A stretch of DNA of 54,475 bases, taken from NCBI GenBank assembly GCA_019084485.1, contig JAHRFU010000012.1:1-54475 (forward strand), written 5' to 3'. This document shows positions 1 through 54,475 of the stretch, in pieces. The notes under the pieces were generated by a model. That model had not been told where the DNA came from, made no database searches, and saw only the letters and a program-made list of their open reading frames with translations. The DNA comes from Desulforudis sp. (lineage in GTDB: Bacteria; Bacillota; Desulfotomaculia; Desulfotomaculales; Desulforudaceae). A program made the translations under genes and the position numbers. Positions within the stretch are counted from its first letter, which is position 1, and the number at the start of each line of letters is the position of its first letter.

Positions 1-1
1 A

Positions 2-280
2 CGAGGTGTGGTAAGTGTCGTGGCGCATCTGATCGGTGACCGGATGCAGGAACTGATTAACGCCTATACGTCCGGTAATCCGAGCTTGGCAGCCAAGATC
101 CAAAGCCGTCTGTATCCGCTGATGAAGGGGATGTTCATCGACACCAACCCCGTACCGGTAAAGGCAGCCCTCAATCAAATGGGCTGGAACGTAGGCGGTA
201 CCCGTCTACCCCTGTCCGGACTGAGCCCGGATAAGGAAGCGAAGCTGAGGGAACTATTGAAGTCCCATAATCTGATTTAG
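2..280 (+). CDS. dapA: 4-hydroxy-tetrahydrodipicolinate synthase, C-terminal part (cut by window edge)
   Basis: This is the last 92 residues of a DapA-family aldolase, which condenses pyruvate with aspartate semialdehyde in lysine and dipicolinate synthesis. The reading frame is open to the left edge, so the start lies outside the window. The visible part begins with [11 protein letters not shown], matching the strand and helix near the end of the DapA barrel. It continues with the helical C-terminal domain, including [13 protein letters not shown], a stretch well conserved in the family. The catalytic lysine and tyrosine lie upstream and cannot be checked. The RNase J gene follows after about 140 bases with its own promoter, so the two are probably separate transcription units. 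The family assignment is firm; N-acetylneuraminate lyase is a less likely alternative. Confidence 0.88.
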
Positions 281-328
281 GATGCCATCAGGCAAATTCC
301 AGGCCGCTTCGCCAAGGTATCGGGCTGC

Positions 329-357
329 TTGTCCAATGGTCAGAAATGGTATATAAT
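329..357 (+). promoter_or_regulatory. Sigma-A type promoter for rnj
   Basis: A -35 element TTGTCC (329-334) and a perfect -10 TATAAT (352-357) are separated by 17 bases. They lie about 60 bases upstream of the RNase J start. The match is by eye to the vegetative consensus. Confidence 0.7.
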
Positions 358-419
358 ATCTTCAACTATATAATTGAACGGATTAGAACCACAAAACCTA
401 TAATCCTGGAGGTGTAAGT

Positions 420-2084
420 TTGGCGCGCGAATCCAAACTTCAGATCATCCCTCTTGGAGGACTGGGTGAGATTGGGAAGAACCTGACTGTTGTTCGGTAT
501 GGTAATGATATCATTCTAATCGACTGCGGCCTCGCCTTTCCCGAGGAAGAAATGCTCGGGATAGATGTCGTTATCCCTGATATCACTTATCTGCTAGATC
601 ACAGGGATCTGGTACGGGCGATCCTGCTTACGCACGGGCATGAGGACCACATCGGTGCGTTGCCTTATGTCCTGCGCCAGATTAACGTGCCTGTGTACGG
701 CACCAAGCTCACCCTTGGACTCCTGGGCGGAAAACTGAGAGAAACAGACTTCGAAGACAAGGCGATGCTGTGCCCCATCAAACCACGTGATATCGTGGAA
801 ATCGGCCCTTTCCGGATCGAGTTCATTCGTGTCTCGCACAGCGTCCCTGATGCTGTCGGAATGGCCATTCAGACTCCTCTCGGGCTAATTGTGCACACCG
901 GAGACTTTAAAATCGACCACACGCCGGTTGACGGTGACGTGATCGACCTGCAACGCTTTGCCCACCACGGTGAGAAGGGTGTACTCGCTTTACTGTCCGA
1001 CAGCACGAACGTCGAGCGGCCTGGCTACACCATGTCCGAAAGCACTATCGGTGCCACCTTTGACGAGGCCTTTAAGGAAGCTCGAGAACGAATCCTGGTG
1101 GCCACCTTTGCCTCCAACGTCCATCGCCTGCAGCAGGCAGTATTGGCGGCTCACCGTCACGGCCGCAAAGTGGCGGTGGTCGGGCGCAGTATGGTCAATG
1201 TGGTGTCCATCGCTTTCCAACTCGGGTATCTGAAGATTCCCCCCGGCACATTGGTGGAACTGGATGAGGCAAACCGCTTGCCACGCAATCAGGTGGTGAT
1301 CCTGAGCACCGGGAGTCAGGGTGAACCCATGTCGGCCCTGACCCGGATGGCCTTGGGGGAACACCGGCAGGTAAGCATCGAGCCCAATGACACCATTATC
1401 ATTTCCGCAACACCGATTCCCGGAAACGAGAAGCTGGTTTCCCGGGTGGTAAACCATCTTTTCAAGCGCGGTGCCCATGTAATCTACGAAAAGACGTCGG
1501 GCATCCACGTATCCGGCCACGCCAGCGAGGAAGAACTGAAGTTGATGCTCAATCTCGTGCGACCGCGCTTTCTCATACCGGTTCACGGTGAATGCCGGAT
1601 GCTGATGAAGCACGCCAAGCTGGCAGAGGAGTTAGGTATGCCTCCAGAGAACATCTTTGTGGCGGAGAACGGCAATGTTATCGAGTTTACCCGGCAGACC
1701 GGAAAGATCTCCGGTCGGGTTACGTCAGGCCGAGTTTTGGTGGACGGGCTCGGGATCGGGGATGTCGGGAACATTGTGCTGCGTGACCGCAAACAGCTGG
1801 CCCAGGAGGGAATATTGATCGTAGTGATGACGATCGACCCGGACGAGTGTACCATCGTCGCCGGGCCGGACATCGTATCCCGCGGGTTTGTCTATGTGCG
1901 CGAATCAGAGGAACTGATGGATGAGGCCAGGACGCGGGTTGCCGCCACCTTGGATCGGTGCTCTACCCGCAAGATCTCCGAGTGGTCGACCATCAAATCG
2001 GAGGTTAGGGATACACTCAGCAAATTCCTTTACGAACGAACCGGCCGGCGCCCGATGATCCTGCCAATTATTATGGAAACATAG
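420..2084 (+). CDS. rnj: Ribonuclease J
   Basis: This encodes a metallo-beta-lactamase-fold exo/endoribonuclease of the RNase J family (554 residues, normal length), which acts in mRNA decay and rRNA 5' maturation in the cytoplasm. The zinc-binding motif HGHEDH is at residues 72-77. It is followed by the beta-CASP domain (LSDSTNVERPG, then GRSMVN) and the conserved VSGHAS and PVHGE segments. The start is TTG at 420, preceded by a strong ribosome site (GGAGGTG, from about 407). The frame immediately upstream gives no better start. The gene has its own promoter and a strong terminator, so it is probably monocistronic. Firmicutes often carry two paralogues (J1 and J2), and the sequence alone does not show which this is. 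Confidence 0.95.
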   Translation: MARESKLQIIPLGGLGEIGKNLTVVRYGNDIILIDCGLAFPEEEMLGIDVVIPDITYLLDHRDLVRAILLTHGHEDHIGALPYVLRQINVPVYGTKLTLGLLGGKLRETDFEDKAMLCPIKPRDIVEIGPFRIEFIRVSHSVPDAVGMAIQTPLGLIVHTGDFKIDHTPVDGDVIDLQRFAHHGEKGVLALLSDSTNVERPGYTMSESTIGATFDEAFKEARERILVATFASNVHRLQQAVLAAHRHGRKVAVVGRSMVNVVSIAFQLGYLKIPPGTLVELDEANRLPRNQVVILSTGSQGEPMSALTRMALGEHRQVSIEPNDTIIISATPIPGNEKLVSRVVNHLFKRGAHVIYEKTSGIHVSGHASEEELKLMLNLVRPRFLIPVHGECRMLMKHAKLAEELGMPPENIFVAENGNVIEFTRQTGKISGRVTSGRVLVDGLGIGDVGNIVLRDRKQLAQEGILIVVMTIDPDECTIVAGPDIVSRGFVYVRESEELMDEARTRVAATLDRCSTRKISEWSTIKSEVRDTLSKFLYERTGRRPMILPIIMET

Positions 2085-2114
2085 AAAAGAGAAGGCCGAC
2101 CGGCCTTCTCTTTT
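2085..2114 (+). terminator. Intrinsic terminator after rnj
   Basis: A perfect 14-bp stem (2085-2098 with 2101-2114) is formed by AAAAGAGAAGGCCG and its complement and ends in TTTT. It follows the rnj stop codon directly. Because it is symmetric with A and T tracts on both sides, it may also terminate transcription coming from the tRNA-Sec on the other strand. Confidence 0.88.
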
Positions 2115-2165
2115 GGAATTCAGACGAGTGTTGTGATTCATACTCCCGTGGAAATACTGTAGTAA

Positions 2166-2259
2166 TGGCGGGAGTGTGTGGGAATCGAACCCACCTGAGG
2201 CTCCTCACCTCACACACGGTTTTGAAGACCGGGGGGCCCACCAGGACCCATCCACCCCC
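2166..2259 (-). tRNA. selC: tRNA-Sec (anticodon UCA)
   Basis: On the minus strand these 94 bases fold as a selenocysteine tRNA. The acceptor arm begins GGGGGTG and ends CACTCCC-G-CCA, with CCA encoded at 2166-2168. The D arm has a long 6-bp stem (GGGTCC/GGGCCC) with a 4-base loop, a hallmark of tRNA-Sec. The anticodon loop is CTTCAAA, with UCA at 2223-2225. A long variable arm (TGAGG/CCTCA) and a T arm (GTGGG-TTCGATT-CCCAC) follow. It reads UGA as selenocysteine with SelB, after charging by SerRS and conversion by SelA using selenophosphate from SelD. None of those genes is in this window. The eighth acceptor pair appears mismatched. Confidence 0.95.
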
Positions 2260-2298
2260 GTAAGTAGACCCGGTTCCTTCCGGAACCGAGCATGCCCA

Positions 2299-2327
2299 AT
2301 TATAGCACGTCCCACCGGGGTGAGCAA
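2299..2327 (-). promoter_or_regulatory. Promoter for tRNA-Sec
   Basis: Reading the minus strand, -35 TTGCTC (2322-2327) and a perfect -10 TATAAT (2299-2304) are 17 bases apart, about 40 bases upstream of the tRNA 5' end. Between them and the tRNA lies a 7-bp hairpin (CGGTTCC/GGAACCG, 2271-2288), which would sit in the leader of the precursor. Confidence 0.75.
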
Positions 2328-2382
2328 ACAAATCCCTGGGGGACGGTGGAAAAGTGTCGTGTCTGGAGGTTGATCGTCGAAA

Positions 2383-2841
2383 ATGCTACTCCGATTCTGG
2401 GCTCTGGTAATTGCGGTCCTGGCTGCTGATCAGATTACAAAGCAGATCGTGGTGCAGCAACTGACCCCGGGCACACCCTACCCGGTAGTGGAGGGAGTCC
2501 TAAATCTCACCTACATCCTTAATCCCGGCGGAGCTTTTGGATTTCTAGCCTCGCTGGAGTTGTTGCTGCTTGCCGTGACCCTCCTGGTGGTCGCGGTAAT
2601 CGTAACCCTGCACCTAGCGATCATCAGATCCGGGTACGGCCTGCCGGTGGCTTTGCTGCTCGGCGGAGCGATCGGCAACCTGGTGGACCGCTTACGACTA
2701 GGGGCGGTAATCGATTTCATTGACTTTGGTTTTTGGCCGGTGTTTAATGTGGCCGACATCGCTATAGTGGTGGGTATTGCCCTGTTGGTTTATCGAGTAA
2801 TACGCTCCAAACCGGATGACACGGGTGAGGCCCGTGGCTAA
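2383..2841 (+). CDS. lspA: Lipoprotein signal peptidase (signal peptidase II)
   Basis: This is an aspartyl protease of the cytoplasmic membrane that cleaves signal peptides from diacylglyceryl-modified prolipoproteins. It has 152 residues, about normal length, with four hydrophobic segments. The two catalytic aspartates are visible: D102 in GNLVDR and D125 in FNVADI. The N-terminal AADQITK and NPGGAFG motifs are also typical. A GGAGG at 2365-2369 lies somewhat far (13 bases) from the ATG, but no better start was found. The 3' end overlaps the rluD-like gene, the lspA-rluD pairing seen in many Firmicutes, so the two are probably cotranscribed. Several lipoproteins in this window (GerC, GerMN, DUF1287, SpoIID-like) would be its substrates. 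Confidence 0.95.
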   Translation: MLLRFWALVIAVLAADQITKQIVVQQLTPGTPYPVVEGVLNLTYILNPGGAFGFLASLELLLLAVTLLVVAVIVTLHLAIIRSGYGLPVALLLGGAIGNLVDRLRLGAVIDFIDFGFWPVFNVADIAIVVGIALLVYRVIRSKPDDTGEARG

Positions 2842-3754
2842 GACTTTCAGACTGGTCGTCGGCGAGGAAGAGGCGGGTTTAAGGCTGGACGCCTTTCTGA
2901 CCGGTCAGAACCCACAAATCACCCGTTCCCGTGTCCAGAACCTGATCCGTGAGGCGCTCGTAACGGTCAATGAAAAGCCCTCTAAGGCAGGATACCGGGT
3001 GCACAGCGGGGACGTCCTGATCATGGATGTTCCGGATCCGGAAGTTTTACAGGTAGTCCCTGAGACGATCCCGTTGGACGTTTTCTATGAGGATGGCGAC
3101 CTGATCGTCGTAAACAAACCCCGGGGAATGGTCGTCCACCCGGGGGCCGGACACTTCTCAGGAACCCTGGTCAATGCCCTTCTTCTTCACTGCACTGATC
3201 TCTCCGGGATCAACGGGATCCTGCGTCCGGGTATTGTGCACCGCCTGGATAAGGATACCTCCGGGCTCCTGATGGTCGCCAAAAATGATGCTGCTCACTT
3301 ATCCTTGGCTGCTCAACTCAAGGAACGTACCGTGCAGCGCAACTACCTGGCCCTGGTCTACGGATGTCCGCGGCAGCAACGGGGAGCGGTCCGAACCCTG
3401 ATCGGCAGGCATCCTAAGGAACGCAAGAAGATGGCCGTAAACGTCAGGAACGGGAAAGAGGCGGTTACGCACTACCGGGTGGAACGGACCTACAATGAAT
3501 ACACACTGCTTCGCCTCAAGCTGGAAACCGGCCGGACACACCAGATCCGGGTGCATATGACCCACATCGGGCATCCACTGGTGGGGGATTTAGTCTACGG
3601 CCGCGCCTGCCCGGCCCTTGGCCTGGAAGGGCAGTTCCTGCACGCCGAGACCCTGGGGTTTGTCCATCCGTCCACCGGTCAGCATCTGGAATTCACCGCA
3701 CCCCTGCCAAGTGAGCTAGACCTCATTCTCACCAGTCTCGATGATCTACAATGA
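2834..3754 (+). CDS. rluD: RluA/RluD-family 23S rRNA pseudouridine synthase
   Basis: This RNA-modifying enzyme isomerises uridines in 23S rRNA (the RluD sites near 1911-1917 are the family's usual target). An N-terminal S4 RNA-binding domain (GLRLDAFL to about residue 65) precedes the catalytic domain, which has HRLDKDTSG with the catalytic aspartate near residue 139. RTHQIRVHM near residue 230 is also conserved. I prefer GTG 2834 because the residues before GLRLD then match normal family length, although GGTGAGG (2824-2830) is close to it. ATG 2816 in the same frame has no ribosome site. Either start overlaps the end of lspA. The RluD specificity is inferred from position and similarity only. 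Confidence 0.88.
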   Translation: MAKTFRLVVGEEEAGLRLDAFLTGQNPQITRSRVQNLIREALVTVNEKPSKAGYRVHSGDVLIMDVPDPEVLQVVPETIPLDVFYEDGDLIVVNKPRGMVVHPGAGHFSGTLVNALLLHCTDLSGINGILRPGIVHRLDKDTSGLLMVAKNDAAHLSLAAQLKERTVQRNYLALVYGCPRQQRGAVRTLIGRHPKERKKMAVNVRNGKEAVTHYRVERTYNEYTLLRLKLETGRTHQIRVHMTHIGHPLVGDLVYGRACPALGLEGQFLHAETLGFVHPSTGQHLEFTAPLPSELDLILTSLDDLQ

Positions 3755-3956
3755 AGACGGGGCCTGGGGGTTTGCCACCTGGCGACTTGCGGAGCTTCGG
3801 GAACCGTTCTTAGCGATGTGTGAGGTAAGCGTGGCCGTCGACGAGGACGTTCGCGGTTGCGAACAATCCACAGGAGACGAAGCCACGCTCCGAACCGAGC
3901 TTAGACACGGTCGAAGCGGAGGCACGGAGCCCAAGGGGGTAAACCCCCGGTGCCCC

Positions 3957-4409
3957 TTACTTGAAGTACCGGAAGAACTCCACGAACAGCGCTGCCACAC
4001 CTGCCGCCATCAGTGGACCCACCGGCATACCGCCCAGGAACACGATCCCGAAAATCGACCCCAAAAGCAGCCCAAAGATGATGCCCGGATCAACCTGCAT
4101 CATCTTCAGGCCTTCGCTGTTCAGGTGAGTGGCCAGGGCCCCCCCTAAGAAGGCAAAGATGCCCGTCAGCGATGTCATATTATATACGATGTCCTTATGA
4201 CTGATCTTTCCTGTAGCCAGCGGCGTCATAATCGCCAGCAGCAGGAACAACAATCCGATTTCCAGGCCCTTGCTTTCCAGGAAGCGAAAGGCATTGCCTA
4301 GATTGGCCAGCTTCAGGAAAATGAGAATACAGGCCGAAGCGGCAATAAGATGGGACTTCGCCACGATTCCGATCAAGAGTAGGGCGACCAAAGTTAGTTC
4401 GGCAGTCAC
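3957..4409 (-). CDS. DUF441 (UPF0756) membrane protein
   Basis: This 150-residue protein is almost entirely hydrophobic, with about four to five membrane segments. It matches the small integral membrane family DUF441/UPF0756 (YtwI-like), including GIVAKSHLIAAS at the N-terminus, the internal GLEIGLLFL and the C-terminal GGMPVGPLMAAG. No function is known for the family. The start is GTG at 4409, with AAAGGCG about 11 bases upstream. Downstream of the stop, an imperfect GC-rich hairpin (GGGGG-TTTA-CCCCC core, about 3933-3952) lacks a T tract. It lies downstream of comA on the same strand, with a 67-base gap, and may or may not share its transcript. Confidence 0.82.
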   Translation of the reverse strand: MTAELTLVALLLIGIVAKSHLIAASACILIFLKLANLGNAFRFLESKGLEIGLLFLLLAIMTPLATGKISHKDIVYNMTSLTGIFAFLGGALATHLNSEGLKMMQVDPGIIFGLLLGSIFGIVFLGGMPVGPLMAAGVAALFVEFFRYFK

Positions 4410-4476
4410 AGTCCATTACGCCTTTCGTTTTTACCATCTTATGCCAAGCCTATTTTATATATAACCGACTAACTGA

Positions 4477-5262
4477 CTACCGATAACACCGTTTCAGGGT
4501 ATCTCCGCGCAGACCGACGCGCAGGGCTTCTAGCGACAGAATCTCTCCGGGTGGAATGTTCCCCAGGTTTACGTCTGCACCGAAACGGTTGATTAAAGCC
4601 TCCTGTTGATCTTTTAGGGGAGCCTCCCAGAGAAGACACTCCGGGCGTTCGACCCAGGCCATGAACTCTTCAACGGCGGAATCCTTAATCTGCCCGGTTT
4701 CATCGTAGATCACTACGTTTTTGCCGAATTCACGCCCTTCCACGATCACCCAGTGGGCACCGGCTTCCAAGTCCTTCTTGGCCTGCATGCCCAGTTCACG
4801 GTAGGTATCCTGTTCGTCCGGATCCTTCTTCCCGACCTCGGCTAGAACCTTAAACCCGAGTTCTACACCCATTTCAATGGCCCGTCTACGATCATCAGGG
4901 TCGAGATAGATGGTGCCGTCCGAGACTTCAATGGCCGAGAAACCGATTGACTGTGCCAGTTTGAAGAAGGACTTCGCCTTCCCCTGTGCCGCCGCCACCT
5001 CAAAGAAGGTTCCGCCGGGGTAAATGTCGACCCCGTACGCTTTTACCAGTTCAATCTTCGCTTGTAGGATCCCGTCGCTGTAAAGTGCCGATGTGCCGAA
5101 ACCCAGTTTGATAAAGTCGATATGGTTCGCCGAGATATCCAGGAGATCCTTTGTTTCCGCCAAACCCAGTCCCTTATCCAAAACCATGGATAATCCCTGC
5201 ATCCTTGGCTTCCGGCTACGGCCCGCCAAGGGAAGGGCAATCATTTCCCGCCAGCTATCCAT
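4477..5262 (-). CDS. comA: Phosphosulfolactate synthase (ComA family)
   Basis: This is a TIM-barrel enzyme that adds sulfite to phosphoenolpyruvate to give (2R)-phospho-3-sulfolactate. It was first known from coenzyme M synthesis in methanogens, and the Bacillus relative YitD serves spore sulfolactate synthesis. Family features are DFIKLGFGTSALY near residue 50, the YPGGTFFEVA loop, FSAIEVSDGTIYLD, VLAEVGKKDP and WVIVEGREFG. The length (261) is normal. The ATG at 5262 has AAGGAG about 9 bases upstream. A MFS transporter gene lies upstream on the same strand with a gap of about 100 bases. No ComB-like phosphatase or ComC-like dehydrogenase is in the window. In a spore former, sulfolactate made for the spore is the likelier role than coenzyme M; that is inference. 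Confidence 0.9.
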   Translation of the reverse strand: MDSWREMIALPLAGRSRKPRMQGLSMVLDKGLGLAETKDLLDISANHIDFIKLGFGTSALYSDGILQAKIELVKAYGVDIYPGGTFFEVAAAQGKAKSFFKLAQSIGFSAIEVSDGTIYLDPDDRRRAIEMGVELGFKVLAEVGKKDPDEQDTYRELGMQAKKDLEAGAHWVIVEGREFGKNVVIYDETGQIKDSAVEEFMAWVERPECLLWEAPLKDQQEALINRFGADVNLGNIPPGEILSLEALRVGLRGDTLKRCYR

Positions 5263-5365
5263 GCTGACAGCTCCTTTCGTGTCTTTCTAAAGCAGACTAG
5301 CTGGAACAGTTTGGTATGCTTCTGATGTGGTAATGTATGCACAGTTCTGGGAAGCTGTTACAGGG

Positions 5366-6577
5366 CTAGCCGGAGTTTCCTTTTACGATTTCGCCTACCT
5401 TCACAAACATGAAGACAACAATGCCGGTGGCCAGGGTGAGGCCTGCTACTGACCAACCCATTACCCGGATGCCCGGTTCGAGCAGTAGGCTGAACAGGGG
5501 AGGCCCTCCGGCGACGCCGAAAAACCGGACGCTGCCGTAAAGGGAGGTAATCAGCCCGCGCTTGGCAGTATCCACGCTGGAGGTGATCAGCGTGGTGAGG
5601 CAGGGTAGCATGAGACCGACCCCGATCCCGATAAAGGAAATGGCTGTGAAGAAGAAGTAGGTGTTGTACGACAGGGGCAGAGCGATCAAGGCGGCCGTCA
5701 TCAGGGCCGTACCGCTTATGATCAGGTACTTCATCAGCTTAACCTTTTTCTTGATGAACAGTCCGGTAAGGTAGGCGGTAACCGCCATGAACAAGACCGG
5801 GATGGCTAGGGCGAGGCCCTTGATAATCAAGTTAAGCTCAAAACGCTGGTCTAGATGTTCCGAAAGGAAGAACAGAATTCCGAACAGGGTAAAGAGGGCA
5901 ACGCTTCCGGCGAGGAAACAAGAGAGAAGCATTCCGGTCTTTTTGCCAAAGACCTTAAGAATGTCCTTGAAGTATTTGCCCGCTACGGCCGGTTCCTTCT
6001 GCTTCTTCGGTTCCTTGATCGCCAGCCAGACCAGCACGGCGGCAACAACCGTAAAGACCGGGAAAACGAAGAAAGGAGCAAACCAGATGATCAGGCCCAC
6101 GGCCGCTCCAAGAACCGGGCTGACCACCTTGCCCACACCGTTGGCGGCTTCAATTACGCCAAGCGCTTGGGCCCTGGCCTGCGCCTTGAAGATGTCCCCG
6201 GTGAGAGCCATCGCGATGGGCGCGGTTCCGGCGGCACCAATGCCCTGAATTATTCGGCCGGCTAGGAGTATGGCATAGCTCGCCTCCGTGTCAATCAGCG
6301 CCGCACCGCCGGCGATGAGGCCCCCGATACCGTAGAGGATTAACGCCGGGATGATCACGACTTTCCGACTGAAGTAGTCGGACAGGAAGCCGGATAGTGG
6401 GATGATGATGCCTGCCGGAACGGAGAAGAGAGTGATTACCAGACTGGCCTGGAAGGATGAAATTTCGAGTGCCCGCTGCATTTCCGGCAGGATGGGGATG
6501 AGCATTGAATTACCCAGAACCATTACAAAGGGTACGGAGGAAAGAGCCACCAGTGTCATTGTGTTGCCTTTTGCCAT
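5366..6577 (-). CDS. Major facilitator superfamily transporter, possibly linked to sulfolactate
   Basis: This 403-residue protein has 12 predicted membrane segments. MFS signatures include GFLSDYFSRK between segments 2 and 3 and GRIIQGIGAAGTAP in segment 4, as in drug:proton antiporter-like (12-TMS) exporters. The ATG at 6577 has a perfect AGGAGGT about 9 bases upstream. It is followed by comA on the same strand. In Bacillus subtilis the comA homologue yitD also has an MFS neighbour (yitG), so an anion such as sulfolactate is a reasonable substrate guess. The sequence does not show this, and a generic efflux pump remains possible. Confidence 0.85.
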   Translation of the reverse strand: MAKGNTMTLVALSSVPFVMVLGNSMLIPILPEMQRALEISSFQASLVITLFSVPAGIIIPLSGFLSDYFSRKVVIIPALILYGIGGLIAGGAALIDTEASYAILLAGRIIQGIGAAGTAPIAMALTGDIFKAQARAQALGVIEAANGVGKVVSPVLGAAVGLIIWFAPFFVFPVFTVVAAVLVWLAIKEPKKQKEPAVAGKYFKDILKVFGKKTGMLLSCFLAGSVALFTLFGILFFLSEHLDQRFELNLIIKGLALAIPVLFMAVTAYLTGLFIKKKVKLMKYLIISGTALMTAALIALPLSYNTYFFFTAISFIGIGVGLMLPCLTTLITSSVDTAKRGLITSLYGSVRFFGVAGGPPLFSLLLEPGIRVMGWSVAGLTLATGIVVFMFVKVGEIVKGNSG

Positions 6578-6678
6578 ACACCAAACCTCCTGTGCTTGAC
6601 TAGTTTCCCTCTACGCTTGGGGCTATATGCGCTCAACCACCGGCATACAGTGTATCGATGACGGTGGAGGTGTGCTGC

Positions 6679-6941
6679 ATGGATAAGATCTTACTGGGAA
6701 TGGCTGCTTTGCGTTTTTTGTCTGCTAGTATCGAATTTACGGCCGCGATGCTGATGCTGTATTTTGGGCGGGTCGAAACTGCGTTCAAAATCAATGCCGT
6801 CCTAGCGATGGTCGGGCCGATTGTGCTGATTTCTGTAACCACCCTAGGTCTGGTCGGTTTAGCCGGAAAGGTTTCACGGTGGGAATGCTATCTATTATCA
6901 CCGGGGTGGGATTCATTTTTCTGGGTCTACGCCATCTGTAG
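6679..6941 (+). pseudogene. YqhV-like (DUF2619) small membrane protein, frameshifted
   Basis: The ATG at 6679 follows GGAGG (6664-6668) and opens MDKILLGMAALRFLSASIEF, which continues as a YqhV/DUF2619-like two-segment membrane protein up to about 6875 (LAGKV). Past that point the reading frame turns polar and unfamiliar. The -1 frame resumes a hydrophobic C-terminus typical of the family (MLSIITGVGFIFLGLRHL, stop 6939-6941). A single missing base near 6872-6884 explains both. The gene is a recent frameshift mutant, a sequencing error or, less likely, a programmed frameshift. In Firmicutes yqhV lies among sporulation and cell-wall genes. Its function is unknown. Confidence 0.7.
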
Positions 6942-7030
6942 GGGGAGAAACTAAAATAACTAAAGCCCCGACCCTGCTCTTGACAGCGGACAACCGCTGC
7001 AGTAAACTCTATTGAGGAACAAACCGCCTT

Positions 7031-7124
7031 TAAATCGGCCCCGAGAGGCTGGTAAGGGTAACATAGCGCGACCTTTTCAAGGGTGTACTATGCCTACTTG
7101 CCTTTCCCGGCGGTAGGTTTTTTT
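7031..7124 (+). promoter_or_regulatory. PyrR-binding attenuator upstream of pyrR
   Basis: The leader carries a PyrR recognition hairpin with the conserved CCGAGAGGCTGG loop region (7040-7052). It is followed by an intrinsic terminator: CCTACTTGCC (7093-7102) pairs with GGCGGTAGG (7109-7117) and seven T residues follow (7118-7124). With UMP-bound PyrR holding the first hairpin, the terminator forms and transcription stops. This is the Bacillus-type pyr mechanism and implies feedback by uridine nucleotides. Confidence 0.85.
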
Positions 7125-7136
7125 GTGGGCAGGTGA

Positions 7137-7700
<564 letters not shown>

Positions 7701-7721
7701 GTTGAATCCTTCCTTTTAACA

Positions 7722-7803
7722 GCGGTCCAGAGAGACCGGCAAAGGAAGCCAGAGCGGACTTTGCCGGCCTCTCCCGGATCATTAACGGGAAGAGGCCTTA
7801 TTT
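7722..7803 (+). promoter_or_regulatory. Second PyrR attenuator between pyrR and pyrB
   Basis: GCGGTCCAGAGAGACCGGC (7722-7740) is a near-consensus PyrR hairpin with the TCCAGAGAG loop. It is followed by a terminator whose arms GGCCTCTCCCG (7766-7776) and CGGGAAGAGGCC (7786-7797) pair before TTATTT. As in Bacillus subtilis, this gives a second control point inside the operon. Confidence 0.88.
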
Positions 7804-7821
7804 GTCAGAGGGGGTACGCCG

Positions 7822-8757
7822 GTGAGTATCAAACACCTCTTGGGCCTGGAGCACCTGCCTGTGGAGACGATCACGAAAATCCTGGATACGGCAGGTCCGA
7901 TGAAGCAGATCATCTCCCGTGATCTGAAGAAGGTGCCGACCCTGCGCGGAAAGGCGGTAGCTACCGTCTTTTACGAGCCCAGCACGCGGACCAGGCTGTC
8001 CTTTGAACTGGCCGCAAAGTATTTGAGTGCGGACACCGTCGGCCTGGCTACAGCCTCATCCAGTGTGGTGAAAGGGGAGACCCTGATCGACACCGCCCGG
8101 ACGGTCGCCGCGATGGGTGTGGATGTGATCGTGCTGAGGCACCCGATGTCCGGGGCCGCCGAGTTGATGACCCGCTATACCGATGCCTATGTGGTGAATG
8201 CGGGGGACGGGATGCACGAGCATCCGACCCAGGCCCTGCTCGATATGTTTACCATCCTGGAATCCAAGAACCGGATTTCCGGCCTCAAGGTGGCGATTCT
8301 GGGCGACATCCTGCACAGCAGGGTGGCCCGCTCGAACATCTGGGGTCTTACTAAACTGGGGGCTGAGGTACACGTAGCCGGACCGCCCACCATGCTTCCG
8401 GCGGGTCTGGAGCAGCTCGGAGTGCGGGTGTACGATCGCCCGGAAGCCGCCCTTGAAGGGGCGGACGTGGTGATGGCCCTACGCTTACAACTGGAGCGCC
8501 AGCGCCAGGGACTGATTCCCAGCCTCAGGGAGTATGCCCGGCTGTACGGTTTGAACGCCGAACGACTGGCGCTGACCAAGGACGACGCAGTGGTGCTGCA
8601 CCCCGGCCCGATGAACCGCGGGGTGGAAATTACCGCCGAAGTGGCGGACGGCTCCCGGTCGCTGATCACCGACCAGGTTACAAACGGGGTGGCCGTACGC
8701 ATGGCCTGCCTGTACCTAATGACTGTGGGGGATGCTAGCCGTGAAGATATTGATTAA
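7822..8757 (+). CDS. pyrB: Aspartate carbamoyltransferase catalytic chain
   Basis: This enzyme joins carbamoyl phosphate and aspartate, the committed step of pyrimidine synthesis. The carbamoyl-phosphate loop STRTR is at residues 54-58 within [23 protein letters not shown] near residue 134 and the aspartate-binding [11 protein letters not shown] near residue 256 are present. At 311 residues it is the PyrI-independent trimeric type, and no pyrI is found. The GTG start at 7822 follows a GGGGG ribosome site (7810-7814). The 3' end overlaps the pyrC start region, so the two are translationally coupled within the operon. Confidence 0.97.
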
Positions 8758-10030
8758 AGGTGGAACCGTCTTCGATCCATCAGCCGGAACACTGCGCGAC
8801 CTGGATGTCCTGATTGAGGACGCCCGGGTGATTAAGGTGGAATCCGGGATTAGCGGTCGGGGGGCTATCGTCCTGGACGCGTCTGGGATGCTGGTTTCGC
8901 CAGGTCTGATTGATATGCACGTTCATCTGCGTGAACCCGGATACGAGTACAAGGAGACCATCGCCACGGGTACCGCGGCGGCACTGAGTGGAGGGTTTAC
9001 AGCCGTAGCGGCAATGCCGAACACCAACCCGGTGGCGGATAACCCGGCGATTATCGAGTTTATCAGGAAGCAGGCTGCGGCGGCCGCCAACGCCCGGGTC
9101 TACCCGGTCGGTGCGATCACCAGGGGCCTGGAGGGGAATGTACTGGCCGAGATGGGGGAGATGCACGCCGCTGGTGCGTTGGCCTTCAGCAATGACGGCC
9201 GGCCCGTGGTTTCGGCCGGGGTGATGCGGCGGGCGATGCAGTATGCTCGGATGGTCGGGGTACCGATCATCTCCCACTGTGAGGATGATACACTGGTCGA
9301 CGGCGGAGTGATGAGTGAGGGCCTGACCGCCAGTGTGCTCGGCCTTAAAGGGATTCCGGCGGCGGCCGAAGAGGTAATTGTGGCGCGTGACCTGCTGTTG
9401 GCGGAGACCACCGGATGTGCCCTGCACGTGGCCCACGTGAGCACCGCCGGTTCGGTACGGCTGATCCGCGAAGCGAAGCGGCGCGGAGTGCCGGTTACAG
9501 CCGAGGCCACAGCGCATCATTTCGTACTCACGGACGAGGCGGTAGCGGGGTACAACACGAGTGCCAAGGTAAATCCTCCCCTGCGGTCCAGGACGGATGT
9601 CCAGGCGGTGCTGGAGGGCTTGGCCGATGGTAGCATCGATGTGATCGCTTCGGACCATGCGCCGCACGCGGATTATGAGAAGGCCGTGGAATTCGACCAG
9701 GCCGCGATGGGACTAGTCGGATTGGAAACGACGCTTGGGTTGGTATTTACCTACCTTGTAGAACCTGGGGTACTGACAGCGGCGGAAGCTCTAACGCGTT
9801 TGACCGCCAACCCGGCCCGGATCCTGGGTTTGCCGGAAACGGTGCTGAAACCTGGGGCCGTGGCGGACATTACGGTTATTGATACCCATTGTGAATGGGA
9901 AGTGGATCCCAACCGTTTCCTGAGTAAGAGTCAAAACACGCCCTTTGCCGGTTTCAAGCTGCGGGGGCAGGCAGTGGCCACCATCGTGGCCGGAAAGATT
10001 CGAAAGCACTCAGGAGTTAGGAGTCAGTAG
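8741..10030 (+). CDS. pyrC: Dihydroorotase (class I)
   Basis: This zinc amidohydrolase cyclises carbamoyl aspartate to dihydroorotate. The metal-binding HVHLREPG is at about residues 60-67. The later histidines in ISHCED and [11 protein letters not shown] and the catalytic aspartate in VIASDHAPH are all present. GTG 8741 is preferred because GTGGGG lies 8-14 bases upstream and gives the family's MKILIKGG-type N-terminus. An ATG at 8732 in the same frame is possible. The start overlaps pyrB by 17 bases. The last residues (HSGVRSQ) come from the left arm of an inverted repeat, suggesting the original C-terminus was replaced or extended by a repeat insertion. Confidence 0.96.
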
Positions 10031-10096
10031 TCAGAATGAAAGAACGGGTTACGGTTTGTACGTCTTTATTCTGAATTCTGACTACTGACTCCTGAC
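10016..10096. repeat. Inverted repeat (22-bp arms) between pyrC and carA
   Basis: GTTAGGAGTCAGTAGTCAGAAT (arm 10016-10037) faces its near-perfect complement at 10075-10096, with one mismatch in 22 and a 37-base spacer. Within each arm a motif of the form AGGAGTCAGTAGTCAG is built of short GTCA/GTAG units. The left arm encodes the last residues and stop of pyrC. It could be a REP/MITE-like dispersed element or a hairpin in the polycistronic mRNA. There is no T tract, so it is not a normal terminator. Confidence 0.85.
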
Positions 10097-10124
10097 TACC
10101 TAATCATTACGGAGGTGTTGTTGA

Positions 10125-11207
10125 TTGCAGGCGGTACTGGCACTGGAAGACGGAACCCTGTACTATGGCCGGGCCATCGGGGCTACGGGGGAAAACTGGG
10201 GCGAGGTAGTCTTTAATACCGGAATGGGCGGGTACGAGGGTGTACTGACCGATCCCTCCTACTGCGGCCAGATCGTGGTGATGACCTACCCGCTGATCGG
10301 AAACTACGGAATCAACGCCGAAGACTTTGAATCCAAGAGGTCGTATGTCAGGGGATTTATAGTCCGCGACGCCTGTGCGATCCCGAGCAACTGGCGTTCC
10401 CAGGGTACCCTGGAGACTTTCCTCAGGCAGCAGAATGTTATCGGACTGACCGAAGTGGACACCCGGGCGATTACCCGGCGTATCCGTACCGAAGGTACGA
10501 TGCGGGGAATCATCGCCACGGGCAATGTCGACGGTCGCCTGCTTTCCATACGCGCCCGCGAGGTACCCGACCTCAGCGACCAGCACTTCATCCCGGAAGT
10601 AACGGTGGAGGAGATTCAAACCATTCCCGGAACCGGCGGTCCCCGCATCGCCATCCTTGACCTCGGGGCCAAAGAGAATATCGCCCGCTGCCTCCGCGAA
10701 CGCGGCTGTGAAGTGGTGGTGTTCCCGGCATCGACCAGTGCCGAGACCATCGCCGGGTATCACCCCGATGCGTTGCTGGTCTCCAACGGCCCCGGTGACC
10801 CGCTACGCGCGGATTACGCTGTGGACACCATCAAACAGTTCGTCGGCAAGATACCGCTGTTCGGGATCTGCTTCGGCCACCAGCTCCTGGCGCTGGCGCT
10901 CGGCGCACGCACCTATAAACTGAAGTTCGGACACCGGGGAGCAAACCATCCGGTACAGGATCTGGCTACCGGGCTGATCGCTATCACCACACACAATCAC
11001 GGGTTCTCCGTTGATGAGCAGTCCCTGTTGGATGCCGGTCTGGTGGTCACCCACCGGAACCTGAATGACAAGACGGTGGAGGGCTTTAAGCACCCGGAAC
11101 TCCCGATTGTCGGCATCCAGTTCCATCCCGAGGCCTCTCCGGGCCCCCGGGACGCGAATTACCTCTTTGACGAATACCTTGCACTTCTGCAGCAGGAGGC
11201 GAAGTAG
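10125..11207 (+). CDS. carA: Carbamoyl phosphate synthase small (glutaminase) subunit
   Basis: CarA hydrolyses glutamine and passes ammonia to CarB. The N-terminal CPSase small-chain domain (NTGMGGYEGVLTDPSY, residues 31-46) is followed by a class I glutamine amidotransferase domain. Its nucleophile Cys249 lies in GICFGHQ, and the His/Glu pair is in IQFHPEASPGP near residue 340. The start is TTG 10125, with GGAGGTG (about 10111-10117) upstream. The stop abuts the carB ATG, so the two subunits are made together. The 360-residue length is normal. Confidence 0.97.
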   Translation: MQAVLALEDGTLYYGRAIGATGENWGEVVFNTGMGGYEGVLTDPSYCGQIVVMTYPLIGNYGINAEDFESKRSYVRGFIVRDACAIPSNWRSQGTLETFLRQQNVIGLTEVDTRAITRRIRTEGTMRGIIATGNVDGRLLSIRAREVPDLSDQHFIPEVTVEEIQTIPGTGGPRIAILDLGAKENIARCLRERGCEVVVFPASTSAETIAGYHPDALLVSNGPGDPLRADYAVDTIKQFVGKIPLFGICFGHQLLALALGARTYKLKFGHRGANHPVQDLATGLIAITTHNHGFSVDEQSLLDAGLVVTHRNLNDKTVEGFKHPELPIVGIQFHPEASPGPRDANYLFDEYLALLQQEAK

Positions 11208-14200
11208 ATGCCCCGCAATAAGGACCTGAAAAAGGTGATGGTGATCGGTTCCGGCCCGATCATTATCGGACAGGCCGCCGAGTTTGACTACGCCGGAACA
11301 CAGGCCTGCCGCGCCCTGCGTGAAGAAGGCCTGGAGGTCGTCCTGATCAACTCCAATCCGGCGACGATTATGACCGACGCCAACATGGCGGACCGGATCT
11401 ACATCGAGCCGCTTACCCCCGAGTTTGTGACCCGCGTATTGCGCCAGGAACGGCCGGACGGGCTCCTGCCCACCCTAGGCGGACAGACCGGCTTAAACCT
11501 GGGCAAACAGATTGCCGAATCCGGTGTCTTGGAGGAACTGGGGGTGCGCCTGCTGGGGACGCCCCTGGAGACCATCCGGAAGGCTGAAGACCGGGAACTC
11601 TTCAAGGAGATGCTGCAGGAGATCGGCGAACCGATTCCGGTGAGCACGATCGTCTCCTCCATCGATGGCGCTCTGGCCTTTGCTGGGCAGGTCGGCTATC
11701 CGCTGGTCGTACGTCCCGCCTACACCCTCGGCGGCACCGGAGGGGGCATTGTCAATAGTGAGAACGAGCTGATCAACACCGCGGCCCGCGGCCTCAAACA
11801 CAGCCTGATCCACCAGATTCTCGTCGAACAGTGTGTCGCCGGGTGGAAGGAGATCGAGTTCGAGGTAATGCGGGACGGTGCGGACAACTGTATCACCATC
11901 TGCAGCATGGAGAACGTGGATCCGATGGGCATCCACACCGGGGACAGCATCGTCGTGGCCCCGACCCTGACTCTGAGCGACAAAGAGTTCCAGATGTTAC
12001 GTAGCGCTTCCCTGAAGATCGTCCGGGCGTTGGGTGTGGAGGGCGGCTGCAACATCCAGTTTGCACTGGACCCGAACAGCTTCAACTACTACGTCATTGA
12101 GGTCAACCCGCGGGTCTCCCGTTCTTCGGCCTTGGCTTCCAAGGCCACGGGTTACCCGATTGCCAAGGTGGCCTCGAAGATTGCGATCGGCCTGACCCTC
12201 GACGAGATTCCGAACGCCGTGACCGGTAAAACCCTGGCCGCGGCCGAACCGGTCATCGACTACGTGGTTATGAAGTTTCCGCGCTGGCCTTTCGACAAGT
12301 TCGCCTCGGCCAACCGCCGTCTCGGAACCCAAATGAAGGCCACCGGAGAGGTAATGTCCATCGGGCGTACCTTCGAATCCGCCCTGCTCAAGTCGGTACG
12401 CTCTCTGGAAATCGGCGTGACCGGGCTGGCCCTGCCCGAGGCCAGCGTTATGGACGACGCGCAGATTCGGGCCCGGATCGCCACTCCCGACGATGAACGG
12501 ATCTTCTACATCGCCGAGGGCCTACGCCGCGGTTTTGATATTGACGAAATCTATGCGGAAACGCGGATCGACCGCTTCTTCCTAAACAAGATTAAGAACA
12601 TCACCGACTACGAGCAACGGCTGCGGAGTGCTGGTGCGGAGGGCCTGACCACTGACCTCCTAATGGGTGCCAAGCGACTGGGTCTGTCTGACGGCACGAT
12701 CGCCCAGATGGTGGATCTGGATGAGTCGGAGGTGGAACAGCAGCGGTTGGAGATGGGGGTTAATCCGGTCTACAAGATGGTGGATACCTGCGCCGCCGAA
12801 TTCCAGGCCGAGACCCCTTACTACTACTCGGACTACGAAACCGAAGATGAAGCCTTCAACACCAACGTGCGCAAGGTGGTGGTGCTCGGTTCCGGCCCGA
12901 TCCGCATCGGGCAGGGGATTGAGTTTGACTATTGCTCGGTGCACTCGGTCTGGGCGCTCCGGGAAGAGGGGATTAAGGCGATCACCATCAACTGCAACCC
13001 GGAAACCGTCAGCACCGACTTTGACACTTCGGATCGGCTTTACTTTGAACCCCTGGTTCCGGAAGATGTACTCAATATCTTGCGCAAGGAGAAGCCGGAG
13101 GGGGTCATCGTCCAGTTTGGCGGCCAGACGGCGATCAATCTGGCCAAGCCGATCGCGGAAGCTGGCTTCAATATCGTCGGCACCTCCGTGGAGAATATTG
13201 ACCTGGCTGAGAACCGGGAGAAGTTCGACAATCTGTTGGCCCGACTGAACATCCCCCGTCCGCCGGGAGGCACCGGCTTCTCGGTCGAACACGCCACGGC
13301 GATCGCCGATCGCATCGGATTCCCGGTCTTGGTTCGGCCGTCCTACGTATTGGGCGGACGGGCGATGGAAATCGTTTATAACCATAAGGAACTGCTCGAC
13401 TATATGGCGACCGCGGTTCGAGTCTCGCCGCAGCATCCCGTGTTGGTCGACAAGTACCTGATCGGTAAGGAACTCGAGGTGGACGGCATCTCCGACGGGG
13501 AGACCGTACTCATTCCCGGTATTATGGAGCATATCGAGCGGGCGGGTGTCCACTCCGGGGACAGCATCGCCGTATTCCCGCCGCGCAGCCTGAGCGAAGA
13601 CATCAAGCGGCAGATGGTGGAGTACACCTTCCAACTCGCCCAGGGTCTGAATGTCCGGGGGCTGTTGAATATTCAGTACGTGCTGCACAAGGGTCAACTG
13701 TACGTGATCGAGGTGAACCCGCGTTCCAGCCGAACCGTGCCCTATATGAGCAAGATCACGGGCGTGCCGATGGTGAACCTGGCAACCAAGGTCAGCCTGG
13801 GCAAGACCCTGGCCGAGATGGGTTACCGGGGCGGACTGTGGCAACAGCCCAAATACATCGCCGTCAAGGCCCCGGTCTTCTCCTTCGCCAAGCTTCTGGA
13901 CGTGGACATCTCCCTCGGGCCGGAGATGAAGTCCACCGGCGAGGTGATGGGTGTCGCCGAGAATTATCCCGCAGCACTTTACAAGGCGGCGCTGGCCGCC
14001 GGATATGCCCTGCCGGATTCCGGAACCGCCCTGATTACCGTTGCCGATAAAGATAAGCAGGATGCCCTGCCGCTGGTGAAGAACCTGGTGCGGCTGGGTT
14101 TTGAGATTTGTGCGACCCAGGGCACGGCGAAGATGCTTGAAGCCGAAGGGGTCAAGGTCAGGGTCGCCCGCAAGCTGGATGAGAGTTCGCCGAACATCAT

Positions 14201-14417
14201 CGACCTGATCCGGACGAACCAGATCCACCTGGTGATCAACACCCTGACCAAGGGCAAGGCCCCCGAACGCGACGGCTTCCGCATCCGGCGCGCCGCTGTG
14301 GAGATGGGCGTACCCTGCCTGACCTCGCTGGATACCGCAGAGGTCGTAATCGAGGTGCTGGATGCCAAGGTGGCCGGGGAAGAGGCCCCGATCATCCCCC
14401 TCCAGGAATACGTCTAA
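11208..14417 (+). CDS. carB: Carbamoyl phosphate synthase large subunit
   Basis: This 1069-residue synthetase makes carbamoyl phosphate from bicarbonate, ammonia and two ATP. The two homologous ATP-grasp halves are visible: the first opens with [20 protein letters not shown] near residue 11, the second with [18 protein letters not shown] near residue 560. The C-terminal MGS-like allosteric domain ([18 protein letters not shown] onward) is intact. It starts at ATG 11208 directly after the carA stop. Regulation by UMP or ornithine cannot be read from the sequence. No separate arginine-specific carbamoyl phosphate synthase is in the window. Confidence 0.98.
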
Positions 14418-14453
14418 AAGGGGAAACGGGGACAGCAGAATAGAGGTTTGATC

Positions 14454-15242
14454 GTGTCCTTTATTGTAGATGCTGAAATTACTCACAATCGTAAAGTCGC
14501 CGAAGGCTGTTACAACTTAACCTTCCGAGCCCCGGAGATCACTGGCTCGGCCCAACCGGGGCAGTTCGTACACCTGCGCTGCGGTCCCACCCTGGATCCG
14601 CTGCTGCGCCGTCCGCTGGGCATTCAGGGTGTTAAGCGTGAGCAGGAGCTAGTTCAGGTACTGTACCAGATTGTCGGCAAGGGGACGAGACTGCTCACCG
14701 CATTTGAACCGGGCGGACGGGTCAACGTGCTCGGCCCGCTGGGCCGTGGTTTCACGCTGCCTGCCGGTGCCCGCCGTGCGGCCCTGATCGCGGGTGGACT
14801 CGGGATTGCTCCGCTGTGTTTTCTCTACGAAGAGCTCGCTGAACAGGGGATAGCGGTCGAGGTGTTCCACGGGGTACGTTCGGCGGGTCAGGTATCAGCC
14901 CATGACCTGATCCCGGACGGCCGTGTCCTGATGGCGAGCGATGACGGATCACTTGGGTACCATGGATCTGTGGTGAAGATGTTTGAAGACCACATCGGAC
15001 TAGAGACCTTTGACTTCTTCTTCGCTACGGGACCGTCTCCGATGCTCCGGGCGCTCGGCAAGCTTGCTGAGCAGCATAACCTGCCGGGTCAGGTAAGCCT
15101 GGAGGAACGGATGGGGTGTGGTATCGGAGCCTGCCTGTGCTGTAACTGCCGCACTAAGGACAAGGATGAAGACGGGTGGCGGTACAGCCGGGTCTGCGCC
15201 GACGGTCCGGTGTTTCCGGTGGAAGAGGTGGTCTGGCCGTGA
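14454..15242 (+). CDS. pyrK: Dihydroorotate dehydrogenase electron transfer subunit
   Basis: PyrK is the FAD and [2Fe-2S] subunit that lets PyrD (class 1B) pass electrons to NAD+. The N-terminal ferredoxin-reductase-like FAD domain has LRRPLGI near residue 50. The NAD domain carries [20 protein letters not shown] near residue 105. The C-terminal iron-sulfur cysteines lie in [13 protein letters not shown] with a fourth in [11 protein letters not shown]. The frame also allows TTG 14448, with AGAGG nearby; GTG 14454 gives the usual length. The 3' end overlaps the pyrD start by 4 bases, so PyrK and PyrD are translationally coupled. Confidence 0.95.
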
Positions 15243-16159
15243 TTAATACCGCCGTTGAACTAGCCGGAATCAAGCTTAAAAACCCGGTACTGACCGCATC
15301 GGGGACCTTCGGCTACGGTCACGAGTATGCTAAGTATTTTGACCTCTCCAGGCTGGGAGCACTGGTCGTCAAGACCCTGACGCTGGAACCCCGGAAGGGT
15401 AACCCGCCGCCGCGCATTGCGGAAACCCCGTGTGGGATGCTAAACGCCGTGGGCCTGGAGAATCCGGGTGCCGCCTACTTTGTGCGGGAGATCTTGCCCG
15501 ATCTGAAGCAGTATCCGGTGCCGCTGATCGTCAGCATTGCCGGCTGTTCGGTGGATGAATACGCCACGATGGCTCGCCTGATGACCGCAGCGGGGTCGAT
15601 CGACGCCTTGGAAGTGAACATTTCATGCCCCAATGTTAAGGCCGGAGGCATTGCCTTCGGCACCGTGCCGGAGATGGCGGCCGAGGTGATCCGGGCGGTG
15701 CGTCTAAACACCGACCTGCCCGTCATCGCCAAGCTCACCCCGAATGTGACCGATATCGCTGGTATTGCCGTCGTCGTCGTTGAGGCGGGGGCGGACGCCG
15801 TTTCCCTGATCAACACCGTCACTGGAATGGTCATTGACATCGAAAGACGCCGCCCCGTACTGGCCAATCAGGTCGGGGGCCTCTCCGGTCCGGCGGTCCG
15901 TCCGATTGCGGTACGTGCCGTCTGGCAGGTTTACCGCGCGGTGAAAGTGCCGATCATCGGGATGGGTGGGATAATGGAGGGGCGTGACGCCCTCGAGTTT
16001 ATGCTGGCCGGGGCGCAGGCCGTGGCCGTGGGTACGGCCAACCTGGTTAACCCCACAGCCGCCGATGACGTGGTGCGTGGCATTGAGGAATACCTTGAAT
16101 CACACGGTATCTCCGATGTGAATGAACTGGTGGGGGCTGCCCACGGAAAGGGAGAGTAA
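15239..16159 (+). CDS. pyrD: Dihydroorotate dehydrogenase, class 1B catalytic subunit
   Basis: This FMN-dependent TIM barrel oxidises dihydroorotate to orotate and works with PyrK. Conserved features include [13 protein letters not shown] near residue 21, the [11 protein letters not shown] segment, the catalytic cysteine region [11 protein letters not shown] near residue 130, and the FMN phosphate motif [20 protein letters not shown] near residue 240. The start is GTG 15239, overlapping the pyrK stop as GTGA. A longer open frame upstream in pyrK is not needed. The length of 306 residues is normal for class 1B, and the adjacent pyrK confirms the class. Confidence 0.96.
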
Positions 16160-16163
16160 CCGA

Positions 16164-16883
16164 ATGAAAGCCGCAGAGCGAATCCTGGTCGCCCTGGACG
16201 TTGACACCTATGCCGAAGCCGAAAGAATTGTTGATCAGCTGCAGGGCAGCGTCGGCGGCTTTAAGGTCGGAATGCGCCTCTTCTACCGCGAGGGGCCTCA
16301 AGTGGTACCCCGCCTCGCCCAAAAAGGCGGGCTTGTCTTTTTGGATCTGAAGCTGCACGACATCCCGCAGACCGTGGCCCAGGCTACCAGAGCCCTGATC
16401 AGTCTCGGTGCGGACATTGTTAACGTACACGCCTCCGGCGGCCTGGATATGATGAAGGCGGCCGTGAAGGCCGCGCGGGAGGAGTCCGAACGCCTCGGTG
16501 TCCGGATGCCCCGTCTGCTGGCCGTGACGGTCCTCACCAGCCTGACCGCCCAAGCCCTGAACAACGAAATCGGCGTGCCCGGTACCACTGATGAGGTGGT
16601 CCTGAAATGGGCGAGGCTGGTTCGTCAGGCCGGGATGGACGGGGTGGTGTGCTCGCCCCGCGAAATCTCCATCATCCGTGAGGCCTTGGGACCCGACTTC
16701 CTGATCGTGACGCCCGGTGTCCGCCCGGTCGACTCGGCGAAGGACGACCAGAAGCGCACCGCCACTCCGGCGGAAGCCATCCGCCTGGGTGCCGACTACC
16801 TGGTAATCGGCCGCCCCATCACCGGCGCTCCCAATCCCCGCGAGGCCGTCCGCCGGATCGGCATCATGGGGTCGGGGCTTTAA
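16164..16883 (+). CDS. pyrF: Orotidine 5'-phosphate decarboxylase
   Basis: The last enzyme of UMP synthesis, a TIM barrel with the catalytic charged network in FLDLKLHDIPQTV (Lys63 and Asp66). The phosphate-binding loop region VTPGVRP and GRPITGA near the C-terminus are also present. The 239-residue length is typical of the Bacillus type. ATG 16164 has AAAGGGAGAG upstream, while an in-frame upstream start would run into pyrD. It is followed by an A/T-rich gap before pyrE. Confidence 0.96.
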   Translation: MKAAERILVALDVDTYAEAERIVDQLQGSVGGFKVGMRLFYREGPQVVPRLAQKGGLVFLDLKLHDIPQTVAQATRALISLGADIVNVHASGGLDMMKAAVKAAREESERLGVRMPRLLAVTVLTSLTAQALNNEIGVPGTTDEVVLKWARLVRQAGMDGVVCSPREISIIREALGPDFLIVTPGVRPVDSAKDDQKRTATPAEAIRLGADYLVIGRPITGAPNPREAVRRIGIMGSGL

Positions 16884-17020
16884 TTTTTTTAATTTCTTTT
16901 GAGGAAAAGGATGCAGGTCACTTTTAATTCCAACATTCAGCACGTTCTTTTATAGAAGAAAGCATGCTTTACTCGAAAAAAGTAGCTGTCAGCTTTTACC
17001 GACATTGGAGGTTGATAATC

Positions 17021-17611
17021 TTGTCGCTATCACCTAAACAGGTTGAGTCTATCCTTGTAGAATGCAAAGCCTTGCTGGAAGGGCACTTCTTGCTCACCTC
17101 AGGGCGGCACAGCGGGCGCTACGTGCAGTGCGCTCAGGTGCTACAGTACCCCGAACACTGCGCAAAACTGGGTGCAGCGATTGCGGACGGCTTCCGTGAC
17201 GCCGAGGTAGACTTGGTTGTGGGGCCTGCCCTGGGGGGAATCCTGATCGCTTACGAGGTGGCCCGTGCGCTCGGTACCAAGTGCCTGTTCGCGGAACGTG
17301 AGAACGGTAAGATGGCTCTGAGAAGGGGCTTTGTAATTGCGCCCGGAACCAAAGTGCTGGTGGTCGAGGACGTAATCACGACGGGCGGTTCGGTACGTGA
17401 GGTGATGGATCTGGTCATGGCGTCCGGTGCCGAAGTAGTGGGCGTGGGTGTCCTGGTGAACCGGAGCGGCGGCAAAGCCGACTTCGGCGTGCCCCTGCAC
17501 GCTCTTCTCAGCCTATCGATCGAGGCCTACGATCCGGCGGACTGTCCGCTCTGCGCCGCCGGGACCCCCGCGGTCAAGCCCGGTAGCCGCAGCATCACCG
17601 GTACTGCCTGA
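17021..17611 (+). CDS. pyrE: Orotate phosphoribosyltransferase
   Basis: This transfers ribose 5-phosphate from PRPP to orotate, giving OMP. The PRPP-binding motif VVEDVITTGGS lies at residues 114-124, and VVGPALGGILIAYE (67-80) and FAERENG (90-96) are conserved. TTG 17021 with GGAGG at 17007-17011 gives 196 residues, beginning MSLSPKQVE. Earlier in-frame starts lack a ribosome site. It closes the pyr operon, about 140 bases after pyrF. No clear terminator follows it. Confidence 0.95.
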   Translation: MSLSPKQVESILVECKALLEGHFLLTSGRHSGRYVQCAQVLQYPEHCAKLGAAIADGFRDAEVDLVVGPALGGILIAYEVARALGTKCLFAERENGKMALRRGFVIAPGTKVLVVEDVITTGGSVREVMDLVMASGAEVVGVGVLVNRSGGKADFGVPLHALLSLSIEAYDPADCPLCAAGTPAVKPGSRSITGTA

Positions 17612-17670
17612 GGAAACAGTAGTGTTTGCCAGTACCCAGCACGGCAGTTTAGGTTTACCCCTGCCGAAGG

Positions 17671-17829
17671 CTAGTCGGATAGAATAGCCTCCCTGATTAG
17701 AATGTCCATAAATAAGTCCCCACTGAACGCAAGTACGTGGTCAACCGTTAACCGGTTCATTAGTTTCAAGACTGCTTCTAATCCCCCTTCGAACAATCGC
17801 ATCAATTCCTTGTCATATTTCAACCCCAT
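17671..17829 (-). CDS. Small hypothetical protein (52 residues)
   Basis: The minus strand between pyrE and the decayed kinase gene holds a short open frame beginning MGLKYDKELMRLFEGG and ending LIREAILSD. Its regular pattern of charged and hydrophobic residues looks like two amphipathic helices rather than random sequence. It contains the phrase LTVDHVLAFSGDLFMDIL. I recognise no family. The ribosome site is weak, the main reason for doubt. It occupies most of the otherwise empty 17612-17938 interval. Confidence 0.42.
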   Translation of the reverse strand: MGLKYDKELMRLFEGGLEAVLKLMNRLTVDHVLAFSGDLFMDILIREAILSD

Positions 17830-17938
17830 TAGGCCATTGTTCCGGTGAATTGTAAATTATGATTTTAGATTCAATAATCTTCGGCAGCTATCTCCAAAAG
17901 TAGACATAAGATGAGAAGGATGACGATTTTTGGACCAA

Positions 17939-18730
17939 ATGCCCCTTCTTTCTTTGATAATGGTGTCCTTTCCCGAAGCAGTCCTGGTCACGGCCCTGGG
18001 TCTGGTGTTGGCAGGATACGACCGCGCTGGCAGCAACTGGTACTCTTTGGTATGATGCAGGCGGGGATAGCCTTCTTGGTGCGACTGACGCCGGTGCCTT
18101 TCGGCCTACATTCCCTTCTACTTGCAGCCACTTCTATTGCCTTTATCCGCCTCGTTATGCGGCTGGACTGGAGAGTGTCGGCGGTGGCCGGGCTGTTGGG
18201 TCTAACTGTCTACGTGGCCATTGAAACCACTGTCAGCCCGCTCCTACTATATATTACGGCCTATTCTCTCTTCTCTGTAATGGAATCTCCCTGTCATCCG
18301 GTTTCTCTTCTTTCTCCCGGAAGCGCTGCTGCTGGGGTTATTTACCTGGCTCTGTCTGCATTTTAATTTCAGGCTGATGGGGCCACCTCCGGGCCACGCG
18401 GTTGACAACGACGACTGGAGTGCCTTAAATAGGTCCTATTTCCTGGTCTACCTGCTCGCCGTACTGGTGCTCACCGCCCTTACGCCCATTAAGATCCAGG
18501 CCATCGGTCGGGCGGTGGCGGACGCTTGCACGGCCCGGAAAACCGCCGAAAACCTTGCACATATCGGAGAGCTTCTCCAACTTGTACGCCGCCAGCACCA
18601 TGATTTCCACCATCAACTCCAAACCGTCTACGGTTTACTGGAAACTGGATATTACGAGGAAGCGCGACAACACATCCGGAAAACGTTCTTCTCCCGGGTG
18701 CCGTTTCATCCTCAGCTATTTGCATTTTAA
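17939..18730 (+). pseudogene. Degraded Spo0B-type sensor histidine kinase (AgrC-like)
   Basis: Three pieces in different frames add up to one protein. The first, from ATG 17939 (MPLLSLIMVSFPEAVLV), is a membrane helix that loses its frame near 18025. The second (about 18030-18285) contains FGLHSLLLAATSIAFIRLV and further membrane segments. The third (about 18285-18730) continues with LPVIRFLFFLPEALLLGL and ends in a Spo0B/AgrC-type dimerisation box, RRQHHDFHHQLQTVYGLLE, with the phosphorylatable histidine. The frame then stops at FAF before any ATP-binding domain. Two frameshifts plus loss of the catalytic domain mean it is not functional as a kinase. An agrB fragment follows, so this was probably an agr-type quorum-sensing receptor or a related sporulation kinase. 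Confidence 0.75.
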
Positions 18731-18795
18731 AGTAATCTCCTGACAAAACACCCCCTCTATCAACCCTCTACATTTTGAGACACCATTTTGATGTC

Positions 18796-18837
18796 TTAGA
18801 CACGATTTCTTACTGGTTAGACATAAATGGTAGACAA
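18796..18837 (+). repeat. TTAGACA direct repeats upstream of the agrB fragment
   Basis: TTAGACA occurs at 18796 and 18817, exactly 21 bases apart, with a third partial copy, GTAGACA, at 18830. A related TAGACATAAGATG sequence lies just before the kinase remnant (17900-17912). Two-turn spacing of direct repeats is the arrangement bound by LytTR-type regulators such as AgrA. That such a regulator binds here is inference. Confidence 0.4.
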
Positions 18838-18909
18838 GGTATTAATTTCCGTTCTAGTATATAGCAAAGACAGCTGGCTACAAGAGCTGATTTCGGGAGG
18901 CGGTTTGGG

Positions 18910-19071
18910 ATGAATCTCCGTCAAATGGCGACCGGATTATCATTGTATCTTGTACGGCAGGTGGATTTGCCAGAGGAGAGGGTGGATTCCCTACGTTTTG
19001 GTCTGGAAATTATCATCGGCAGCGGCGTATTGGAGCATTGCTGTCACAGGCCAAACATCCTTTGGGAATGA
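18910..19071 (+). pseudogene. Truncated AgrB-like peptide processing protein (5' fragment)
   Basis: ATG 18910 follows GGGAGG (18895-18900) and encodes a 53-residue product whose first 42 residues resemble the N-terminal amphipathic region of AgrB (LYLVRQVDLPEERVDSLRFGLEIIIGS). AgrB is the membrane protease that processes the AgrD autoinducer peptide. The similarity ends at the point where the membrane domain should begin, and the frame stops at 19069-19071. The catalytic histidine and cysteine are missing. The good ribosome site suggests a recent deletion that fused the agrB start to unrelated sequence. Confidence 0.6.
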
Positions 19072-19228
19072 AAGAGCTGACGGGACAGGGGCAACATGGG
19101 TCAACTTTCCACACGGGACCTATACTGATTCGCGTGTCTACGGCGCGAGGGCTTGGTATATCGGCTATGGCTGGGCAAGGTCTGGCAGCAGTTACGTTTA
19201 CGACTATTGGAGTTGCGATGTTTACTAA
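19022..19228 (+). pseudogene. C-terminal remnant of a Tyr/Trp-rich secreted protein
   Basis: In the frame next to the agrB fragment, an open stretch from about AAYWSIAVTGQTSFG to a stop at 19226-19228 is rich in Tyr, Trp, Gly and Ser (for example YIGYGWARSGSSYVYDYW). It ends shortly before a ribosome site for the next gene. The composition resembles small secreted beta-sheet proteins; a distant likeness to the lactococcin 972 group is a guess only. It has no start codon or signal peptide of its own. It is probably the 3' end of a gene whose front was lost in the same deletion that cut agrB. Confidence 0.35.
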
Positions 19229-19253
19229 TACTAAGCAGAGGAGAGTTGATTAA

Positions 19254-20060
19254 GTGAAAAGACTGACCTTTGTACTATGTATAGCCCTGATTGCAGTCCT
19301 TGGTTTGTCCCAGGCCTATGCCGGACTGTTTTCCGTCTTCGAACAATCAGCGCTTTCAGGCAAGAAAGACAAAGGAGCCTTGGAAGCATATGCGCAGTAT
19401 GGTCAATCAGTTGGAGCAGAGGCTCAAAGCGGCGTAGCGAAACTTAAGGTTCAGGATATTTTTAGGGACGGGATGCAAACCAAAATATCGTTCATTATTA
19501 CCAATATAGACATAGCCGAAACGGACAGATTCTCGCCCGAATTCAGAATGAGAGACAGCCTGGGGAATGTCTACGATAGGCATGCGACCGAATGCAAGCA
19601 TGATAGAAAGCAAAGAGTGGTATCAGGAGTAGTGGAATTTGAGCCAATTGCCGACAGAGAGATCACTTCTCTAGAGCTGTTCTTACGGGAGAATTCGAGC
19701 AACCTGGAGTGGAGTGTTGCATTCAATGTTGACCCCAGGAAAGTGGGGCCGCAGGCCCGGAAGTATTCGGTAGGTGCACTTGCTGGGATAGACGATAAGG
19801 TGGTCGAGATCGTCGAAATCGTAAGCACTCCTAGCATGGCAAGAATATACCTGAACTCTGAAGTGCCACTTTATTGCGGGGAAGTAAAGAGCCGTACAGG
19901 CAATACCGTGGCTGAGTTCATGCAGGGATTTGCACCGCTAAAACAGAACGGTAACTGGACGCATGAGTGGACATTCAATCCCATTCCACCAGAAAAGGAT
20001 CTGGTGCTGGTAGTTCAGACCACAGCAGGCGAGACCTTAGAGATCCCGTTTAAATTATAG
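19254..20060 (+). CDS. Secreted protein of unknown function
   Basis: GTG 19254 follows AGGAGAG and begins a classical signal peptide (MKRLTFVLCIALIAVLGLSQAYA, cleavage after about residue 23). The mature part, about 245 residues, has alternating beta-strand patterns (VQDIFRDGMQTKISFIITN, then DSLGNVYDR, then VVEFEPIADREITSLELFLREN). These resemble the immunoglobulin-like or DUF4352/DUF5643-like domains of surface proteins, but I cannot name a family with confidence. It has no lipobox or cell-wall anchor. Its gene lies 25 bases behind the Tyr/Trp-rich remnant and ends at a terminator, so the two were probably one operon before decay. Confidence 0.7.
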   Translation: MKRLTFVLCIALIAVLGLSQAYAGLFSVFEQSALSGKKDKGALEAYAQYGQSVGAEAQSGVAKLKVQDIFRDGMQTKISFIITNIDIAETDRFSPEFRMRDSLGNVYDRHATECKHDRKQRVVSGVVEFEPIADREITSLELFLRENSSNLEWSVAFNVDPRKVGPQARKYSVGALAGIDDKVVEIVEIVSTPSMARIYLNSEVPLYCGEVKSRTGNTVAEFMQGFAPLKQNGNWTHEWTFNPIPPEKDLVLVVQTTAGETLEIPFKL

Positions 20061-20070
20061 AATTATGTCC

Positions 20071-20107
20071 GCGCTCACTTTCCCTGGCGGGAGAGAGGCG
20101 CTTTTTT
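20071..20107 (+). terminator. Intrinsic terminator after the secreted protein
   Basis: An imperfect hairpin, GCGCTCACTTTCCC (from 20071) with GGGAGAGAGGCGC (to 20101), is followed by six T residues (20102-20107). Confidence 0.8.
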
Positions 20108-20140
20108 CTTGACTTAGTTGACGGGTGTCTTGAGGAACCG

Positions 20141-20440
20141 ATGGATGTCCAGACATACCTTGAGGTTTTTAAGGACGGGTGTCCTGATCACCTTCGCCCC
20201 CTGCAGTGTCCCCACTGCATCATTGACTGTCGGTTACACAAACACGCCCTCTACCACCGCCAGGTACACACTCTCAGAGAATCCTTCAACATCCCCGTCT
20301 CTCGTTGCCAAAGATTTAGCAACTCTGTCATCAACAGGCTAGCCAATGGATTAACGTCTCCACTTGCCTTACCTAGCAAGCAAGAACCGTCCCCACTTGC
20401 GTCTGCCTCTTTCTCCCTCTGTATACGAAGAAGAGGGTAA
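20141..20440 (+). pseudogene. Transposase-related zinc-finger fragment (DUF6431-like)
   Basis: An open frame of 99 residues contains CPDHLRPLQCPHCIIDCRLH followed by ESFNIPVSRCQRF. This resembles the N-terminal zinc-ribbon (DUF6431-type) found on some insertion-sequence or integrase-associated proteins. After that the sequence becomes low-quality and unrelated. No DDE domain, inverted repeats or target duplication were found, so this is the remnant of a mobile element or of a host gene of the same family. The gene is not expected to work. Confidence 0.45.
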
Positions 20441-20547
20441 ACACGTAAACATCATGGATCTGGAAGGATGGGTTTTACGTTTTTTGCCGGTGAAGACGTA
20501 CCATAAAGGCCGAACGCGACAGTCAGAAATACCAAGCAAAGTCGTGA

Positions 20548-20727
20548 CTACTTCTTCCTGTAGATGTTGAGACCTATCTTAACCTCTTCCTTACCTGGAA
20601 CTGACTGATTACCCTCTGTCGAAGCAATGATGATCGACTTGCCCGACGATGAGACCCCGAACTCCTTGGCCAAGTCTACCGTGATAGTAAGGATGCTTCC
20701 ATCAACAGACAGTTCTATGTTTTTCAA
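20548..20727 (-). CDS. Conserved small protein (59 residues)
   Basis: On the minus strand, TTG 20727 preceded by GAGGAGG encodes MKNIELSVDGSILTITVDLA and ends KIGLNIYRKK. The middle contains KEFGVSSSGKSIIIASTEG. I believe similar short proteins occur in other anaerobes, including sulfate reducers, but I know of no assigned function. The alternating pattern of the first half and the strong ribosome site make it a real gene. The GVSSSGKS stretch superficially recalls a phosphate-binding loop, but the protein is too short to be an ATPase. It sits alone between the transposase-like fragment and rqcH. Confidence 0.72.
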   Translation of the reverse strand: MKNIELSVDGSILTITVDLAKEFGVSSSGKSIIIASTEGNQSVPGKEEVKIGLNIYRKK

Positions 20728-20933
20728 TTCGTGTCCTCCTCAATTACTGTCTCTCTTATTCACCGCTATTACCAATTACGACAACGCTTTCCAAAGCCCT
20801 GCTAACGCCAGTATCTTTGATCCAGGCATAGCCTATTGTCCATCTGTCAGCACAGATGGTGGGCGCGGGGAGGTCTCGAAGCTAAAGGCGGATTCTGGGG
20901 ATAGAGAAACTGGGTACGCGAGTGTAAAGATTT

Positions 20934-22664
20934 TTACGGAGAAATAGGAGCCACTTGGACGGTTTTTTCGTTGCTGTAGATGACGAAGCCGGGTTTGGCT
21001 CCTTTCGGTTTCTTTACGAAGCGGCGTAGGGTGTAGTCTACGGCTACCTTGTCAGCCTGTCGCGACTTGCTGAAGGAGGCGGCCACACCCGCAGCGAATT
21101 CTAGCGCGGTGTCTTCTGGGGGTTGACCCCCAGTGCGCAGGATGACGTGGGCACCGGGAACGCCGCGTGCGTGGAGCCAAATGTCTGTCTCCCCGGCCAG
21201 CCGGAAGGTGACTATGTCGTTCTGACGGTTGTTCCGTCCCACCAACACGATCTGTCCGTTAGGGGCCGTAAACTGGCGCGGCTCAGAGGCAGCTTCGGCT
21301 ACCCGGCGCCCCTTCTGAACGGTTTCCCGCAAGTAACCCTCCGCGACCATTTCCGCACGAATCTCCGCAAGGTCGGACAGGCTCTCCGCGATCTCGATCG
21401 CCGTCTCCAACTCGTCCAGGTAGCGCAGTTCCGCAGTTAAGATTTCGGCCTCTTGTTCAGCCCTTGCTACCGCTTTCTTTTGCTTGTGGTAGCGTTTAAA
21501 ATAGGCTTGGGCGTTTAGGGCTGGGGTCAGCCGTAGGTCGAGTTCAATGGTCACCGGTTCCCCGGTATAGAAGTCCTCCAGTTCGATCCGGTCAACGGCC
21601 TCATTAAGCCGGTACAGGTTTGCGGTCAACAACGCGCCATACACACGATACAGATCCGCTTTGGACGCGTCTTGCAGGGTGCTCTCGGCGTTATGCAGCT
21701 TGCGTTCCAGTTTCTTTCGGCTACGTACAATAACTGAACGCACGTTATGCCTGGCTGTCTCCAGCCGGTCTTGTTCCACGCGCCGGACGTAGAACCGGTC
21801 TGCGATTTCATTCGGGGTACCTGTGTCGCGGTGCGCATAGGACAGATGGGAGAGGTCGATCGGGGCAAAGTCGACCGGCCTACCCACTTTGTTATAGAAA
21901 ATGCCGGCCTGGCAGTAGTTTGCAGACACTTCCTGTAGTACTCCCTGAAGGGTTTCCCAGGTGCGGCGCAGTTCATAGTGGCCGCAGAACTCTACCCTAG
22001 TGTCCAGGGGCAGGTCACTCCGGTGCACGATTTCTCGGGCAACAGGGAGACTCAGTCCTTCCAGCCTCTTTTGCAGCGCCTCATGCAGCTTTGAGTCCAT
22101 CGGCTGGCCGGAAATCTCGGCAATGAATTCATCCATGTCCAGCTGAGCGGGACCCAGCTTGTCATTCGGCGGGGCCAGGTAGGGAATCCCGGGCAGGACT
22201 TCACGGTGCCGGCTGACGGCGTGGGTGTAGCGCTTGATACCGTCCAGAATCAGTTCGTTAGCTCCGTCCAGCAGAATAATGTTGCTGTGCTTACCCATGA
22301 ATTCGGCCACCAGTACCCGGTGGCCGAGGATACCGATCTCATTCCGGCCTTCCACGACCAGCCGTGCAATCCGCTCGTACCCGAGCTGCTCCAAACCCAT
22401 AATCCGCCCACCCTCCAGATGCTTGCGCAGCACACTGCAGAACACGGGCAGGGCCAGCGGATTGGTGAAGGCGTTTTCGGTCAGGTGCATCCTGGCGGCC
22501 TGCGCATCTGCGGTGATAAGCAGGCGAAACTTCCGTCCGTGGTTGCGCACCTGGACGATGATCGCGAGGCGTTCGGGTTGCTGGACTCGTTCGATGCGAC
22601 CACCGATCAAAAGCGGGGCCAGTTCCCCGCGAACGGCGGCCAGCGCCAGTCCGTCATACGGCAT
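20934..22664 (-). CDS. rqcH: NFACT family ribosome quality control protein (RqcH; formerly fibronectin-binding A)
   Basis: RqcH binds stalled large ribosomal subunits and adds C-terminal alanine tails that mark the nascent chain for degradation. The NFACT-N domain begins MPYDGLALAAVRGEL. A long coiled-coil middle part (about residues 280-420) follows, then the NFACT-R domain with LVGRNNRQNDIVTFRLA, the conserved DIWLHARGVPGAHVI near residue 490 and KPKGAKPGFVIYSNEKT at the end. ATG 22664 has AGGAGA 7 bases upstream. An in-frame extension to 22808 would lack this site. The 576-residue length is typical. It is divergently arranged with the DUF3866 gene. Confidence 0.95.
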   Translation of the reverse strand: MPYDGLALAAVRGELAPLLIGGRIERVQQPERLAIIVQVRNHGRKFRLLITADAQAARMHLTENAFTNPLALPVFCSVLRKHLEGGRIMGLEQLGYERIARLVVEGRNEIGILGHRVLVAEFMGKHSNIILLDGANELILDGIKRYTHAVSRHREVLPGIPYLAPPNDKLGPAQLDMDEFIAEISGQPMDSKLHEALQKRLEGLSLPVAREIVHRSDLPLDTRVEFCGHYELRRTWETLQGVLQEVSANYCQAGIFYNKVGRPVDFAPIDLSHLSYAHRDTGTPNEIADRFYVRRVEQDRLETARHNVRSVIVRSRKKLERKLHNAESTLQDASKADLYRVYGALLTANLYRLNEAVDRIELEDFYTGEPVTIELDLRLTPALNAQAYFKRYHKQKKAVARAEQEAEILTAELRYLDELETAIEIAESLSDLAEIRAEMVAEGYLRETVQKGRRVAEAASEPRQFTAPNGQIVLVGRNNRQNDIVTFRLAGETDIWLHARGVPGAHVILRTGGQPPEDTALEFAAGVAASFSKSRQADKVAVDYTLRRFVKKPKGAKPGFVIYSNEKTVQVAPISP

Positions 22665-22863
22665 CAGGCATTCTCCTTGCAGAGTTCGGTGTTGGTTGGT
22701 GGCTACCACGTTATTATACCTTATCCCGGCGCTTCGTTGGTCTTTTAGGATACTTTCGGCAGGAGAACCGCAGCAGATCAAGAAAGACGTCAATGGGCTT
22801 GAAGGCATTTCCGGGAAATGCTATTTCACAAAAGACAGCCCAAGAACCAAGGAGACAATTGCT

Positions 22864-23943
22864 TTGATCAGAACGCGCCTTGGAAAGGTCCTGTCCGTCA
22901 CCGGCGAGCGCCCCGGAATTACCGAGCTGTTGGTCGAGTGTGAGGGTGCAGAGTGCCGTGCCGTGAACTATGACCGGATTACCGGATCGGTAAAGCCGGG
23001 GGACAGCGTTATTCTGAACACTACCGCCTTGCATAAGTCTCTGGGCACCGGCGGATATCATTTTGTTCTGGCCAACTGCAGCACCCCCGAACGTGACGCA
23101 GCTGAAACCGGCCACATTATGAAGCTGCGTTACACCCCCTTGCAGGTGAAGGTTCTGGCGGCGGAAGAGGAAGAGAGCCCGCTTGCCGAGAGGATCAGGG
23201 AAACCAACACACTGGACGGTCTGCCGATAGTTGTAGCTGGACTGCACAGTCATCTGGCCCCCTTTGCTGCCGCGCTTTCCGAAATCCGACCCGGCCTGCG
23301 CCTGGTCTATCTGATGACGGACGGGGCAGCCCTGCCCCTGGCCTTCAGCCGGACAGTCGGGGAACTCCGGACCAAAGGCCTGCTGGCCGCCACGGTTACC
23401 TGCGGACACGCCTTCGGGGGTGACTACGAAGCCGTGAACGCATACAGCGGCTTGCTCACAGCCCGGGCTGTGGGGGCCGACGTGGTGATCACCGCCATGG
23501 GGCCGGGAATTGTCGGGACAGGCACCCGGTTCGGGCACACCGGAGTAGAACAGGGTCAGATGATTAACGCCGTCGCCTCCCTGGAGGGCAGACCGGTGGT
23601 CATCCCCCGGATTACCTTTGCGGACCGGCGTCCGAGGCACCAGGGCATCAGTCACCACACCCTGACCGCGCTGCGCTATGTCGCCCTGGCCCCTGCCGAT
23701 ATCGCCCTTCCGGCCCTGCCCGGGGAGCAGCAGCAGCAGATCCTGGAACAGGTTCACTCATCGCAGTTGGATACCAGGCACAGAATCACGATCAGGGACG
23801 GATCTGCCGCCCTGACCGCGATGGCCCGGCATGGCCTCCAGGTTACCTCTATGGGGCGGGGAGTCGAACAGATTCCCGAGTTCTTCCTGGCGGCGGGTGC
23901 GGCGGCGTCCCTCACGGTCAGTGTGCTTGACGGTTTACATTGA
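22864..23943 (+). CDS. DUF3866 family protein
   Basis: This 359-residue cytoplasmic protein matches the Firmicute family DUF3866, whose function is unknown. Family-like segments are the N-terminal beta-rich MIRTRLGKVLSVTGERPG, NTTALHKSLGTGGYHFVLAN near residue 60, HSHLAPFAAAL near residue 130, and the glycine-rich MGPGIVGTGTRFGHTGVEQGQ near residue 215. The start is TTG 22864, with GGAG at 22851-22854. The open frame upstream overlaps rqcH and is an artefact. In other Clostridia this gene sits near spoIIM and xerD, as here. Confidence 0.88.
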   Translation: MIRTRLGKVLSVTGERPGITELLVECEGAECRAVNYDRITGSVKPGDSVILNTTALHKSLGTGGYHFVLANCSTPERDAAETGHIMKLRYTPLQVKVLAAEEEESPLAERIRETNTLDGLPIVVAGLHSHLAPFAAALSEIRPGLRLVYLMTDGAALPLAFSRTVGELRTKGLLAATVTCGHAFGGDYEAVNAYSGLLTARAVGADVVITAMGPGIVGTGTRFGHTGVEQGQMINAVASLEGRPVVIPRITFADRRPRHQGISHHTLTALRYVALAPADIALPALPGEQQQQILEQVHSSQLDTRHRITIRDGSAALTAMARHGLQVTSMGRGVEQIPEFFLAAGAAASLTVSVLDGLH

Positions 23944-24112
23944 CGACCACGCCCTCATAGCCCACGGCTCCGTAACGACCTTCAGTATTTTCACGGACCT
24001 CAAAGTGCCTCATTTCACAGTGCCGGACCAGCAATCCGGGCTCAAAGGGGACACCCTCTGTACTATCCCTGTCCACCCCCCCATATTCTAGATAGTAGGG
24101 ACAGTCCCCCAT
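23918..24112 (-). CDS. Doubtful small ORF convergent with the DUF3866 gene
   Basis: A minus-strand frame ends with GLLVRHCEMRHFEVRENTEG and VVVNVNRQAH, which read like coding sequence, and overlaps the 3' end of the DUF3866 gene by 26 bases. Its front half (to about 24050) is an imperfect inverted repeat of GGGGAC and TACTAT blocks and has no credible ribosome site. The possible starts are ATG 24112 or GTG 24076. It may be a real protein of about 50 residues whose 5' end was altered by a repeat, or chance. Confidence 0.28.
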   Translation of the reverse strand: MGDCPYYLEYGGVDRDSTEGVPFEPGLLVRHCEMRHFEVRENTEGRYGAVGYEGVVVNVNRQAH

Positions 24113-24412
24113 TCCGGTTTAGCGACCGGCACCACGAATGATGAAAAGTGTTGTGAGGGGTGCTGTGCGCTTTCCCTCGGGATTGCCTACGCAAACACGT
24201 ACGTGACAGATGAATCTGCTCGTTCGCCTCGGGCGTTGCCGAACTCGCTCGCTACGCTCACTCAGACAGGCGGTCGACGCTGATCCTCGGCTCACTGCGC
24301 ATTTTTGATCTATACTCCCTAATTGTTTGCTCCGGCAATACCCTCAGCGCGCACTGCACTTACCGGGTGTTGGTATTTTGAAGGTAGGGCTTCAGGGAAG
24401 GAGCAGGTGTAT
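24113..24412. other. Intergenic stretch before spoIIM
   Basis: Apart from a partial palindrome around CGAACTCGCTCGCTACGCTC (24239-24258) I see no gene, terminator or clear promoter here. The ribosome site of spoIIM (GGAAGGAG) ends it. Confidence 0.5.
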
Positions 24413-25039
24413 GTGCGCATGGCCATTCGGCGGTTCCTGCTGCACTCGGCTAAAACCGGCTGGCCGCTATATCTGATCGTGTTCACCGTCTTAGCCGCCG
24501 GAACGGCTGTAGGCGGTTTTCAGGCGGCATGTCTTGGTGCCGAGACGGTCTCGGACTTGCAGACTTACATTCGCTCCATCCTGATGGAAACTGAAGCCGG
24601 CGGCGACAATCTCCTGCCCGGCGTCTGGGACGGGGTTATTGATAACCTGCTTGTCTTTGGGGCGGTATACGTTCTCGGCCTTACCGTGATCGGCATCCCG
24701 GTAATGCTCGGGTTATTGTTTATCAGGGGATTTGCCCTCGGCTTCTCGGCATGGCTCGTCTGGAATTGCGAGGGCACTGGGACAGCGGTAGCGGTAATGT
24801 CGTTTCTTCCTCATAACATCCTGTTCGTGCCCGCACTGCTGGTTGCCGCCGCTGCTTCTCTCTCGTTTTCATTACTGTTGATCAGGCGGGGCTTCGATTC
24901 CCGGACGGTAGTCTGGCCCTGTTTCATTAAGTACACCTGGATTTTCTTCGGGGCGGCAATGGTTGGTGTGTCAGCGGCACTGCTGGAGAGGATGGTCAGC
25001 CCGTACTTGATCCACTTTATGCTCAGTCTTTCCCGGTAA
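24413..25039 (+). CDS. spoIIM: Stage II sporulation protein M
   Basis: SpoIIM is a membrane component of the engulfment complex (with SpoIID and SpoIIP) that thins septal peptidoglycan. The 208-residue protein has about five hydrophobic segments and the family order: a N-terminal segment, the GAVYVLGLTVIGIPVMLGLLF helix, the IRGFALGFSAW motif near residue 105, and LPHNILFVPALLV near residue 135. GTG 24413 is 9 bases after GGAAGGAG. ATG 24419 in the same frame is the alternative. A SpoIID-like lipoprotein lies elsewhere in the window (50218). As a mother-cell gene it is probably under sigma-E, but I could not assign that promoter. Confidence 0.92.
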   Translation: MRMAIRRFLLHSAKTGWPLYLIVFTVLAAGTAVGGFQAACLGAETVSDLQTYIRSILMETEAGGDNLLPGVWDGVIDNLLVFGAVYVLGLTVIGIPVMLGLLFIRGFALGFSAWLVWNCEGTGTAVAVMSFLPHNILFVPALLVAAAASLSFSLLLIRRGFDSRTVVWPCFIKYTWIFFGAAMVGVSAALLERMVSPYLIHFMLSLSR

Positions 25040-25096
25040 GTGGGTCGCGTTTTGACCACCTCTGGAGTATGCTTTGACTGGGAGGAATAGGAAGCT

Positions 25097-25321
25097 ATGA
25101 TCGTGATCTTTATCTCGGCGCTCAAGCGGAAGATGCTGTTTGGGTTTCGGCTGTTTCTGCTGATCATCATTTTGACCATTCTGGTTACCCAAATCTACGC
25201 CGTGTTCAGACCAGAACCACCAGACGCCAAACCAACAATGACTCAGATTGAATCAGACAGCGGCATTATCGACGGCCTCACCGAACGACTTAAAGAATAC
25301 TACCGGGGTAATTCCCGGTAG
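25097..25321 (+). CDS. Small single-pass membrane protein of unknown function
   Basis: This 74-residue protein has one hydrophobic segment (FGFRLFLLIIILTILVTQIYAVF, about residues 15-37) and a polar tail ending in TERLKEYYRGNSR. The ATG at 25097 has GGGAGG about 11 bases upstream. It sits between spoIIM and xerD and its stop codon is inside the terminator stem. In related genomes short membrane proteins occur at this place, so a role in sporulation is possible but not shown. I recognise no named family. Confidence 0.6.
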   Translation: MIVIFISALKRKMLFGFRLFLLIIILTILVTQIYAVFRPEPPDAKPTMTQIESDSGIIDGLTERLKEYYRGNSR

Positions 25322-25330
25322 GATTTTTCT
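25300..25330 (+). terminator. Intrinsic terminator between spoIIM block and xerD
   Basis: CTACCGGG (25300-25307) pairs with CCCGGTAG (25314-25321), followed by GATTTTT. The stem includes the stop codon of the preceding small gene. Confidence 0.7.
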
Positions 25331-25380
25331 TGTGAATCTAGAAGAACATACAAATGAACCGCTGAGGGCGGGGGAGTGCA

Positions 25381-26265
25381 ATGCATAAGCTGGTGGAACA
25401 CTTTCTTAATTACGTGGATGTGGAAAGAGGGCTGGCCGACAACACCTTGCAGGCCTACCGCTCGGATCTTGCCGACTATCTGGCCTTCTTGAAGAAACGC
25501 GGTCTCAATGATCCGGAACTAGCCGGTAAGGATGATGTAACCGGATACCTTTTCGAACTAAAAAGGCGGGGATACCAGTCGGCTACCATTGCGCGGCGCC
25601 TATCTGCGGTTAAGACCTTTATGCGCTTTCTGCGTGTGGAAGGCCACCTCGCCCAGGATCCGACCCATAGCCTTTCCTCGCCGCGTCTGGCGCAGAAGCT
25701 GCCCCAGGTAATGACCATCTCCGAGGTGGAGCGCCTGTTGGAGACTCCGGCCCCGGACTCACCGATCGGTCTTCGGGATCGGGCGATGCTGGAACTCTTA
25801 TACGCGGCCGGACTGCGTGTCTCGGAGCTGCTCTCCCTGAAACCCGGTGATTTGGATACAGCCCGGGGGCTCCTGCGGTGTAAGGGGAAGGGCGACCGGG
25901 AGCGAGTGGTGCCCGTGGGGGGAGTGGCACTACACCATGTTTTAGTGTACCAGTCGACGGTAAGGGCGGCTTGTAAGCCGAAGACGGGGATGCCCCTGTT
26001 CGTAAACCGCCGGGGAAAGCCGATGACCAGACAGACGGTTTGGAAAATGATCAAGAAGTATGCCCGGGCCGCCGGGATTCGCCGGGAGATAACCCCGCAC
26101 ACGCTCAGGCACTCCTTTGCGACCCACCTGCTCGAGAACGGCGCCGACCTCCGGGTGGTGCAGGAACTGTTGGGCCACGTTGACATTGTAACCACGCAGA
26201 AGTACACACACCTGACGACGAAGACGCTTCGCTCGGAGTATGACCGCGCCCATCCAAGGGCCTGA
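25381..26265 (+). CDS. xerD: Tyrosine recombinase XerD
   Basis: XerD resolves chromosome dimers at dif together with a partner recombinase. The N-terminal SAM-like core-binding domain (residues 1-90) is followed by the catalytic domain with all family residues: Arg146 in [10 protein letters not shown], Lys170, His240 and Arg243 in [12 protein letters not shown], His266 in [11 protein letters not shown], and nucleophile Tyr275 in KYTHLT. The 294-residue length is that of housekeeping XerD rather than a phage integrase, and the neighbours (spoIIM, deoB) match its usual Firmicute place. ATG 25381 follows a GGCGGGGGAG ribosome site. The deoB gene follows at once, so they may be cotranscribed. Confidence 0.93.
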
Positions 26266-26290
26266 CCGGGTACAAGAGGAGGTTCAAAGC

Positions 26291-27457
26291 GTGCCGAGAT
26301 TCAGACGGATCATCCTGATGGTTTTGGACAGCGTCGGCATCGGAGCCTTGCCCGATGCCTGTGATTACGGTGATACCGGGTGTAACACGATCGCCAACAC
26401 CGCGGCGGTGGTGAAAGGCCTCAGACTACCCAACATGGAAACCTTGGGATTGGGGAACATCGCCCCGATAATGGGTGTCGCCCCTGCCACCACCCCCCAG
26501 GCCGCCCACGGAAAGATGGCCATGCGCTCCGCGGGCAAGGATACGACCACCGGCCATTGGGAGTTGGCGGGGCTGATCCTGGAACGCCCCTTCCCAACCT
26601 ATCCGCACGGTTTTCCCCCCGACCTCATTGAGCAGTTCGAACGGGCGATCGGAAAACCGGTTCTGGGTAATAAGCCAGCGTCCGGTACGGTGATCATCAA
26701 CGAACTCGGGGATGAACACCTCCGAACCGGTTACCCGATCGTGTACACCTCGGCGGACAGCGTCTTCCAGATCGCAGCGCACGAAGAGGTCCTCCCCATC
26801 GATGAACTGTACCGCTACTGCCTGATCGCCCGGGAGATGCTCCGGGGTGAGCACGCCGTCGGCCGGGTAATCGCCCGGCCCTTTACGGGAACCCCTGGTC
26901 AATTCCAGCGCACGGAGCGCCGTCACGACTACTCGCTGCCGCCGGTCGGCTCCACGGTGTTGGACGTGCTGCAGGATTCCGGGTTGGAGGTCATTGGGGT
27001 CGGCAAGATCAAGGACATCTTTACCGGACGGGGGGTCACCAGGAACATCAAAGCGAAGAACAATCAGCAGGCTCTAGAGGGCACTCTGCAGGCCCTGGCC
27101 CTCGATCTCCCCGGGTTGGTGTTTGTGAACCTGATCGATTTCGACATGATCTACGGCCACCGGAACGATGCCCAGGGATACGCCGCTGCGCTGGAGGCTT
27201 TTGACGCGGAGATTCCCCGGCTGCGGCAGGCTTTGCAAAAGGATGACCTGCTGGTGATCACAGCCGATCACGGATGTGACCCGACCACGACCGGCACCGA
27301 TCATTCCCGGGAGTATGTACCTCTGCTGGTTTGCGCGGAAGGTGTTAACCCGGTCGACTTGGGTACCCGCGAGACCTTTGCGGACTGTGCGGCAACCATT
27401 GCCGAAAACTTCGGCCGGGGCTGGCCCGTAGGGGAAAGCTTTCTGAACCGACTCTAG
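26291..27457 (+). CDS. deoB: Phosphopentomutase
   Basis: This alkaline-phosphatase-superfamily enzyme interconverts (deoxy)ribose 1-phosphate and 5-phosphate in nucleoside salvage. The N-terminal metal and phosphate site [14 protein letters not shown] (about 11-24) and the C-terminal [20 protein letters not shown] (about 324-343) are intact, and the 388-residue length is normal. GTG 26291 has GAGGAGG about 8 bases upstream, while the longer frame would overlap xerD. Together with the pyrimidine-nucleoside phosphorylase downstream it forms the usual xerD-deoB-pdp order. Confidence 0.95.
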
Positions 27458-27610
27458 AGGCTGTTACAAGAAATCGCTCATACTGCAAGCAGGCGACTCT
27501 ATGCCGGATGCACAAGTGAGCAACGAACGGTAGAGTGAGCGGTGTGATTACCCTCTGCTGCTCCGACAGTTTCTAAGCCTGGTACCTGAATCTGGATAGG
27601 AGCGTTGAAC

Positions 27611-28945
27611 ATGCAACCGGCATTTTTGATAAAGAAGAAACGAGACGGTGGGGAACTGACCACCGCGGAAATAGTTTATCTCATCAACGGTTACACCGGG
27701 GGGGAGATTCCAGACTACCAGGTTTCGGCCTGGTTGATGGCGGTTTTCTTTCGAGGGATGAGCCGCCGGGAGACAGCAGATCTGACCCGGGCTATGGTTT
27801 TGTCGGGAGAAAGATGCGACCTCTCCGAGATCCCGGGAGTGAAGGTGGACAAGCACAGCACCGGCGGAGTAGGGGACAAGACTACTCTGGTGCTGGTACC
27901 CCTGGTGGCGGCGGCCGGTGTGCCGGTGGCCAAGATGTCAGGGCGGGGGCTTGGACACACCGGGGGAACGATTGACAAGCTGGAATCGATACCCGGATTT
28001 CGGTGCGCGCTCACGATTGAGGAGATGAAGCGGCAGGTGCGTACCATCGGACTTGCCGTGGTATCCCAGACCGGAAACCTGACTCCGGCGGATAAGCTTC
28101 TTTACAGCTTGCGGGACGTAACCGCGACCGTAGACTGTATCCCGCTGATTGCGGCCAGTGTAATGTCCAAAAAGATTGCCTCCGGGGCCGACGCCGTACT
28201 GCTGGACGTTAAGACCGGCAGCGGTGCCTTCATGAAAGAACCCAAAGATGCGCTGCTTCTGGCCCGCACTATGGTCGAAATCGGAACCGACAACAGGGTG
28301 CGCACCACTGCTCTGGTGACGAGTATGGATGAACCTTTAGGTTTCGGGATCGGGAATGCCCTTGAGGTAGCCGAGGCGGTTACCGCCCTTCGCGACCCCC
28401 GGGCCGTTCCGGACCTCGTGGAACTCTGCCTAGTCTTGGGCAGCTGGATGCTGGTGCTTGGAGAGCGGGCTCCGGATGCCGCTTCAGCTCGGCAGATACT
28501 CGAACAGATACTGGAGAGCGGGCAGGCTCTGGCCAAGCTGCGGGAATGGATCAGCGCACAGGGTGGGGATCCCGGCTTCATTGACCGGGAAGACCAGTCC
28601 GGGAATGTAACCCAGATCCCGGTTCGAGCCCCCAGGGACGGGTACGTAACCCGCATCGATACGGAAAACGTCGGTCGTGCTGCACTGGTACTGGGCGCGG
28701 GCCGGGTTCGGAAGGAAGACCCGATTGATCCCCATGTAGGGTTATCCATTCATAAGAAACAGGGGGACTTGGTGCGCGCAGGCGAGGAGCTTGGCCGGGT
28801 CTACACCGCCGGAAGAGGTACGGACGAGGCCGTCAGGCTTCTGCTCGAAGCGTACCATTTCGAGGCAGAACCGGTCGACCGTCAGCCCCTGGTACACTAC
28901 CGGGTGGCTTCGGACGGATCGGTTTTTGTAGAACAAGGGGCATAA
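27611..28945 (+). CDS. pdp: Pyrimidine-nucleoside phosphorylase (or thymidine phosphorylase)
   Basis: This enzyme cleaves pyrimidine nucleosides to base and (deoxy)ribose 1-phosphate, which deoB then converts. The family signature is SGRGLGHTGGTIDKLESIPG near residue 115, and KHSTGGVGDKT (81-91) binds phosphate. The length (444) is that of the Pdp/DeoA family. ATG 27611 has AGGAG 10 bases upstream. The in-frame TTG 27605 is too close to it. Pdp and DeoA cannot be firmly separated by eye; Pdp is the usual Firmicute type. Confidence 0.94.
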   Translation: MQPAFLIKKKRDGGELTTAEIVYLINGYTGGEIPDYQVSAWLMAVFFRGMSRRETADLTRAMVLSGERCDLSEIPGVKVDKHSTGGVGDKTTLVLVPLVAAAGVPVAKMSGRGLGHTGGTIDKLESIPGFRCALTIEEMKRQVRTIGLAVVSQTGNLTPADKLLYSLRDVTATVDCIPLIAASVMSKKIASGADAVLLDVKTGSGAFMKEPKDALLLARTMVEIGTDNRVRTTALVTSMDEPLGFGIGNALEVAEAVTALRDPRAVPDLVELCLVLGSWMLVLGERAPDAASARQILEQILESGQALAKLREWISAQGGDPGFIDREDQSGNVTQIPVRAPRDGYVTRIDTENVGRAALVLGAGRVRKEDPIDPHVGLSIHKKQGDLVRAGEELGRVYTAGRGTDEAVRLLLEAYHFEAEPVDRQPLVHYRVASDGSVFVEQGA

Positions 28946-29045
28946 TCCGGGGCGAAATCCAAGAAAGTAAGAGGAGACTTGTCGAAGGCCGCGAATATGT
29001 TGTCTTACGTCTTGAATCCATGAATTGCAGTAGGAGGCAGAACAG

Positions 29046-30095
29046 ATGTACCGAATCGCAGTGGTGGCCGGTGACGGAACAGGCCCCGAAATGATCGCTG
29101 AAGGGATTAAGGTGCTTCAGGCCGCCGCACTGAAGTATGGCTTCAACTTTGAGACCCAGTCCTTCGACTTTGGTGGTGAACGCTACCTGCGTACCGGCGA
29201 AGTCCTTCCCGATGGTGCGATTGACGAATTACGCACCTATGACGCCATTTATCTGGGGGCCATCGGGCATCCCGACGTTAAACCCGGCATCCTCGAAAAA
29301 GGAATCCTGCTTCGGATGCGTTTTGAGTTGGACCAGTACATAAATTTGCGCCCGGTGAAGCTTTATCCGGGGGTGGAGTGTCCCTTGGTCGGTAAGGGTC
29401 CGGAACACATCGACTTTGTGGTCGTCCGTGAGAACACCGAGGGCCTCTACGCGGGCACCGGGGGTCTCCTTCGCGAAGGAACACCCCATGAGGTGGCCAT
29501 TCAGACCTCGGTAAATACGCGGATGGGCGTGGAACGCTGCCTGCGATACGCCTATGATTTCTGCCGGCGGCGGGACAAGCACAAGAAGCTGACGCTCTGC
29601 GGGAAGACCAATGTCCTCACCTACGCCTTCGGCCTGTGGGACCGGGTGTTTAACGAAGTCGGTGCGGAGTATCCCGATATTAAGCGTGACTACGCCCATG
29701 TGGACGCAATCTGCATGTGGATGGTGAAGAACCCCGAGTGGTTCGACGTGATTGTCACCGACAACATGTTCGGTGACATCATCACTGACCTCGGAGCGAT
29801 GATTCAGGGCGGGATGGGTATTGCCGCCGGTGGAAATATTAATCCGGATGGGGTCTCGATGTTCGAACCGATCGGTGGGTCGGCTCCAAAGTATACTGGG
29901 CTGAACGTGATCAACCCGCTGGCCGCTATCTGCGCGGGGGCCATGATGTTGGATGTCCTTGGCGAAACCAAAGCGGCAAACACGATTGAGGAAGCGGTGA
30001 AGCAGGTCTGCGCCACGAAACTCAAAAGCCTAGCCGCAGGCCGGATGGGTTACTCTACGTCCGAAGTAGGCGACCTGGTAGTAGCTCACTTGTAA
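29046..30095 (+). CDS. Isocitrate/isopropylmalate-family decarboxylating dehydrogenase
   Basis: This 349-residue NAD(P)-dependent beta-decarboxylating dehydrogenase has [16 protein letters not shown] at the N-terminus, the substrate region [21 protein letters not shown] (about 97-117), [15 protein letters not shown] near residue 128, and the metal-binding aspartates in [14 protein letters not shown] near residue 240. ENTEGLYAG falls between the isocitrate type and the tartrate/D-malate type and differs from a typical LeuB, so the substrate is uncertain. No leuC, leuD or aconitase gene is nearby. ATG 29046 has AGGAGG upstream and a terminator follows, so it is probably a single-gene unit. Confidence 0.87.
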
Positions 30096-30140
30096 AGCTA
30101 TTCTATGGTAGATTACACCCGCATTAATCCTGTATCTGTT

Positions 30141-30179
30141 ACGGTTACCGGGCGTTCGTTCGGTAACCGTTGTTCTTTT
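30141..30179 (+). terminator. Intrinsic terminator after the dehydrogenase
   Basis: ACGGTTACCG (30141-30150) pairs with CGGTAACCGT (30161-30170) around a 10-base loop, followed by TGTTCTTTT. Confidence 0.82.
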
Positions 30180-30362
30180 GTTGAGATAGGTTTACATAAG
30201 CTGGTGTCTGCCCCCTGCGCATAATCGTGACCTTGGTGAAGGAAAATATGCCTATCAAGGTACGATGCGGACAAACGGTATCAATCTTCCTGTTCCGGCA
30301 GGATTTAGAGGGGGCGGACCTACCTGATACGGGAAGAGGGAAAGATCTCGGGCTTTCAGGCG

Positions 30363-31451
30363 ATGAACTACGCGATCAGTATCGTGCTCGCTACGGCAAT
30401 TCTCTTCGTCCCTTCGATCACCGCCGAGCACGCCCGCCAGGACGCCTGGCTCTCGCTACCCCTGGCCGGTGCCTTCGGCGCCCTGGTGACGTACATTGCA
30501 GTCCGCTTGGCCCTGCGCTTCCCGGGAGAGACGGTTGTCCAGTACACGCCGCGGGTACTTGGGCCGGTAATCGGGAAACTGGTCGGTTTCATTTACGTTT
30601 ACTATTACCTGTTCGTCGCCTACTTCGTGCAGCGGGAGTTTTCGGAACTGATGAACGCGGCCTACCTTGAGCGTACACCGATGATCGTCATTATCATCGT
30701 GCTGACAGCCTTGGCCGTCTACTTGCTTTACCAGGGGCTGGAGGTCCTCTGCCGGGTGAACACGGTCGTGCTTTGGAGCATGATTGGCGCCATCTTTCTG
30801 ATTGTTATGTTTGGAATCAAGGAGGTCCGGCTGGAGGAGTTCCTCCCGGTGCTTGATAACGGGCCCGGGCCGGTAATCCTTGGGGCGGTCGCCCCCGGTT
30901 CCTGGTTCGGGGAAACGACAGTGATCCTGATGCTCATGCCCTTTATCCTTGCAACCGACCAGCCTCGCATGGTGAAGTTCAACCTCCTGGCGGTGCTGAT
31001 CCTCTTCCTGGTCTTACAGATGATCGTCGTGGCCGCCGTGGGCCAGTTCGGGGCCGAGCAGGCAGCAACCAAGCTATTCCCGACCCTCGCCCTCGCGCGG
31101 CACGTTGACATCCCGGAACTGCCCATCTTCTCACGCCAGGACGCCGTGTTCATGGTCTTCTGGGTGGCGGGAATGCTCTTCAAACTCACCACCTTCTTCT
31201 ACGCGGGTACGCTGGCCCTCGCCCAGTGGCTAAACCTCAAGGACTACCGGCCCCTGATCCTGCCCCTGGCGGTGGTCATCACTGCCCTGTCTTTCCATGC
31301 GTGGATCGATATCGCCGAGCTTAAGTCCTTCTCCGGGGAGGTCTTCCCCTTTGCCATTTCCTTTGTACAGTTTTTCCTCACTGGGCTGATCCTGGCTGTG
31401 GCCGTATTCCGGGGCATCAGACCGCAGCCCGGGAAGGGGGGAGGGACTTAG
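30363..31451 (+). CDS. gerKB: Spore germination receptor permease-like subunit (GerB/GerAB family)
   Basis: This is the integral membrane B subunit of a GerA-type germinant receptor in the spore inner membrane. It has about ten hydrophobic segments and the amino-acid-permease-like fold of the spore germination permease family. ATG 30363 is the first standard start. However, the same frame runs upstream through REEGKISGFQA, the conserved N-terminus of the family, with GAGGGGG at 30308-30314. Translation therefore probably begins near 30324 on a CTG or another unusual codon. It is first in a gerB-gerA-gerC operon. The germinant is not predictable, and the K symbol is generic. Confidence 0.9.
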   Translation: MNYAISIVLATAILFVPSITAEHARQDAWLSLPLAGAFGALVTYIAVRLALRFPGETVVQYTPRVLGPVIGKLVGFIYVYYYLFVAYFVQREFSELMNAAYLERTPMIVIIIVLTALAVYLLYQGLEVLCRVNTVVLWSMIGAIFLIVMFGIKEVRLEEFLPVLDNGPGPVILGAVAPGSWFGETTVILMLMPFILATDQPRMVKFNLLAVLILFLVLQMIVVAAVGQFGAEQAATKLFPTLALARHVDIPELPIFSRQDAVFMVFWVAGMLFKLTTFFYAGTLALAQWLNLKDYRPLILPLAVVITALSFHAWIDIAELKSFSGEVFPFAISFVQFFLTGLILAVAVFRGIRPQPGKGGGT

Positions 31452-31452
31452 C

Positions 31453-33105
31453 ATGCCGAAGCGCAAACGACGACTCGTTACCCGCCGGCTGAGCGAGATA
31501 CTGCGAGAGGCGCAACAGAAGAGAAACGCGGCGGAGGATGAGTCGACTGTTTCGGCGGACGAGGCCGTCAACGAGACCTACCACTACGACCAGCTTGACC
31601 AAATGCCCCTTTCCGCGTCTTTGGCCCAGAACATCGCTGTCTTAAAGCGGGTTTTTGTGGACAGCCCCGGCTTTAACGTCCGCGAGTTCTTGATCGCCGG
31701 GAAAATTCCGGCAGCTGCCGCCTTCGTTGAGGGCATGGTTGACACCTTATTGGTAAGTGCCAATATCCTAAGGCCGCTGATGCATTACACCCGGGACGAA
31801 CCGGTACCCCAGGGGAAAGGCCTCTTGGAAATAGTCCAGTTTGCCGGGATAACCACCGCCGCGGTACGTACACGGGATACCATCGGGGAAATAGTTCGAG
31901 ACGTACTGGAAGGCGGGGTAGTCCTGCTCCTGGACCAGGAATCACGGGCCTTATCGACGGAAGTTGCCGGGTTCCAAACCCGCTCCATCGAGGAACCGGT
32001 TAGCGAAAGCGTGGTCCGCGGCCCGCGGGAGGGTTTTACCGAGTCCCTGGCTGATGGCCTGAGCCTGGTTCAGCGCCGCCTGAAGAGCCCTAACTTGGCG
32101 GTTGAGAACCACTTCCTGGGCCGGGAAACGCATACCCAGGTCTCGGTATTGTACATCAAGGGGCTGGTTAACCCGGAGCACCTCGCCGAATTGAACCGCC
32201 GCTTAAAACGGATCAGCAACAATATCGACGGGGTGCTGGAGAGTTCTTACCTCGAGGAGATGATCGCCGATCAGCCGCTATCCCCTTTCCCGCAGGCTCT
32301 GAACACTGAACGGCCCGACAGGGTGGCCGCGGCCCTGCTGGAGGGACGGATAGCGATCCTGCTCGAGAATACGCCTTTTGCCCTCGTTGTACCCTTTGAG
32401 TTCCAGGCTCTGATGCACGCTTCGGAAGACTACTACCAGAACTACTGGTTTGCGACGGCAATCCGCATCCTGCGCTATGTTTCCCTGATCATCGCGCTGA
32501 TCGGCCCGGCGGTTTACGTGGCCATCACGACCTTCCACCAGGAGATGCTCCCGGAAGCCCTGCTTTTTCAGGTCGTGGCTGCGCGCCAGGGGGTACCCTT
32601 CCCGGCGGTGATCGAGATGCTGCTGATTGACTACGCCTTTGAGCTCCTACGCGAGGCCGGAATCAGGTTGCCGCGTCCGGTGGGCCAGGCGGTGTCCATC
32701 ATCGGCGCCCTGGTCATCGGCCAGGCCGCGATTCAGGCCGGGCTGACCTCACCCCTGGCCGTAATCATCGTGGCCATTACCGGGATCGCCTCCTTTGTTG
32801 TGCCGGCATTTTCCATGGCCTTCACGCTGCGCTTGATCCGCTTCCCCCTGACCATTCTGGGGGGTATACTGGGCCTCTACGGGGTGATTGCCGGGGTGCT
32901 GGCCATCGTCATCCATATGGCCGGTCTGCGCACACTGGGGCTGCCGTATTTCGGGGGTTTTGCCCCCCAACACGTCTCGGACCTTAAGGACTCGATTGTA
33001 CGCTTTCCCTGGTGGGCGATGCGCGGTCGGCCGCACGAACTCTCGAAGCGCAACCAGCAGCGACAGACACCGGACCTTAAACCAAGACCTGAGGGCGGTA
33101 GGTAA
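31453..33105 (+). CDS. gerKA: Spore germination receptor subunit A (GerA family)
   Basis: The A subunit has 550 residues, the usual length. An N-terminal cytoplasmic domain (about residues 1-330) carries the conserved DSPGFNVREFLI near residue 70 and LYIKGLVNPEHL near residue 235. The membrane domain has about five segments, with PLSPFPQALNTERPD near residue 277 and QAAIQAGLTSPLAVIIVAIT near residue 425. It starts at ATG 31453 next to the gerB stop, with a GGGGGGAGGG site. A 70-base internal piece of this gene recurs at 41213-41281. Confidence 0.95.
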   Translation: MPKRKRRLVTRRLSEILREAQQKRNAAEDESTVSADEAVNETYHYDQLDQMPLSASLAQNIAVLKRVFVDSPGFNVREFLIAGKIPAAAAFVEGMVDTLLVSANILRPLMHYTRDEPVPQGKGLLEIVQFAGITTAAVRTRDTIGEIVRDVLEGGVVLLLDQESRALSTEVAGFQTRSIEEPVSESVVRGPREGFTESLADGLSLVQRRLKSPNLAVENHFLGRETHTQVSVLYIKGLVNPEHLAELNRRLKRISNNIDGVLESSYLEEMIADQPLSPFPQALNTERPDRVAAALLEGRIAILLENTPFALVVPFEFQALMHASEDYYQNYWFATAIRILRYVSLIIALIGPAVYVAITTFHQEMLPEALLFQVVAARQGVPFPAVIEMLLIDYAFELLREAGIRLPRPVGQAVSIIGALVIGQAAIQAGLTSPLAVIIVAITGIASFVVPAFSMAFTLRLIRFPLTILGGILGLYGVIAGVLAIVIHMAGLRTLGLPYFGGFAPQHVSDLKDSIVRFPWWAMRGRPHELSKRNQQRQTPDLKPRPEGGR

Positions 33106-33180
33106 AGAGCCGGGAGACGTGACTGATACTAACAACGGTGCCATCAAGCTCCATAAACTGTTTTGGAGGTTCCGCTGGAT

Positions 33181-34413
33181 ATGGCAGGTAATAGAATAGC
33201 ACGGTTCTGCCTGTTCATTATTGCTCTCCTCGTAATCGGGGGGAGCATGGGCGGGTGCTGGGACAAGAGGGAGGCCGAGGACATGGGCTATGTCCGGGCA
33301 ACGGCGCTCAATTCCGCTCCTAGCGGAAAGGTCCTTCTGCTCGCCCAGGTACCGAACCCGGCCACCTTCGCGGGCGGCGGGATGGCGGCGATCACCCCCG
33401 GCGCCAGCCAGGACGCCAAGGCTTACCGTAACTTCGAGGCCGAGGGGTCCACGGTCTTCGAGGCCATCCGGCAACTGGCCATCCAGGCCCCACGGCGGCT
33501 CTTCTGGGCGCAGAACACCCTGATCATCTTTTCTGAAGGGCTGGCACGGCAGGGTATCGAAGGTCATCTGGATTTCTTTGAGCGGAGCGTGGAAATCCGG
33601 CGCCGCTTAAACCACGTCCTCGTTACTCCGAACGACCCACGCGTCCTTCTGGATGTCCCTGCTCCGCATGAAACCGTCCCGGGGGGACGCATCGAGCGTA
33701 TTATTATGCAGGAGCAGCAGACGTCACGCTTTGCCGTGGTAAGCCTGAGCGCGTTTCTGCGGATGCTTGCTACCGAGGGGCAGGATGCCTACTGTGGCGT
33801 TGTGCGGGCACAGAAAAACCCAGCCCGTCCGGCCCTGGTGCAGCAGGTTAATGCACCGGAACCTGCCCTGACTATTGAGATGAGCGGTGCCGCCGCCTTC
33901 CGTGGCACCCGGTTCGCCGGTTACCTTACCGAGCGTGAAACACAGGGTCTCCTGTGGGCACGAAACGAAATAAGGGGAGGCCCTGTCACCGTTCCGAGTC
34001 CATCCGGAACTGGGCGGGTAACCTTAGATATACTGCGCGGAAAGGGCCGCATAATTCCCGCCATTCAAGACGGGAGGCTTCTGGCTACGGTAGAGATTAC
34101 CGATGTAGTGGCCGAGTTGGTCCAGAGCGAGGCCCCGCTTGATTTAACCCGTTCCGAGGTCCTGCGCACTCTTGAGCATGCGCTGGCGCGGGAGATCGAG
34201 CGAGAGGTAATCGCGGCGGCCAACAAGTCTCAAGCTCTAGGTGCCGACGTACTTGGGGTAGGGGCGGCATTCCACCGGAAGCTCCCCCGGGAGTGGCGGG
34301 AGATTAAGGAAAACTGGCCGGAGATCTTCCCCACCGTGGAAATCACGGCTAGCGCCGAGGCCACGATCCGCCGTATGGGCTTCACCCTGAAGGGGATTAC
34401 CATCAAGGATTAG
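33181..34413 (+). CDS. gerKC: Spore germination receptor lipoprotein (GerC family)
   Basis: The C subunit is a lipoprotein on the outer face of the spore inner membrane. The signal peptide ends in a lipobox, IGGSMGGC, with the lipidated cysteine near residue 27. The mature start CWDKREAEDMGYV is diagnostic for the family, and the C-terminal part contains REWREIKENWPEIFP. ATG 33181 is chosen because GGAGG (33165-33169) is 11 bases upstream. The 410-residue length is normal. It is the third gene of the receptor operon and a substrate of Lgt and LspA. Confidence 0.94.
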   Translation: MAGNRIARFCLFIIALLVIGGSMGGCWDKREAEDMGYVRATALNSAPSGKVLLLAQVPNPATFAGGGMAAITPGASQDAKAYRNFEAEGSTVFEAIRQLAIQAPRRLFWAQNTLIIFSEGLARQGIEGHLDFFERSVEIRRRLNHVLVTPNDPRVLLDVPAPHETVPGGRIERIIMQEQQTSRFAVVSLSAFLRMLATEGQDAYCGVVRAQKNPARPALVQQVNAPEPALTIEMSGAAAFRGTRFAGYLTERETQGLLWARNEIRGGPVTVPSPSGTGRVTLDILRGKGRIIPAIQDGRLLATVEITDVVAELVQSEAPLDLTRSEVLRTLEHALAREIEREVIAAANKSQALGADVLGVGAAFHRKLPREWREIKENWPEIFPTVEITASAEATIRRMGFTLKGITIKD

Positions 34414-34497
34414 GGGCTTATGCTCAAACGGTTGGGTGTTTGAAGCTACGACCCCGAGCTTCTGGATTTGAGCCTATTGGTGAAAGGTGATGCCGAT

Positions 34498-34731
34498 TTG
34501 GACCTTCTTCTGTTACTGTTGTTGTTCGCTGCCATTATCGCCGCGGAGGTGCCGAAACTCGTCCGCCGGAAATCATACCGTGAAATCTGGGCCTTTGGCG
34601 GCGTAACCCTAATCGCCATGGTACTGAGTTTCGGGCTGGTGCTGCAGCTACCTATTCCGAACATCACCAAGGGCATCGAGGACTTGGTCCGACCGCTGTA
34701 TCTTGCCTTTGAACGGCTGTTAACACCATAA
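34498..34731 (+). CDS. Small membrane protein at the end of the ger operon
   Basis: TTG 34498 has AAAGGTGA about 8 bases upstream and gives 77 residues: an N-terminal hydrophobic helix (LLLLLLLFAAIIAAE), a basic loop (PKLVRRKSYRE) and a second helix (IWAFGGVTLIAMVLSFGLVL). Similar two-helix proteins (D subunits) accompany GerA-type operons in Bacillus and Clostridia. A role in the receptor is likely by position only. A longer frame starting at 34468 lacks a ribosome site. Confidence 0.68.
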   Translation: MDLLLLLLLFAAIIAAEVPKLVRRKSYREIWAFGGVTLIAMVLSFGLVLQLPIPNITKGIEDLVRPLYLAFERLLTP

Positions 34732-34981
34732 TCTTTGAAAACCAGGGTGTCTTCATCAAAAACAACATTCACATCTTAACCGCCATCGCCTGCGCCCGGC
34801 GGTTGATGGTGGAGTAAAGGCTACCGGCTAGAGTCACAAATAAATATTTTTTCGGAAAACAGCCCGGTCTAGAAGGAAATAGCCGCTTGGTGTCGAACCG
34901 AAAGACGTCGGTGACACGAAGTCACCTGGGGATAAGGTTTTTGCTGGCTGATACGGAAGATATGGATGAGGTCGGGATATG

Positions 34982-35112
34982 CACATTAAGGTCAGTGACC
35001 GGATCGTCGTCCTGCACACGGGCCGGATCGTCGAGAGCGGCTCTCCCGAACGGGTGACCGACCGACCGGAACACCCATACCAGGGCACTGGTGGCCGCGG
35101 CCGGCAGTCAGG
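34982..35112 (+). pseudogene. Remnant of an oligopeptide/nickel-type ABC transporter ATPase
   Basis: The plus-strand frame reads HIKVSDRIVVLHTGRIVESG, then SPERVTDRPEHPY. This is the C-terminal end of a DppF/OppF or NikE-type ATPase (switch histidine region omitted, then the typical EHPYT tail). One base later the frame changes, and TRALVAAAG continues the family ending in the next frame. The rest of the gene is absent. The surrounding 34732-34981 stretch has no gene I can recognise. The fragment lies next to the CobN-like operon, which hints that metal-peptide transporter genes once stood here. Confidence 0.6.
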
Positions 35113-35136
35113 CATTACTATAGCAGTTAAGCCGAA

Positions 35137-38100
35137 CTAATTTATAGAATCGGAAATCTTCTTTTTAGCACGCCAATAACCTGCCAGGAGTACCAGCGCC
35201 AGCCCTGCGGCCGCCAACAACGCCCAGAAATTCACTGCCGAGGCGCTCCGCCCCTGACCATCTTCCGGGGTCTGCAATTCGTATGCTCTGGGCTGAGCGG
35301 CGGCCTTTTGGCCCTCTTTCGAATCGTCCCCTGCGCTGGCCCCGGCCCCGGTCTGTTCCGTTTCCGTTAGCAAAGCCAGCCGCCAAACAACGGTCGGTGG
35401 CCTTTCCGCCGCGTAACCAAGCGCCAGCTCCCTCTCCGTGGCGCGGTGGAATATTTCCGCGAATTTCCGCTGCTTGCCGCCGGGCAGGCTGGAAAACTGG
35501 GCCAGCCACTCATTGAAAACCACGTTGGCGCAGGTGTGGTGGCAGCATACCACGCCGTACTCCAGCACACTCTCCAGGTACGTGTCGGCGAGTCTGCCCA
35601 GCATCTCCCGGTCCGTCTGCCACATTTCCCGCCGGGCCGCCTCCAACCCCCAGCCGGTTATCGCCTGATGTACGTAGGGGGTAAGGCGGCTGTTTACCTT
35701 CGGGTCCAGCACCAACTTTTCCATCGTTTGCCGCCAGGTCCAGTCGTCCACCGCATCCATAGTGGCGTCCACACCGAAAAGGTGGGCCACATGTTTGCTA
35801 ATCTCCGTAGCGCCGGAATACCCTTCGGCCAGCATGCCGTCAATCCACTGGGGATTGAGCAGTCTGGTGCGCACTTCGGTGCCCAGGAAGCGGTCAAAGC
35901 TCTGGATGCGCGGCGCGCCACCCTGTCTCGTATTAATAATGAAACTATCCACATCCCGGCCTGCTGCTTCTTTTACCGCCAGGCTCAACCCTCCCAGGTA
36001 CTGGTAAACATCGTCGTTGTCGAGTACGCCGTAAAGTGAATCCCGCACTTGCGCGGTGACCTCCACATTCCGCAAAACGCGCCGAAAAGCCTCGCCTCCC
36101 TCCAGCCCGTACGCCTCCACGCCGTAAATGTAGCCCATCCGGTTCAGATAGGTCTCCGCCAGTTCGGAGCGATCTTCCCAGGCCGTGGTAGCCTCGACCA
36201 TCGCCGCCACGCCGGTGCCGTAGCTCCCGGGCGCCTCGCTGAAAATCCTGGCGCCGGCAAGCCGGTGCGCCTCGTCCGGCGTCAGCCCCTGCTGCTGATA
36301 ATACAACAAATCCTGCTGCTGATGCCTTTTCAGCAAATTGTCCTCCGGGCTTTCCGCCAACGCCATGGTATCCCGCAGCGTCTGGTCCAACATCTCGGCC
36401 AGGTTAGCGAAGGTGTCGCGGAAAAGCCCCGACATGGTCACCACCACGTCCACTCTGGGCCGGCCCAATTCATCCAGAGGCGTAAACTCCACCCCGGTCA
36501 CCCGGCCCCGTTGGTCCCACTGGGGCTCGGCGCCCACCAAGCGCAGAATCATGGCCACCGTCTCCCCCTGAGTGCACATGGTCTCAATGGCCCACAGCAC
36601 TACACCAACTTTCTCCGGGTAACGGCCGTGAACTTCCCGGTACTCCCGCAACAGGCCGTCGGCCGCCTGTCGGCCCGTTTCCCAGGCCGCCTTGTCGGGT
36701 ACCGTACGGGGATCAAACGAGAAAAAGTTGGCGCCGGTGGGCAGCGCATCGGGAATCCGCACCGGGTCTCTTCCCAGGCCGGGGGACACGTACTCGCCCC
36801 GCAGAGCCTTGAGCAGGCTTTCCAGTTCGCGATCAGTCGCCAGCAGTTTTTCCCGCAGTTCGTCCGCCGCACCCCGGCGCACCACCGGGTCGTAACCGAT
36901 CATGGCCTCGATCATTCTCTCCAGCACCGCGCCGGACGGCGCCCGGCCCAGGGTATGCAGGCCGTAGGGCATCAGCTCCGTGGTCAGCTCCGCCAGGTAG
37001 TCATCCAGCACGGCTACCACGTCCGCGAAAGAATCCCTTCCCAGGTCCAGGCCGAGCACCTGGTCCAGGTTATTCTCTTTGACCCGGGCCAGAATCTCCT
37101 TTTGCAGCGCCACCACCCTTTCAGCCTTGCCCCGGTTTTCAGCCGCATCCAGGTAACCCAGCTTTTCCTGCAGCCCGGCCAACTCACCGTAAAGTTCCGG
37201 GCGCACCACAGGCGGGATCAGGTGGTCGATGATCACGGCGTACCCCCGGCGCTTGGCCTGAGTTCCTTCGCCTGGGTTGTTGACGATGTAAGGGTAGATA
37301 TTGGGCAAGTCTCCCAGCACCACGTCCGGCCAGTCGTCTCCGCCCAGCCCCACGCTACGCCCGGGCAGCCATTCCAGGGTGCCGTGGGTGCCCAGGTGGA
37401 CGACGGCGTCGGCGCCGAACTCCCGCTGTAACCAGAAGTAATAAGCCAGATACTGGTGTGTGGGCGGTAAATTCGGCGAATGGGTGATCTTGTCCGGATC
37501 GTCAGCCCAACCGCGCATGGGCTGTGGCCCGATAAAGACGTTCCCCAGCACCATCCCCGGAATTACCAGCCTGTCCTCGAGAACCATAATGGTACCGGGA
37601 GCCGGTCCCCATTCAGCCAGCACCTGCTGCTGCATCTCCACCGGCAGGGTACGAAACCACTGCCGATAATCGTCCACCGCCACGGTAATCACTCCCTGCC
37701 GGAACAGGCTTTTCAGCTCCCCGGGAGCCCAACTACCGACGTTGCGACCGACGGTCATCATTTTCTCCAGTAATTTTTCCGCGGGCAGCTCTTCCGGCGC
37801 CCGGTAACCGTCCTCCCGCAGGGCGGTTAAAACCGCGGCCAGGCTTTGGGGTACATTGAGATACGAAGCGCTGATGCCGTCCTTGCCGCCGCTGTAATTG
37901 TAATAGACCAGGGCCACTTTTTTCTCCGCGTTGGGCTTTTGCCTCAGTTCCGCCCACTTCAAGGCCCTGGCCGCCAGCCGGTCCACCCGGTCCGGCAAGG
38001 AAACCTTCTTGATAACCGGAGCCCCGGTGCCCGGGTCGACACCTTGTTCGTCCGCTCCCCCCATCAACACGGGTTCGATTCTGCCTTCCAACTCCGGATA

Positions 38101-39093
38101 AGCGATCTGCCAGTAGACTTCATTCGACAATCCGGCAGGGTTGTTTCGCCAGTCCTCTAGGTTGCCGGCATATACCGGAGCAAAAACAGGGATGTCGAGC
38201 TTTTGAAACAGTTCCACTCCGGCTTCCGGCCTGCCATAAACAAAATTAAAACCGCTCGCCGCCAGCAGTACATCAATGGCTGCACTGTCACCCTTCATGA
38301 AAAACTGCTCTACTGCGCCAACCTTGTCCTTGGCAAACACCAGCATGGCATTGGCACCCTGCTGTTCCAGGGCATTAACCAGATCTTCGTACATTTCTAT
38401 ATCATCATTTTTGTAAAAGCTGTCATAGGTCAGGATGCCGATCCATGGGGCTCCTTCCCTGTACCTCCCGGACTGCTGGTACCATTCGAGGTATTCTACC
38501 CTGCTGCCAAAGGTTTGCCCGGCATCAGGGTGGTGTAGGAAATTTTCGGGTAAATTAACCGGGGTATAGTCTTCAGTTACCTCCACTTCCGTATGCTCTG
38601 CCAGCAGGTAAAGCAGCAGGCGGCTCATATTCTCCTTTCCACCCTGATCAAAGTATTCTCCGAGTATGGCGTCTTCCGAATCGTCAATCCGTGGCAAACG
38701 CGGGAATTCGATGCTCTGCGTGCTGAGGATTTTCACCGTGTCCGGAAGCGGCGGCACCACCGTGTGCAACGCCGCGGCGGTATCCATGCCCACCATTTGC
38801 AGCAATACCACATCCGCATCCTCCAACTCCCGGGCTAGCTCTTGCTCTCCTTCCAATCCGGTTACCTGTTCACCGCTAAAGATGCGTAACCGAAAAAGAT
38901 ATCCCTGATCCCCCAGTTTGCGGTAAGCGGCGGTCAGGGCAGAAAAAAACCCGGTACTGTTCGCCACGACCACTATCTTTACTTCTTCAGGCGCGGCCGT
39001 CAGGGCATCACCTTGAGGAACAGCTCCCAGCAAAAGAACAAGCAGCAAAATCCACGTCAATTTCTGCCGGCTGCGCCGCCATAAACCTGGCAT
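35137..39093 (-). CDS. Exported, membrane-anchored CobN/HmuS-like chelatase-family protein
   Basis: A 1318-residue member of the CobN/ChlH/BchH family, which inserts or removes metals in tetrapyrroles. An N-terminal signal peptide (LTWILLLVLLLGAVPQGDA, residues 12-30) and a C-terminal membrane helix (about 1289-1305, then WRAKKK) place the whole enzyme outside the cytoplasm, unlike cytoplasmic CobN of aerobic B12 synthesis. The core motif HLGTHGTLEWLPG is at 566-578. VVCCHHTCAN (1181-1190) is a cysteine/histidine cluster, typical of archaeal and HmuS-type relatives as I recall. No CobS/CobT or ChlI/ChlD ATPase is nearby. It is the last gene of a riboswitch-controlled operon with an ExbB-like channel, so metal removal from, or handling of, corrinoid or haem at the surface is the best guess. 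Confidence 0.87.
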   Translation of the reverse strand: MPGLWRRSRQKLTWILLLVLLLGAVPQGDALTAAPEEVKIVVVANSTGFFSALTAAYRKLGDQGYLFRLRIFSGEQVTGLEGEQELARELEDADVVLLQMVGMDTAAALHTVVPPLPDTVKILSTQSIEFPRLPRIDDSEDAILGEYFDQGGKENMSRLLLYLLAEHTEVEVTEDYTPVNLPENFLHHPDAGQTFGSRVEYLEWYQQSGRYREGAPWIGILTYDSFYKNDDIEMYEDLVNALEQQGANAMLVFAKDKVGAVEQFFMKGDSAAIDVLLAASGFNFVYGRPEAGVELFQKLDIPVFAPVYAGNLEDWRNNPAGLSNEVYWQIAYPELEGRIEPVLMGGADEQGVDPGTGAPVIKKVSLPDRVDRLAARALKWAELRQKPNAEKKVALVYYNYSGGKDGISASYLNVPQSLAAVLTALREDGYRAPEELPAEKLLEKMMTVGRNVGSWAPGELKSLFRQGVITVAVDDYRQWFRTLPVEMQQQVLAEWGPAPGTIMVLEDRLVIPGMVLGNVFIGPQPMRGWADDPDKITHSPNLPPTHQYLAYYFWLQREFGADAVVHLGTHGTLEWLPGRSVGLGGDDWPDVVLGDLPNIYPYIVNNPGEGTQAKRRGYAVIIDHLIPPVVRPELYGELAGLQEKLGYLDAAENRGKAERVVALQKEILARVKENNLDQVLGLDLGRDSFADVVAVLDDYLAELTTELMPYGLHTLGRAPSGAVLERMIEAMIGYDPVVRRGAADELREKLLATDRELESLLKALRGEYVSPGLGRDPVRIPDALPTGANFFSFDPRTVPDKAAWETGRQAADGLLREYREVHGRYPEKVGVVLWAIETMCTQGETVAMILRLVGAEPQWDQRGRVTGVEFTPLDELGRPRVDVVVTMSGLFRDTFANLAEMLDQTLRDTMALAESPEDNLLKRHQQQDLLYYQQQGLTPDEAHRLAGARIFSEAPGSYGTGVAAMVEATTAWEDRSELAETYLNRMGYIYGVEAYGLEGGEAFRRVLRNVEVTAQVRDSLYGVLDNDDVYQYLGGLSLAVKEAAGRDVDSFIINTRQGGAPRIQSFDRFLGTEVRTRLLNPQWIDGMLAEGYSGATEISKHVAHLFGVDATMDAVDDWTWRQTMEKLVLDPKVNSRLTPYVHQAITGWGLEAARREMWQTDREMLGRLADTYLESVLEYGVVCCHHTCANVVFNEWLAQFSSLPGGKQRKFAEIFHRATERELALGYAAERPPTVVWRLALLTETEQTGAGASAGDDSKEGQKAAAQPRAYELQTPEDGQGRSASAVNFWALLAAAGLALVLLAGYWRAKKKISDSIN

Positions 39094-39108
39094 AGAGAAA
39101 ACCTCCCC

Positions 39109-39456
39109 CTAATTCTCAATCAAAATCAATTTGCCTGTTTCCGGATCCTGATAGACCGTACCTAGCTCCTGGTAGCCACTGCCGGAGCCGGGGCCCGTAT
39201 TAGGTAATTCTTCCAGTTCCCGGCCCTTCTCCACGGTCACCACCTGCTGGATAGTCTGCAACAACTCCTGCCTACGAGCGGCATCCATTTCGCTGGTGAA
39301 AATATCCTGCAAATTCCAGGACAAAACCAGGGCCACCAAAAGGCCACAGACAAAGACCAACATCACGTCCACCATGTTGGCCAAACCTCGCAGGGGATCG
39401 TTATCCCCGTCCGATGCCAACCAGCGTTTTTTCCTTCGACGCAGCAACGGTTTCAC
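39109..39456 (-). CDS. DUF2149 protein, ExbD/TolR-like
   Basis: This small single-pass protein starts at GTG 39456 with a basic stretch (LLRRRKKRW), then NDPLRGLANMVDVMLVFVCG, one membrane helix (to about residue 45), an extracytoplasmic helical part and the ending YQELGTVYQDPETGKLI, typical of DUF2149. The NMVDVMLVF motif closely parallels the VDVMLVLL of ExbD/TolR, whose aspartate carries protons; here it is Asp30. It overlaps the ExbB-like gene by 56 bases, indicating coupled translation. TTG 39420 in the same frame is another possible start but would cut into the basic part. Confidence 0.82.
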   Translation of the reverse strand: MKPLLRRRKKRWLASDGDNDPLRGLANMVDVMLVFVCGLLVALVLSWNLQDIFTSEMDAARRQELLQTIQQVVTVEKGRELEELPNTGPGSGSGYQELGTVYQDPETGKLILIEN

Positions 39457-40081
39457 CCCCGGCCTGTAATAGATGCTCCAGCAATAATTCCAAATCCTCC
39501 AGATAAGAACGGTACCAGCGACGCCTGGTCTGCGAGACAAGGTAGGCAAGGCCTCCGGCAGCCAGTCCGGCCACCGTAGTGTCAAAAGCAATAATAATCG
39601 CCTGAGCGAGGGCCTGCAGATCCCCCTGACCCAGGGCCGCCAAGCCGGGGCCCAGCGGGATAAGGGTACCCATCAGGCCCAATATCGGACCCACGCGGGC
39701 GATAAGGTCCGTTTTGGCCAGTGTCCTTTCCAGCCTTCTTTCTTCTTCCTGCAAGAGGTTATCTGCGATCAGGCGGTTTCGTGCCTGGTTTTCACCCTGC
39801 CGGTGCTTAAAACCGTGCACAACCGCCTTGTAAGCAGGAAAAAGCAGCCCTCTTTTCTCCCACTGTTCCCACGTTCCCGGAACAAAGTCGGTATCCAGCA
39901 ATTCTTTTACAGCGGCGCCCCGATGTTCTTTACGCTGCTGCCGTTCGGCCAGTAGCCCGCCCAGGTGCAGCAGAGCCTGTATCAACAGGACGATTAGGCC
40001 TACAATAACCGGAATAAGCAGGCTCTGGGCCATAACGTGCAATCCGGCGGTTAAATACTCGGAACCCGGGACAATGGCCAT
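39401..40081 (-). CDS. MotA/TolQ/ExbB-type proton channel protein
   Basis: The 226-residue protein has an N-terminal membrane helix (about 18-40), a cytoplasmic loop rich in charge (about 45-125) and two further helices with the family signature RVGPILGLMGTLIPLGPG followed by AIIIAFDTTVAGLAAGGLAYL. ExbB-type proteins use proton flow to drive movement in partner proteins. The gene begins at ATG 40081, 7 bases after the DUF2162 stop. In this monoderm there is no TonB or outer membrane, so the partner is presumably the exported CobN-like protein. No flagellar genes are nearby, which argues against MotA. Confidence 0.88.
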   Translation of the reverse strand: MAIVPGSEYLTAGLHVMAQSLLIPVIVGLIVLLIQALLHLGGLLAERQQRKEHRGAAVKELLDTDFVPGTWEQWEKRGLLFPAYKAVVHGFKHRQGENQARNRLIADNLLQEEERRLERTLAKTDLIARVGPILGLMGTLIPLGPGLAALGQGDLQALAQAIIIAFDTTVAGLAAGGLAYLVSQTRRRWYRSYLEDLELLLEHLLQAGGETVAASKEKTLVGIGRG

Positions 40082-40087
40082 AACTAA

Positions 40088-40768
40088 TTAACAACCCCTT
40101 CCCATTTGCCTTTTCTTGATGAAATAACCACTCAGCACCACAACCATAACCAGGATAAGGTTCACACCGGCGACCAGGGCGTTCACCTCCAGCGGTTCCA
40201 GCGGCACCTGCAGTACGGCGACAACATTGGGTGTCACCAGGGCAAAAGCCAGGGTCATCACGCCCAGCGTAAACAGAAGCCCGTTAAACAAGCGGTGCGT
40301 GGCATATTTCAATCCTCCGGCCATAAGACGCGTCAAGAGACTTACCGCCAGCACCAGCAAAGCAAAAACACCTGCTACCGTGACACCCCAGTTAAGCGCA
40401 AAGCCGCCATCCGGCAGGGGCAGCATAATCACCATCAGCGCCAAAGCCAGCACGCAAAATGGACACGGCAGCAGACCCCATAACCTGGCGCCGCCACCCT
40501 GGCAACTCCGGCTTGGAACCTGAAGGGATAAATAAATCAGCAAGCAGGCCATTAGCAGTCCGCCCACAAAGGTATAGTTGTCGATAAAAACCGTCAGGGT
40601 TGCCGCCCGGTCTTTAAACAAAAAACTTAAAAGCCACAACCCCGTACCGAGGGACAATGAGTAGATGACAAGTATGGACCTTCCCAGTCCGGAACTACCC
40701 AGCAGCAATCCCGACTTGACGCCGAGCAGAGCAATGGCGCCCAAAACACTCTCCAGGGTCCCGATCAA
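40088..40768 (-). CDS. DUF2162 multi-pass membrane protein
   Basis: A 226-residue protein with about six hydrophobic segments, matching the DUF2162 putative transporter family, which was described mainly from methanogens and found next to CobN, ExbB-like and DUF2149 genes. The segment LLPCPFCVLALALMV near residue 110 has a cysteine pair likely to sit in the membrane. TTG 40768 has AAAGGGTGA about 10 bases upstream. First gene after the cobalamin riboswitch. It could carry metal ions or a tetrapyrrole, but the substrate is unknown. Confidence 0.8.
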   Translation of the reverse strand: MIGTLESVLGAIALLGVKSGLLLGSSGLGRSILVIYSLSLGTGLWLLSFLFKDRAATLTVFIDNYTFVGGLLMACLLIYLSLQVPSRSCQGGGARLWGLLPCPFCVLALALMVIMLPLPDGGFALNWGVTVAGVFALLVLAVSLLTRLMAGGLKYATHRLFNGLLFTLGVMTLAFALVTPNVVAVLQVPLEPLEVNALVAGVNLILVMVVVLSGYFIKKRQMGRGC

Positions 40769-40796
40769 TCCGCATCACCCTTTCAAAAACCAAGAC

Positions 40797-40828
40797 AAAA
40801 AAACAAAACCCTGCCTACACGGCAGGGG
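40797..40828 (-). terminator. Terminator of the cobalamin riboswitch leader
   Basis: On the minus strand CCCTGCC and GGCAGGG (40809-40815 and 40821-40827) form a 7-bp stem with a 5-base loop, followed by TTTTGTTTTTTT. It lies between the riboswitch and the first gene, so it is probably the expression platform that stops transcription when B12 is bound. Confidence 0.85.
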
Positions 40829-40892
40829 CAAATGCACTAAAAAACAACGCACCAACCACCCCCCTATCCGCGTAGGGTACAGTGTTACCTAA

Positions 40893-41064
40893 GAAACAAG
40901 CAGGTTTCCTGGCTCGGGGATCACCGCGTACTCCACACCTTCCCGGGAAAAACCCAGTGGCCTTCTGTGGAACCGCTACCCCCTTACAGTGGCGGGACCG
41001 CGCCGGACTTGCACCGGCTTCCCTCTCTTCCACCCCCGTAACCGGTGATGGAATCACTTGTTTC
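40893..41064 (-). promoter_or_regulatory. Cobalamin (AdoCbl) riboswitch
   Basis: Reading the minus strand, GGGAAGCCGGTGCAAGTCCGG (core around 41000-41020) followed by CGCGGTCCCGCCACTGTAA contains the B12 box GCCACTG at 40987-40993. CCAGGAAACCTGC near the 3' end is also typical. The outer stem is formed by GAAACAAG (5', 41057-41064) and CTTGTTTC (3', 40893-40900). This class represses downstream genes when adenosylcobalamin or a related corrinoid is plentiful, so the operon serves cobalt or corrinoid supply. Confidence 0.93.
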
Positions 41065-41076
41065 GATCAGACATTT

Positions 41077-41106
41077 ATTAAATTACCCGGAACCTTGCAT
41101 ACTCAA
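41077..41106 (-). promoter_or_regulatory. Promoter of the riboswitch-controlled operon
   Basis: Minus-strand -35 TTGAGT (41101-41106) and -10 TTTAAT (41077-41082) are 18 bases apart. The expected start near 41070 is a few bases upstream of the first riboswitch stem. Confidence 0.6.
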
Positions 41107-41212
41107 CTATTACCAATTCTAATACGTACACCTGTTATTGTCCATAATCAAAGTAGCATGATCAATGAGGCGTTCGCCGACGTGCTGGTGGAGGGCGATG
41201 CCTGTGGTCAGA

Positions 41213-41281
41213 CCGCGATTCAGGCCGGGCTGACCTCACCCCTGGCCGTAATCATCGTGCCATTACCGGGATCGCCTCCTT
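41213..41281 (+). repeat. Partial duplicate of an internal gerA segment
   Basis: These 69 bases match gerA positions 32726-32795 with only one base deleted (a G in ATCGTGGCC). They encode AIQAGLTSPLAVIIV and then lose frame. The copy is in the same orientation, about 8.5 kb downstream, and is not part of a gene. It is a leftover of a duplication or of a second gerA-type locus. Confidence 0.9.
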
Positions 41282-41391
41282 ATATTCATCGGTTAAATAA
41301 GATCGTGGTACACGGGTTTCTCTTGGCGATACTGCAGGATTCAGTCCTAAACCCGGCGAAATATTCGAAAAACGAAGCCAGGAAATCGATA

Positions 41392-42363
41392 ATGATGAAA
41401 CTACTGTACCTTACCGATACCCACATCAGAGGGAGCAACCCGCGAAACCGGACGGACGATTTTCCGGCCACCCTGCGCGCTAAGCTTCAGGAGGTGGCTC
41501 AAATTGCCGCGGCTGAAAAGGCCGATGCCATTTTGCACGGTGGAGATCTGTTTGATCTCCCGACCCCGGAGCTTCCGCTTGTGGCAGACTGTATCCGTAT
41601 CCTGATGTCTGCGGAGATTCCGATCTACGCGGTTGCCGGGAATCATGATATGTACGCCTTCAGTCCCGACACCCTGGACCGGACCATGCTTGGGTTCCTG
41701 CACAACCTGGGTATTATCCGTCTGTTGCAGCCGGGGAAACGTCTCTATCTTTCGGACGATCGGGTACGGATCCAGTTGACCGGACAACACTTCCACCACG
41801 CCGTGGACCGGCGCGATCCGGTTCTCGACTACTGTGTGGACAAGTTGGATTGTGATTTCGCCGTGCACATGGCCCACGGCATGTTGCTGAACAAGCCTTT
41901 CTTCAGGGACACACCGCACACCCTGATTAAGCAGGTTGCGCCCTTTACCGAGGCGGATGTGACCCTTGGCAGTCATGCCCATTTCGGCTATCCGGAAGTC
42001 AGGGTGGGAGGGAAGCTGTTCATCAATCCGGGGTCAATCGTGCGTTTATCCCACCAACCCGCGGACATTAACCGGATACCCCGGATTGTCGTCCTGGAGT
42101 TCGGGCCAACCGGCCTCGCCTTCCGGTACATACCCCTGCAGTCGGCACGCCCCGGACGTGAGGTGATCGACCTCAGCGGTCCGGATGTTTCCAGGGCGCG
42201 CGAGAAGTGCATCGTCGGGTTGGCCGGGACTTATGAAGACGGCGCGATCGGGCGGGACTTGAAGGGTGCTCTGGATGATGTCAGTGAGAAAAGAACCGTG
42301 AGCAGAGCCGTCAGGGACGAAGCCTTGCGCCTGATTGACAAGTATCGCCGGGATACGGAGTGA
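41392..42363 (+). CDS. SbcD/Mre11-like DNA exonuclease (metallophosphoesterase)
   Basis: A 323-residue calcineurin-like phosphoesterase with the metal motifs YLTDTHI (5-11), HGGDLFD near residue 47, VAGNHDM near residue 82, and the two late histidines in MAHGML and GSHAHFG. SbcD works with SbcC to cut DNA hairpins and blocked ends. ATG 41392 (or 41395) has AGGAAA upstream. The long open frame that runs upstream to 40882 passes through the riboswitch and is not coding. The stop overlaps the start of the next gene by 4 bases (GTGA), so the two are coupled. It is shorter than chromosomal SbcD, like phage or YhaO-type forms. Confidence 0.86.
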   Translation: MMKLLYLTDTHIRGSNPRNRTDDFPATLRAKLQEVAQIAAAEKADAILHGGDLFDLPTPELPLVADCIRILMSAEIPIYAVAGNHDMYAFSPDTLDRTMLGFLHNLGIIRLLQPGKRLYLSDDRVRIQLTGQHFHHAVDRRDPVLDYCVDKLDCDFAVHMAHGMLLNKPFFRDTPHTLIKQVAPFTEADVTLGSHAHFGYPEVRVGGKLFINPGSIVRLSHQPADINRIPRIVVLEFGPTGLAFRYIPLQSARPGREVIDLSGPDVSRAREKCIVGLAGTYEDGAIGRDLKGALDDVSEKRTVSRAVRDEALRLIDKYRRDTE

Positions 42364-43487
42364 TTTGGGTGAACATCTCACGCCTGGTGCTCGAAAACAT
42401 TCTTTCCCACCGGACCACCGAGATCCAGTTTGACACGGGCCTGAACGTCGTCGTTGGGGAATCCGGCTACGGTAAGTCCGCCATTGTACGGGGGCTGAAC
42501 TGGTTGATCCTCGGGGAGGAGCATGCCGCCGGCCTTTTGGCGTCCGGACAGTCCCGCTGCCGGGTTACCGTTTACACGGACGACGGGGTCAGTCTGACCC
42601 GGGAATGGGAAGAGGGAGAGGAACGTTATGTGATCGCTTTACCCGGTGGCCCGCCTCGCTTTGTTCCGTGCCCGGACGGCTCAATGCCGCCGGAAGCCAT
42701 GGCCTGTCACGGCATCGTCCCCTCCCGGATCGGGACCCACCTGAAACTGTGCCTACAACTTCCTGCTCCACAGGAACCGCCTTTTCTGATCAACCAGCTG
42801 GCTAAAGTAAAGGCGACCGCCCTCGGCAGCCTGCAGGGTGTCCTCGCCGCTGATGCCGCCTTGATGAACCTGAGAACCGATGATCCCGCCGATGATCGGT
42901 CTGTTACATCTAAATCCTGCAGTCCGGCATTTAGGGATCAGGTTCAGGATCTGATCCGGGATTCGGTACAGAGTGTCCGTTTTCGAGCCAAGGAAGAATT
43001 GGAGTGCTTCGTCACCACGGCCCTGCGTTACACGTTTGAATCCGACCTGGACTTTGTGGTGCTGTATGATCCCGAATCCGAGCTGGCCGGCGCCGAGTTC
43101 TTCATCCGCTCCCAGGGAAAAGGGGACAGGCTGCTTTTTGCCCCCGTCGCCGCTTATGGTTCCGGTATCAGCGAGTTTACCGCGCTGGCCCTCCGGATGG
43201 CCTTTATGGTTTCGGCATACCCGCCTTTGCCGGGGCCGCTGGTTCTGGATGACCCGGTCCGGTCGCTAAGCGATCAGTATGTCCCGAACGTCGGCCGGTT
43301 TTTAAAAAGCATAGCCGACAGCTTTGACCTGCAGATCATCCTGCTCACCTATGAACAGCATTTGACCGGATCGGCCGATAGCGTAACCGTCTTGTCATTT
43401 ATAGACGGAGTAACCAATGCGCAGCATCGTGGGAGTTCGATCCGGACCAGAAGCCACAAATCCCCGGTTCCGTTTAATGACAAATAA
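42360..43487 (+). CDS. SbcC/RecF-like ATPase lacking most of the coiled coil
   Basis: A 375-residue ABC-type ATPase with Walker A GESGYGKS (33-40), a degenerate signature YGSGISEFTALALRMAF and Walker B LPGPLVLDDPVRSLS in the C-terminal half. Between the two halves there are only about 130 residues, whereas SbcC or Rad50 carry hundreds of residues of coiled coil. Either this is a naturally small relative, or an internal deletion (possibly near residues 170-195, TDDPADDRSVTSKSCSP) fused the two lobes in frame. The start GTG 42360 overlaps the SbcD-like stop. It presumably forms a complex with that protein. Confidence 0.78.
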   Translation: MIWVNISRLVLENILSHRTTEIQFDTGLNVVVGESGYGKSAIVRGLNWLILGEEHAAGLLASGQSRCRVTVYTDDGVSLTREWEEGEERYVIALPGGPPRFVPCPDGSMPPEAMACHGIVPSRIGTHLKLCLQLPAPQEPPFLINQLAKVKATALGSLQGVLAADAALMNLRTDDPADDRSVTSKSCSPAFRDQVQDLIRDSVQSVRFRAKEELECFVTTALRYTFESDLDFVVLYDPESELAGAEFFIRSQGKGDRLLFAPVAAYGSGISEFTALALRMAFMVSAYPPLPGPLVLDDPVRSLSDQYVPNVGRFLKSIADSFDLQIILLTYEQHLTGSADSVTVLSFIDGVTNAQHRGSSIRTRSHKSPVPFNDK

Positions 43488-43552
43488 TGAATAACCGGAC
43501 TCCTTCCTGAGAAAGAATATAAACGCAATCTTGTTGGAAGGAGGTGCGGTGC

Positions 43553-43705
43553 GTGCCCGATATCAAGTGCAACGTCGCTGAGTGCGACTATAACAACGAA
43601 GTAAAGTGCAATGCCCCGATGATTCAGGTGAACCGGAACCATACTTCAAAGTCTAAGGACTCCGAACACACCATGTGTGAGACCTTCAGACCCACTGACT
43701 CTTAA
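43553..43705 (+). CDS. DUF1540 small cysteine-rich protein
   Basis: GTG 43553 preceded by AAGGAGGTG encodes 50 residues beginning MPDIKCNVAECDYN and ending CETFRPTDS, with four cysteines in the DUF1540 pattern (C..X3..C, a third after EVK, a fourth near the end). Such proteins are widespread in spore formers, and may bind metal. Function is unknown. A strong terminator follows at once. Confidence 0.85.
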   Translation: MPDIKCNVAECDYNNEVKCNAPMIQVNRNHTSKSKDSEHTMCETFRPTDS

Positions 43706-43739
43706 GCAAAAGAGACTGGCAAAAGCCAGTCTCTTTTGC
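43706..43739. terminator. Bidirectional terminator between DUF1540 and the GerMN gene
   Basis: A perfect 15-bp stem (43706-43720 with 43725-43739, sequence GCAAAAGAGACTGGC) has an AAAA loop and A and T tracts on either side. It can end both convergent genes. Confidence 0.9.
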
Positions 43740-43778
43740 TTTCCCTCCAACATCTCACCTCTCACTTCCCACATCCCA

Positions 43779-44657
43779 TCATGGCCCGGCGGTGAACTTG
43801 CCGTTACTCTCAAAAACGATGGGGATGATCACCTTATCACGTTCGTCGCCGCTGGCGAGTTCGGTATGAAAGACATCCAGGAATCCGCGTCCGCCTCCTG
43901 GAGGCGAAAACACGATCTCCGTTTTGAAATCGCCGCGTTCAGGCCTTGCTTGTGAAGCTTCCGTATAGGTTTCAGCCAGAACCTCCCCGGCTTCGGACGT
44001 CAGCCTCAGCTCCACTACGCCATCATCTACCAGCGCACTTCCGGTCACGTGTACCGGATTAGCAACCGTCTCGTTCGGCTGGGGGGAGGTTACCCATATC
44101 GCCGGTTCCAAGACGGCCGATAGATTACGTTTCAGGGGTTGTGCTTGAAAACCAAGAGCCGTCAGCCAGAGATCCAGGTCCACCTGCTCCACGTGATCAG
44201 CTTTGAGAGAAACCTCCTCAATCCCTTCAAATTCGGTCAGGGTGTTCACCAAAGCCACCACAGCCAGGGTAAGAGCCTCGTTCTTCGGTTCGGCCAGGAT
44301 CAGTTCCTTTGAAAACCGAACCTCCACACGCAACCCATCTACCTTAACACCCAGGCAGATGATCCCGCGGGGTAGTCCGACCTGAGCTCCCGGAGTGGTG
44401 GGTACACCGTCTGTCAGCTCCCTGATCGCCGCCAGATACAGGTCATTTGAGGCGCGAACGGAGTGTATCTCTCTGACTAGATGGGGTTTTCCATCGGACT
44501 TCAGGTAGTACACGGCCACAGCTGTTTCGGGGGTTTCGTCCTGGGAGCAGGTCTCCGGGTTCGGGATCTGTTTTGCGGTTGGCATGTCTGTCTGGCCACA
44601 GGCTGCAAGACCGAAAACCAGCACTGTGATTAGGAGAATCAGGTGTAACCTCGGCAT
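43779..44657 (-). CDS. GerMN/Gmad2 domain lipoprotein
   Basis: A 292-residue lipoprotein with signal peptide and lipobox VFGLAAC (Cys20). A GerMN domain (about 45-165: VAVYYLKSDGKPHLVREI, LAAIRELTDGVP, LPRGIICLGVKVDG) is followed by a Gmad2 immunoglobulin-like domain (about 185-290: ITSPQPNETVANPVHVTGSA-type strand). Proteins of this kind (GerM-related) act at the spore or cell surface in sporulation and germination. ATG 44657 has GGAA nearby. The gene stands alone and converges on the DUF1540 gene. Confidence 0.87.
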   Translation of the reverse strand: MPRLHLILLITVLVFGLAACGQTDMPTAKQIPNPETCSQDETPETAVAVYYLKSDGKPHLVREIHSVRASNDLYLAAIRELTDGVPTTPGAQVGLPRGIICLGVKVDGLRVEVRFSKELILAEPKNEALTLAVVALVNTLTEFEGIEEVSLKADHVEQVDLDLWLTALGFQAQPLKRNLSAVLEPAIWVTSPQPNETVANPVHVTGSALVDDGVVELRLTSEAGEVLAETYTEASQARPERGDFKTEIVFSPPGGGRGFLDVFHTELASGDERDKVIIPIVFESNGKFTAGP

Positions 44658-44886
44658 GTTACGCTGTTCCTTTCAAGGGTACTGTCTGGTTATTGTAACA
44701 CGGCGCCCATGTCGCATCCTGACGAACCCCATCAGACATATCAAGTCTTTTCTGACCGGTTGTGACCGGATACCCGATTTTGCGTGACCTCTATTGTGGC
44801 GGACAAGTTCAGGAGTAAGCGGTATTCAGGCTGGACAGTTTTGGGTATTATGAAACTATCTTAAGTTTAGAAAGGGGAACCATTCG

Positions 44887-45312
44887 GTGAAAAAAGTGAT
44901 CATTGAAACGGACAAGGGCGATATGACGATTGAACTCTTCGATAAGGACGCCCCGAACACTGTAGCGAACTTCGAGTCTCTCATTAACAAGGGGTTCTAC
45001 GACGGTTTGAACTTTCACCGGGTGATCCCGGGCTTTGTCCACCAGGGCGGTTGCCCCCACGGTACCGGGACGGGCGGTCCGGGATATACGATCAAGTGCG
45101 AACCTAACCCTAACAAACACGTGCGCGGCGCGCTGTCTATGGCGCACGCCGGGCGTGACACCGGCGGAAGCCAATTTTTTGTTTGCCACGATAGTTTTCC
45201 GCACTTAGACGGCCTTCATACCGTCTTCGGGCGGGTTGTAGATGGAATGGACACCATTCTTCAACTGCCGCAGGGCGGTAAGATGAACAAGGTTCGGATG
45301 GTGGAAGAATAG
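44887..45312 (+). CDS. ppiB: Cyclophilin-type peptidyl-prolyl isomerase
   Basis: A short (141-residue) cytoplasmic cyclophilin that speeds cis-trans isomerisation of proline bonds. Family motifs are [18 protein letters not shown] near residue 38 (with the catalytic arginine in FHRV), GALSMAHAG near residue 78, and [10 protein letters not shown] near residue 91. The start is GTG 44887, with AAAGGGGAA 6-10 bases upstream. There is no signal peptide. The tryptophan of eukaryotic, cyclosporin-sensitive forms is replaced (LDGLHTVFG), as in many bacterial enzymes. Confidence 0.93.
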
Positions 45313-45353
45313 GCTCCGCCTGAGGAACTAGTTTTATCAGATTCGACAGGAAA

Positions 45354-45407
45354 GCCTCACCTGACGCCGAAATACTTCGTAATTGGCGTGAAGGTGAGGC
45401 CTTCTTT
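45354..45407 (+). terminator. Terminator after the cyclophilin gene, overlapping the next ribosome site
   Basis: GCCTCACCTGACGCC (45354-45368) pairs with GGCGTGAAGGTGAGGC (45385-45400), followed by CTTCTTT. The GGTGAGG of the right arm is also the ribosome site for the lipid kinase at 45408. Confidence 0.7.
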
Positions 45408-46334
45408 ATGGAAACCGAGATGTTTTTCTTCGTCGTTAACCCGATTTCCGGGAGCGGATCGGCCTTGAAGAACTGGCCCCGCGTCCGGTGTAGGCTCAGG
45501 GAACTGGGGACTCCCTTCGAGCAACAGTTTACCGATGGGCCGGGTCATGCGACACGGATTGTCAAAGATCGTTTGAGCCAAGGTTACCGGAACATTGTGG
45601 TGGTGGGGGGAGACGGTACGGTGAACGAGGTGGTCAACGGTTTCTTTGACGAAGCCGGCTACACGCCTCCGGACGCCAGGCTGGGTTTGATCCCGTCTGG
45701 AACAGGGGGTGACCTGGTCCGTACCCTGGGTATCCCGCGCCTTCCAACGGAGGCGTTGGCCCGCCTTCTTCAAGGCCAGCCCAGAACGCTTGACGTGGGC
45801 CGTCTGACCTGTAGTGGGCCATCCGGCGCGAAAACCGAGCGTCACTTCATAAACATTGCGGATGCGGGGCTGGGAGGGGAGACGGCTGCCCGCGTAAACC
45901 GCTCCAGCAAGGCGATGGGAGGTTTTCTCTGCTTTTTATGGTCAGCCTTGGTCACTGTTCTCAGTTATCATAATCAGACGGCCACGGTCGTTGTTGACGA
46001 CAATGAGCCCTTTTCAATCGCGCTCTCCATAGTTGCCGTGGCCAATGGGCAGTATTTCGGCGGTGGCATGCGCATTGCCCCTCTGGCGATACCCGATGAC
46101 GGGTGCTTTGATGTTGTAATCCTGCACAGCATCAGCCGGGGTGACCTGCTTCGCAACCTCCCTCGCGTCTATCGGGGCACCCACATTAACCATTCCAAAC
46201 TGAAAATACTGCGCGGCCGAACCGTTCGGATTACTTCTGACACACCGTTAACCATCCAGGCCGACGGTGAGATTATCGGTACCTTGCCAGCGGAGTTTTC
46301 CATTCTTCCGGGCGTTCTAAAGGTGGTGTGCTAG
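45408..46334 (+). CDS. YegS/DagK-family lipid kinase (diacylglycerol kinase-like)
   Basis: A 308-residue member of the DagK catalytic family. The nucleotide motif VVVGGDGTVNEVVNG is at about residues 64-78, followed by LGLIPSGTGGDLVRTLGIP near residue 96. The C-terminal beta domain contains VANGQYFGGGMRIAPLA. Bacterial members phosphorylate diacylglycerol or similar lipids at the membrane. ATG 45408 has GGTGAGG 8 bases upstream. ATG 45420 is a weaker choice. The UPF0178 gene follows directly. Confidence 0.9.
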   Translation: METEMFFFVVNPISGSGSALKNWPRVRCRLRELGTPFEQQFTDGPGHATRIVKDRLSQGYRNIVVVGGDGTVNEVVNGFFDEAGYTPPDARLGLIPSGTGGDLVRTLGIPRLPTEALARLLQGQPRTLDVGRLTCSGPSGAKTERHFINIADAGLGGETAARVNRSSKAMGGFLCFLWSALVTVLSYHNQTATVVVDDNEPFSIALSIVAVANGQYFGGGMRIAPLAIPDDGCFDVVILHSISRGDLLRNLPRVYRGTHINHSKLKILRGRTVRITSDTPLTIQADGEIIGTLPAEFSILPGVLKVVC

Positions 46335-46781
46335 GTGCCCAAGATTATTGTGGATGCTGATGCCTGCCCGCGAAACGTCCTGGCGGCCTGCACGCGATCC
46401 GCTCGGGCCTTCGGTCTTGAATTAATCACAGTGGCCAACTTCCACCACCACATTGACTCAAAGCAGCACATCGTGGTCGGAGGGGACTCGCAAGAGGCGG
46501 ACATTAAAATTGTCAATCTGACCCAACCCGGAGACGTTGTGGTCACCCAGGACTGGGGTTTGGCCGCACTCGTGCTTGGTCGGCAGGCCTATGCCATTTC
46601 TCCCGGAGGCCGCGAGTACCGGCCGGAGACTATCGAATTCCTGCTTGAGGAGCGCGAAGTGAAGGCGCGTATCCGTCGTTCGGGTGGGCGCACCAAAGGG
46701 CCGAAGGCCCGCAGCGCAGGTCAAGACACGGCGTTTGTCCGTGCCCTGGAGGCCCTGCTGAGCCGAATTACGTCCAATTAA
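46335..46781 (+). CDS. UPF0178 (YaiI/YqxD) family protein
   Basis: A 148-residue protein starting at GTG 46335, right after the lipid kinase stop. It has [16 protein letters not shown] with the conserved DADACP, then [13 protein letters not shown] near residue 72 and [15 protein letters not shown] near residue 117. These match UPF0178, a PIN-like fold family of unknown function often found with RNA or DNA metabolism genes. It is cotranscribed with the lipid kinase. Confidence 0.92.
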
Positions 46782-46820
46782 CGAATCCCTTGCCGCTGTG
46801 GGCTCTGATGGAAATATTAA

Positions 46821-46848
46821 GCACCTGACCGGCGTCAGGTGCTCTGAT
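46821..46848 (+). terminator. Hairpin after the UPF0178 gene
   Basis: GCACCTGAC (46821-46829) pairs with GTCAGGTGC (46834-46842), followed by TCTGATT. The T tract is weak, so terminator function is likely but not certain. Confidence 0.6.
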
Positions 46849-46958
46849 TACCCAGTTTAGGCATCCTCTAGCAGAAAGTGGCATCACTGAATATGGAACA
46901 ATACCGGGCTGACACTTGTCCTAAAAAGAGAGTTCATGAAACGTGAGCGAGGTACTTG

Positions 46959-47183
46959 ATGTCCAATTCTGATCAATGCTTTGAAGTACTCATTTTACAA
47001 TCAAGAAACCTCCGGAATACCCTTCGCTTTAAGGCCGATGGCATTGACCCCTATGAACGGTTCAGGGTTGCCTTCGAACTGCGCCTGGCGTACAACCTCA
47101 CCCTGCGCCGGTGCAGTGACGAAGTGGTGTCCCGCGAGCTGCTCGGGCTGATCGAAGAGTGCGAAGATCTACTTAACGTCTAG
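46959..47183 (+). CDS. Small helical protein, paralogue of the gene at 53656
   Basis: ATG 46959 has GCGAGGT about 6 bases upstream and encodes 74 residues, predicted all helical. The core FELRLAYNL with a following cysteine and RELLGLIEECEDLL is shared with the 53656-53880 protein. No known domain was recognised. It converges on the anti-sigma factor gene with overlapping stop codons. Two copies in 7 kb suggest a small lineage-specific family. Confidence 0.68.
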   Translation: MSNSDQCFEVLILQSRNLRNTLRFKADGIDPYERFRVAFELRLAYNLTLRRCSDEVVSRELLGLIEECEDLLNV

Positions 47184-48202
47184 GGTTTTAGTGAGTCCGC
47201 GATCGCCTTTAGTTCTACCGGGCTCATCCGACCCGAAACCCAGTAGGTAATCCCGTCATGCACCCAATTGATGTTGCTGTATTCACCCTCCTTCAGCCTG
47301 GTAACCGTAAGCTTTGCCTCATTCCCACCAACTTGCACAGCCTTCCTAGTTATATCCGGTGCCTCATCATATGTTTCCAACGGTACATCGATCAACACAT
47401 TGCGCTGAGTCAGATTCAGATGCCCAAGAGAACCTTCCTTGGTTATGGTGATCACGGTTTCGCCGGTACGGTCGTCATAGGCCAGATAAGAGAGACGTTT
47501 CGGTACAAAGCCATCAGGCAGGTAGGTGGGATATAGCACCGGGAAGGGAGCCAGTCGGCGTAGCTCCGCAATGTCTGAGGCTTCGTGGAGAATGAACGAG
47601 CCTTCTTCGTAGAGCAGTTTACTATCCGGCACCATGGCCATCTGCACGCCATCAGGATCGGCTTCGAGGGTGGTCGATCCCCCGAATCCCAATGGAGAAA
47701 GCGTACGGGCGGAAGGTGTTTCCCCGTTCCGGATCTGATCAGTCGTGGCGCTGCCGACACTTAGGGCATCATCCGTGCGAACCCTTTCCGCTACTTCAAC
47801 GGAGTACATCGGAGTTACCGTGTTATCGAATGCCTGTTCCTCGGTGGCCTTGCCCACCTTAGCCTTTTCATCCCCGAATTCCCTGGATGCCACGCCAACC
47901 CCGCTATCTTCAACCTGTTCCAGATTAGAGCCATCGAGGAAAGAACGCTTTCCGACTTCGGTGAGTGCCCCGGGATAGATGGTCAGGGCAATGAATAGAC
48001 AGGCAGCCATGGCCCCGGCACTAATGACCTGCCACCTCAACAAGCGGGTAACAAACGGTCGACGGGTACTCTCTTGCTGCCGGACATCCTGTTGAATCTT
48101 AGCCCAGAGCAAATCGGCACGAGGCTCACCGGCGTCGTCCATATGTTGCCTGATGCTCTGTGCAATCAGTTCATCGAGCTGCTCACCCCTATAGTTTGAC
48201 AC
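47180..48202 (-). CDS. Anti-sigma factor with DUF4367-like C-terminal domain
   Basis: A 340-residue membrane protein encoded directly after an ECF sigma factor. The N-terminal cytoplasmic helix region (about 1-55, with RADLLWAKIQQDV) would bind the sigma factor. A membrane segment follows (ISAGAMAACLFIALTIYPG, about 61-79), then a linker and an outer domain ending in YPTYLPDGFVPKRLSYLAYDD and GITYWVSGRMSPVELKAIADSL. These are typical of DUF4367/MucB-like sensor domains. GTG 48202 has AAGGAGGGAG upstream and overlaps the sigma gene by 14 bases, so the pair is coupled. Confidence 0.83.
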   Translation of the reverse strand: MSNYRGEQLDELIAQSIRQHMDDAGEPRADLLWAKIQQDVRQQESTRRPFVTRLLRWQVISAGAMAACLFIALTIYPGALTEVGKRSFLDGSNLEQVEDSGVGVASREFGDEKAKVGKATEEQAFDNTVTPMYSVEVAERVRTDDALSVGSATTDQIRNGETPSARTLSPLGFGGSTTLEADPDGVQMAMVPDSKLLYEEGSFILHEASDIAELRRLAPFPVLYPTYLPDGFVPKRLSYLAYDDRTGETVITITKEGSLGHLNLTQRNVLIDVPLETYDEAPDITRKAVQVGGNEAKLTVTRLKEGEYSNINWVHDGITYWVSGRMSPVELKAIADSLKP

Positions 48203-48770
48203 CGGTTCTCCCTCCTTTCGCCGCACGCTTTATTGTCTCCGAAACGCCCAGCTTAGCTGCGATGATGGAACGTGCCTTCCGCAACCTGGTTTTCACCGTT
48301 CCCTCAGGAATCTCCAGGTACTCACTAATCTGGATCGTGGTCATCTCACGGTAATACTTGAGGTACACGACCTCGTGGTACTCCGGAGCCAGTTCTCCGA
48401 CGAATTTGGCCACCGCATGCTTCTCTTCGCCTGACAGCAGGCGCTGTTCCGGATCCCCCGAACCGTCCCGATCCGGTAGATCGTGATCCAGGGCCACGCC
48501 CGAGGCCCGCTTGCGGCGCCGTAACAGATCCCGTGCCGCATTCATTGAAATTCGCACCAGCCAGGCCTCGACCTTGTCGGTGTCGCGCAGCTGATTAAGT
48601 TTATGGTATGCCTTCAGGAACGTTTCCTGTGTAGCATCCTCGGCTAGGTTCCGATCCCCGGACACGTAGAAGGCAACGTTATATACGGCTCGGTAATGCA
48701 TGTTAAATAGCACTTCCAGGTTTATTGGAGAAACCGAGGAAATCTTCTCCTCCGGACGCCGATCAATCAT
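48189..48770 (-). CDS. ECF-type RNA polymerase sigma factor
   Basis: About 193 residues with region 2 (VLFNMHYRAVYNVAFYVSGD, then AEDATQETFLKAYHKL) and region 4 (LAPEYHEVVYLKYYREMTTI, then IPEGTVKTRLRKAR). No region 1.1 or 3 is present, as in ECF (sigma-70 group 4) factors. ATG 48770 gives MIDRRPEEK and sits 6 bases after GGGTGG; ATG 48776 and TTG 48812 in the same frame are alternatives. It is controlled by the membrane anti-sigma factor encoded next to it. The inducing signal is unknown. Confidence 0.93.
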   Translation of the reverse strand: MIDRRPEEKISSVSPINLEVLFNMHYRAVYNVAFYVSGDRNLAEDATQETFLKAYHKLNQLRDTDKVEAWLVRISMNAARDLLRRRKRASGVALDHDLPDRDGSGDPEQRLLSGEEKHAVAKFVGELAPEYHEVVYLKYYREMTTIQISEYLEIPEGTVKTRLRKARSIIAAKLGVSETIKRAAKGGRTGVKL

Positions 48771-48989
48771 TTTCATCCACCCGAGAAGGTCTATTCTTGG
48801 CGTAATGTCCAAAACCCTTTTTGGCTCCGGTGGATAGCAATAAATCTCATCTTGTGTACTAGACGACGGTCATGGTGTTTTAGTTTTAAGCGGCGTAATA
48901 ATTGCCCTATATTGGCAAATCCGGCGGCTTGTTTCACTCGTCAGTTAAGTAGAATGATATTTGTGGAAATCTTTGAAAGGGGATAACTC

Positions 48990-49676
48990 TTGATTATGAC
49001 GCCCGGCACCACTCGGTGCTCACTGCTGTTCGGGATCCTTGCCTTGCTAGTCTGTGTGGTCGCACTTTCCGGGTGTGGGCCGTTAACCGGTGTGGAGGTG
49101 GAGGTTCCTAATCACTACTCACCGGAAGACCGAAACCATAACGGCAAGCCGGACTCGCTTGATATGGTGGAAGCGGCGCGGGCCGAGGTGACCAAGGGAA
49201 CGCGGTATGATGCTGCCTATTATTCCGAAGGTTACCCTCCGGACGGTCGTGGTGCGTGCACGGATATCATCTGGGTGGCCCTCGGAGGTGCCGGGATTGA
49301 TCTGAAAGCCTTAGTGGATGAAGACATCCGCCAATTCACATCCGACTATCCCCGTGTGGGCCTTGTGCCGGAGCCAAGCATCGATTTTCGCCGCGTGCCG
49401 AACCTGGTTGTGTTCTTCGGCAAATATGGGATGACGTTAACCACCGAGATCATCCCCGGAGATCCGGAAAACCTGATCCATTGGCAACCCGGGGACATCG
49501 TGGTCTGGGACGGGCCGGAGCACATTGGTATCGTTTCGGATCGGCGCCGTGCGGACGGCGTTCCGCTAGCCATTCATAATTCCGGCCCGCAGGCATCGGA
49601 AAACGCGACACTGCTGAGCTGGCCCGGAGAAATCACGCATCATTTTCGCTATCCGGCCTGGACGGTTGACCAATAG
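48990..49676 (+). CDS. DUF1287 lipoprotein
   Basis: A 228-residue protein with a lipoprotein signal (VVALSGC) and a domain that matches DUF1287: GTRYDAAYYSEGYPPDGRGACTD near residue 72 with the conserved cysteine, then WQPGDIVVWDGPEHIGIVSDRR near residue 170 with a conserved histidine. The Cys/His arrangement resembles NlpC/P60-type cysteine peptidases, so a cell-wall peptidase role is possible. Start TTG 48990 or ATG 48996; GGGGAT at 48978 fits the former. The sigma factor gene is divergent from it. Confidence 0.86.
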   Translation: MIMTPGTTRCSLLFGILALLVCVVALSGCGPLTGVEVEVPNHYSPEDRNHNGKPDSLDMVEAARAEVTKGTRYDAAYYSEGYPPDGRGACTDIIWVALGGAGIDLKALVDEDIRQFTSDYPRVGLVPEPSIDFRRVPNLVVFFGKYGMTLTTEIIPGDPENLIHWQPGDIVVWDGPEHIGIVSDRRRADGVPLAIHNSGPQASENATLLSWPGEITHHFRYPAWTVDQ

Positions 49677-49840
49677 GATAAAAACGTCAGTTTCATCCAC
49701 CAGCCTCAAGCGCCCGTAACTACGTTTAGGTGGTAATGAGTCACCAGCGTATAATCTCTCTCCTTCCGCATACTAGAAACAGGATCAAAAAAGGACGGCG
49801 CATATCCCGTAGAGACGGAGCGCCAGCGGAGGGGGAGAGT

Positions 49841-50098
49841 GTGTTGCTGACATCGGATGTTGTGTCCGGCATGATCAAACTATACCTTCACGGCTATGTT
49901 TCTTACGATGAGCTTGTCGGTTGGGCCGTGGATAAGTTCACGGACGTCGAATACATCGAGGATACCGATGACGAGCACTCTGATGCGATGTTTGACGTTC
50001 TGAGCCAGATTACAACCGGCGAAATAGAGGATAACCATTTGGATCCAAACGACTTTGCCCACTTCATCAACCGCCTCGATGCGCCTCAATTCACCTAA
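49841..50098 (+). CDS. Small acidic hypothetical protein
   Basis: GTG 49841 follows a very strong GGAGGGGGAG site and encodes 85 acidic residues (for example YIEDTDDEHSDAMFDVLSQI). There is no signal peptide or membrane helix. The pattern suggests a helical domain with LYLHGYVSYDELVGWAVDKF. I recognise no family. A longer frame from 49730 has no ribosome site and reads like noncoding sequence. It ends in a strong terminator. Confidence 0.68.
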   Translation: MLLTSDVVSGMIKLYLHGYVSYDELVGWAVDKFTDVEYIEDTDDEHSDAMFDVLSQITTGEIEDNHLDPNDFAHFINRLDAPQFT

Positions 50099-50131
50099 GA
50101 CAAAGCCTGTTCGGCTTTGTCTTCTTTTTTT
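50098..50131 (+). terminator. Intrinsic terminator after the small acidic protein gene
   Basis: AGACAAAGCC (50098-50107) pairs with GGCTTTGTCT (50113-50122) and is followed by TCTTTTTTT. Confidence 0.9.
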
Positions 50132-50217
50132 GTCTTGCCATGCCAAACTTTTGCTTTACTAAACGCACTTCCTTTTAAGAATAATATGAACAAGATCTCG
50201 CAAAGGAATGATGGTTA

Positions 50218-51165
50218 ATGTTGAGAAGAATGTTAGCGCTTGGGGTTTTGCTTGTGGTTGCAGTGGTCTTAGTGGGTTGCCCGCCCGGGGCACAACGCAG
50301 ACCGGCGATTCCACAGGAGATCAGCCAAGGCGAAAACCAAGAGCCGCGACTCAGGGTCTTTGTCGTTGAGGATGAACAGATTCAGGAATTCGCCTTTGAG
50401 GACTACGTGGCCGGGGTGTTGGCCGGGGAAATGCAGAACACCTGGCCGGAGAATGCTCTTGCTGCGCAGGCCATTCTGGCCCGGACTTTTGCCCTCAAGT
50501 TCATAAATGAAAAGGAATCGCGCTTCGAGGGGGCCAACATCTCGACCGACATTGAGGAGGCACAGGCCTGGAATGCCGCCGAGGTCAATGACCGGATCAG
50601 AGAGGCTGTGTCGCGCACTAGGGGACAGGTGCTGGTGCATCGCAACGACTTCATTAACTCTTGGTTCCACGCCCATGCTGGCGGCCAAACAGCCACGGCC
50701 AGAGAAGGTTTGAACTGGAAGGATCGCGAACCACCCTACATCCAGTCTGTAGAATCGCCGGACTCGCCGCAGGCACCACCGGAAGCAGCACGTTGGACGG
50801 CTACCGTTAGCAAACAGCAAGTCGTGCAAGCAGTGAACCAGATCGGCGCTCAGCCGGGTGAATTCACAAGCATTGAGATTGTTGACCGAGGCCCATCTGG
50901 AAGGGCTATTCAACTGCAGATCGGAAACGCAACCGTCAACGCAGCTGATTTCCGGATTGCGATCGGCAGCACGGAGATGAGGTCTACGAAGCTGACCGCC
51001 GTGAACGTGGCGGGGAACCAAGTGACGATGGCGGGTGAGGGTTTTGGTCACGGTGTGGGAATGAGCCAGTGGGGGGCATACCAGATGGCGCAGGACGGGA
51101 GGTCACCGGAAGATATTGTGCGCTACTACTTCCGCAATGTACGCGTTGTCCAAATGTGGGAATAA
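50218..51165 (+). CDS. SpoIID/LytB-domain lipoprotein
   Basis: A 315-residue exported protein with a signal peptide ending in a lipobox-like VVLVGC (Cys21). A SpoIID domain follows: FEDYVAGVLAGEMQNTWPENALAAQAILARTFAL (about 62-95) and GEGFGHGVGMSQWGAYQMAQDG near residue 275. SpoIID is a lytic transglycosylase of engulfment; this shorter, lipid-anchored relative may act in vegetative or sporulation wall remodelling. The ATG at 50218 has AAGGAATGATGG nearby. It is not next to spoIIP or spoIIQ. Confidence 0.88.
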   Translation: MLRRMLALGVLLVVAVVLVGCPPGAQRRPAIPQEISQGENQEPRLRVFVVEDEQIQEFAFEDYVAGVLAGEMQNTWPENALAAQAILARTFALKFINEKESRFEGANISTDIEEAQAWNAAEVNDRIREAVSRTRGQVLVHRNDFINSWFHAHAGGQTATAREGLNWKDREPPYIQSVESPDSPQAPPEAARWTATVSKQQVVQAVNQIGAQPGEFTSIEIVDRGPSGRAIQLQIGNATVNAADFRIAIGSTEMRSTKLTAVNVAGNQVTMAGEGFGHGVGMSQWGAYQMAQDGRSPEDIVRYYFRNVRVVQMWE

Positions 51166-51166
51166 G

Positions 51167-51194
51167 AAAAGAGGGGGCACGCGCCCCCTCTTTT
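51167..51194. terminator. Bidirectional terminator between the SpoIID-like gene and gap
   Basis: AAAAGAGGGGGC (51167-51178) pairs with GCCCCCTCTTTT (51183-51194). Both neighbouring genes converge on it; the right arm starts inside the gap stop codon region. Confidence 0.9.
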
Positions 51195-52191
51195 AGCGTC
51201 TTCCGATCAGACCGACCATATCGGCCACGCGCGAGGCGTAGCCCCACTCGTTGTCATACCAGGAAACGACTTTCACCAGATTGCCCACGGACATGGTCAG
51301 CAGGCTGTCCACTATCGATGAGTGCGGATTGCCAGTGATATCACAGGAGACGATGGGGGATTCCGTGTAGCTGAGAATACCCTCCAGCTCGCCTTGCGCG
51401 GCCTCTTTCAGCGCTCGGTTTACTTCTTCGGCGGCGGCGGCAGTCTCCAGTTGAACGACCAAGTCCAGCACGGATACCACCGGTACCGGAACCCTGAAGG
51501 CAAGACCGCTGAACAAGCCTTCAAACTCCGGGGACACCAAGGACACGGCCTTGGCTGCCCCGGTAGTGGTGGGGACAATCGAGAGGGCCGCGGCCCGGGC
51601 CCGGCGTAAGTCACTGTGGGCTGAATCCAGCAAACGCTGGTCGTTCGTATAGGCGTGTACCGTGGACATCAGACCTGCGGCGATCCCGTACTTTTCCCCG
51701 AGAACCTTCGTGATCGGAGCCATACAGTTCGTGGTGCAGGAAGCGCAGGAAACAATCTCGTCCGTTTCCGGGTCATAGTCGACCTCGTTGACTCCCAGGA
51801 CAATGGTGCGCCCGGGACCTTTCAAAGGGGCGGTGAGGACGACCTTTCTGGCCCCTGCCGCGATGTGCTTATGGAGTTGTTCCTGCTTCCGGAACAGACC
51901 GGTTGCTTCAACGACCACGTCCACCCCGAGTTCACCCCAAGGAATGGAGGCCGGATCGGCCTGTTTCAACATCGCGATTTCCTTGTCGTCCACCCACATC
52001 TTCTCACCTTCGGTTCGCACTGTGCCGCGCAGGTTACCGTGCGCGGAATCATGGCGGATGAGGTGAGCCAGGGTTTCCGTGTTCCCCAAATCATTGATGG
52101 CCACTATTTCCATGTTCGATCTTCTCCGGGCGATTCGGAACACACATCGTCCAATACGCCCAAACCCGCTGATACCGATTCTTATGGTCAA
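51193..52191 (-). CDS. gap: Glyceraldehyde-3-phosphate dehydrogenase
   Basis: Glycolytic/gluconeogenic NAD(P)-dependent enzyme of 332 residues. The nucleotide fold begins RIGISGFGRIGR. The catalytic Cys152 lies in SCASCTTNCMAP, and the active-site histidine region follows with STVHAYTNDQ. The C-terminus WYDNEWGYASRV is standard. The start is TTG 52191, with AGGAGG about 10 bases upstream. No pgk or tpi gene follows, so it is an isolated copy; many Firmicutes have a second gap. Cofactor preference cannot be fixed by eye. Confidence 0.96.
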   Translation of the reverse strand: MTIRIGISGFGRIGRCVFRIARRRSNMEIVAINDLGNTETLAHLIRHDSAHGNLRGTVRTEGEKMWVDDKEIAMLKQADPASIPWGELGVDVVVEATGLFRKQEQLHKHIAAGARKVVLTAPLKGPGRTIVLGVNEVDYDPETDEIVSCASCTTNCMAPITKVLGEKYGIAAGLMSTVHAYTNDQRLLDSAHSDLRRARAAALSIVPTTTGAAKAVSLVSPEFEGLFSGLAFRVPVPVVSVLDLVVQLETAAAAEEVNRALKEAAQGELEGILSYTESPIVSCDITGNPHSSIVDSLLTMSVGNLVKVVSWYDNEWGYASRVADMVGLIGRR

Positions 52192-52498
52192 TGTTTCAGC
52201 CTCCTTGCTAATTAGCGGTCAATGTATTCTTTTCTTTAATACTCCTCCAGGGCGTCAAACTCCTTTACGCCTGTCCCTAGTCGCAGTATTCAGAAATCGG
52301 TGCAACCTGAGTTCAGCCCTCATCAATGGTCGGATATCTTAACAGGACTCTGACCTTGACCGCGCTAGCCGGGTGGATGTGATGGCGTTAGTTGGATGGC
52401 TGGCCTGCAGAGGTGTGTGGAGGGATCACTGGGCGGGAGAATCGGCGTGATTCTGTTATACTATTACCTATCGGAATAAAAAGAAGGTTTAGCGCTCG
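52192..52498. other. Intergenic stretch between gap and the MFS transporter
   Basis: No gene or hairpin with a T tract is seen. TATACT near 52455-52460 may be the -10 element for the transporter, but I could not match a -35. Confidence 0.5.
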
Positions 52499-53641
52499 TT
52501 GGACATCAGGATTGTACTGGTTCTCCTAGCCTCGTTTACAGCCTTTGGCAACCTCTATTTGGCCTTTATTGTGGTTCCGGCCTATCTGATCGAGGCTGGT
52601 TTCAGCGCCGTCTTTGCTGCCGCGCAGAATACGGTCTTTGCCGGTGCGGCCGTGACTTTGCGCTTTCTGTTCACGCCGCTGGTCGACCGGTATCGCAAAT
52701 GGTCTCTGGTGTTGGCCAGTGCCGCCTTTGCCTTGGCTCCGCTCGGCTTGGTCTGGGCAGATTCGGCGGCAACCATTACCGCTGTGCGCATTTTGCAGGG
52801 CTTCGCTTTGGCGCTGTATCCGTTTTCGGCCAACGCCTTCATTGCTGATGTCAGTCCGTCGGAGCAACGGGGTTCCAATCTGGGCCTGCTGCGGATGGTG
52901 ATCATTCTGTCCCTGATCGTCGGACCACCTTTCGCCGTCTGGGCCGTCGGAATCTACGGGTATCAAACACTTTTTGTCGCGCTCACCCTGATCGGCCTGG
53001 TTGGATTGTCACCTTTGTTGCTTTTAAGGGAACCGGAGCATCAGCATACGCGCGGCAACCCTCTGCCCTTATTTAAGGAAGTGCTAAAAAACCGGAGCAT
53101 CAGGCCCCTGCTTTATGCAACCGTTCTGGTCGGTGTTGCTTACGGGGTCATTCTGACTTTTGTGCCGATCTATTCCCTGCAGTTGGGAGTCGAGAACTAC
53201 GGCGTCTTCTTCACCGTCTTTGCCGTCAGCGGCATTTTGATCGGAATTCTGGCGGGTCGCCTGTCCGACCACCATGGACGGGCGCGCCTGGCCAAGCCCG
53301 CGGTTGCGGCCTTCGGGCTGGGAACAGTAATCGTGGGGTTGCTGGCTGTGGATAACATGATCTGGCTGAGCGCCGTGCTCGCTGGTATGGGTTATGCCGC
53401 CTCGGTGACCGTGTTGGTGGCCTGGCTTATTGACATCACACAGGAAAGGCTCAGGGCAACAGCCCTGAGCTTATATGAAAACTCCTTAGATGTCGGGATT
53501 ACAGTCGGCGTATTTGTGTTTGGAGTAATCGTGCTTCTAATCGCTTACGGTTGGAGTTTTGCGATCATGGGGTTGACGGTTTTTGTCCTCGGAGTTACCT
53601 TTCTCAATTACTCGGAGCGCCGGCAGGCGGAAACTGACTAA
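52499..53641 (+). CDS. Major facilitator superfamily transporter
   Basis: A 380-residue protein with about 12 membrane segments. The loop between segments 2 and 3 (FTPLVDRYRKW) and LQGFALALYPFSANAFIADV in segment 4 are MFS-like, and the GRLSDHHGRARL loop after segment 8 repeats the motif. The start is TTG 52499, with AAGAAGG about 10 bases upstream. The substrate is unknown; YfcJ-like or sugar-phosphate/drug exporters are possible. There is no linked enzyme or regulator. Confidence 0.83.
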   Translation: MDIRIVLVLLASFTAFGNLYLAFIVVPAYLIEAGFSAVFAAAQNTVFAGAAVTLRFLFTPLVDRYRKWSLVLASAAFALAPLGLVWADSAATITAVRILQGFALALYPFSANAFIADVSPSEQRGSNLGLLRMVIILSLIVGPPFAVWAVGIYGYQTLFVALTLIGLVGLSPLLLLREPEHQHTRGNPLPLFKEVLKNRSIRPLLYATVLVGVAYGVILTFVPIYSLQLGVENYGVFFTVFAVSGILIGILAGRLSDHHGRARLAKPAVAAFGLGTVIVGLLAVDNMIWLSAVLAGMGYAASVTVLVAWLIDITQERLRATALSLYENSLDVGITVGVFVFGVIVLLIAYGWSFAIMGLTVFVLGVTFLNYSERRQAETD

Positions 53642-53655
53642 CCGAACCAGCCCGT

Positions 53656-53880
53656 CTATTGAACCAACAGCAGTTCACATTCGGTGATCGTTTCCCGTAA
53701 TTCCCGGGTCAGTTGCGTGTTCTCGCAGAGACTGGCACTGAGGTTATATGCAAGGCGCAGTTCAAACCGTAACCTGGCCCGGTCAACAGAACTAATCGCC
53801 TCTGAATCCTCGCTCAACATCTTAACCAGTTCCTTGGACTTGTCCAGCACCACTTCAAAATCTTGCTCAACTTCGGACAC
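53656..53880 (-). CDS. Small helical protein, paralogue of the gene at 46959
   Basis: GTG 53880, preceded by AGGAGG, encodes 74 residues (MSEVEQDFEVVLDKSKELVK at the start). It shares FELRLAYNL, a cysteine, REL and I-ECE-LL with the 46959 gene, so the two are clearly homologous. The pattern is helical and without a membrane segment. No family was recognised. It lies next to the rRNA operon promoter region and converges on the MFS transporter gene. Confidence 0.68.
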   Translation of the reverse strand: MSEVEQDFEVVLDKSKELVKMLSEDSEAISSVDRARLRFELRLAYNLSASLCENTQLTRELRETITECELLLVQ

Positions 53881-54067
53881 TCGTCAGTCGCCTCCTTATT
53901 ACATGTGCTTATAGCGCGTCCAATTATGGACTCAACACATTCTACCTCCGACAAGCCTGCCTGTGCTAGGCAAAATATCTGCCAGTGCTACAAATTCCTG
54001 CCCCTCGCGCAGGTTTTTGCACTAATGCTCGCTTCGACAAAAATCGGCACAAACTAAACTTTACTAG

Positions 54068-54096
54068 TTTACAATCAGGGTCACCCTGTGTTATAT
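54068..54096 (+). promoter_or_regulatory. rRNA operon promoter P1, with a palindrome in the spacer
   Basis: TTTACA (54068-54073) and TTATAT (54091-54096) are 17 bases apart. The spacer holds the perfect palindrome CAGGGT-C-ACCCTG (54077-54089), a possible operator. Confidence 0.55.
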
Positions 54097-54151
54097 TAGG
54101 ACCTGCGGCGAACAAGGGATGCAGCAATCCAACTTAGCCAAAAAGTACAAA

Positions 54152-54181
54152 TTGACACAGACGCCGCAAAAATGATACAAT
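54152..54181 (+). promoter_or_regulatory. rRNA operon promoter P2
   Basis: A perfect TTGACA (54152-54157) and TACAAT (54176-54181) are 18 bases apart, about 110 bases before 16S rRNA. The leader downstream has TCTTTGAAAACTGAACAGTG (54250-54269), typical for Firmicute rrn operons. Confidence 0.82.
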
Positions 54182-54289
54182 GACGAATGTCGCTCCTTTG
54201 GGGCGGCACGCCAAAGCCGGGTGACCGGCAGGCGGCAAAAGCAGCTTGGTCTTTGAAAACTGAACAGTGGCGTTTAAGTTCTTTGAGTT

Positions 54290-54475
54290 TTGATGGAGAG
54301 TTTGATCCTGGCTCAGGACGAACGCTGGCGGCATGCCTAATACATGCAAGTCGAACGGTTCTTAAGTTTAACTTCGGTTAAACTCAGGGATAGTGGCGGA
54401 CGGGTGAGTAACGCGTGGGCAACCTGCCCCAAAGACTGGGATAACACTTCGAAAGGGGTGCTAATACCGGATGTG
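54290..54475 (+). rRNA. rrs: 16S ribosomal RNA, 5' end (cut by window edge)
   Basis: The universal 5' region AGAGTTTGATCCTGGCTCAG begins at 54297 (Escherichia coli position 8), so the mature 5' end is near 54290. The helix region with TAACGCGTGGGCAACCTGCC near 54409-54428 is of Firmicute type. Only about 186 bases are in the window, too few to name the genus by eye, but enough for a database comparison. Confidence 0.97.

Follow-up and report, generated by a model that had tools for sequence, protein, structure and literature searches.

A cobalamin-riboswitch operon combining an exported CobN-like protein with an ExbB-DUF2149 pair in a monoderm bacterium: a candidate machine for corrinoid acquisition

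The window analysed here, a stretch of 54,475 nucleotides from a relative of Desulforudis, carries on its minus strand an operon in which a cobalamin riboswitch and a terminator precede genes for a DUF2162 protein, an ExbB-like protein, a DUF2149 protein and an exported CobN-like protein (Table 1). The gene order and coordinates of the initial annotation were borne out, except that the DUF2149 gene probably starts near 39456 and not at 39591, from which the open reading frame can also be read. All four proteins score above the Pfam gathering scores, and the riboswitch call also held, the aptamer matching RF00174 over its full length at 118.7 bits against an Rfam gathering score of 31.5 bits. 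The pairing of riboswitch and gene set is not a matter of chance, since a B12 riboswitch lies beside this set in many genomes.

Table 1. Features of the operon and of its CobN-like product (positions in the window)
Feature	Position	Strand	Basis or remark
Promoter-like site, TGGACA-17-TAGAAT, 5' of riboswitch	41116..41144	-	Consensus scan, 10/12 matches; consensus match only
Cobalamin riboswitch aptamer, RF00174	40882..41076	-	118.7 bits, E 3.1e-29, full model
Intrinsic terminator-like hairpin and T-run (expression platform), between riboswitch and first gene	40809..40827	-	Consensus match only
DUF2162 membrane protein, 226 aa	40088..40768	-	PF09930, 88.1 bits
MotA/TolQ/ExbB-like proton channel protein, 226 aa	39401..40081	-	PF01618 (MotA_ExbB), 49.5 bits
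DUF2149, ExbD-like partner	39109..39456	-	PF09919, 72.3 bits
Exported CobN-like (BtuS/HmuS-type) protein, 1318 aa	35137..39093	-	PF02514 (CobN-Mg_chel), 1121.4 bits
HLGTHG motif, H566-G571 of CobN-like protein	37381..37398	-	H570 is the equivalent of HmuS His538
Asp1028, where HmuS has His1209; motif LDNDDVYQYLGG	36010..36012	-	Direct alignment with 9d26 and 7c6o
CCHHTC motif, C1183-C1188, after the chelatase domain and before the membrane anchor	35530..35547	-	Co-varies with DUF2162

The CobN-like protein, whose PDB relatives are CobN (7c6o), ChlH (4zhj) and HmuS (9d26), had been claimed to lie outside the cytoplasm, and its hydropathy profile agrees, predicting a signal-like hydrophobic segment (residues 12-34) and, near the C-terminus, a transmembrane segment (residues 1283-1307) that is followed by a basic tail; most of the CobN-like homologues likewise have a signal segment and a C-terminal anchor. 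The exported homologues in the alignment retain, as HxG(T/R)H, the catalytic chelatase histidine (H570). Its HmuS counterpart, His538 in the motif HFG(T/A)HG, is essential (PMC12583661), a match that is weak as evidence because the motif is superfamily-wide. In a first pattern test the proteobacterial copies seemed to lack this residue; the alignment shows it to be present as HxGRHS, and the idea of its loss was therefore dropped. At the second ligand site the protein has Asp, as does CobN, where HmuS has His: the LSLDHxxEFMGG motif of HmuS is not matched, His1209 being replaced by Asp1028 and Glu1212 by Gln1031 in LDNDDVYQYLGG. The N-terminal part aligns weakly with 9d26 (E 0.026), in the region that in HmuS comprises the Met79/His254 haem ligands and the Met-rich head/neck insertion.

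It had been proposed that this protein is served by a proton motor and not by an ATPase; the candidates for it are the ExbB-like protein (PF01618) and DUF2149, which would act together as that motor. DUF2149 has a single transmembrane segment with an N-x-VD-VMLVF motif and an extracytoplasmic tail; its Asp58 (numbered from an ORF start at 39540), within NxxDxxLVF, is invariant, and over the transmembrane segment it gives a weak hhalign match to ExbD (P 5e-4, probability 32%, 27 columns). In DUF2162 a PCPxC motif (residues 101-105, about 40454-40468) is invariant in 14/14 homologues, and the CCHHTC motif of CobN tracks with the presence of DUF2162. Kinship of DUF2162 with the DsbD/CcdA thiol carriers was considered and rejected, the hhalign probability for DsbD_TM (3.5%) not being significant, and a fold search with its AlphaFold model (pLDDT 70) returned no match below E 0.1. 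The ExbB-DUF2149 pair also occurs under B12 riboswitches without CobN (loci L086, L127 and L158, at the last of which it adjoins toroid/DUF4430 proteins), and other ExbB-DUF2149 operons, again without CobN, form a sister class under molybdenum-cofactor (Moco) riboswitches.

Neither Omp85 nor ExbD was found in the host, which is therefore monoderm, as the initial annotation had it; Omp85 was detected in 0/8 Firmicutes genomes, the host among them, with diderm controls positive. The other B12 riboswitches of the host precede NrdD, CbiM with cbi genes, and two ThiC-like genes. Two further CobN genes, on C120 and C132, are of the cytoplasmic, AAA+-driven type, and the ChlI- and ChlD-type (AAA+) genes adjoin the C120 CobN and not the CobN-like gene of the window. 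Since the host also has CbiX, CobN is not required there for cobalt insertion. A biosynthetic cobalt-insertion role for the window's protein was rejected because of its export, the presence of CbiX in the host and the lack of an AAA+ partner beside its gene.

The CobN-ExbB-DUF2149 set is conserved, with DUF2162 added in Firmicutes, and a search for the gene set and its riboswitch found that their linkage recurs: a B12 riboswitch lies 5' of the set in 12/17 class-1 Firmicutes neighbourhoods, and in 49/65 CobN-bearing named loci, including those of Betaproteobacteria, it precedes the genes on their own strand. The claim that related sets lack such a riboswitch is not supported, as most of the Firmicutes and betaproteobacterial sets from this search have one and so does the Hmu-like operon of Bacteroides fragilis (PMC10100974). 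Recurrent neighbours of the set are BtuB, BtuR, CobB, BtuFCD and transcobalamin-like S-layer proteins. The order in Methylobacillus (L143) is riboswitch, BtuB-type receptor, BtuR, CobB/CbiA, CobN, ExbB and DUF2149, CobU and a binding protein of the BtuF type lying close by, and in Massilia (L156) it is riboswitch, CobN, ExbB, DUF2149 and a TonB-dependent receptor. At L074, BtuF-, BtuD- and BtuC-type genes lead into DUF2162-ExbB-DUF2149-CobN; at L061 and L063, transcobalamin-like proteins of the S-layer toroid and DUF4430 kinds come directly after CobN. Several copies also have FmdE, a CbiM-like gene and ABC genes of the peptide/nickel type in their vicinity. The corrinoid-gene neighbours and the recurrent B12 riboswitch favour corrinoid acquisition over haem, so that from the initial proposal of a dechelatase or import machine for corrinoids or haem the corrinoid-related role stands and the haem half, given the Asp in place of the second HmuS His and these neighbourhoods, is disfavoured.

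We put at about even the chances that the operon encodes a proton-powered corrinoid-acquisition machine made under B12 scarcity. Transcription would end when B12 is bound to the riboswitch, and the four genes would be expressed in its absence. The CobN-like protein, held outside the cytoplasmic membrane by its C-terminal helix, would bind a corrinoid in the chelatase cleft; ExbB and DUF2149 would make up a membrane motor, driven by protons, that opens, distorts or releases the CobN-like protein, substituting for the AAA+ ring (CobS/CobT, ChlI/ChlD) of the cytoplasmic relatives, and the corrinoid would then be passed to an importer, for example BtuFCD. DUF2162 and the CobN Cys motif may, in Firmicutes, take part in this hand-over, perhaps through a thiol/redox step or as a permease. 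Between the dechelation and import that had been proposed together, acquisition fits the neighbourhoods better, because the motor is also found in the absence of CobN, under riboswitches for B12 and for Moco. Against acquisition count the retention of a catalytic His that would be superfluous in a pure binding protein, the dechelatase activity of HmuS, the best-studied relative (PMC12583661), the zinc control of the Pseudomonas aeruginosa set (PMC9431628) and the absence of an importer gene from the window's own operon. CbiC is present in 15/16 and CbiD in 13/16 of the genomes hosting the set; most of them can thus synthesise corrinoids, and what they seek may be cobalt and not B12.

A fairly unlikely alternative is that the exported CobN-like protein, powered by the proton motor, extracts cobalt outside the cell from corrinoids or other tetrapyrroles that contain it, the freed metal being imported through CbiMNQO-type or nickel/peptide-type ABC transporters for de novo B12 synthesis. 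The retained His and the HmuS precedent (PMC12583661) would suit such a scavenger, as would the corrin rings made by most hosts, the placing of the host's CbiM/cbi operon under a B12 riboswitch, and the CbiM-like, FmdE and ABC genes near several copies. BtuB, BtuR, CobB, BtuFCD and the transcobalamin-like neighbours point, however, to intact corrinoids, and the motor lies under B12 riboswitches where there is no CobN. Moreover, no enzyme is known to us to take the cobalt out of an intact corrin. It is improbable that the substrate is another metal chelate (of zinc or nickel) for which B12 is only a proxy of cobalt status: the Zur-regulated PA1922-PA1925 genes of P. aeruginosa (PMC9431628) and the FmdE and nickel/peptide ABC neighbours agree with it, but most lineages here carry B12 riboswitches and not metal-responsive sites. 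More doubtful still is the reading that the set acts outside the cell as a proton-driven chelatase in the forward sense, with ExbB-DUF2149 replacing CobS/CobT, and inserts cobalt into metal-free corrins, whether imported or external. An Asp of the CobN type as second ligand would accord with it, as would the Methylobacillus operon, in which CobN is preceded by BtuR/CobO and CobB, genes that flank the late cobalt-insertion step of the aerobic pathway; the hosts, however, have the early-cobalt route (CbiD, CbiX), and metal-free corrins are rare except in a few phototrophs. Haem dechelation for iron after the manner of HmuS, with the riboswitch incidental, is very improbable, for although the gene kinds are those of hmuSTUV (PMC10434189) and the C-terminal Cys pair is common to both proteins, the B12 riboswitch is conserved across phyla, His1209 and Glu1212 of HmuS are replaced and the neighbourhoods are of the corrinoid type.

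Parts of this picture have precedents in the BtuS/HmuS proteins and in the Hmu-like operon that B. fragilis has under a B12 riboswitch; new in the searchable literature are the monoderm form, the tracking of the CobN Cys motif with the DUF2162 PCPxC, and the Moco-riboswitch sister class. Together the latter suggest, tentatively and at rather less than even odds, that ExbB-DUF2149 is a general TonB-like proton motor acting on C-terminally anchored surface proteins for the uptake of large metal cofactors in single-membrane bacteria: corrinoids by way of exported CobN-like proteins (B12 riboswitches), and the molybdenum or tungsten cofactor by way of molybdopterin-domain-like surface proteins (Moco riboswitches). 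Energy coupling by TonB/ExbB is regarded as a means of powering an outer membrane. Should an ExbB-type motor drive surface cofactor capture where no such membrane exists, energy-coupled uptake would be broader than believed, many genes that are annotated as CobN would gain a different role, and there would be one known way for anaerobes and methylotrophs to compete for B12, which is a major nutrient shared within microbial communities.

Among known systems, HmuSTUV of Bacteroidota (HmuS, 9d26) resembles the window's operon in combining an exported, anchored CobN-like protein with a membrane protein, an ExbB-like protein and DUF2149 (PMC10434189), and its HmuS shares the His538 equivalent and the C-terminal Cys pair. 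The window's operon differs in its monoderm host, its B12 riboswitch, the lack of a TonB receptor or HmuY, the Asp for His1209, and perhaps also in having DUF2162 in the membrane-protein slot. The BtuS family (Rodionov 2003, as cited in PMC6460266), a third, exported kind of CobN for which metalloporphyrin salvage was proposed, shares kind and export with the window's protein, which has the CobN/Mg-chelatase domain, signal and C-terminal anchor and is encoded with ExbB and DUF2149; BtuS was studied in Bacteroides, and the accessible text does not describe a monoderm form or the DUF2162/Cys pairing. The B. fragilis operon has the same gene kinds and riboswitch and differs in its diderm host and TonB receptors (PMC10100974). 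In the cobN-exbB-exbD-tonB cluster of Geobacter lovleyi pSZ77, CobN without CobS/CobT similarly has a proton motor and cobalamin genes as neighbours, in a diderm and annotated with TonB/ExbD (PMC3403914). PA1922-PA1925 comprise a TonB receptor, a CobN-like protein, ExbB/ExbD-type proteins and DUF2149, the difference being Zur (zinc) control (PMC9431628). CobNST and ChlHID resemble the window's protein in chelatase fold and in the motif HxG(T/x)HG, but are cytoplasmic and AAA+ driven, whereas the latter is exported with no such partner adjoining. Operon-2 of Dehalobacter restrictus has a B12 riboswitch, CobN and BtuCDF-type genes, its first gene being up 346-fold under corrinoid starvation (PMC4285132), and its CobN is paired, like the host's C120 gene, with Mg-chelatase subunits and not with ExbB-DUF2149 (PMC4285132).

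The minus-strand layout proposed in the initial annotation (cobalamin riboswitch, terminator, then DUF2162, ExbB-like, DUF2149 and CobN-like genes) was borne out by Pfam, riboswitch and hydropathy results. The proteins exceed the Pfam cut-offs for DUF2162, MotA_ExbB, DUF2149 and CobN-Mg_chel, the riboswitch is a full-length match to RF00174 (118.7 bits), and a terminator-like hairpin separates it from the first gene. Both the CobN and BchH models of NCBIfam match the CobN-like protein, although BchH alone reaches its cut-off, and barely. This protein has an N-terminal hydrophobic segment and a C-terminal transmembrane segment with a basic tail, which is expected to put its chelatase domain on the outer side of the membrane.

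We found DUF2149 in 34 of 398 genomes sampled from the phylum and in 18 of 60 relatives (for the nearest named relative of the host, a Desulforudis metagenome genome, the figure is 96% in DUF2149), and its loci split into two classes. The search across Firmicutes that the initial annotation had called for found the four genes mostly together in class 1, which has strong DUF2149 scores, with RF00174 upstream in 12 of 17 neighborhoods, several of them with two in tandem. A scan of named genomes yielded 80 loci, 65 with CobN. A custom model, trained on 16 cobalamin riboswitches taken from these operons and from the host, placed a same-strand riboswitch upstream at 49 of these 65 (43 by script, and six more in which either the called ORF started ahead of the riboswitch or a further ExbB pair stood in front). 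Spacing varies between ~50 nt and 6 kb; the wider gaps occur where other corrinoid genes intervene. With a handful of such riboswitches per genome, we estimate that chance would put one close to a random locus in only a few per cent of cases. The gene set is real and conserved, and in Betaproteobacteria it takes the form CobN-ExbB-DUF2149, without DUF2162.

Elsewhere in the host genome, three more cobalamin riboswitches lie ahead of NrdD, of CbiM with cbi genes (CbiX among them) and of two ThiC-like genes, which amounts to a normal regulon for corrinoid starvation. Two further host CobN copies lack signal and anchor; one (contig C120) neighbors ChlI-type, VWA (ChlD-type) and BtuF/BtuC-type genes, and the contig of the other (C132) starts with a stretch resembling the ChlD-type gene of C120. 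Neither the host nor any of seven further Firmicutes genomes has Omp85, for which diderm controls were positive; ExbD is missing from the host and from one further genome (G109).

Corrinoid handling is also the context of several neighborhoods listed in the table (L143, L156, L074, L061 and L063). Transcobalamin and intrinsic factor are built from an alpha-alpha toroid and DUF4430. The presence of DUF4430 in transcobalamin has been documented (PMC4350170). FmdE-like proteins recur near the set (L060, L069, L070, L072, L123), as do nickel/peptide-type ABC transporter genes in several cases. The four-gene operon is best read as a corrinoid-acquisition machine, with dechelation by the CobN-like protein a possible alternative.

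HmuS is the haem dechelatase of Bacteroidota (PMC12583661). Its His538, essential for haem demetallation (PMC12583661), is kept in the aligned exported copies (H570 in the window). The window protein has Asp1028 and Gln1031 in place of His1209 and Glu1212; CobN of known structure also has Asp at the His1209 position, and proteobacterial copies have DNND at that motif, likewise without His. Because of these replacements the aligned site argues against an HmuS-like bis-His haem site and fits a CobN-like corrin pocket, a fit that does not prove the substrate. Carboxydocella thermautotrophica (L070/L111) has a tandem second exported CobN with an HmuS-like CSENSC, and with HLGRHA instead of HLGTHG.

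Between chelatase domain and anchor the Firmicutes copies carry CCHHTC, where HmuS has CSGFVC and betaproteobacterial copies have no Cys motif. DUF2162 has an invariant PCPxC within a membrane segment; it did not match the DsbD_TM profile. Presence of the Cys pair agrees with a DUF2162 neighbor in 76 of 78 cases (30/2/0/46), a correlation confounded by phylogeny; both exceptions trace to a single tandem CobN beside a DUF2162 operon, a locus present in two collections. One genome with both kinds fits the rule (L075/L112 without, L076 with). A thiol relay between the Cys pair and DUF2162 is our guess.

An invariant Asp of DUF2149 sits in a stretch resembling the membrane motif of ExbD, and profile comparison gives a weak match to ExbD. 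By a strict hydropathy test, 23 of 39 CobN-less ExbB-DUF2149 pairs sit beside the gene of a large exported protein that carries a C-terminal transmembrane segment and, in most cases, a basic tail, as CobN does in class 1. Class 2 operons, which lack a full CobN, encode S-layer, Ig-like and Oxidored_molyb-like domains; a component of an ECF-type transporter is present in some. Moco/tungsten-cofactor riboswitches (RF01055) stand at nine of the ~36 class 2 loci scanned, where surface uptake of molybdenum cofactor is possible, and B12 riboswitches without CobN at four (L086, L092/L126, L127, L158). The motor is linked to two kinds of cofactor riboswitch, which makes uptake, rather than dechelation, its likelier general role.

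Features of the window and of the compared loci (L-numbers)
Locus	Position	Feature
Window	41144-35137 (minus)	four-gene operon
Window	30363-34413	GerAB-, GerAA-, GerAC-type germination receptor subunit look-alikes (read from sequence), as would fit a spore former
Window	2166-2259	selenocysteine tRNA gene
L143 (Methylobacillus)		riboswitch, TonB receptor, BtuR, CobB/CbiA, CobN, ExbB, DUF2149; BtuF-type protein and CobU nearby
L156 (Massilia)		riboswitch, CobN, ExbB, DUF2149, TonB receptor
L074		BtuF-, BtuD-, BtuC-type genes running into the set
L061, L063		S-layer proteins with alpha-alpha toroid directly after CobN; L061 also DUF4430 protein
L158 (Emergencia timonensis)	4681-10378	B12 riboswitch, ExbB-DUF2149, adjoining toroid and DUF4430 (transcobalamin-like) surface proteins
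L083	9856-11226	exported CobN fragment (~460 aa, C-terminal half of domain) directly before ExbB-DUF2149; BtuCD-type ABC genes beside it
L095	6810-8216	same kind of fragment, directly before ExbB-DUF2149
L011	4807-5256	small protein, N-terminal xVxDGQGGGIGK, beside B12 riboswitch
L060	6445-6873	same small protein
L070	10891-11352	same small protein
L079	9126-9248	RF01055 beside ExbB-DUF2149 operon
L082	1212-1328	RF01055, beside operon
L091	1024-1142	RF01055, beside operon
L093	17386-17504	RF01055, beside operon
L094	2176-2296, 8446-8565	RF01055, beside operon
L097	4878-5001	RF01055, beside operon
L181	6707-6822	RF01055, beside operon
L134	9226-9357	RF01055, directly before ExbB
L152	7048-7179	RF01055, directly before ExbB

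Our search of mostly open-access literature found nothing on the monoderm form or on the Moco-linked class. Related systems are known: BtuS was proposed as a third CobN type (PMC6460266), hmuYRSTUV includes ExbB and DUF2149 (PMC10434189), a Hmu-like operon of B. fragilis is under a B12 riboswitch (PMC10100974), Geobacter lovleyi has cobN beside exbB, exbD and tonB (PMC3403914), and in P. aeruginosa a version of the set is under Zur control (PMC9431628). The window operon falls within this kind, as a variant of BtuS/Hmu.
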